A stretch of 29,708 bases of DNA from a virus: the IMG/VR virus record IMGVR_UViG_3300034198_029270, positions 1-29,708 of that record; one strand, written 5' to 3'. This document shows, piece by piece, positions 1 to 29,708 of the stretch; the stretch's first letter is position 1, and each line of letters opens with the position of its first letter. The notes beneath the pieces are model-generated. The model had not been told where the DNA came from and did not search any database. It saw only the letters and a program-made list of their open reading frames with translations. A program made the translations under genes and the position numbers.

Positions 1-1
1 A

Positions 2-286
2 GAGATCTTGGCTAACTACCTATTTGATTTCAACGAAGATTCAATCAGACTAGAAATCAAAACATTAGTAGACAACTACCTAGATGGCGTTAGAGCTGGT
101 GGCGGTATTTATGCTTACCAGACAATTATGGATGCTTCTAATAACACCCCTGCAATCATCGATATGAACATGGGTATCATAGACGTTATAATCGAACCTG
201 CTAGAGGAATTCAGAAGTTCATAAACAGAATCACAGTTACAAGAACTGGAGGAATAGCTTCTGGAGGATTTACTCAGTTCGTATAA
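2..286 (+). CDS. Tail sheath protein, C-terminal part (gp18-like), cut by window edge
   Basis: Only the last 94 or so codons are present; the frame is open at the left edge and ends with TAA at 284-286. The segment ends in the typical sheath pattern: a long helix with Asp-Asn-Tyr-Leu, then a strand with AGGGIYAYQT, then VIIEPARGIQKFINRITVTRTG followed by a Gly-rich tail. In T4-type sheaths this C-terminal domain sits on the tube and carries the linker strands that join neighbouring subunits during contraction. The tail-tube genes follow 39 bases downstream, as gene 19 follows gene 18 in T4. The family call is made from pattern and context, because the N-terminal part cannot be seen. Confidence 0.75.
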   Translation, partial: EILANYLFDFNEDSIRLEIKTLVDNYLDGVRAGGGIYAYQTIMDASNNTPAIIDMNMGIIDVIIEPARGIQKFINRITVTRTGGIASGGFTQFV

Positions 287-309
287 TTGAAGAGATTTAA
301 AGAAGGCAG

Positions 310-320
310 ATAAATATAAG
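310..320 (+). promoter_or_regulatory. AT-rich late-promoter-like box before the first tube gene
   Basis: The sequence ATAAATATAAG resembles the T4 late -10 box TATAAATA. It lies only 6 bases before the ATG at 326, which is close for a promoter that must leave a leader, so this is a weak call resting on base composition and position. Confidence 0.2.
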
Positions 321-325
321 TAATT

Positions 326-880
326 ATGGCAGGATTATCTCACTTTTCAAATTCGATATCAGCAATAAACAGGTTCGAACCTGTTTATCTGAATCAGTTC
401 GAAGTTACTATTGTCCCACCGGCAGCTGTTGCCGGTGGTGAAATTTTACTTCAACATGTATCCAAGGTAAGTGGACTTTCTTTGGATAAAAACCCAGGAT
501 TAGCTACTCAGAAATTTAAGTTTGCTAAGAGAAACTATGCTGGTGCTAAACCAGATCAGACTTACATGGATCTTAGCGTTAGTTTCTCTGTTAACTTGAA
601 CGATGACAATTCAATGTACGTTTTCAGAACATTGAGACAATGGTCGGATCTAATCTACAATCCACTTACTGGAGCAATGGGATTAAAGAACGATTACGTT
701 GGAACAATAGTTGTTAACATCTTTAATAAGCAAGGAGATGTTTTTAGAAGAATTACATGTAGAGATTGCTTTCCGACTAAACCAATTTCTCCAATGAACC
801 TAAACTACACATCAACCGATTTATATAAGATTGATGATATGGTGTGGGCAGTTGATTATTGGGAGGATTTATTCCTATAA
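326..880 (+). CDS. Tail tube protein, copy A (gp19-like)
   Basis: 184 residues. It belongs to the T4 gp19 tail-tube family, whose hexameric rings stack inside the sheath to form the DNA conduit. Family-like features are the N-terminal block FEPVYLNQFEVTI, the central VNLNDDNSMYVFRTLRQWSDL, the NPLTGAMGLK loop and the C-terminal block ending VDYWEDLFL. T4 gp19 is 163 residues, so this is slightly longer. The next gene is a close paralogue starting 15 bases later. The start is the ATG giving MAGLSHFSNS, matched by MAGLPHFTNS in the second copy, which fixes both starts. Confidence 0.92.
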   Translation: MAGLSHFSNSISAINRFEPVYLNQFEVTIVPPAAVAGGEILLQHVSKVSGLSLDKNPGLATQKFKFAKRNYAGAKPDQTYMDLSVSFSVNLNDDNSMYVFRTLRQWSDLIYNPLTGAMGLKNDYVGTIVVNIFNKQGDVFRRITCRDCFPTKPISPMNLNYTSTDLYKIDDMVWAVDYWEDLFL

Positions 881-895
881 AAAGAATTTAAATAA

Positions 896-1471
896 ATGGC
901 AGGACTACCACATTTTACCAATTCAAAAGCAGCTATAAATAACTTTGAACCGGTTTATTTAAATCAGTTCGAGGTTATAATAAACCCACCTGCTGGTATA
1001 GTAGATGCTTCTACTACTTTTAATGGTGAGGGTATATTAGCTCAACAGGTTAAATCCATAACTGGATTAGCAGTAGATATTGCTCCTGCAGCAACTATAG
1101 AGCAAAACTATAAGTTTGCCACCAGAAGATATGCTGGGGGTGAGCCTTCTACTTCTGATATGACTCTTTCAATGGAATTCGAGGTCAACCTTAACGACCA
1201 GAATTCGATGACCGTATATAAGATTCTTAGACAGTGGTCGGATCTAATCTATAATCCCCTAACTGGAGCTATGGGTCTTAAATCTGATTATGTCGGATCT
1301 ATGGTTATCCAAGTTTTCAATAAAAGAGGGGATGTTTTTAGAAGAATCCGTATACCTTCATGCTTTCTAAGTGAAGCTATAAATGCAATGGAGCTAGACT
1401 ATGAGACTCCTGCAATCTACAATCTTAGTGCAAGCTGGATATGTGATTACTGGGAAGATACCTTCCTATAA
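896..1471 (+). CDS. Tail tube protein, copy B (gp19-like)
   Basis: 191 residues, paralogous to the gene just upstream along its whole length. It shares FEPVYLNQFEV, an LNDQNSM block, RQWSDLIYNPLTGAMGLK, VFNKRGDVFRRI and the DYWED-FL terminus. The two differ mainly near residues 30-60, where this copy carries a few extra residues (VDASTTFNGEGIL), and in the last third. Both copies look intact, with no stops or frame breaks, so neither looks like a pseudogene. Possible roles are a mixed tube, one copy serving as a tube-initiator or terminator ring, or a copy specialised at the baseplate end. The sequence does not decide between these. A strong terminator follows immediately. Confidence 0.92.
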   Translation: MAGLPHFTNSKAAINNFEPVYLNQFEVIINPPAGIVDASTTFNGEGILAQQVKSITGLAVDIAPAATIEQNYKFATRRYAGGEPSTSDMTLSMEFEVNLNDQNSMTVYKILRQWSDLIYNPLTGAMGLKSDYVGSMVIQVFNKRGDVFRRIRIPSCFLSEAINAMELDYETPAIYNLSASWICDYWEDTFL

Positions 1472-1493
1472 TAAACAATATCGAAAAAATATT

Positions 1494-1526
1494 AAAAAAA
1501 AAGAGGTCTTTTTGGCCTCTTTTTTT
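1494..1526 (+). terminator. Rho-independent terminator after the tube genes
   Basis: The stem AAAGAGGTC pairs with GGCCTCTTT (one G-U pair) around a T5 loop, with flanking A and T runs that extend the stem, and ends in a run of T. It separates the sheath/tube transcript from the gp26-like gene. Confidence 0.85.
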
Positions 1527-1527
1527 G

Positions 1528-1545
1528 TTTCCTGTTATATAATAG
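1528..1545 (+). promoter_or_regulatory. Candidate promoter motif TTTCCTGT-N5-AATAG
   Basis: This 18-base stretch matches another at 12209-12226 in 15 of 18 positions. Both sit just past a terminator and upstream of a gene start (here the ATG at 1562). Position and recurrence suggest a phage promoter; no known consensus was matched. Confidence 0.4.
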
Positions 1546-1561
1546 AAAAAAGAAAAATCTT

Positions 1562-2674
1562 ATGAATAATGGACTATCTCCGGAGCAGATCTTAAAAATG
1601 AAAGAAATCGAAGGAGGAATTAAATACGATGATCCGATAACTGAGGAGCAATCTTCTATAACAACAATAGAAAAAGAGGAGAACCAGAAAATTCCAGAGA
1701 TTAAACGGGAAGATCCTAAACCTGAGCCTATTGGAAATGTAAATCAGCAAGACCCTAAAATAAATGTTGTTGGTTTAGATCAGAGTGTTAGCAAAAATTC
1801 TTTTGGAAAAGCCCAAACAGTTTCAGATTCCCCAGCTTTTGATAGCGGATGGAAAAACCTTCCGGTAAACATTCTGCCATCAAAGGGAATGTTTTATCCG
1901 GATAAAACAAGAATTGCAATAAGAGCTGCTGAAGTAAAAGAGATAAGACATTTTTCAACTATAGACGAAGATGATAATCTAGACATAGAAGAAAAACTTA
2001 GCTACATTTTGGATAGATGCTTCAGAATGGATTTTCCTGGTGAGGGCGTTGTTTCTTACAAGGACTTAAAACAAGAAGATAGATTTTTTGTTATCATGGC
2101 AATAAGGGATTTAACATTCGTTAGGGGTGAAAATTCAATAGTTCTAAAACCAAAGAAAAAGTGTAAATCTACACCAGACTGCCCGTTCAACGAAGGGATT
2201 GAATTGAGAACAGGTGTTTTAAGTGCTTATGATATAGAAGGAGATATCCTGAAATACTATAATCCGGAGACAAGAAGCTTCGTATTTACAATAAAAAGAA
2301 CTGGTAAATCTATAGAGATGTCGGTTCCAAGTATAGGTGTAACCCAAGCTATCTCTGATTTTGTTAGAAGTGAATACCTAAAAAACAATCAAGTAGATGA
2401 AGGATTTATCCAAATTTCTCCTTTCATCTTTAGTGAGTGGAGGGATCTAACCCAAGAAAAGATTAAGCTTAAACTTAAGGAATCTGATTTCTGGAGTAAA
2501 GAGGAATATAGCTTATATTTTGGACTATCGGAGAAGATTAAAATAGGAACCAAGTTAGAGGCGAAACAGAAATGTCCAGTTTGCGGTGATGAGGAGGTCA
2601 CCGCTGATATTACCTTTCCCGGCGGGATCAGATCTTTTTTCCTTATTTCAGATATCTTTAGAGAACTTCTTTGA
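1562..2674 (+). CDS. Baseplate hub / tail assembly protein (gp26-like), zero-frame product
   Basis: 370 residues. The N-terminal 90 or so residues are polar and probably disordered. From about residue 98 (NILPSKGMFYPDKTRIAIR) it looks like the T4 base-plate protein family that includes gp26: LPSKG-FYP, a charged segment, a YILDRCF helix, then EDRFFVIMAIRDLTF. Two cysteine pairs, C201/C207 and C338/C341 (CPVCG), could bind zinc. It lies between tube genes and a tape-measure-like gene, the position of the frameshifted tail-assembly chaperone genes in lambda-like phages. The frame stops at CTT-TGA, and the +1 frame is open through a further 58 codons (see next entry). The family call comes from remembered pattern, so the function is moderately certain. 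Confidence 0.6.
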   Translation: MNNGLSPEQILKMKEIEGGIKYDDPITEEQSSITTIEKEENQKIPEIKREDPKPEPIGNVNQQDPKINVVGLDQSVSKNSFGKAQTVSDSPAFDSGWKNLPVNILPSKGMFYPDKTRIAIRAAEVKEIRHFSTIDEDDNLDIEEKLSYILDRCFRMDFPGEGVVSYKDLKQEDRFFVIMAIRDLTFVRGENSIVLKPKKKCKSTPDCPFNEGIELRTGVLSAYDIEGDILKYYNPETRSFVFTIKRTGKSIEMSVPSIGVTQAISDFVRSEYLKNNQVDEGFIQISPFIFSEWRDLTQEKIKLKLKESDFWSKEEYSLYFGLSEKIKIGTKLEAKQKCPVCGDEEVTADITFPGGIRSFFLISDIFRELL

Positions 2675-2849
2675 TATTAAATTTAGGCTTTGGTATGAGC
2701 ATAAGCTAGATCCAAACTGGTTGGAATCTATACCTTTCTATGAATATCAAATATGGATCGATAAATTAAACGATACCATAGAGAAAGAGAATGCAGAAGC
2801 ACAATCCGAGGGAGGCGTAACACAGCTATTTAGTTTTACATCTAAATAA
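2589..2849 (+). CDS. Short +1-frame product following the gp26-like gene; probable frameshift extension
   Basis: The frame is open from 2589 (ATG; a GTG sits just before) to TAA at 2847-2849, overlapping the previous gene by 86 bases. The part beyond the upstream stop is protein-like: FFDIKFRLWYEHKLDPNW then a Pro-Phe-Tyr-Glu-Tyr segment and an acidic helix. The overlapped part reads less like a normal N-terminus. The zero frame ends in CUU UGA U at 2669-2675, close to the bacterial prfB +1 site (CUU UGA C). A +1 slip on CUU would join residue 370 directly to Asp-Ile-Lys and give a 428-residue fusion. Independent initiation at 2589 is the alternative. I favour the fusion. Confidence 0.55.
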   Translation: MRRSPLILPFPAGSDLFSLFQISLENFFDIKFRLWYEHKLDPNWLESIPFYEYQIWIDKLNDTIEKENAEAQSEGGVTQLFSFTSK

Positions 2850-2855
2850 GTAGAT

Positions 2856-2868
2856 CTAAATATATACA
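2856..2868 (+). promoter_or_regulatory. AT-rich late-promoter-like box
   Basis: CTAAATATATACA lies 3 bases before the ATG at 2872, with similarity to the TAAATATATACTGT stretch at 9731. It is too close to the start to be a secure promoter for that ATG, so this is only a candidate. Confidence 0.2.
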
Positions 2869-2871
2869 GAT

Positions 2872-4413
2872 ATGTCAGATCCTAAATTAACAGCCCAGAT
2901 GTTAGATCTCAGTAGAAATATTGAGAAGCTAACAGGTGCGGTAAAAACTAATACTGAAAGCACCGATCAATTACAAAAAGCTAATTCAGATTCCGATAAG
3001 GGACTTAAGGATATTGCTTCCAATTTGAAAAATCTAAATTTTAAGGATATATCCAAAGAATTTAAGGACATATCTAAAAACATAAAGGATTTAGACTTTA
3101 AAAAGATCGGGGAAGATTTTAAGGGAGTAACCAAATCATTTGGTGAAATAGGTAAAAATCTGGGAGATATAAAAAGCCTGAAGGATATACCTAAAAGTTT
3201 TGGTGATATTTCTAAATCACTAGGTGGAATAAAGGATCTCGGTAAGGATTTTAAAGGTATAAAGGATCTGGGTAAAAACATAGGAGAAGTAACCAAGGAT
3301 CTTAAAGGTGTTGGTAAAATAAAGGATATAGTATCTGGTGGTATAGGTAAGAAAATATTAGGAGCCTTCGCCGACGGAGGTCCTGTTGAAGAAACCGGAA
3401 GTTATCTAGTTGGAGAAAGAGGTCCGGAGGTGGTTAAATTGGAAGAAGGGAGTAAATTAGTCCCGAATGAAAAATTAGTAACCGCAGACCAGAAGCTTAC
3501 CGAAAAGAAGGGACCGACAGAAAAACAGATATCCAAATACAAAAATTATCTTCTGGGTGAGTATCCTGACCATTATGAGGAGTTTCCTGAATTTCTGGAA
3601 GGTGACGTCAAGGATTGGATTGATCGTGTCCGATATCAATCCTCTGATACTATAGATAGTTTACTGGAAGGTAAAGGTGAAACATTCACTAAAGAGGATG
3701 TGGCTAAGTTGTCAACCCCAGTAAAACCTGAATCCGCATTATCCCCTACTGCAGAAGCAGAGCTATCTAAAAAAGAAAAGAGGAAGAAAGAGAAAGAGGA
3801 AGAGAGATTAGCCAAAGAGGAAGCTAAGACCAAAAAGAACGAATCCAAGCTAGAGAAGAGTTCGGAAAGAAAGGAGAAGCTTAGTGATTTAACTGGTAAT
3901 CTAAAGGAAACCGGAAAGAAAGCACTAAGTGGGGATATGATTTCAAAAGCTACTACACTGGGAGCTGGATTACTTTCTAAAAACATAAAAACCGAAAATC
4001 CTTTAGCAAAAAAAGCAATCGAGAGCGGTATAAAATTTTCTTCCGACAATCTGGCTAAATCCTTACAAAAACCAGAATTGGTTTCTAATATATTGCCTCT
4101 TAAAAAAGCAGCTCCGAAAAAATCAGAATCGGAAGAGAAAAAATCAACCTCTGAGGAATCTGTTGAATCTAAAAAAGCAGAGCAGGATAAGACTAGTCAA
4201 AGTGCATCTTCAATTAAAGATAAAGAGTCTGTATCGTCGACAAAATCTCAGGAGTCATCTGAAAAAAGTTCATCTAAATCCGAAACAAATATATCAAAAA
4301 ATGATATTGATGATATAAAATCTGCACTATTTAGAATGACATCATTATTAGAAGGTACCTTAACGGTATCCCCTATTGAATCACCCTATAGACCAAATTC
4401 CAGAAGAATCTAA
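2872..4413 (+). CDS. Tape-measure-like tail protein
   Basis: 513 residues, strongly hydrophilic. Residues about 45-160 are a run of imperfect repeats built on Lys-Asp-Ile/Leu and Phe-Lys/Gly-Asp, likely helical. Near residues 166-188 comes FADGGPV, then TGSYLVGERGPEVV; DGG...GE-GPE elements are common in tape-measure proteins of tailed phages. The rest is Lys/Glu/Ser-rich with little order predicted. Position just after the tube genes and a chaperone-like gene agrees with a tape-measure gene, and its length is not far from T4 gp29 (590 residues). The protein lacks the long hydrophobic segments that many tape measures carry, so another internal tail role remains possible. Confidence 0.55.
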   Translation: MSDPKLTAQMLDLSRNIEKLTGAVKTNTESTDQLQKANSDSDKGLKDIASNLKNLNFKDISKEFKDISKNIKDLDFKKIGEDFKGVTKSFGEIGKNLGDIKSLKDIPKSFGDISKSLGGIKDLGKDFKGIKDLGKNIGEVTKDLKGVGKIKDIVSGGIGKKILGAFADGGPVEETGSYLVGERGPEVVKLEEGSKLVPNEKLVTADQKLTEKKGPTEKQISKYKNYLLGEYPDHYEEFPEFLEGDVKDWIDRVRYQSSDTIDSLLEGKGETFTKEDVAKLSTPVKPESALSPTAEAELSKKEKRKKEKEEERLAKEEAKTKKNESKLEKSSERKEKLSDLTGNLKETGKKALSGDMISKATTLGAGLLSKNIKTENPLAKKAIESGIKFSSDNLAKSLQKPELVSNILPLKKAAPKKSESEEKKSTSEESVESKKAEQDKTSQSASSIKDKESVSSTKSQESSEKSSSKSETNISKNDIDDIKSALFRMTSLLEGTLTVSPIESPYRPNSRRI

Positions 4414-4442
4414 TAAAATTTTTTTTTCTCCAACCGTATAGT

Positions 4443-4450
4443 TATATTTG
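4443..4450 (+). promoter_or_regulatory. TAnnTTTG box, Bacteroidetes-like -7 element
   Basis: TATATTTG matches the TAnnTTTG -7 element of Bacteroidetes sigma-ABfr promoters and lies 27 bases before the ATG at 4478. No convincing TTTG is seen at -33, so this is a weak call. Confidence 0.3.
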
Positions 4451-4477
4451 GCGACTATATTCATGGAGTAATTTTAT

Positions 4478-5035
4478 ATGCGCAGAGAAAAAGCTATCAC
4501 GTCTAAGGACTTATCTTTCTTAAATGACGAGTTTTTACAGGAACCAAACTGGAAAATTGTAAAATTTTCAGATAATAATGGATTATTTTACTTTAAGGGG
4601 TTTACTTCTGACACTTCTGACCTTATAATTGATCATAGGAGTGATAAGATATACTTAGAAATGGCGCAAAGCTGGGCAAAAAATTCATACTGTGAGAGAA
4701 AGAAGGTCGGATGCTTAATTGTAAACAATAAGGCTATAATTTCGGATGGCTACAACGGATCTCCGTCCGGATTCCCGAATAAGTGCGAAATTGACGATGT
4801 GACTCTACCGTATGTGCTTCATGCAGAGGCTAATGCTATTACTAAACTAGCTAGAGGGACTCAGAGTTCAGATGGATCATCCCTTTACGTTACCCTCTCT
4901 CCTTGCTATGAATGTTCAAAACTTATCATACAATCTGGTATAAAAAGAGTAGTTTTTAATCAGATTTACAGAAAAACTGAATCTATATCCTTTCTTGCTG
5001 AGGCAGGAATAGAGATAATAAAAATAAATATTTAA
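4478..5035 (+). CDS. dCMP deaminase
   Basis: 185 residues. The zinc-dependent cytidine/deoxycytidylate deaminase core is clear: H115-A-E117 (HAEANAI) supplies the zinc ligand and proton shuttle, and C143 and C146 in SPCYEC complete the site. The upstream block VGCLIVNNKAIISDGYNGSP is typical of dCMP deaminases (T4 Cd, ComEB type). The enzyme converts dCMP to dUMP, feeding dTMP synthesis during phage DNA replication. An N-terminal stretch of about 50 residues before the domain (SDKIYLEMAQSWA) is not part of the usual fold and I do not recognise it. The start is an ATG preceded by GGAG. The sigma-factor gene follows after 7 bases. Confidence 0.92.
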   Translation: MRREKAITSKDLSFLNDEFLQEPNWKIVKFSDNNGLFYFKGFTSDTSDLIIDHRSDKIYLEMAQSWAKNSYCERKKVGCLIVNNKAIISDGYNGSPSGFPNKCEIDDVTLPYVLHAEANAITKLARGTQSSDGSSLYVTLSPCYECSKLIIQSGIKRVVFNQIYRKTESISFLAEAGIEIIKINI

Positions 5036-5042
5036 TTGTTGC

Positions 5043-5651
5043 ATGGAGAAAAATATACAGAAACTCGCCGAGGATTTTATGGAGACAAGATCAGACAGAG
5101 AATTCCAACCATTATTTGACAGACTTAGACCCGGCGTATTAAACCATTGCTTTCTTATAGTGAAGGAGAATGAATTAGCACAGGATGCCTTTATTAACAC
5201 GATGGCAAAAATTTGGCTGAAGATAGATCAGTATGATAAGGAGAGAGGCAATTTTTCTACGTGGTGCTATAACATAGCCAGGAACGAATCTCTACTGTTA
5301 CTAAAATCAAGAAAAAGATATTTTTCTCATAATGAGGCAGAGCTTGATTTTCTTTCCGCTAAAAACAGTATTGGCGATTTAGGTGGCGTTTATTTAATGG
5401 AGGAGGATCCTGGAAATTTTATATTTGGGGAGGAGAATACAGTAGACGAAATTTATGAATCCGTATTAGACGAAATTAGGGATTTGCCTGATCTATATAG
5501 GGATATCATGATAGACCGCGAAATCCATAACATGAAGTACAAAGACATCGCCGAGAAGTACGGTATAAAGAAAAGATCTATAGCTACCCGAATAAGACGA
5601 GCCAGAGGAAAAATCCGTAAAAAGATGGGCGGAAACAATAAATCCAATTAG
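5043..5651 (+). CDS. ECF-type RNA polymerase sigma factor
   Basis: 202 residues with a two-domain ECF layout. Region 2 spans roughly residues 15-95: DAFINTMAKIWLKIDQYD, then FSTWCYNIARNESL, the classic 2.2-2.4 pattern. Region 4 spans roughly residues 139-195: LPDLYRDIMIDREI, then MKYKDIAEKYGI and a helix-turn-helix with IATRIRRARGKIRKK. Between them lies an acidic linker of about 40 residues. It should direct host core RNA polymerase to a subset of promoters. No anti-sigma gene is obvious; the next gene encodes a protein with a single membrane segment, which would be the place to look for one, but it has no recognisable anti-sigma domain. A second, unrelated sigma factor lies at 12262. Confidence 0.88.
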   Translation: MEKNIQKLAEDFMETRSDREFQPLFDRLRPGVLNHCFLIVKENELAQDAFINTMAKIWLKIDQYDKERGNFSTWCYNIARNESLLLLKSRKRYFSHNEAELDFLSAKNSIGDLGGVYLMEEDPGNFIFGEENTVDEIYESVLDEIRDLPDLYRDIMIDREIHNMKYKDIAEKYGIKKRSIATRIRRARGKIRKKMGGNNKSN

Positions 5652-5671
5652 GATATAATATAGAAAAGGGT

Positions 5672-6109
5672 ATGTTCAGGATTTTTAAAGTTATAAAGGA
5701 GATAAGGCTCTATCGAGAGTATTCCCGCATTATAAAGAAGGAGGAGAAAGAATCTCCTATGTGGAAAAGAAAAAACTTAAGAAGAGATTCACTGAATAGA
5801 GTTTACACTGTGATCAATCTTCCTCTCCAGGTTTTGGCCTCTGTGGATCTTCCAAGAGAATCCAGACCATCTTTTGTAGTCCAGGAATTGAAACCAATTA
5901 ACGAATATCTGAAATCTTTAAATCTTGAAGAGATTATTACTATGTGGATAGAACCTGTTAAAGGAACAGACGATGAATCATACTTGGTAGTGTATCAATT
6001 CCTATTCAGAAGCATTACTTGGCTTTGGATACTAAGGCTAGTTCTGGAAATATTTGCTATCTCTTTATTTTTCTATTACCGAACGGAAATATTTTCACTA
6101 TTCAGCTAA
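5672..6109 (+). CDS. Unknown protein with C-terminal membrane segment
   Basis: 145 residues; not recognised. The N-terminal 35 residues are highly basic (KVIKEIRLYREYSRIIKKEEKE). The middle is soluble in character. Residues about 113-138 (SITWLWILRLVLEIFAISLF) form a hydrophobic stretch ending near the C-terminus, suggesting a tail-anchored protein with the bulk in the cytoplasm. It follows the ECF sigma gene by 20 bases and precedes a nuclease gene by 5, so it is probably co-transcribed with both. A membrane partner for the sigma factor is conceivable but unsupported. Confidence 0.6.
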   Translation: MFRIFKVIKEIRLYREYSRIIKKEEKESPMWKRKNLRRDSLNRVYTVINLPLQVLASVDLPRESRPSFVVQELKPINEYLKSLNLEEIITMWIEPVKGTDDESYLVVYQFLFRSITWLWILRLVLEIFAISLFFYYRTEIFSLFS

Positions 6110-6114
6110 TCTCA

Positions 6115-6918
6115 ATGTCCCAAGAATTAATCGAATTGAAAAAAAGGGAAATTGAGGAAAGACTAAAAATATACTCTGACCCCAATTTTACTTTCCACGA
6201 GGAATCTCATGTTTACCGGTACGCTGGAAAAAAGTACGATTCTGTCACCACATTTCTTAAAGTATTTAAAGTCCCATTTGATAGAGAATATTGGTCGAAG
6301 AGAAAAGCAGATGAAAGAGGCGTAGATGTTTCTGTTGTATTAAATGAATGGCAAACAAAGGGAGATGTTTCCAGAAGTCTGGGGACTGACGTACACAAGT
6401 TTATAGAGGATTTCTGGATGGGAAAAAATCCGGAAATTCCAGAGGATCTTGATGTTAGGGATAGGGTCTTAAAATTTATGGATGTCTATAACAAAAGGCT
6501 ACATAAGCTAACTCCATTAAAATCGGAACTTAAGATATTTTCTAAAAAATGGAGACTTGCGGGAACAATAGATCAGCCTTTACTTCTATGGGACCAATTG
6601 AATGAAAAGGTACATCTGATAATAGGGGATTGGAAAACCAACGGTGAATTTAAGGACGACAAGCACCCAAAAGGGAGATTTAAAAAATTACTTAGACCTT
6701 TTCATAATCTTTACGAGAATGATCATAATGAATATTCGATCCAGATAAGTCTATATCGTCTTATCTTGGAGGAGATTGGTATAGAGACTGAGAGCGGATT
6801 CCTACTTCATTTAGGACCGGAAGATCCTAAGATCTATCCTGCTAAAGATTTAAGAGAACCACTAAGAGCATATTTAGACCAGAATAGAACAGAATTTGAT
6901 ATTTTTGAAATAGCTTAG
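6115..6918 (+). CDS. PD-(D/E)XK superfamily nuclease (RecB/Cas4-like)
   Basis: 267 residues from the ATG at 6115. An upstream in-frame ATG at 6019 exists but would overlap the previous gene by 91 bases and add an unlikely hydrophobic N-terminus. Nuclease motifs appear in order: GTDVHKFIE (H94), a Glu near 138, LAGTIDQ (D153), IIGDWKT (D172 and K174) and the QISLYR motif (Q210, Y214). This spacing is that of RecB-family nucleases, where the acids and Lys bind metal and cleave DNA. Substrate and polarity cannot be read from the sequence; phage homologues are thought to act in recombination or DNA processing. No helicase domain is attached. Confidence 0.82.
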   Translation: MSQELIELKKREIEERLKIYSDPNFTFHEESHVYRYAGKKYDSVTTFLKVFKVPFDREYWSKRKADERGVDVSVVLNEWQTKGDVSRSLGTDVHKFIEDFWMGKNPEIPEDLDVRDRVLKFMDVYNKRLHKLTPLKSELKIFSKKWRLAGTIDQPLLLWDQLNEKVHLIIGDWKTNGEFKDDKHPKGRFKKLLRPFHNLYENDHNEYSIQISLYRLILEEIGIETESGFLLHLGPEDPKIYPAKDLREPLRAYLDQNRTEFDIFEIA

Positions 6919-6963
6919 AAACAAAAATAGTAAATCGATCTAAAACAATAAAAAATAATAAAA

Positions 6964-7539
6964 ATGGCAAAGAAAAAGTCTGAAGAATTAAACCCGAATC
7001 TAGCTGGAATGCAAGGAATGCAAGGAATGCAAGGAATGCAAGGAATGCCAGGTGGATCATCAGTTGTTGATTTCGAAACAACACAATCAGGAGCATTCGA
7101 AAATAACGTAGTTGTTGACTCGGAATTAATCGAAAGTATTGAAAATCAAATCCAGGAAAAGAAAGAGGAGTTAAAAAGCAAAGTTTATGCTGTAACTTGC
7201 TCTGATTCTCTTTTTACTGAATATGAGAATTTCATGAAAGAAAAATCTGAATGGAATTCTACAGAGGCTTTAGGTGTTGTTGAAATAAACAAACAAATTG
7301 CTAGAATTAAAAAAGAGGGAATTAAAGATGGGGTAATTTACCTAGGTGCCTTACCTCTAGAAGCAAGTCACTATTTCCTTAGCAAATCTAAGGGAACTGG
7401 AGTAGAAAGCGCAGAAGCTTTTATTCGTCTTTATAAAGTTTTTGATCAAGCTTTAAATGATGCTAAGACGGACGCTTCAAGTATCAAGGATCTAGAAAAA
7501 CAACTTGCTGCTGCAATGCAGGGTATTACTTTAGGTTAA
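6964..7539 (+). CDS. Unknown protein with N-terminal GMQ repeats
   Basis: 191 residues; not recognised. After a Lys-rich start it carries four tandem Gly-Met-Gln units followed by Gly-Met-Pro, encoded by a nearly perfect 9-base repeat. The rest is soluble and mainly helical, with an acidic coiled-coil-like stretch (about 60-75) and an Ala-rich C-terminal helix. The leader is A-rich without a Shine-Dalgarno, and a strong terminator follows at 7557, so this gene closes the transcript that probably begins at or before 4478. The balanced, well-ordered codon use suggests good expression, but no function is visible. Confidence 0.7.
   Translation: MAKKKSEELNPNLAGMQGMQGMQGMQGMPGGSSVVDFETTQSGAFENNVVVDSELIESIENQIQEKKEELKSKVYAVTCSDSLFTEYENFMKEKSEWNSTEALGVVEINKQIARIKKEGIKDGVIYLGALPLEASHYFLSKSKGTGVESAEAFIRLYKVFDQALNDAKTDASSIKDLEKQLAAAMQGITLG
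7006..7050 (+). repeat. 9-base tandem repeat GGAATGCAA
   Basis: Four exact copies of GGAATGCAA (7006-7041) and a fifth ending CCA (7042-7050). The period is a multiple of three, so copy-number changes keep the frame and alter only the number of Gly-Met-Gln units. Confidence 0.95.
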
Positions 7540-7556
7540 GATAACAAAAAAATAAT

Positions 7557-7583
7557 AAAAGCTAGCATCAGCTAGCTTTTTTT
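7557..7583 (+). terminator. Rho-independent terminator
   Basis: A perfect 10-base-pair stem AAAAGCTAGC / GCTAGCTTTT with loop ATCA, followed by TTT. It ends the transcript of the upstream gene. Confidence 0.9.
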
Positions 7584-7605
7584 GTATTCCATAGTTTTTG
7601 GAATG

Positions 7606-7613
7606 GATATATA
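7606..7613 (+). promoter_or_regulatory. Candidate late promoter box GATATATA
   Basis: The octamer is followed 19 bases later by the ATG at 7633 and lies just past a terminator. The same octamer precedes the starts at 9795, 24241 and 27816 at similar distance. Confidence 0.45.
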
Positions 7614-7632
7614 CACAGTAAAATTATTTATT

Positions 7633-7929
7633 ATGAAAATACTAGAAAAAATTAAAGCAAACTATTGGATCATCTTACTTTTCTTTATGCTTGTCATTTT
7701 TCTCAGACAGTGCGGGATAAGAAGAGACATCGATAGAATGGAAAAAAATGTAAAGGCTGTAACAGAGAAAACTGATTCTATTCAGAACACTATCGTTACT
7801 CCAGAACAAGTCAGATATGAAATGAATCAGTCTATGTTCAACTTCTTGATCTATGAGGACGATTTCGATAAGGGCAAAGCATCTTTATCTGATATAAAAA
7901 GTAGAATAAATACCGGTGAACAGAAATAA
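7633..7929 (+). CDS. Small membrane protein with coiled coil
   Basis: 98 residues from the ATG at 7633. An in-frame start codon further upstream would overlap the terminator and the promoter-like box, so it is less likely. One membrane segment spans residues about 9-27 (NYWIILLFFMLVIFLRQCG). It is followed by Arg-Arg and a charged helix of about 30 residues with heptad-like spacing, then a short acidic C-terminus. The topology probably places the long part outside or inside depending on the flanking basic residues, which lie on both sides. It overlaps the next membrane-protein gene by 14 bases, so the two are likely made together and may interact. Function unknown. Confidence 0.65.
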   Translation: MKILEKIKANYWIILLFFMLVIFLRQCGIRRDIDRMEKNVKAVTEKTDSIQNTIVTPEQVRYEMNQSMFNFLIYEDDFDKGKASLSDIKSRINTGEQK

Positions 7930-8551
7930 TTTAATACGTGGGTTTATTATAACTACATTTGTTAGTTTATACCTGGTTGTATCCCTGATATCTACCATAC
8001 ACGTTATCGATTTCTTTAAATTATCAAATCCGGACTGGTTAGCTATATCTTTAGCAATCGCTTTCGAGATAGGCGCGGCAGCTTCACTTGCTAGTCTCAT
8101 AGCATTAGACAGGATGAATAAAACCATGGTTTGGATCCTCTTTATTCTTCTTACTGGCATGCAAGCAATGGGAAACACTTACTATGCTTATACTCACTTA
8201 GAAAACTTCACATCTTGGGTAGAACTATTTGGACTAGTAGAGGAAGAATTAATTTATCAGAAAAGGATACTTTCTATAATAAGTGGTGCTATACTTCCAT
8301 TAGTAGCTCTTGGCTTTATTAAGTCGTTAGTAGATTACATTAAACCTCAGGAGTCAACAGGAGAACCCGTTGTCGAAGAGATAAATATAGAGATCCAGAA
8401 GGATGAACCTAGTGTGGCTGATGTTTCCGAATTTAATGGAAACGAATCTACTAAAGAATCCGGTGAAATTTCAGATTTAGAATCCCAAATGGGATCAGAA
8501 TCTAAAGCTAGAAAGGATGTAATATATGAAGATCCAAGCAGATTAAAATAA
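7916..8551 (+). CDS. Four-helix membrane protein, unknown
   Basis: 211 residues, starting at GTG 7916 inside the end of the previous gene. Four hydrophobic segments are visible at about residues 8-31, 43-66, 72-94 and 118-139, followed by an acidic cytoplasmic-type tail of about 70 residues rich in Ser and Glu. Small residues pack the second and third segments (AIAFEIGAAASLASLIAL). There is no holin-, antiholin- or transporter-specific motif that I recognise. The overlap with a single-span membrane gene suggests a complex. Candidate ideas are host-membrane remodelling, superinfection exclusion or lysis timing, none of which is supported directly. Confidence 0.65.
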   Translation: MNRNNLIRGFIITTFVSLYLVVSLISTIHVIDFFKLSNPDWLAISLAIAFEIGAAASLASLIALDRMNKTMVWILFILLTGMQAMGNTYYAYTHLENFTSWVELFGLVEEELIYQKRILSIISGAILPLVALGFIKSLVDYIKPQESTGEPVVEEINIEIQKDEPSVADVSEFNGNESTKESGEISDLESQMGSESKARKDVIYEDPSRLK

Positions 8552-8560
8552 TAAAACAAG

Positions 8561-9229
8561 TTGGCAGATAACCAAAATAATGATTTTTACGGAGGAAGTG
8601 CTTCAGAAATTGGATCCGAGCTTTTCGCTGGTGGTAGTGCAGCATATCCTTTAGATCCTCTTGGTGGATCAACCGGAGGATTTGAAACTAGATATACCAA
8701 TATAGCTCAGATAACTCAGGATTTAGAAAGGGTAGAAGCAACTTTCAAGAGATTCAATGATCCTACTGAGGTAAAGTTCATAAAGGAATCTTTTAGAGTT
8801 ATCCAGCAATCACAGACACTCAACTATTTAGATTTGGTAGACTTCTTCCATCCTCTACAGGATTTTTCTGAATTTCAGAAAGTCTCCATGGTTATCGGTC
8901 CTAGGTCTTCTGCAAATCTTGATCCCGGATCTTTTTATGGAACAACCGGGGAGGTTTCTATGTTAATAGCCAGGGCTTTTTATTTACCGGAAACAACCGA
9001 GGACGAGAAAATTCTTTTCTGGGATTATAAAGCAAACGAGAGAAACATAATGGGAGAATTTATGGTTCTTACCGGAGCAGTTAAGGACGGATCTCAATGG
9101 AGAGGATGGGATGTTGATCCCTTTTCAACATATGGGCATACAGGTAACGCTAACAGCTCTAATGGTGGATTTATATTCACTAATCCGACTGACTATAATG
9201 TCAAGTTAACAGTAATAGTAGCAAACTAA
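8561..9229 (+). CDS. Unknown protein, first of a related pair (possible virion protein)
   Basis: 222 residues with a TTG start giving MADNQNNDFYGG. The TTG is 9 bases after the previous stop and no nearby ATG serves better. The first 45 residues are Gly/Ser-rich. The C-terminal half is similar to the next gene: a segment KILFWDYKANE, then IMGEFMVLTG, then W-GWD, GGF-FTNP and a final strand with LTVIV. The domain looks beta-rich. The Gly-rich start and position between structural genes suggest a virion component, but the family is not recognised. Confidence 0.65.
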   Translation: MADNQNNDFYGGSASEIGSELFAGGSAAYPLDPLGGSTGGFETRYTNIAQITQDLERVEATFKRFNDPTEVKFIKESFRVIQQSQTLNYLDLVDFFHPLQDFSEFQKVSMVIGPRSSANLDPGSFYGTTGEVSMLIARAFYLPETTEDEKILFWDYKANERNIMGEFMVLTGAVKDGSQWRGWDVDPFSTYGHTGNANSSNGGFIFTNPTDYNVKLTVIVAN

Positions 9230-9230
9230 A

Positions 9231-9716
9231 ATGGCAACACAACCGATAACATGTCCATATGATGTACTTGAAGGATTTAGATTCTATAGAGGAAATCTAG
9301 TATTGGATACCGGAGGGACAAATAATCCTCAAAAATATTTGAGCATGTCCGATCTAGAACTTGTTGTTCAGGATTTTGCTAGAAATAGAGCAATCGTTAA
9401 TGAATCTTCTTGCTATCTATTAAGCCAGCCAGATGTTGCAGATCAGTACGGATTTGTTTCTTTTATTGCGGTAAAAGCAATTTTCCCAGCTAATACAGTA
9501 GAATCTAAAAAATATTTGACCTGGACATATCAAGGACAAACCTATTATATGGGAGAACTCATGGTATTAAGCGGAAAGAGAATATCTACTGTTGATGCCG
9601 GTTATGAGGGATGGAACTTAAGTAAGCCTGGTACAACCCAGCAAGACGGTGGAATTACCTTCTGCAATCCACACACCGATATAAAAATAAGATTAGAGAT
9701 GCTAATCGGACACTAA
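9231..9716 (+). CDS. Unknown protein, second of a related pair
   Basis: 161 residues; starts 2 bases after the previous stop. It parallels the C-terminal part of its neighbour: KKYLTWTYQGQ, YYMGELMVLSG, GYEGWNL, GGITFCNP, then a last strand ending in LEMLIGH. It lacks the Gly/Ser-rich N-terminus of the first copy and has two or three cysteines. The pair probably arose by duplication and has diverged widely. No enzyme motif is visible. A structural or accessory virion role is inferred only from location. Confidence 0.65.
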   Translation: MATQPITCPYDVLEGFRFYRGNLVLDTGGTNNPQKYLSMSDLELVVQDFARNRAIVNESSCYLLSQPDVADQYGFVSFIAVKAIFPANTVESKKYLTWTYQGQTYYMGELMVLSGKRISTVDAGYEGWNLSKPGTTQQDGGITFCNPHTDIKIRLEMLIGH

Positions 9717-9730
9717 AATCCGTATCGGAT

Positions 9731-9744
9731 TAAATATATACTGT
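9731..9744 (+). promoter_or_regulatory. AT-rich box TAAATATATACTGT
   Basis: An AT-rich element between two genes, related to the one at 2856. It lies 22 bases upstream of the stronger GATATATA box and may be a second promoter or part of an extended one. Confidence 0.25.
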
Positions 9745-9765
9745 AAAAGTTTTGTATTCGGTTTG

Positions 9766-9773
9766 GATATATA
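9766..9773 (+). promoter_or_regulatory. Candidate late promoter box GATATATA
   Basis: The octamer ends 21 bases before the ATG at 9795. As at 7606, it is preceded by a TTTGTATTC element, here at 9751-9759 and at 7581-7589 in the other case. Confidence 0.45.
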
Positions 9774-9794
9774 ATTTGAAAAAAAAATTTAACT

Positions 9795-11996
9795 ATGGAA
9801 TTCGTAAACCAGGTAAAAAAGCTAAAAGACACAACAAAATCTGCTGAAGTCAAAGCTCTTTGTGAAAACTTCCTTAATGGTGGATCTGTTTCTAAGGAGC
9901 AATTGATGGAATCTCTAGATAACCACAATATATCTAATGAAAGCGTAAGCAACGTTCAGAGCCACGTAAATGCTATTAGAAATGAAGAGATGGAAGCTTC
10001 TAAAAAGGCAGCACAATTTCTTATGGAATCTTGGAATAGCTCAAACAGAGGATCATCATTAGGAAACTCAGGATCGTATAACTCATTAAATGAATCATCT
10101 GATAAAAACTCAGGAAGTGAATTTTTAGGAGATCTAGAAAAAATGAGTTCTTTGGATAAATCATCTCAGGAGTTTTTAAAATCTAACTCGGTTAATAATC
10201 TGGGTGTATTGGAATCTATCGATTCTATAAAATCATCATCGATTTATACCTATCCTAAGGCTAGAATTATCTGTGAGCAATATCATAATCTCATATCTAA
10301 TAAAAGAGTGCCTGAATTTGCACTAGTTCATAATTTCATTAATGATATTCAAGCTTTAAACTGGGATGATACAGTTAAAACTGTTTCACAGAATCTCCAG
10401 GAAAAAGCAGAAACATTATCTAGAGAGATCGAGGTATCTAAAGTTCTAGAAGCTATTAAAAATACTGGTAGCTCTGCTTTCTATTCAGAACTTAGTGATG
10501 TACTTAATGAATGGTTAGTTTCAGAGAATAAATCTAATGCTTTATTGGTTAAGAATGTATCTAAATGGTCATTTAATCCGATCGTTAGAAATCTAATCAA
10601 TTTTATAAACGTAAACGAGAATACTGATTCTAGAAAATTAGAAATTCCTGAGGTATCCCAAGGAGAATCCTCAGTATCTAGAGTTTTCTCTCCTGTTATG
10701 TTAGGTAGTCATAAATCTATCTTCTACTTAGGTGGAGGTGTTTTTGAAACTAATTCTGCAGATATTAAGAAGCTATCAGGAAAAGAAGTTCAAGGTCTTT
10801 CTTCCGATTATCTTTACCTAATCGAATCTTTCAACAGACCTTACGTTAAAGTTAACGAAAATGGTATTTTTGTTCAATTGGGTAAGAGCATCGTTACAAT
10901 CATAGAAGAAGGAGAAGAAACAGCGGTTTATTTAGGAAAAAGAAAACTTAAGTTTAGCGACCCTTCTGGACTTGCTAAAATATTAGGTCTAGAATCAGCT
11001 ACATACTTCGGAGTTAATGAAACACAAGTGGTTTCAGATATCATGAGACTTTATACCAATTACCAAAATATAGTTGAACTTGATTTTGCTAAGAGCATAA
11101 CATCTAACGTATTTGAAGGTTTATCTATAAATCTAGTAAAATGGAACAATCAGATCTATTTACAAAAGATTAACCAGGGAATGAATGAGAATTCAGTTTA
11201 CAAGGTTACTGGAAATCAGGCAGTATCAATGGTTAAAGAATTTATGAGATATGATATCTCTGAGGGATTAACTGAATTCTTAGTTGGAGAAAACAAGGTT
11301 AAATCCATCATGATCAACGATAGAAATAAGGTTATAGAAAATATTTCTAAGATCGAAGAACAAATAAACAAGATTGACAATCTAATGTCAACAAATCCTT
11401 TATATTCTGCTTCTTCTGAAGTGATGTCTGCTAAGAAATTGCTAGAGAATGAATTGAATGTTCTTAGAGAAAAATGGAATCAGATTAACTTGGAAATAGC
11501 TTCTAGTGAGTCAACTATTGAGTTAGAAAGATCTTTGGAAGTTTTTGAAGATGAAAAATTTAACATTGGTGATTTCATCAAAGTTAAAGAATCAGGTGAT
11601 ACCGGAAAAATAATCTCCATCGATGCTACTTCAGGAAGATACACTGTATTGTTAGATACAGGTAAAACTTCCGATTTCCTAATTAATGAGATTACAGATT
11701 TAGAAGAGGCTCTTAGCCAAGCAGCTGAGGATAATGCTAATTCTTCTGAAGAAGACGATTCGGAAGAAGAAGTTAAAGAGAATTTCGACATTCTTAGCGG
11801 CAATGGAAATAAGCTCAATAAATCTGAAATGCCTATAGAGGATCAGAAAAAATTACTCGATAATTTTGCAAAAGGACATGGTTTTTCTAATGCCCCTGGA
11901 AAGAATAAAGATGTTATTGATATGAAAATGGATGCTCTTCATGGATACAACTCTACAATGAATGAGGAGGAAGAGGCTTCAAAAAAAAAAGCTTAA
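9795..11996 (+). CDS. Large unknown protein with KOW-like domain; probable -1 frameshift at its end
   Basis: 733 residues in the zero frame, not recognised. The N-terminus is a helical segment with MESLDNHNISNESV, then a Ser/Asn-rich linker (about 70-115). The middle is a large mixed domain. Residues about 500-580 form a long charged coiled coil. Residues about 588-640 (FNIGDFIKVKESGDTGKI, then RYTVLLDTGK) look like a small KOW/SH3-like barrel, followed by a very acidic stretch. The zero frame ends at TAA 11994 straight after a run of ten A (11981-11990). The -1 frame stays open for a further 50 codons to TAA 12143-12145. A structural or scaffold-type role is possible from size and context only. 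Confidence 0.75.
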   Translation: MEFVNQVKKLKDTTKSAEVKALCENFLNGGSVSKEQLMESLDNHNISNESVSNVQSHVNAIRNEEMEASKKAAQFLMESWNSSNRGSSLGNSGSYNSLNESSDKNSGSEFLGDLEKMSSLDKSSQEFLKSNSVNNLGVLESIDSIKSSSIYTYPKARIICEQYHNLISNKRVPEFALVHNFINDIQALNWDDTVKTVSQNLQEKAETLSREIEVSKVLEAIKNTGSSAFYSELSDVLNEWLVSENKSNALLVKNVSKWSFNPIVRNLINFINVNENTDSRKLEIPEVSQGESSVSRVFSPVMLGSHKSIFYLGGGVFETNSADIKKLSGKEVQGLSSDYLYLIESFNRPYVKVNENGIFVQLGKSIVTIIEEGEETAVYLGKRKLKFSDPSGLAKILGLESATYFGVNETQVVSDIMRLYTNYQNIVELDFAKSITSNVFEGLSINLVKWNNQIYLQKINQGMNENSVYKVTGNQAVSMVKEFMRYDISEGLTEFLVGENKVKSIMINDRNKVIENISKIEEQINKIDNLMSTNPLYSASSEVMSAKKLLENELNVLREKWNQINLEIASSESTIELERSLEVFEDEKFNIGDFIKVKESGDTGKIISIDATSGRYTVLLDTGKTSDFLINEITDLEEALSQAAEDNANSSEEDDSEEEVKENFDILSGNGNKLNKSEMPIEDQKKLLDNFAKGHGFSNAPGKNKDVIDMKMDALHGYNSTMNEEEEASKKKA

Positions 11997-12145
11997 GTCG
12001 TAATTTCTACTTCGCTCCTAAATTCGATAGTCAGAATAAACCAGGCGATAAATTCATACAATCTTCGGAGGGTAAATTAAGTAAAGCCCCTACAGGTAAA
12101 ACAGTAACCGATGAAGAAGAAGAAGAAGGATCGGAGAAAGAATAA
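11993..12145 (+). CDS. -1 frame extension of the 733-residue protein
   Basis: The frame contains no start codon near its beginning but is open from the A10 run to TAA 12143. It encodes a plausible basic-then-acidic tail: SLSRNFYFAPKF, a KPGDKF segment, then GKTVTD and five Glu. Slipping back one base on A AAA AAA, the simplest slippery heptamer, or polymerase slippage on the A run, would fuse it to the upstream protein. A terminator follows 16 bases after its stop, so the transcript plainly includes it. Confidence 0.6.
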   Translation, partial: LSRNFYFAPKFDSQNKPGDKFIQSSEGKLSKAPTGKTVTDEEEEEGSEKE

Positions 12146-12161
12146 AAATAAAAAATTGATT

Positions 12162-12195
12162 GAATGTAGCTCAAATAGGGCTACATTCTTTTTTT
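12162..12195 (+). terminator. Rho-independent terminator
   Basis: A perfect 9-base-pair stem GAATGTAGC / GCTACATTC with a 9-base loop, followed by seven T. Confidence 0.9.
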
Positions 12196-12208
12196 GAAAT
12201 TTTTTCTA

Positions 12209-12226
12209 TTTCCTGTAGTAGAATAG
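12209..12226 (+). promoter_or_regulatory. Candidate promoter motif TTTCCTGT-N5-AATAG
   Basis: Second copy of the motif at 1528-1545, again just downstream of a terminator and 35 bases before the gp55-like start. The leader that follows contains a short AACA repeat. Confidence 0.4.
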
Positions 12227-12261
12227 CATAACAAACAAACAAACAAAATTAATAAAATTTA

Positions 12262-12621
12262 ATGGCTAAAGACTATGTAAAAAACAGTGAATTGTTAGCT
12301 GCTGTAGTTGAATCTAAACAGAAGGGACATCTAACTCCAGAAACGATTGATATGTTCAATCTTATGATACAGGGTATATCTAAAAAAATGTCGTATAAGG
12401 ATCCTGAAGATAAGGAAGATTGCATGGCATTTGCCATGGAGGATCTTTGTAAGTATTGGAATAGATTTAATCCTGAAAAATCTAATAATCCCTTTGCTTA
12501 TTTCACACAAATAGCTAAGAATGGATTCGCTAAAGGATGGAAAAAAATACACCCTCCAAAAAGTCCAAGAACTATTCCTTTCAGCTATATTACTGGAGAG
12601 GATAACACTTATAACGTATAA
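12262..12621 (+). CDS. Late-transcription sigma factor, gp55-like, short form
   Basis: 119 residues. It resembles T4 gp55, the sigma-family protein that directs host RNA polymerase to late promoters. Matching elements are YVKNSELLAAVVESK near the N-terminus (compare KYNYVNNKELLQAI in gp55), the IMIQGISKKMSY-type helix, then the best block, NNPFAYFTQIAKNGFAKGWKK (compare [20 protein letters not shown]). This corresponds to sigma region 2. T4 gp55 is 185 residues and has a C-terminal sliding-clamp-binding tail; this protein stops soon after the core and shows no such tail. It heads the cluster with gp4-like and portal genes, a sensible place for a late regulator. Confidence 0.82.
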   Translation: MAKDYVKNSELLAAVVESKQKGHLTPETIDMFNLMIQGISKKMSYKDPEDKEDCMAFAMEDLCKYWNRFNPEKSNNPFAYFTQIAKNGFAKGWKKIHPPKSPRTIPFSYITGEDNTYNV

Positions 12622-12629
12622 TTTCTGGT

Positions 12630-13115
12630 ATGGTTGATATCAAGAAAGTAAAGCCTAATGGCGAATATCGGTCTGGAAAATATGAACCTAGAAATCCCGA
12701 TAAGTATATCGGGGATATCCACAACATTATATACAGATCTTCTTGGGAGTATAGATTTTGCACATACTGCGATACTAACGAATCTATATTGAAATGGAGT
12801 TCCGAGCCGGTTTCGATTGACTATTATAATCCTTTAGATAAGAAAGACCATAAATATAATGTTGATTTCTACATAAAGGTTCTAAAAGAAAGCGGAGAAG
12901 AGCAAGAATGGATCATCGAGATAAAACCAGAGAATCAAACAAAAAAGCCTATATATGAAGGAGTGAACACCCTAAGTAAGCTGAAATCATATAACAGGAA
13001 TATGCAGATATGGATAACAAATCAGGCAAAATTCAAGGCAGCTAAAGAATGGGCATCTAAAAGAGGATTTAAATTTGGTGTTATTGACGAGAATTTTCTT
13101 TTTAAGAGTAAATGA
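12630..13115 (+). CDS. Head completion nuclease, gp4-like
   Basis: 161 residues, close to T4 gp4 (head completion). Landmarks are YRSGKYEPRNPDKYIG, YRSSWEYRFCTYCD (E40), ILKWSSEPVSIDYYNPLDKK, YNVDFYIKV (D79) and WIIEIKP (E97, K99). The E...D...E-X-K order is that of a TnsA/PD-(D/E)XK-like nuclease. In T4, gp4 acts after DNA packaging to finish the head so that tails can join. The protein is full length and every candidate catalytic residue is present. It follows the gp55-like gene by 8 bases and overlaps the next by 4 (ATGA), which suggests translational coupling. Confidence 0.9.
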   Translation: MVDIKKVKPNGEYRSGKYEPRNPDKYIGDIHNIIYRSSWEYRFCTYCDTNESILKWSSEPVSIDYYNPLDKKDHKYNVDFYIKVLKESGEEQEWIIEIKPENQTKKPIYEGVNTLSKLKSYNRNMQIWITNQAKFKAAKEWASKRGFKFGVIDENFLFKSK

Positions 13116-13714
13116 GTTTTAAAGATAGTTCTATTGAATATAGGGACAATGTTGGTTCTTCCGGTAACGTTTTTAAAGAGACGGATAGCTACTTTGTGAA
13201 TGGTTACTTCAAAAACGACAAGAGTTTTTTGAAACCTCCCATTTCAATAATTCCTGGAAGAATCTATTTTTTTAATTATTCCACTGATTCTAAAATTGAT
13301 AAGGCCCGTAAATTTATAAATAGATTTCCTGTAGTTTTGTGTACTGATTTTTTCGAATCGGGGGGATTCAAAATATTAAAGGGTATAGATATTGTGACTA
13401 CCCCAATGAGATATAGAATGGAAATTTTATCCAGAATATATGATAACTTTAACCAAACCATCATATCTAATGACATAGCAGAATCGGACGGTGGTAATAT
13501 ATCACCATTAAATTTAAAAGATTTGGAGCTGGATAAGATATTAAGAGGAACTGGATATAAGACATCCCTTTTTGGTTTTAAAACGAATTTTATGAAGAAT
13601 ATAGGATCAATTAAAAGTAAAGATTGGATAAAACTTCCGTATTTGAGTGTTAATCTGGTCGAGGGGTTAAATATATCGGGGATATATAGTGAATATGAAT
13701 CGAAATTAAAATAA
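13112..13714 (+). CDS. Conserved-looking phage protein of unknown function
   Basis: 200 residues, starting at the ATGA overlap with the gp4-like gene. The segment IIPGRIYFFNYSTDSK, then FINRFPVVLCTDFF and a Gly-rich turn, resembles a family seen in T4-like phages of marine bacteria, where a PG-hydrophobic-F-Y element precedes a DRFP-type motif. I cannot name it. There is no membrane segment, and the protein appears globular and mixed alpha/beta. Lying between gp4-like and portal genes, it may take part in head or neck assembly. A GATATATA octamer occurs within it at 13681, 47 bases before the portal gene. Confidence 0.65.
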   Translation: MSFKDSSIEYRDNVGSSGNVFKETDSYFVNGYFKNDKSFLKPPISIIPGRIYFFNYSTDSKIDKARKFINRFPVVLCTDFFESGGFKILKGIDIVTTPMRYRMEILSRIYDNFNQTIISNDIAESDGGNISPLNLKDLELDKILRGTGYKTSLFGFKTNFMKNIGSIKSKDWIKLPYLSVNLVEGLNISGIYSEYESKLK

Positions 13715-13735
13715 CATTTCGATCTAGAATTAAAA

Positions 13736-15394
13736 ATGGCTGGATTCGTCGAAAATAATAATCCCGGACAAACCCCTGTTATTCAGAGGATCCGGGATTC
13801 CGTAAGAAAATTGAGTACCTTCGGTATGAAGTACGATGACATGGTCATCCGTAACTCACAAGCTGTTGGTGTAACCGAAGCTTCTTTTTTAAATAAGAAT
13901 AAATCGAATGTTGAGGACGAGAGCATGCTCTGGACCTTAGCTAAGCAGGATATCTCATCGAAGCAGTTCATAGGATATTTTGATAAGGATTATAAAGGTA
14001 AGAGAGATTACTTAAGAAAATTCTCTCTAAATCCAGAAATAGAATGGGTTCTGGATACAATATGTGACGAAGCAATTTCGTATGATCCGTCCAATTTTTT
14101 TGCCTATCCCGATTTTATAGATCTTAGCGACATCAACGAAAAGCTAAAGGATGACCTATATGAGACGTTTAAAAGGCTATATGATATCTGGGGATTTTCT
14201 GATGATATTACTGCATGGCAATATTTTAGGCAGTTTATAGTTGATGGATTTCTTGCTTTTGAAATAATTTACGACGACAAGGGAAAGGAAATAGTTGGAT
14301 TTAAGGAACTAGATCCAATATCTTTAGTTCCCAGTGTGGAAAAACAAATAGATGGATCTTTCATTAATACTTGGACACAATATCCACAGGATCCTAAAAA
14401 GAAAAGAGTTCTTTACGATCCTCAGATAATATACATTTCTTATGCTAAGGGTAATGCAGTATCGAGAGTAAGCTACATAGAAAGACTAATAAGACCATAC
14501 AACATTCTTAGAATCATAGAATACACTAGAGTTATATGGTCAGTAATGAACGCGTCATTTAAATTAAAAATGACAGTTCCTATTGGATCTAAATCTCCTC
14601 AAAAGGGTATGCAAACTTTAGGTGAGCTAATGAGCATTTATAAGGAGGACATTCAACTAAACGACGAGAGCGGTGAATTAAGTATAGATGGAAGGCCTAA
14701 GATTCAGTTCTATAAGAATTATCTTATGCCTTCTGGTGTTAATGGAACACCTACTATAGAACCAATAACTACAGATGGTCCCAATCTTAATGATCCTGCA
14801 CCTTTAGCTTACTTTTTTGATAAATTTATATTGGAATCTAAGGTTCCGCCATCGAGATTTCATAATCCCGACGGCGGAACAACTTCACCATATTCTAATG
14901 GAGCGGAAGGACTAGATAAGGAGGAGATAAGATTTGCTAAATTCATTTCCAGATTAAGATCAATATTCCAAGAGATTATTACAAAACCTCTATGGATCCA
15001 GATGGTAAAAAAATACCCTAGACTCGAAGACGATTTCATGTTTAAGAGTCAATTGGGACTTGATTATTTCTCAGATAACCCATTCAAATTAAACCAGGAA
15101 ATTGATATAATAAACAAAAGGAAAGAAACTGTATCTGCTTTGGGTGGAATAGTAGGTGACGAAGATAAACCGTTTTTCTCTAATGCTTTCTTAATTGAGA
15201 CCTTCCTTGGAATTTCTAAGCAAGACATTGATGCAAATAAAGAGGCATTAAAAAGGAAAGAGAAAGAGAAGAAAGAAAAGGAAAAAGAGGGAGAAGCTGG
15301 AGGTGAAGAGGGTGCTGAAGCCCCTGCAGAAACGGAAGCTCCTGCAGAGACAGAAACCGAAGCTCCTGCAGAAGAAACACCACCTGCAACTTAA
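13736..15394 (+). CDS. Portal protein, copy A (gp20-like)
   Basis: 552 residues, near T4 gp20 (524). The portal dodecamer sits at one head vertex, nucleates the prohead and is the channel for DNA. Recognisable blocks are SVMNASFKLKMTVPIGSKSPQ, MSIYKEDIQLND, RPKIQFYKNYLMPS, FISRLRSIFQEIITKPLWIQM and the early YFDKDYKGKRDYLRKFSLN. The C-terminal 60 or so residues are low complexity: a Lys/Glu stretch, then repeated Ala-Pro-Ala-Glu-Thr. A full-length second portal gene starts 23 bases later. The frame and core motifs are intact, so this copy looks functional. Confidence 0.92.
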   Translation: MAGFVENNNPGQTPVIQRIRDSVRKLSTFGMKYDDMVIRNSQAVGVTEASFLNKNKSNVEDESMLWTLAKQDISSKQFIGYFDKDYKGKRDYLRKFSLNPEIEWVLDTICDEAISYDPSNFFAYPDFIDLSDINEKLKDDLYETFKRLYDIWGFSDDITAWQYFRQFIVDGFLAFEIIYDDKGKEIVGFKELDPISLVPSVEKQIDGSFINTWTQYPQDPKKKRVLYDPQIIYISYAKGNAVSRVSYIERLIRPYNILRIIEYTRVIWSVMNASFKLKMTVPIGSKSPQKGMQTLGELMSIYKEDIQLNDESGELSIDGRPKIQFYKNYLMPSGVNGTPTIEPITTDGPNLNDPAPLAYFFDKFILESKVPPSRFHNPDGGTTSPYSNGAEGLDKEEIRFAKFISRLRSIFQEIITKPLWIQMVKKYPRLEDDFMFKSQLGLDYFSDNPFKLNQEIDIINKRKETVSALGGIVGDEDKPFFSNAFLIETFLGISKQDIDANKEALKRKEKEKKEKEKEGEAGGEEGAEAPAETEAPAETETEAPAEETPPAT

Positions 15395-15417
15395 AGAGAA
15401 TACAAATATTATAGCTA

Positions 15418-17022
15418 ATGGCAGGATTTTTAGATTTTTTAAAACCAAATCAATCAGCTTTAGGTAATATCCTGAAGAACCTTTCCAATGTTGCAAAATT
15501 TGGAATGCAGTACGATGATATGGTTGTACGAAATTCCCAAGCTATTGGTAAAACCGAGGGATATTTTTTTAACCAAGAAAGCACAGGGTTTACCCAGAAT
15601 GATGCTTTCCAATGGACTGCTTCATACCAGGATACGAAGGTAAGAAAATATATTGCTTACTTTGATAAGGATTATATTGAGAAAAGAAATTACTTAAGAA
15701 AATTTTCTCTTAATGGTGAGATTGAATTCATATTGGATACTATAACAGATGAATCCATAGTTTATGACGACCGCAATTATTTTGCACAGCCAGCCTTTGT
15801 TAATCTAGATCTAAAAGATAAAATAAAAGATAAACTTGCATCCCACTATAATAGGATCTATAATGTTTTCGGATTTCAGAATACTATCCTAGCATGGCAA
15901 TATTTTAAACAGTTCCTAATTGATGGATTCCTAGCTTTCGAGATAATTTATGATAGCAAAGGAAAGGAAATAATTGGATTTAAAGAGCTTGATGCAACCT
16001 CTCTCCAACCTGTTGTAGAAAAGGTTGGAGAGAATGAATATAGACAATTCTGGATACAATACCCCAAGAATCCACAGATGACCAGAAAGCTAACTAATGA
16101 GCAGGTTATCTACATATCATATGCAAAGGGTAACACCATTTCTAGGGTTAGCTATATAGAAAGACTGGTTAGATCCTATAATATTTTAAGGATAATGGAA
16201 AATTCCAGAGTAATCTGGAATGTTATGAATGCTTCATATCGACTTAAATTCATTATTCCGATTGGTAGCCAATCTCCTCAAAAAGCGATGCAAACTTTGG
16301 GACAGTTAATGTCCAACTACAAAGAGGACATTTCTATTAATGATTCTTCTGGTGAATTAACAATAAACGGAAGACCTAAAGTACAATTTTATAAGAACTA
16401 TCTTTTCCCAGAAAAGGATGGACAAAGCCCGGATATATCTTCGCTTAACTCAGCAGGTCCTGACTTTAATGTGATGGAAAATGTCGTTTATTTTTTCAAT
16501 AAGCTAAAAATGGACTCCAAGATTCCTTATGCTAGATTTGCTTCTAAAAATACAACCCCTGGTAACTACCAAACAAGTATAGATCAGTTAGAGAGAGATG
16601 AAATAAGATTCGAGAAGTTTTTAAGAAGATTAAGATCAATATTTCAAGAGATCCTTGTTAAACCCCTTTACATACAGATGTGTCTAGAATATCCTGAATT
16701 ATCTAGGGACAAAGGATTTAAAGCAAATATCGGGTTAAACTACAATAGAGATAGTGAGTTCGAAGAAATGGTAGAACTCGCAGGATTCAGTAAAAGAACG
16801 GAATTCATAAACGGTTTAAGAGAGCTCAAAGTAAAAATTGGTGAGGAGGAGAAAGGCTATTTCGATCCTGATTTCCTAATTCAGAGATTTCTTGGAATGA
16901 ATCCTGATCAAATAAAAATGAATCAGAAGTACAAAGAAAGAGAAGAAAAGGAAGCAGAAAAAGCTAAAGAAGAAGGTGGAGAAAAAGAAGGAGAAGAAGG
17001 TGGACAAACAGTTACTCTTTAA
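15418..17022 (+). CDS. Portal protein, copy B (gp20-like)
   Basis: 534 residues, paralogue of copy A throughout: KFGMQYDDMVVRNSQAIG, YFDKDYIEKRNYLRKFSLN, AWQYFKQFLIDGFLAFEIIY, IPIGSQSPQKAMQTLGQLMS, FLRRLRSIFQEILVKPLYIQM. The match is spread over the whole length, including the wing, stem and crown-type segments, so this is a full duplication and not a domain repeat. Its C-terminal tail is again Glu/Lys/Gly-rich but without the Ala-Pro repeats. Copy B is closer to T4 gp20 in some places (FQEILVKPL, RPKVQFYKNYLFP). Which copy, or both, enters the portal ring cannot be told. Confidence 0.92.
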   Translation: MAGFLDFLKPNQSALGNILKNLSNVAKFGMQYDDMVVRNSQAIGKTEGYFFNQESTGFTQNDAFQWTASYQDTKVRKYIAYFDKDYIEKRNYLRKFSLNGEIEFILDTITDESIVYDDRNYFAQPAFVNLDLKDKIKDKLASHYNRIYNVFGFQNTILAWQYFKQFLIDGFLAFEIIYDSKGKEIIGFKELDATSLQPVVEKVGENEYRQFWIQYPKNPQMTRKLTNEQVIYISYAKGNTISRVSYIERLVRSYNILRIMENSRVIWNVMNASYRLKFIIPIGSQSPQKAMQTLGQLMSNYKEDISINDSSGELTINGRPKVQFYKNYLFPEKDGQSPDISSLNSAGPDFNVMENVVYFFNKLKMDSKIPYARFASKNTTPGNYQTSIDQLERDEIRFEKFLRRLRSIFQEILVKPLYIQMCLEYPELSRDKGFKANIGLNYNRDSEFEEMVELAGFSKRTEFINGLRELKVKIGEEEKGYFDPDFLIQRFLGMNPDQIKMNQKYKEREEKEAEKAKEEGGEKEGEEGGQTVTL

Positions 17023-17067
17023 TTTTTTATTTCCGGGAGTTTTTGGTATTTTTAGGAAAAAATATTA

Positions 17068-18399
17068 ATGAGAAAAGAACTCCAACTATTTAAAGACCTA
17101 GAATCACTAACCGGTGAGGGATCACAAAAAGCAAAACAAAAAATAATCTCTGAAAATCAGACTGAAGAATTCTTATATCTTCTTGACATCTGCTTTAATC
17201 CTTTTGTTACTACAAAACTCCATAAGATCTCGTTTAACGAGACTTTATCCGAAATTGATGCTAACCACTGGGACAATTTTAAAAATCTCGTAGAAGAGCT
17301 AAAAATAGCTCCAGCTGCAAACGATTTGCTCAGAAAAAGAGCTCAGGATATAGTGTCTTCTAGAATCTGTGAAGATTCAGAAAATGATCTTTCTCTTAGG
17401 GAAGTCTTGATGAAGATCATCACAAAAAGAATGAATATTGGGATAGGTGCTAAACTTATCAACAAAGCAATAGGAAGAGAGGTAATTCCTGATCCTTCAC
17501 TTATGTTAGCCACCGATGATCATGAGATCATAGAAAAATGGGAAAAAATTTACTGCGAGGAGAAATACGATGGAGTAAGAGTTATTGCCATGTGGGCGGA
17601 CAATAAATTCTCCTATTTTACTAGAGCTTTTAATGAGTTGGATTCTGCATGCTTTCCTAAATTGTCAGAATCTCTCAGACTAGCAATAGAAAAGAGCGGA
17701 ATAACAGGTGACGTATTCTTTGACGGAGAACTTACCGATCTGAATAGAAAATCAGTAAGCGGGAAGGTTACTCAAATTTTAAAGGGAAAGGTCGATTCTA
17801 AGATAGAGGAGGGAATGATATTTAATGTTTTCGATCTCGAGAATAGCGAAACATTAATAAAAGGGAAGGGATCAAAAAAATACAAGGAGAGAAGAGATAG
17901 TTTAGAATCGGCCATCTCGAATATCCCGGAAGGATCTAATGTAATCCTAGCCCAAATGTGGGAGATGGATACACCTGATCAAATTACCCCGATCTATAAA
18001 AATATAGTCGATCAAGGTGGTGAGGGTGTTATCTGTAAGGATAATGGTGTATACGAATGCAAAAGATCCAAATCATGGGTAAAATTCAAAGAAGTTAATG
18101 AATGCGATCTTTTAATAACTGGATGGTATCCAGGAGAGGGAAAAAGAGAAGGACTGATCGGTGGATTTATTCTGACTGATTTATCTGGGACACTCCATGT
18201 AAGAGTTGGTGCAGGATTTACTGATCTTGACCTTAAAAATTTAAGTGTCTCCCCAGATTCACATACTGGTAAGATCGTTGCAGTTCAGTATAACGTCCCT
18301 ATTACAGATAAGCACGGGAATAGATCTTTATTTCTTCCTAGGTTTGTTGAAGTGAGAAATGATAAGGATGTAGCAGACGATCTTTCCTCATTATTTTAA
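17068..18399 (+). CDS. ATP-dependent DNA ligase (T4 gp30-like)
   Basis: 443 residues (T4 ligase has 487). The nucleotidyl-lysine motif I is EEKYDGVRV with Lys at 166. Further ligase motifs follow: FDGELTD (III), EGMIFNVFD (IIIa), GGEGVICKDN (IV) and SWVKFKE (V), then an OB-fold segment with GWYPGEGKREGLIGGF. The N-terminal 150 residues form a helical DNA-binding-type domain as in T4 ligase. It seals nicks using ATP during replication and repair. It opens the replication block and is followed by the clamp-loader gene 33 bases later. An AT-rich, U-rich leader precedes the ATG; no strong ribosome site is seen. Confidence 0.93.
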   Translation: MRKELQLFKDLESLTGEGSQKAKQKIISENQTEEFLYLLDICFNPFVTTKLHKISFNETLSEIDANHWDNFKNLVEELKIAPAANDLLRKRAQDIVSSRICEDSENDLSLREVLMKIITKRMNIGIGAKLINKAIGREVIPDPSLMLATDDHEIIEKWEKIYCEEKYDGVRVIAMWADNKFSYFTRAFNELDSACFPKLSESLRLAIEKSGITGDVFFDGELTDLNRKSVSGKVTQILKGKVDSKIEEGMIFNVFDLENSETLIKGKGSKKYKERRDSLESAISNIPEGSNVILAQMWEMDTPDQITPIYKNIVDQGGEGVICKDNGVYECKRSKSWVKFKEVNECDLLITGWYPGEGKREGLIGGFILTDLSGTLHVRVGAGFTDLDLKNLSVSPDSHTGKIVAVQYNVPITDKHGNRSLFLPRFVEVRNDKDVADDLSSLF

Positions 18400-18432
18400 G
18401 AAACACTTTCACTTTCACCTCATAAAAAATAT

Positions 18433-19377
18433 ATGATACAAGAACTGCTGACGGAAAAGCTTAGACCGAGAGATTTAAGGCATATGATTTTGCCTTCTCG
18501 TATTACTAAGATATTTGAAAATGGATTGGGACACAATGTCCTTTTAAGTGGATCCCCCGGATGCGGGAAAACCACACTAGCTAAAATATTGGCTGCTCCA
18601 TTTCCTCATCTTTTTATAAATGTTTCTGACGAAAGCTCAGTAGAAACGATTAGGGTTAAGATAAATGATTTCTGCTCTACCATTTCGATCATGGACGGTA
18701 AATCATCGAAAAAGGTTGTTATCTTGGATGAGTTCGATGGTGCATCGGATCAATTCTATAAAGCATTGAGAGGAACTATAGAAAAGTTTGCAGGAAATGC
18801 AAGATTTATTGCAACATGCAACTATATAAACAAAGTTCCTGATGCTATCCAGAGTAGATTTGAAGTTATAGATTTTAATCCCATATCTAGTCAGGAGGAA
18901 GAGGATCTAAAATTAGAGTGGAATAAAAGGATAAAATTAATTTTAAATAAAACCGGGATAGAGATAGACAACGACTCTTTACTGGAATTCCAAAGAAATT
19001 ATTACCCAGATTTCCGTTCAGCTTTAAATCGAATCCAAACCTGGATGATAGAAGGAATTAAAGTAGTAGACAGTAACAAGATAAACGAGTTTGGTTGGTC
19101 GTATGAGGATATCTACAATCTTATAGTTTCTTCCAAGGATCCGATAAAAAACTACCAGAATATTTCGGGAGAATACCAAGGGAAGGTCGATGATGTTATG
19201 TCCTCATTGGGGACTGAATTTATCGATTGGATAATAAAGAATAAACCAGATCTTTCCAATATAATTCCTGCAGTAATAGTTTTAGTCGCAGACCACCAAT
19301 CTCAGAGAACCCAGGTAATCGATCCTATGGTTTCATTACTTTCCCTTGTATTCAGTATACAAAAACTAATCCCGTAA
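18433..19377 (+). CDS. Clamp loader large subunit (gp44-like AAA+ ATPase)
   Basis: 314 residues (T4 gp44 is 319). AAA+ signatures in order: N-terminal LTEKLRPRDL, Walker A GSPGCGKT (40-47), Walker B VVILDEFD (95-102), sensor 1 TCN (128-130) and the SRF arginine-finger motif (141-143). The C-terminal collar domain fills the last 100 residues. With the small subunit (probable gene at 21031) it should load the phage sliding clamp onto primer-template DNA using ATP. The sliding clamp and polymerase genes are not in this window. Confidence 0.93.
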   Translation: MIQELLTEKLRPRDLRHMILPSRITKIFENGLGHNVLLSGSPGCGKTTLAKILAAPFPHLFINVSDESSVETIRVKINDFCSTISIMDGKSSKKVVILDEFDGASDQFYKALRGTIEKFAGNARFIATCNYINKVPDAIQSRFEVIDFNPISSQEEEDLKLEWNKRIKLILNKTGIEIDNDSLLEFQRNYYPDFRSALNRIQTWMIEGIKVVDSNKINEFGWSYEDIYNLIVSSKDPIKNYQNISGEYQGKVDDVMSSLGTEFIDWIIKNKPDLSNIIPAVIVLVADHQSQRTQVIDPMVSLLSLVFSIQKLIP

Positions 19378-19387
19378 TTTCTGTATA

Positions 19388-19900
19388 ATGGATTATAAAA
19401 GGATTATTATAGTTGGAAAGGGAGGATCAGGAAAGGATTACTTAAGAAAGCAGTTGGTTCGTGCGGGATTCAGATATTGTGTTTCCCACACATCTAGGCC
19501 AATAAGGGAGGGTGAAATAGAAGGCGAAGATTATTATTTTGTTTCCCCTGAATACTTCCATACTGTTCCTTTTTACGAGTGTGTGGTTTTTAATAATTGG
19601 CACTACGGAACTTCTATTGAGGAATTTAACAATTCGGATCTGTTTATAATGACTCCTTCAGGTTTATCCAAAATGTCTCCCGATGATAGGAAACAATCCC
19701 GGGTTATCTACATAGATATAGAGGAGAGCATCAGAAGAAAAAGACTTTCCAATAGAAGAGATGCAGATGATGTTGAAAGAAGATTGAAAGCTGACGATAG
19801 GGATTTTGAAAATTTTTGTGATTTCGATCATAGAACAACTAATCCCAATTTTACACTGGAAGAGATAGAGGAAGGAATAAAAATAAGAACAAATGGTTAA
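19388..19900 (+). CDS. Guanylate-kinase-like nucleoside monophosphate kinase
   Basis: 170 residues. P-loop GKGGSGKD (10-17), with Asp where Ser/Thr is usual, as also occurs in some phage dNMP kinases. The GMP-binding signature follows: SHTSRPIREGE (33-43) and DYYFVS (48-53). It lacks part of the usual C-terminal region, being shorter than bacterial Gmk (about 205). It likely phosphorylates (d)GMP or related nucleotides to supply DNA precursors, though specificity is inferred from the signature only. The gene overlaps the next by 8 bases and lies in a replication block, consistent with a nucleotide-pool role. Confidence 0.82.
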   Translation: MDYKRIIIVGKGGSGKDYLRKQLVRAGFRYCVSHTSRPIREGEIEGEDYYFVSPEYFHTVPFYECVVFNNWHYGTSIEEFNNSDLFIMTPSGLSKMSPDDRKQSRVIYIDIEESIRRKRLSNRRDADDVERRLKADDRDFENFCDFDHRTTNPNFTLEEIEEGIKIRTNG

Positions 19901-21029
19901 TATACTAATAGACGGGAATTATATCTTCCATAAAACTTTTGGAGTTTTTGGTGGATATGGAAATGTTGATCCAGGAAAAATACTCAAGGATAAGAAAGAG
20001 CAAGCAGCTTTCATACGTAAAATATCTACTGACCTTTGTGCTTCGCTAAAAATGATTCCTCAGGGAGGAAGGATGATATTTACATCAGACAGCAGGAGCT
20101 GGAGAAAGGATATCGAAATAGAGGACGGAGGATATAAATCTGGCAGAGTTAAGGACGAAAATGTAGATTGGACTATATTTTTCGAACTCATGAAAACATT
20201 TGGTGATCACCTAGAAAAAATGGGTTTTATTTTTTCTAAAGTAGATGGTGCAGAGGGTGATGATTTATTGATGTTTTGGTCCGAACATTTTCATTCAAGA
20301 AACGAGAATTGCTTAATCATTACAGGGGATAAGGATCTACATCAGCTCGCAAGGATATCTGAAAATTCATGGACTGTTATCTGGAACAATAATCAAAAGA
20401 AAAATACATTATTCGTACCTGAGAAATGGAAAGATCAATGGCTAGACAGAGATGAGTCTATTAGCATATTTAATATGGCATCTGCCATTTCTCCGGAAAA
20501 AGAGAGATTTAAAACATTTCTTAAGAAAGCAACCATAGAGGAGGTAGAAAGTAGATCATTCATTTTCATTAAGGTATTAATGGGAGATAAAGGAGATTCT
20601 GTTCCTAGCGTATGGGAGCAAACATCCGGATCAAGAACTATGGGGTTTACCCAAAAAAAGGCAGATACTGTATTTGAAGCATTTACTGCATCTGAGTGGT
20701 CAGATATCGAGTTTTCCCAGATGATGAATAACGAAGATTATTTGAATTGGGTTAGCGGTATGGTACTCCGAACATCAAAGTCAGTTGATAGCACAGAAAA
20801 CAGAAATAGGGTAAAGGAAAACATAATCAGAAATTTCAAGCTTCTGTGGCTTGATATTGATGTAATTCCTGATTTTGTCAAAGATTCGTGTGAGATTGAA
20901 ATAGAGAGGGGTATATCTCTGGATAAAAAAACAGTTACCCTGGACAGGATTAAGATACTGGAGGGAACTGAATGGGTTACTCCTAACTATCAACCTAAGG
21001 GATTTGATCCCTTTGAAAATTTTATCTAG
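19893..21029 (+). CDS. 5'-3' nuclease, RNase H / FEN family (T4 rnh-like)
   Basis: 378 residues, longer than T4 RNase H (305). Metal-binding acidic residues sit in the FEN pattern: D7 (ILIDGNY), D66 (TSDSRSW), E121/D123/D124 (AEGDDLL), D146 and D148 (TGDKDLHQL), then the H3TH motif GDKGDSVPSV (231-240). It should remove RNA primers and 5' flaps from lagging-strand fragments, next to the ligase that seals the gap. The extra length lies mostly between residues 155 and 225, where a stretch with KWKDQWLDRDES is inserted. All catalytic residues seem present. Confidence 0.9.
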   Translation: MVNILIDGNYIFHKTFGVFGGYGNVDPGKILKDKKEQAAFIRKISTDLCASLKMIPQGGRMIFTSDSRSWRKDIEIEDGGYKSGRVKDENVDWTIFFELMKTFGDHLEKMGFIFSKVDGAEGDDLLMFWSEHFHSRNENCLIITGDKDLHQLARISENSWTVIWNNNQKKNTLFVPEKWKDQWLDRDESISIFNMASAISPEKERFKTFLKKATIEEVESRSFIFIKVLMGDKGDSVPSVWEQTSGSRTMGFTQKKADTVFEAFTASEWSDIEFSQMMNNEDYLNWVSGMVLRTSKSVDSTENRNRVKENIIRNFKLLWLDIDVIPDFVKDSCEIEIERGISLDKKTVTLDRIKILEGTEWVTPNYQPKGFDPFENFI

Positions 21030-21030
21030 G

Positions 21031-21459
21031 ATGGAATTATTTGATGTAGTTAAAAATATTTTTTCTCAGGACAATAAAAAATGGGTCCAGGTTTCTAAAA
21101 ACGATAAATCCAGGAATTTTTTTATGATCAATCGGATAATGGCAATACAATTTCCGAATATAGCTAATCAATTCAATAAGATCAAAATAAATCCTGATGC
21201 TACCGTAGATTGGTGGAGAAATAACCTATCCTCTAGATATTCTAGACCTCCCAGCTGGATATACACAAAAACGATTAAAAAAGAGGCTAAGGCTAAGAAA
21301 TCTACAGGTTCATCTTGGGAAAATGTGGAAGTTTTCGTTAGAGATAGATATAATGTATCCAAGAGGGATCTTTCTGATTTAAAAAGATTTTATCCGGAAA
21401 GATATAATTCGTGGATGAAAGATATATCCGATCAGATAGGGATAAAAAATAATTCTTAA
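21031..21459 (+). CDS. Probable clamp loader small subunit (gp62-like)
   Basis: 142 residues from the ATG at 21031, 1 base after the previous stop; an in-frame ATG at 21004 would overlap. The pattern FFMINRIMAIQFPNIANQF, followed by WWRNNL, then a basic PSWIYTKTIKKEAKAKK segment and a C-terminal helical region, matches what is commonly annotated as the small clamp-loader subunit in T4-like phages. Similarity to T4 gp62 itself (187 residues) is not evident to me. Presence in the same block as gp44-like and nuclease genes supports the call. It has no ATPase motif, as expected for gp62. Confidence 0.6.
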   Translation: MELFDVVKNIFSQDNKKWVQVSKNDKSRNFFMINRIMAIQFPNIANQFNKIKINPDATVDWWRNNLSSRYSRPPSWIYTKTIKKEAKAKKSTGSSWENVEVFVRDRYNVSKRDLSDLKRFYPERYNSWMKDISDQIGIKNNS

Positions 21460-21460
21460 T

Positions 21461-22036
21461 ATGAAGAATAAACATTCTAAAATTATAGACAAAGTTATTT
21501 CAAGCTTAGATTGGGATGCTATCTTCGAGGTGAATAAATGCTTTAAACATGGTATAGGCGAGGGAACTTCTGCTATACCCGGGGTGAAAAGAAAACCATT
21601 TTCCGATGGTATAACTAAGAATGACATTAAAAATGAGCTCAAGGGATTACTCAAGTATGTAGTAGAAAACGACTATGCTGAACTGATCTATGGATATTGG
21701 ATGATATTCTGGAATAATGCAGAATGGGCAGAGGAGGATATCAGAAAAATCAGAGAGGAAATGGATGACGATGATGATGAAGGAATAGATCTGGGCGAAA
21801 TCTCAATAGATAATAGTTTGGAAGTTATTTACTCACCTCAGAGAACATTCATTGTTGAAGCTAGAAAATCTGACGGTACAAGCGAAGTAGAGGATAAGGA
21901 TGTGGTTAATCTGGAGAGTATGCTAAAAAAAGCTCTAGAATCTGAGCAGTACGAATTGGCTTCTAAGATTAGAGACGTTATAAAGCTCCAAAAAAATCAG
22001 GCGGATTCGGATACATATCCAGATGAAGTACATTAA
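21461..22036 (+). CDS. Unknown protein with C-terminal UVR-like motif
   Basis: 191 residues. N-terminal half (about 1-90) is mixed with FKHGIGEGTSAIPGVKRKPFSD; a strongly acidic stretch (EEMDDDDDEG) sits near the middle. The last third contains LESMLKKALESEQYELASKIRD, which fits the UVR motif (helical hairpin that UvrB and UvrC use to bind each other, also found in McsA and Clp-linked proteins). It starts 1 base after the previous stop and overlaps the next gene by 14 bases. The motif suggests protein-protein contact; nothing indicates nuclease activity. The UvdE-like gene lies two genes downstream. Confidence 0.65.
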   Translation: MKNKHSKIIDKVISSLDWDAIFEVNKCFKHGIGEGTSAIPGVKRKPFSDGITKNDIKNELKGLLKYVVENDYAELIYGYWMIFWNNAEWAEEDIRKIREEMDDDDDEGIDLGEISIDNSLEVIYSPQRTFIVEARKSDGTSEVEDKDVVNLESMLKKALESEQYELASKIRDVIKLQKNQADSDTYPDEVH

Positions 22037-22505
22037 ATCTATAAACGAGTATTTTGACGTAGGTGCATTTGGAGACACCTATGGTTACGGAGGAGCCAAT
22101 GGAGTTCTTAAGATAAACTATAAGCCTTTCAATGACCTTTCTGTTTCAGTTGGTCCCGATCCGAACATCGAAAGAACCGTAAAAGGATCCGAGTTTCAGC
22201 TAGGTGATGTGGTAATAGCTAAACCTCTTAACTCCAAGGATGAAGTGATAGGTGTTGTCGTTAGATCATTCAGAAATCCAGATAATCAGGAATATAGATA
22301 TTTCATTCAAGTTTACAACAAGGGTAAAAAAACGGAAAGAGTGATAGAGGTTAAATCTGACTCTATTAAATTCGCTGAAGGTGGTGATCACGGTAATATA
22401 GAATCTAAATCTAAATACAAGAATAACGACATTCCTAGCTCTGCATTTAATTCTAAGACTGTATACAATTCTAGTGAACTTGGTTTAGAAACTACCGGAG
22501 GATAG
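22023..22505 (+). CDS. Unknown protein
   Basis: 160 residues; not recognised. Starts MKYIKSINEYFD, a short N-terminal pattern that I associate with phage proteins but cannot assign. Residues about 55-115 are beta-rich (FQLGDVVIAKPL, VIGVVVRSF, YRYFIQVYN), a small barrel-like domain. The last 45 residues are Ser/Asn/Lys-rich and probably flexible. It overlaps the UVR-motif gene by 14 bases, so the two are likely translated together. A small barrel could bind nucleic acid, but no specific motif is visible. Confidence 0.6.
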   Translation: MKYIKSINEYFDVGAFGDTYGYGGANGVLKINYKPFNDLSVSVGPDPNIERTVKGSEFQLGDVVIAKPLNSKDEVIGVVVRSFRNPDNQEYRYFIQVYNKGKKTERVIEVKSDSIKFAEGGDHGNIESKSKYKNNDIPSSAFNSKTVYNSSELGLETTGG

Positions 22506-22540
22506 AAACCTAATTCTTACATTCGGATACAATAATTAAA

Positions 22541-23440
22541 ATGATATCCGCTAATACCCCATTAATTTCTTATCTAGGAATACCCAAAACATGGGCTTCA
22601 GATGGATTTAGAATATCCTCTCAGAAGGATCTTTTAAATTTGTTCGCAGATCTATGTAAATTCAACTCATCGATACAATGCAAATCTGTTTGTATTGATT
22701 CTGGTGAGATTGACTTCGATCCATCCATATTTGATTCGGTTCTAGACGAGACTGATCAGGAAACATCATCGATTCTTTTAGAAATACAGGAAATGATGAG
22801 AAGGGATAACATCAGAATATATTTTATCGTCTCTAAGGACTACTTTCTTGCAAGCCAGATAGATAACATCATTTCAACCACTACAAAATTTCTAAATTTT
22901 ATTGGTAATTTTCTGGATTCTGTTGGTGTAAATTACCCATCCATAGTAATTAGGATTGGATCTGCATACGGTAACAGAAAGGAAACGATGAAGATGTTTT
23001 GTGAGAGAGTTAAAGAACTTGATTCTGTTGTTTCATCTAAGCTCTGCGTTATGAATGACGATAAACCTAGTCTCTTCTCCGTAACTGATCTTTTAACTGG
23101 GGTGTACTACGGAGTTGGACTTCCTATATGCTTCAGAACTCTTGCCCACCATTTCAATGATGGCGGTTTATCCATAAGAGAAGCACTTTATCTTTCCTCC
23201 ACAACATGGTCTAGTGAAATATCCCCCCTTATCATACACTCAGAATCTAGGGAAACCAGCGAGAATGGGATTTTTTTAAGTCCATTAATTTCCGAAGAAT
23301 TGACCATGAGAATACCAACCTTTGGTCTTCATTGTGAGGTAATTATAGATTCATTGGGGAAGGAACTTTCTTACGTTAGCTATTTGAAAAATTACAAATC
23401 ATTTCCTCCGATTGTTATTAATAGGGTTTCTTCCAAATAA
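22541..23440 (+). CDS. UvdE/UvsE-like TIM-barrel protein with degenerate active site
   Basis: 299 residues, about the length of bacterial UvsE UV-damage endonuclease, and aligned with it along several blocks: IRIGSAYGNRKETM, KLCVMNDDK, VGLPICFRTLAHHFN and PLIIHSES. UvsE cuts 5' to UV photoproducts using several metal ions held by His, Glu and Asp. By my alignment, many ligands are changed here: the His of HPNQF is Ile, the His of IHIGG is Arg (138), the Glu of LENDDK is Met (171) and the Asp of FDFHH is replaced. The histidine of the last H-S block remains. So the fold is likely but catalysis is doubtful; binding to damaged DNA or another role is possible. Confidence 0.75.
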   Translation: MISANTPLISYLGIPKTWASDGFRISSQKDLLNLFADLCKFNSSIQCKSVCIDSGEIDFDPSIFDSVLDETDQETSSILLEIQEMMRRDNIRIYFIVSKDYFLASQIDNIISTTTKFLNFIGNFLDSVGVNYPSIVIRIGSAYGNRKETMKMFCERVKELDSVVSSKLCVMNDDKPSLFSVTDLLTGVYYGVGLPICFRTLAHHFNDGGLSIREALYLSSTTWSSEISPLIIHSESRETSENGIFLSPLISEELTMRIPTFGLHCEVIIDSLGKELSYVSYLKNYKSFPPIVINRVSSK

Positions 23441-23475
23441 TTTTTTATCCTGTATATTTTTTTTATTTTTGATGT

Positions 23476-24177
23476 ATGTTTAAAGAAGAACTCATTAAAA
23501 AATACCTATATTTCGATGTAGAGACAGCTAGCGGTTTTGAATCATATGCGGATCTCTTAATCAAAAACGAGAGATTAGCACTCCTATGGGATAAGAGATG
23601 TAAATATTACAGAAGTGCTTTCCCTGAGTTATCCGAATCTACTGAATCGGAAATTTATGAGGAAAAATCCCCACTCGAACCAGAATTCTCAAGAGTTGTC
23701 TGTGTATCATTTGGAACTTTCGATGAAGATGGATTGGAGAGATTCATTTCATTCAACGGAGAGGACGAACATGATATACTCACCAAAGCTAATAAGGTAT
23801 TTAATAATGCCCACATCAAAGGATGGAAACTTTGTGGACATAATATCAAATCATTCGACGTTCCTTGTCTAGGAAAAAGAATGCTATATCAATCAATTAA
23901 TCCTTCGGGAAATATCCAGATATGGGATAAGAAACCATGGGAAATACCTTACATTGATACATCCGAGGTTTTTTCTTTTGGAAGCTGGGTTCAACAAAAA
24001 TACCTAAGTCTAGATCTTGTTTCTTGCATGTTTGGTGTTGAGTCCCCTAAGGGATCAATGGACGGTTCCCAGGTCACTAAAGTCTTTTGGCAAGACAGGA
24101 ATTACGATAAAATAAAAGAATATTGCGAGAATGACGTAAGAACTGTCATGGAGATCGTGAAAAAATCCTGTTTTTAG
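23476..24177 (+). CDS. 3'-5' exonuclease, DEDD family (PolB-exo-like)
   Basis: 233 residues. DEDD acids appear in order: D14 and E16 (YLYFDVETASG), D128 (GHNIKSFDVPC) and, in the last motif, Y216-x3-D220 (YCENDVRTV), which places it in the DEDDy subgroup. The segment resembles the predicted 3'-5' exonuclease related to DNA polymerase B (PF10108-type). It lacks any polymerase domain, so it would act as a stand-alone proofreading or end-trimming enzyme. The start is ATG 23476; the leader is U-rich. It is the last gene before the terminator at 24202. Confidence 0.85.
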   Translation: MFKEELIKKYLYFDVETASGFESYADLLIKNERLALLWDKRCKYYRSAFPELSESTESEIYEEKSPLEPEFSRVVCVSFGTFDEDGLERFISFNGEDEHDILTKANKVFNNAHIKGWKLCGHNIKSFDVPCLGKRMLYQSINPSGNIQIWDKKPWEIPYIDTSEVFSFGSWVQQKYLSLDLVSCMFGVESPKGSMDGSQVTKVFWQDRNYDKIKEYCENDVRTVMEIVKKSCF

Positions 24178-24201
24178 AAAATCCCAAAAATAAGCAATTA
24201 T

Positions 24202-24240
24202 AAAAAGCTTTTCTTCGATATATAGAGAAAAGCTTTTTTT
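24202..24240 (+). terminator. Rho-independent terminator
   Basis: A perfect 13-base-pair stem AAAAAGCTTTTCT / AGAAAAGCTTTTT with an 11-base loop and a T run ending at 24240. The next gene's start codon is the very next base, and the loop contains a GATATATA box. Confidence 0.9.
24217..24224 (+). promoter_or_regulatory. Candidate late promoter box GATATATA inside terminator loop
   Basis: The octamer occupies most of the loop of the terminator and ends 16 bases before the GTG at 24241. If used, transcription would start inside the downstream arm, making a leader that cannot form the hairpin. Confidence 0.4.
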
Positions 24241-25038
24241 GTGGCTAAAGTTTTAGACTTCATATCGTTTAATTTTGGTGTTAATGAGGCAGATACCCCT
24301 TATTATCACGAATCTCTTAATCCTGTATTCTGGGAGGAGAAAAAGGATCGTTCCGGTAATGTAAAATGGAATTTTGATCAGAGAGTTAGAAGAAAGCTAG
24401 TTAGAATAGCTAAAGACTTTTACTCTAAATATGAGGATATCCTGGGAGATCGTGAGATAAAGGATATCATACTCACCGGATCTCTAGCAAACTTTAATTA
24501 CACTAAGTATTCAGATCTTGACGTCCACGTTCTAGTTAACCTAGACGGAATAGACGACGAAAATCCAAAGATATTAAAATCTGCAATAGATGGGGTAAGA
24601 TTCGTTTGGAACCTCAGACACGACATAAAAATTAGAAACTACGATACTGAACTTTATCTTCAGGATGAATCGGAGGAGCATACTGCATCTGCTGTTTTTT
24701 CATTAATGAATAACGAGTGGATTAAGAAGCCAGTGTACGATTTACCAGAAATAGACGATCAGCAGGTTAATAGAAAGTATGAGGCAATAGTCTCTGATAT
24801 AGAAAACATGCACACTAGATTGATGGTTTCTGGTAATATGCCGAGCAACGCAAGACAACTTCATAAGAGATGCGAAAAGATAAAGCAGAAAATATTTAAG
24901 ATGAGAAGAGAATCCCTATCCAAGGGAGGAGAGATGTCAGTGGGTAATCTTGTCTTTAAAAAGCTAAGAAATGAGGGATATATAAAGCAGTTAATAGACA
25001 TCATTTCTAAATCCTACGACAAAATTTACACAGAATAA
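24241..25038 (+). CDS. Nucleotidyltransferase-fold protein
   Basis: 265 residues from GTG 24241, directly after a terminator. The DNA polymerase beta-type nucleotidyltransferase motif is plain: TGSLANFNYTKYSDLDVHV, with Gly80-Ser81 and Asp92, Asp94; a third acid is likely in the NYDTELYL strand. The second half is helical with many basic residues (RQLHKRCEKIKQKIFKMRR), which could bind nucleic acid or nucleotides. The substrate is unknown: nucleotide addition to RNA or protein, or small signal synthesis, are all possible in this superfamily. Codon usage matches the neighbours. Confidence 0.8.
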   Translation: MAKVLDFISFNFGVNEADTPYYHESLNPVFWEEKKDRSGNVKWNFDQRVRRKLVRIAKDFYSKYEDILGDREIKDIILTGSLANFNYTKYSDLDVHVLVNLDGIDDENPKILKSAIDGVRFVWNLRHDIKIRNYDTELYLQDESEEHTASAVFSLMNNEWIKKPVYDLPEIDDQQVNRKYEAIVSDIENMHTRLMVSGNMPSNARQLHKRCEKIKQKIFKMRRESLSKGGEMSVGNLVFKKLRNEGYIKQLIDIISKSYDKIYTE

Positions 25039-25045
25039 TTCAATT

Positions 25046-27748
25046 ATGATAATTATTTTACCTAAAAATACTGAATATAAGCTAGGGAACGATTTCCCAC
25101 TTATTAGTATTCCAATGACAATGGAAAATGCTGAATCTGCTTCTTTTGAGGATTTCCAGTGGTGGGCATATTCTAAGGACTTTAGAAATTGGTTAAAAGC
25201 AAATCCAAGAGAATGGGTTGCTGATTCCGAAGATCTATCCAAATATACTGGAAGCTTAACAGAGTATCTGAGAGAGTGTATGGATAAAGCTGAGTCAGAG
25301 GAGGATTTAATTAACGATTCTAAGGTCATTTCTTTTGATGATTTTCAGAAGATGATTTCAGAGAGCGATACCATTTTAGAAAATGATGAACCTGGAGTTG
25401 ATGATCAAGCTACAGTAAAAGAAGCTGTAAAATTCCATTTTGCATATAACACATTAAAAAACGAAGGTAAGATACAGGAATCTACTACTGCGGATCAGAT
25501 AGCTACCGGAGATGATAAAGCGGTATTCTTAGTTTTAGAAGATCCAGAGAGTAAAGAAAATGTTTTGGAGACTCTAAAAGCATTTAGAATGAAGGGGTTC
25601 ACAGATACTGCAACAGAGTCTAAATTTACTTTATTGAGTGTTACTGAGATGGTACCTGGAGGTCCTATCTCAGAAGACGATTCCCCGGAAAATGTTGTTG
25701 GTAAGATAGTTCAAGATGCTACTATCTTAGCAACTACAGCCGGTGCAGGAGTTATGATATTCGGAGCTCTTAAAATAGCTGGAGGTGCTTTAGGGACACA
25801 AGCTTTACTAAAAACTATTAGAGGATTTTCTCCTAGTGCAGCTGCACAAGCTGCTGCTAATGCAGCTAAACCTGGAATTTGGAGTAAAGCTGGAAAGTTT
25901 ACTGTAGGTAAAATTAAGAGCATATGGGGGACAGCCAAAGAAATGGCGGTTCTTAAAAATACGAGAATAGCAGCTCAAGGTGCAGCAAGGGGATTTAGAG
26001 GTGCTAAAGCTTCCTACATGTTAGGTAAACAGGGAGTTGGCGGTGCAATTAAAGCTTTCGGTAAAGGATTTACCAGAGGATTTTCCAAACTTGGAGGTAA
26101 GGCTATACCATTTGTTGGTGAAGTTCTTATGGTAATAGATGCTGTAGGATCTACGTGGAATTGGCTCAGTTCAAACCAAGCACCTAGATATGGTGAAGTT
26201 GATAGTTTTGCTCACAATTCAATGAATCCTGCATCTATACCGGTCGGAGTTCCCATTACTATATGTTGGTCTCAACCTGCAGGAGGATGGGGAGGGGGTG
26301 CAACTAGCTTCTTCTTTAATAACGAGACTAGAACTACCTGTGAACTTGTAAAGGTAGGTACAAAGGATAATTATTCGATATTTCTATTAACTCAGGTTAA
26401 CTCTAAAGAGGTACAGAAACAGCTAGCATCTCACGATCTGATCCTAGTTGCTCTTGATAATAGTGATAAGGTTAACGAACAACCGGAAGACGAAAAAAAT
26501 GTCTTAGGAAAGATTGGTAAATATGTTCAGAGGACTTTTGATAATGAAGATCTTGATTTTAAAATGTCTTTTGTTGATGGAATTGATAAGATTGCAGCTT
26601 TATTCAATTTCCAGGGGATGTGCGATTGGAGCGAGTTTACATCAGAATATAATAATGCTTCAGACCAGTTGATAATAGCGGACGAGAGTGCCCCTGCAAC
26701 ATATCAGTTCTACTACACTGATTCAGAGGATAATATTATTAACGTAGCAGGTAGATTATTAACCAGTGAGGAATTAGCTACAACATCTGATAGTGACATA
26801 GAAAAAATATTTTATCCGATAGAAGGTGGTGAAAATGTTTTTTCACAGACCAAGAAAAGGGGGGAAGAGGAGGTAACCGAAGGATCCGAAAATTTTGATG
26901 GGAAAGCACTGGATTTTCTAGCGGAATCATCTGGAGTATTAACTAGCTTCTCCGATTTTAATTCTTCTATCGATCGGATTAAATCTGTAATCTTTGAGGA
27001 TAAGGGTCAGAGTGGAAATCCTGATGAGGGATCTGAAGATCCTGATTCTCAAGGTACCCAAGCAAACACCGCAGATCTTGGAGTAGAAGACAAGGTTGGT
27101 CCAGCTAAAGTAGCAATCTATAAAGTGACCGATCGGGAATATGCTAATCCAGAGCTTAGGAAATATAAAGCCGGAGTATTTACACAGTTCGTACTTACTG
27201 AAGAATCTTTTGATGCGAAAGCTAATGAATCCATCGGAGTCGATGTTAACACTACCGGTGAGGATTTAGAAGATCCTAGAAGAGGAGTTTATGCTTACAA
27301 GAGAAAAGAGGATAAGCCTGTAGTATCCGATAAGAACAAAGATAAGGAGAAAGATAAGGAGGAAGAGGACGTAAAAAGGGATCAACAACCTGATGTTGAA
27401 AAACAGGAAGATGATTATTTCTTGAAGGTTGATCCGAAGGATGTTGAGATTAAGGACAAGAGAAACTCTACAGTAATCAGGGACAAGAGCGTTGAGGGTG
27501 GAATCAATATCATGGACGAATTCCTAAATGCTAAACAGAAAGAAATCTTAGGCATATCAGATTGGAAAGCAATAACCTTTGCTAAATCTATGATGGATGC
27601 TAAAGGTGATGTGACCGAGGTAAAACTAAAAAACAGATTTGCTCCATTTGGTGATAAAATTAGAAAATATAGAGTTACCGACGGTGAACCATTCGAACTA
27701 GCAAAGAAATTTGCAGAGGATGTTGAAACGAGAATAAAATATGAATAA
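25046..27748 (+). CDS. Large unknown protein with hydrophobic Gly/Ala-rich segments
   Basis: 900 residues; not recognised. Residues about 1-215 are mixed and acidic. Residues about 217-260 (QDATILATTAGAGVMIFGAL, then IAGGALGTQALL) and 350-373 (AIPFVGEVLMVIDAVGSTWNW) are hydrophobic, with an Ala/Gly/Lys-rich amphipathic stretch between them (about 260-345). A beta-rich region with PVGVPITICWSQPAGGWGG follows. The last 250 residues are charged, with a Lys/Glu/Asp-rich linker and a small C-terminal domain. The layout (soluble-hydrophobic-soluble) is reminiscent of virion proteins that insert into membranes during DNA delivery, but this is only analogy. It lies between the nucleotidyltransferase and the protease. 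Confidence 0.7.
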   Translation: MIIILPKNTEYKLGNDFPLISIPMTMENAESASFEDFQWWAYSKDFRNWLKANPREWVADSEDLSKYTGSLTEYLRECMDKAESEEDLINDSKVISFDDFQKMISESDTILENDEPGVDDQATVKEAVKFHFAYNTLKNEGKIQESTTADQIATGDDKAVFLVLEDPESKENVLETLKAFRMKGFTDTATESKFTLLSVTEMVPGGPISEDDSPENVVGKIVQDATILATTAGAGVMIFGALKIAGGALGTQALLKTIRGFSPSAAAQAAANAAKPGIWSKAGKFTVGKIKSIWGTAKEMAVLKNTRIAAQGAARGFRGAKASYMLGKQGVGGAIKAFGKGFTRGFSKLGGKAIPFVGEVLMVIDAVGSTWNWLSSNQAPRYGEVDSFAHNSMNPASIPVGVPITICWSQPAGGWGGGATSFFFNNETRTTCELVKVGTKDNYSIFLLTQVNSKEVQKQLASHDLILVALDNSDKVNEQPEDEKNVLGKIGKYVQRTFDNEDLDFKMSFVDGIDKIAALFNFQGMCDWSEFTSEYNNASDQLIIADESAPATYQFYYTDSEDNIINVAGRLLTSEELATTSDSDIEKIFYPIEGGENVFSQTKKRGEEEVTEGSENFDGKALDFLAESSGVLTSFSDFNSSIDRIKSVIFEDKGQSGNPDEGSEDPDSQGTQANTADLGVEDKVGPAKVAIYKVTDREYANPELRKYKAGVFTQFVLTEESFDAKANESIGVDVNTTGEDLEDPRRGVYAYKRKEDKPVVSDKNKDKEKDKEEEDVKRDQQPDVEKQEDDYFLKVDPKDVEIKDKRNSTVIRDKSVEGGINIMDEFLNAKQKEILGISDWKAITFAKSMMDAKGDVTEVKLKNRFAPFGDKIRKYRVTDGEPFELAKKFAEDVETRIKYE

Positions 27749-27782
27749 TCAGGAAATATTAAAAATTATCTGAATGATTATT

Positions 27783-27790
27783 GATATATA
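27783..27790 (+). promoter_or_regulatory. Candidate late promoter box GATATATA
   Basis: The octamer overlaps the base before the upstream ATG at 27792 and lies 25 bases before the ATG at 27816. A promoter here would place the transcript start after 27792, favouring 27816 as the protein start. Confidence 0.45.
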
Positions 27791-27815
27791 AATGACACAA
27801 AAAGAAAAAAAGAAA

Positions 27816-29708
27816 ATGTCAACAACTCAAAGACTGAACGAAGAATTGGTTTTCATACTCGAAAGACAAGAACTTTTTCTTGAATCTAAGAAAGAGGGAT
27901 CAAGTGATTATGTATTAGAGGGTATTGCTGCAGTTTTCGGAAAAGAAAACAACAACAATAGAATCTACGAGGAGAAAGAATACCTTCCTCATTTAGATTA
28001 TCTTAAAGATAAGATAAAACAGAGAAGACTAGTTGGCGAATTGGACCACCCCGAAAAATTTGACGTTTCTCTTAAGAATATTTCCCACATCATAGAAAAT
28101 TTAGATTATGATAAAGGAAATAGACAACTTAAGATTAAAGTTAGATTATTAGATACACCAGCAGGTAAAATAGCTAAAAACTTAGTTGATGCTGGAGTTC
28201 CTTTATCTATATCTTCTAGAGCCGCTGGATCGGTTGGTGGAGATAGGAAAGTACAAATCAAGAAAATCTTCACATACGATTTGGTTGCGGATCCTGGTTT
28301 TCAAGATGCACAATTAGAAAGAGTATATGAGAGTGCAGGTTTCACTTACGAAGAATTCTTCGAAAAAAGAAATAACACTATCCTAAACAGCTTAACTTGC
28401 TTAAATGAATCATTAGGTCTGGAAAATGAATCACCAGTGAAGATATATAGAGTTGAAAACAACGAAGAATTTAATAAACTCGTGAAAACAGACAAAAATA
28501 AAGCATCCCTTATGGAGAATAATGAATTTGTTACCGCCGATGAATTGAACCAATATTCCATCTTTCTTAAGAAGGAAATGGATTCGATGAAGAATGAGCT
28601 AACAACTATTAGACAACAAAGAAGTTCTATTGATGAATCTAATACTGATTATTCTAAATCTTTGGTTAGCCAACTTGAGAATAGAGTAGCTAAATTAGAG
28701 AAATATTCAGAATATCTTGCTGAGAATTTAGACAACGCAATCAAATACGGAGAATATCTTGCTGAGAATTTAGATCAAAGCATTAGCTATAGCAAATATT
28801 TGGCTGAGAACTTGGATGAGAGCATTTCTTACTCCAAATATCTTTCAGAGAACGTAGATAAGAACATTTCTTACTCCAAATATCTTGCAGAGAATGTAGA
28901 TAAGTCAATTAGCTATACTGAGTACGTTGCTGAGAACGTTGATAGAAATATCGAATACTCTAAATATTTAGCTGAGAAATTAGATCAATCAATAGAATAC
29001 TCTGAATATTTAGCTGAGAACGTTGATAATAATATCGCATACAGCGAGCACATTGCAGAAAACGTTAACAGTGGAATTGCTTACACTGAGTATGTAGCTG
29101 AAAAACTAAATGACGGTATCGAATACACAGAATATTTAGCTGAGAATTTGAGCAAAACGATTTCTTATGCTGATTATCTAGCTGAAAATCTAAATAGAGG
29201 ATTAGACTATTCTGAATATTTAGCTGAAAAAGTTAAAAGAGGTATTGATTACGCAGAATACATTGCAGAAAGTATCAATACAGGATCAGAGGTAAATCCC
29301 GACTCATCTTCAGTTACTAACGTAGGTAACTTAAGAGAAAGCGTTGATGTTACTTACCACGCAGGCTTAAATGAGTCTGGTTTCGCTGGTAACTACGACA
29401 ATCTTACTTCAAAAATAGACAATTTGATCGAATCGGTTAAAACACAAAAAACCGAGTCAAATATAAACGAGGCTGCTACTAAATTACAGCCTCAAGCCGA
29501 CACACAAAAGGCTCAAGAAAACGTTCTGAACGAATCAATTAACGAGAATGCAACAGGTCTTAAATTTATTGATGAAATGCCAGAAGAATACACTTCAATT
29601 TGGGAGTCTCTAAACGAAGGTCATAAGCAATCAATCATTGCTCAAAGTCACTTCTACAGATTAGATACTGAATACCAAATTAAGAATTTCTGGTCTACTC
29701 GTCAATTA
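27816..29708 (+). CDS. Prohead protease (gp21-like) fused to a long repeat domain; cut at window edge
   Basis: 631 codons from ATG 27816 with no stop before the window ends (an in-frame ATG at 27792 is the alternative). Residues 30-165 are a T4 gp21-type serine protease: LEGIAAVFGKENNNNRIY, RRLVGELDHP (H78), LLDTPAGKIAKNLVDAGVPL and SISSRAAGSV (catalytic Ser likely 133 or 134), with a candidate acid in YDLVADPGF. T4 gp21 has 212 residues, but here the chain runs on: a linker, then fourteen 14-residue units (residues about 296-491), then a Glu/Asn/Ser-rich tail. The last visible part (MPEEYTSIWESLNEGHKQSI) looks like a structured C-terminal domain. The extension resembles a prohead scaffold, which T4 encodes separately as gp22. 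Confidence 0.85.
   Translation, partial: MSTTQRLNEELVFILERQELFLESKKEGSSDYVLEGIAAVFGKENNNNRIYEEKEYLPHLDYLKDKIKQRRLVGELDHPEKFDVSLKNISHIIENLDYDKGNRQLKIKVRLLDTPAGKIAKNLVDAGVPLSISSRAAGSVGGDRKVQIKKIFTYDLVADPGFQDAQLERVYESAGFTYEEFFEKRNNTILNSLTCLNESLGLENESPVKIYRVENNEEFNKLVKTDKNKASLMENNEFVTADELNQYSIFLKKEMDSMKNELTTIRQQRSSIDESNTDYSKSLVSQLENRVAKLEKYSEYLAENLDNAIKYGEYLAENLDQSISYSKYLAENLDESISYSKYLSENVDKNISYSKYLAENVDKSISYTEYVAENVDRNIEYSKYLAEKLDQSIEYSEYLAENVDNNIAYSEHIAENVNSGIAYTEYVAEKLNDGIEYTEYLAENLSKTISYADYLAENLNRGLDYSEYLAEKVKRGIDYAEYIAESINTGSEVNPDSSSVTNVGNLRESVDVTYHAGLNESGFAGNYDNLTSKIDNLIESVKTQKTESNINEAATKLQPQADTQKAQENVLNESINENATGLKFIDEMPEEYTSIWESLNEGHKQSIIAQSHFYRLDTEYQIKNFWSTRQL
28701..29288 (+). repeat. 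Fourteen tandem 42-base units encoding a 14-residue repeat
   Basis: Units follow the pattern [KSEAD]-Y-[STGA]-[EKD]-[YH]-[LVI]-[AS]-E-[NKS]-[LVI]-[DNSK]-x-x-[IL], in perfect register for 14 units without a gap. DNA copies have diverged (mainly at third positions and variable residues), so they are old and under selection for protein sequence. The period equals two heptads and would give a long helix with one hydrophobic face. Confidence 0.93.

Follow-up and report, generated by a model that had tools for sequence, protein, structure and literature searches.

Few components of tailed phages and herpesviruses vary as little as the portal, for which one gene generally supplies twelve copies at a single vertex. 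The presence of two complete portal genes, A and B, arranged in tandem, marks out a clade of T4-type phages that are huge and uncultured and whose sister clade retains one portal. We suggest that A and B are mutually indispensable and most likely form one mixed (hetero-oligomeric) portal ring, with a tail tube that is perhaps mixed likewise, a reading in which our confidence is evenly balanced. The pair was noticed in a stretch of 29,708 nucleotides (hereafter the window; positions 1 to 29,708 of IMG/VR record IMGVR_UViG_3300034198_029270), where the existence of two genes makes it doubtful that all twelve subunits of the ring are identical.

The first copy, portal A (552 amino acids), spans positions 13736..15394 of the + strand and the second, portal B (534 amino acids), positions 15418..17022 of the same strand, with a spacer of 23 bases (15395..15417) between them. 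Two complete tandem portal genes at this distance had been claimed in a preliminary description of the window, and the open reading frames and homology searches confirm them. Against the Pfam family PF07230 (Portal_T4; cut-off 22.9 bits) both proteins score far above the threshold, A with 197.1 bits over profile positions 7-431 of 433 and B with 230.3 bits over positions 3-432, and both match phrog_213 (portal protein). BLASTP aligns A with B at 51% identity over 507 columns with 524 bits, so that their likeness is not a matter of chance. The conserved blocks previously named are present in A and B, respectively, as SPQKGMQTLGELMS and SPQKAMQTLGQLMS and as RPKIQFYKNYL and RPKVQFYKNYL, together with LRSIFQEI; the C-terminal tails are, as had also been claimed, unlike beyond residue ~505, that of A being acidic and P/E-rich and that of B ending in -VTL. 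AlphaFold2 models had modest mean pLDDT values (65.4 for A, 65.9 for B), good in the first stretch of the wing and poor in the clip and tunnel loop. Foldseek searches with these models returned T4 gp20 chains as the best PDB matches (probability 1.00; TM scores for the T4 entries, normalized to the query length, of 0.44-0.50). By profile and modeled fold, A and B qualify as T4-type portal proteins.

The head-gene neighborhood is likewise of the T4 type. Upstream lie a gp4-like head-closure protein (12630..13115, + strand; phrog_218, E 5e-47) and, directly before portal A, a protein weakly similar to the gp2-like DNA end protector (13112..13714, + strand), matched only by phrog_429 at E 0.0014; of 41 representatives, 28 have such a gene no more than 400 bases ahead of A. 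A gp21-like prohead protease or core protein (27792..29708, + strand; PF03420, 33 bits against a cut-off of 27) is cut by the window end, and in relatives such as G001, G002, and G007 the MCP gene follows ~16 kb past portal A on the same strand. T4 gp20 belongs to the same family as A and B, is their best PDB match in both sequence and fold, and has similar gp4-like and protease neighbors, but it forms a dodecamer of one protein (PMC4493910), whereas the paired clade keeps two genes together.

Exactly two portals were found in all 27 paired-clade virus records scanned whole (67-434 kb) and exactly one in all 17 sister-clade records, counts that include some near-copy records. The preliminary description had raised the possibility of a second copy broken in relatives; none was broken among 69 unique A-B pairs, in which the order is always A then B and lone copies of either gene were seen at contig ends only. 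Dozens of metagenomes, each numbered separately, contributed contigs with the paired loci, and A and B share 47-54% identity across 41 phages. The two genes lie 1-23 bases apart across 70 distinct pairs (the window's pair counted in), a spacing that would suit balanced synthesis. An open-frame figure of 1080 amino acids in two records raised the possibility that A and B are fused; in-frame stop codons lie between the genes in the DNA of one of these two, and the idea was dropped because a stop codon separates A from B in each of the 70 distinct pairs (TAA in 66, TAG in 4).

That other tailed phages have a single portal, as previously stated, agrees with a search of a phage collection with portal A, which matched 1,976 records at 1,978 places. 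The two surplus matches belong to LR756501 and LR756503, each of which was hit twice; a profile scan of LR756501 found one full portal plus a piece spanning 58 profile positions. The nearest portal relatives in this collection (33-46% identity) are single-portal huge phages with records of 462-735 kb, namely an LR756500-like sister clade, LR756501/502/504, LR745206, and the Lak phages of Prevotella. They carry one full portal and, where one was found, one tail-tube gene (the tube comparison covering the relatives other than Lak).

A tree of portal homologues had been proposed as a check on the first observation. In the tree that we built, A and B are two separate groups beside the single-copy group C, each of the three being set apart from the rest by a single branch (SH-aLRT 100, 100, and 99 for A, B, and C, by a quick method). 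No A groups with any B, the A and B subtrees closely match, and the stem branch of A is slightly longer than that of B (0.74 versus 0.62). The topology gives a single duplication, at the root of the paired clade. Both copies are also under strong and nearly equal purifying selection, median dN/dS being 0.020 for A and 0.017 for B in the 24 close comparisons that fell within the usable dS range of 0.1-1.5 (639 of the 663 computed lay outside it and were dropped). These values, about 0.02 in each copy, and the open frames agree with the earlier remark that neither copy shows decay. The divergence of A closely tracks that of B (r = 0.94, slope 0.995, 820 phage pairs), and a partial correlation of 0.85 persists in 36 phages after removal of the divergence of a nearby ligase, a control gene that may itself have moved between phages. 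Such co-divergence is consistent with contact between the two proteins but is no proof of it, being also expected from vertical inheritance under equal constraint.

These data leave little room for plain dosage or redundancy of interchangeable copies, or for an assembly artefact or chimera of two phages. Other genes in paired-clade genomes are tandemly duplicated as well, as such an account would have it, but the same order and closely matching subtrees recur across dozens of metagenomes, and low dN/dS, absence of loss, and confinement of A and B to one clade each are unexpected of interchangeable copies; we find this account scarcely credible. Retention of A and B together implies that both are needed, although it does not show that they share a ring.

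The places at which A and B differ bear on that question. In T4 gp20, neighboring subunits share the clip sheet and the tunnel loops probably touch, according to the part of the structural paper available (PMC4493910); domain limits were transferred to A and B by alignment from the T4 limits in that paper and are accurate to a few residues. Of 32 fixed A/B-specific sites, 22 fall in the stem, clip, and tunnel loop (146 columns) and 8 in the N-terminus and wing (297 columns). Among conserved sites, this channel region is enriched in A/B-specific sites (odds ratio 3.5, p 0.002), not significantly so at the strictest threshold, 100% conservation (p 0.094). Control comparisons at the 90% threshold gave weaker enrichment (A versus C, odds ratio 2.75, p 0.011; B versus C, 2.38, p 0.031), which makes it partly a feature of deep divergence; differences among the sub-clades of A, or among those of B, tend the opposite way. 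Because of the controls, we use the channel sites as weak support for a mixed ring and not as proof.

The same sites weigh on two other explanations. A and B could each form a homo-oligomeric dodecamer at a different place or stage, for example at prohead initiation and at the mature vertex, or as stacked rings. Each copy keeps the full portal profile and fold and so could close a ring of its own, co-retention would be accounted for, and stacked rings of paralogous ring proteins are known from the crassvirus tail barrel, as described in the available text of PMC10172136. Those paralogues, however, share only 14.9-18.6% identity (30.6% for the closest pair; same source), against 47-54% between A and B; the N-terminus and the wing, the latter making the principal contact with the capsid in T4, hold few of the A/B-specific sites compared with the channel; and both rings would need to work with the same single MCP and single TerL. 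We regard separate rings as unlikely, though a serious competitor. Alternatively, one copy may no longer be a portal at all, having become a neck adaptor, a nucleator of head assembly, or a regulator of portal assembly. The residue of the sister clade is kept at 15 of the 32 sites by B, at 7 by A, and at 10 by neither, which, with the slightly longer stem of A, would fit a change of role in one copy. Faster change or domain loss would then be expected, yet the two stems are of almost the same length, later rates hardly differ, and the two proteins align across nearly the whole portal profile, so that we judge a changed role to be improbable.

The tail tube has a parallel history. Tail tube protein 1 (184 amino acids; 326..880, + strand) matches phrog_32623 (E 9e-38) and phrog_45 (tail tube, E 8e-10), and its tandem paralogue, tail tube protein 2 (191 amino acids; 896..1471, + strand), matches phrog_32623 (E 6e-32) and phrog_3629 (tail tube, E 3e-6); neither has a match in Pfam. 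Among records in which a tube was found, the gene is tandemly doubled in all 24 of the paired clade and single in all 11 of the sister clade; it was doubled on the same stem as the portal. In a paralogue scan, portal and tube were the adjacent full-length pairs common to both paired-clade genomes scanned (for G010, among the best 15 of 40 pairs, from 400,000 of its 434,509 bases). G010 has two further strong pairs of neighboring paralogues, of which one is full length (39% identity). The scan of 400,000 of the 429,198 bases of G019 found no portal pair, an informative absence; the lack of a tube pair there is uninformative because G019 has no tube match of any kind, nor a match for sheath or TerL.

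Doubling of both portal and tube is what one would expect if the genes served two kinds of particle, each portal with its own tube (whichever way A and B are matched to tubes 1 and 2), the more so as these are adjacent full-length pairs in both paired-clade genomes scanned (in the second, among the best 15 of 40). Full-length MCP, prohead protease, sheath, and TerL are all single in nine of nine paired-clade records, however, which speaks against two particle types, even though an additional Gp23-like protein of ~300 amino acids in seven of the nine would allow for a head of greater complexity. Optional equipment should vanish in some lineages, and no loss occurred in 69 unique pairs; in the window, moreover, both portals and both tubes lie on one strand. 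We therefore consider two particle kinds very unlikely. Among the options first listed for this locus, alternative portals for two capsid forms are thus disfavored, and a mixed 12-mer is the best supported, by co-retention, equal constraint, the spacing of 1-23 bases, single-copy capsid partners, and the parallel duplication of the tube. We infer the sharing of one ring by A and B, as well as its stoichiometry and the mechanism that fixed it.

A mixed ring could have arisen as follows. The portal gene was tandemly duplicated, once, in the ancestor of the clade, and the duplicated ring subunits would at first have co-assembled at random. Each copy may then have lost a different part of its self-contact surface, until only mixed rings could close. 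In the simplest such ring, six A and six B would alternate, other ratios being possible. The DNA conduit has a second ring, the tail tube, whose gene was doubled on that stem too and which may likewise be mixed. More tentatively, since we hold it somewhat less probable than not, the whole DNA conduit would be built from paired paralogues: a hetero-dodecameric portal (e.g., A6B6, with six-fold rather than twelve-fold symmetry) and a hetero-hexameric tube (e.g., with three-fold symmetry).

The model for the step of interface loss is the V-ATPase proteolipid ring of yeast, in which, according to the available text of PMC7414715, a subunit was duplicated to give vma3 and vma11, a different interface was lost in each copy, and both became indispensable; copy-specific substitutions lie near subunit contacts, as shown by experiment and cryo-EM. 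The paired portals share with it a single duplication and retention of both copies throughout the clade, but the mixed ring was demonstrated for the V-ATPase and is deduced here, and ring and function are unrelated. Among phages, the T5 tail-tube protein pb6 offers a conduit ring made threefold and pseudo-hexameric by duplication of the tube domain, but by fusion inside one protein and with no portal involved (PMC5717097, in part). The crassvirus tail barrel (R1-R5) places paralogous dodecameric ring proteins in one virion, but as stacked rings of one protein each, far more diverged, and the portal is described as an oligomer of a single protein (PMC10172136, in part). Head genes are duplicated in large T4-related phages, the paralogue in T4 and SPN3US being that of the prohead protease; the portions of that paper available describe no portal duplication (PMC5694885). 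The aquatic jumbo moraphages, with T4-type virion genes and predicted Bacteroidota hosts, include a group 1 nearer to Lak than to T4; the accessible text gives a portal family occurrence of 25 and does not mention two copies (PMC12619734).

A literature search of open-licence papers found no report of two portal genes in one phage among the matches listed, nor is there one in the available portions of the Lak phage paper and a jumbo-phage review. Similar-sounding cases differ as far as the accessible text of each goes: two conformations of one portal in JBD30, neighboring subunits in SU10, strands contributed by two subunits in TP901-1, and a portal gene called fragmented or divergent in Jug phages.

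To our knowledge, and as far as this search goes, no mixed portal has been described before. Two portal genes kept through deep divergence indicate that the one-gene constraint is not absolute. Where the portal serves as a single-copy marker in surveys, paired-clade phages would be counted twice. If the ring is mixed, it would be a clean viral case of complexity gained through duplication and mutual dependence; a mixed conduit, if true, would extend this to a molecular machine complicated by duplication with complementary interface loss. The paired clade offers a natural test of what portal symmetry is for, be it docking of five terminase subunits, fit to the neck, gating of DNA, or nucleation of the head.

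The window, a virus record of 29,708 bases, carries two complete portal genes in tandem on the plus strand, portal A (13736-15394, 552 aa) and portal B (15418-17022, 534 aa), separated by 23 bases. Both exceed the 22.9-bit cut-off of Pfam Portal_T4 (PF07230), with 197.1 and 230.3 bits, respectively; both match the PHROG portal protein family in a profile search, and they share 51% identity over 507 columns. T4-type gp20 portal entries were the only solved structures matched by either sequence, and T4 gp20 chains were the top Foldseek matches of both AlphaFold2 models, whose mean pLDDT values of 65.4 and 65.9 denote modest confidence (the first stretch of the wing is modeled well, the clip and tunnel loop poorly). 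By family, A and B are each an ordinary T4-type portal.

Portal A is immediately preceded by a head-closure gene (phrog_218) at 12630-13115 and, at 13112-13714, by one with weak similarity (E 0.0014) to a DNA end protector. The portals are separated from the prohead protease gene (PF03420; 27792 onward, at the window end) by replication and nucleotide genes at 17068-27748, including DNA ligase, clamp loader, guanylate kinase, 5'-3' exonuclease, a UV endonuclease-like gene, and others; in the sister genome LR756500, unlike the window, the first open reading frame (ORF) of at least 250 aa past the portal encodes the protease. Positions 9795-11996 encode a 733-aa protein without a named family, which matches LR756500 and 15 Lak phages, 16 records of the phage collection in all, with identities of 23-27% among the matches listed; it is possibly a core or tail protein common to these huge phages.

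Searches of the phage collection, which may omit records very near the window, gave 1,978 places in 1,976 records for portal A and 2,077 places in 2,075 records for portal B. The surplus is explained by LR756501 and LR756503, with two places each, so neither search revealed another phage in the collection with two portals of the A/B kind. A profile scan of LR756501, a 735-kb phage, found one full portal and a short portal-like piece of 58 profile positions (about 15166-15351, family positions 374-431). The nearest sequences belong to huge uncultured phages (LR756500 at 44-46% identity) and to Lak phages (34-36%). Recorded hosts among the phages nearest portal A include Prevotella and Tenacibaculum, a Sphingomonas phage being about as near as the Tenacibaculum one; from the hosts of the nearest phages, and by inference only, the host of the window phage would belong to the Bacteroidota. 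Full-text literature searches, with passages of the likeliest papers checked, turned up no phage described as having two portal genes. The moraphages, a possibly related aquatic group, have a portal family listed with occurrence 25, and the excerpts of that paper make no mention of portal duplication (PMC12619734).

Scans of viral contigs (at most 80 best loci per scan, plus loci fetched around them) gathered at least 319 portal-bearing loci, of which many overlap on the same contig. The order A then B occurs in 217 of the 319, reducing to 69 unique pairs, of which 53 have at least 1.7 kb on each side without a third copy; A occurs alone in five loci and B alone in two, and all seven end at a contig edge. 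Single-copy portals of type C account for 92 loci, 87 from the sister clade around LR756500 and five from more distant phages; 68 of these are unique, and 40 of the 68 have at least 1.7 kb on each side without a second copy. The remaining three loci are single-copy too: LR745206, and two Lak loci in which recoded TAG codons split the one portal. Whole-record scans found exactly two portals in 27/27 records of the paired clade and one in 17/17 of the sister clade (including LR756500, G020, and G019, the last with the same portal sequence as LR756500), although several of the scanned records are near-copies of each other and the counts are thus not all independent. LR756502, LR756504, LR745206, Lak-A1, and Lak-B5 have one portal each. 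Across 70 distinct pairs the A-B spacing is 1-23 bases, with a stop between the genes in every pair.

In a tree of 113 portals, built by a quick method and with long outgroup branches that the program flagged as unsure in position, the 41 A sequences and the 41 B sequences form groups with SH-aLRT support of 100 each, the A and B groups join at 99, and 25 single-copy sister portals group at 99. The same main groups recur in the A and B subtrees, stem lengths are 0.74 for A and 0.62 for B, and A and B are 47-54% identical inside one phage (41 phages). This topology indicates that the pair arose by one old duplication. In the 24 usable comparisons out of 663, dN/dS has a median of 0.020 and a maximum of 0.043 for A, against 0.017 and 0.040 for B. 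Over 820 phage pairs, A and B divergences correlate at 0.94 with a slope of 0.995; in the 36 phages with the nearby ligase as control, correlations are 0.943 (A-B), 0.779 (A-ligase), and 0.807 (B-ligase), and the partial A-B correlation is 0.848. Both copies are needed and equally constrained, and their retention together without any loss implies that each does something that the other cannot. The main alternative to a mixed ring is that A and B build two separate rings with different duties.

We located the differences between the copies using domain limits transferred from T4 gp20 (PMC4493910, consulted in part). Thirty-two sites are A/B-specific, meaning that each copy conserves them to at least 90% but with a different residue. 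Of these, 22 fall in the 146 columns of the channel region, namely the stem, clip, and tunnel loop, eight in the N-terminus and wing (297 columns), and two in the crown and tail (84 columns). Relative to the rest, among sites conserved in both, this channel region is enriched with an odds ratio of 3.5 (p = 0.002; p = 0.094 at the strictest conservation threshold), whereas differences that separate the sub-clades of either copy lean the other way (odds ratios 0.0-0.29). At the 90% threshold the controls share the A/B tendency (A vs C 2.75, B vs C 2.38), so the enrichment lends weak support. In the available part of the T4 portal study, the clip sheet is common to adjacent subunits, contact between tunnel loops is suggested by the authors, and capsid contact is mainly via the wing (PMC4493910). 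The sister-clade residue at the 32 sites is kept by B 15 times, by A seven times, and by neither ten times; ancestral-like states have been lost from both copies, at different places.

Paired-clade portals often finish with a short hydrophobic-T-L motif behind a charged tail, which portal A of the window does not. The ending [VIFLA]T[LI] occurs in 59/69 B and 41/69 A portals (both in 32/69) and in 0/66 sister-clade portals; in G003, a related virus record, just six of 356 ORFs, its two portals included, end this way.

The tail tube is doubled as well. Two genes at the window start (326-880 and 896-1471) have phrog_32623 as their best match and named tail-tube families as weaker ones. All 24 paired-clade records showing any tube carry a tandem phrog_32623 pair (9/9 and 15/17 searched; the other two of the second set lack any match), and a single phrog_32623 was found in 11/17 searched sister-clade records (2/3 and 9/14) and none in six. 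LR756501, LR756502, LR756504, and LR745206 have one tube each. A tree of 46 tubes contains three groups, with support of 84/80 (only moderate) for tube 1, 99/95 for tube 2, and 100/100 for the single tubes. In all-against-all ORF comparisons, counting pairs of neighboring ORFs whose products align along 90% or more of the longer product, a 373-kb paired-clade record (356 ORFs) has two such pairs, the portals and the tubes. A second (413 ORFs) again shows both among the best 15 of 40 pairs, with one more at 39% identity. A sister-clade record (418 ORFs), from which the tube region is missing, has other adjacent pairs and no portal pair.

The full-length capsid protein, prohead protease, and large terminase, each single, as is the sheath, in 9/9 paired-clade records, speak against two particle types with alternative portals. 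A second Gp23-like protein of about 300 aa, which aligns with the central and final parts of the Gp23 capsid profile and is encoded far from the head genes, nevertheless occurs in 7/9 paired-clade and 0/3 sister-clade records (e.g., 2314-3219 of locus L341 in G003; G007:C1:73823-74635); it may serve at a vertex or as a minor capsid protein.

The equal constraint, tight spacing, clustering of A/B-specific sites in the channel and contact region, and parallel duplication of the tail tube, the conduit's other ring, together favor a mixed portal ring of A and B subunits, a reading to which we give about an even chance. In the sections consulted of the respective reports, domain duplication in T5 pb6 produces a threefold, pseudo-hexameric tube (PMC5717097), and complementary loss as a route to an obligate mixed ring is documented for V-ATPase vma3/vma11 (PMC7414715). 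The likeness to the latter lies in the proposed route of duplicated ring subunits, documented there and inferred for the portals: complementary loss of self-contacts in A and B would make the mixed ring obligatory.
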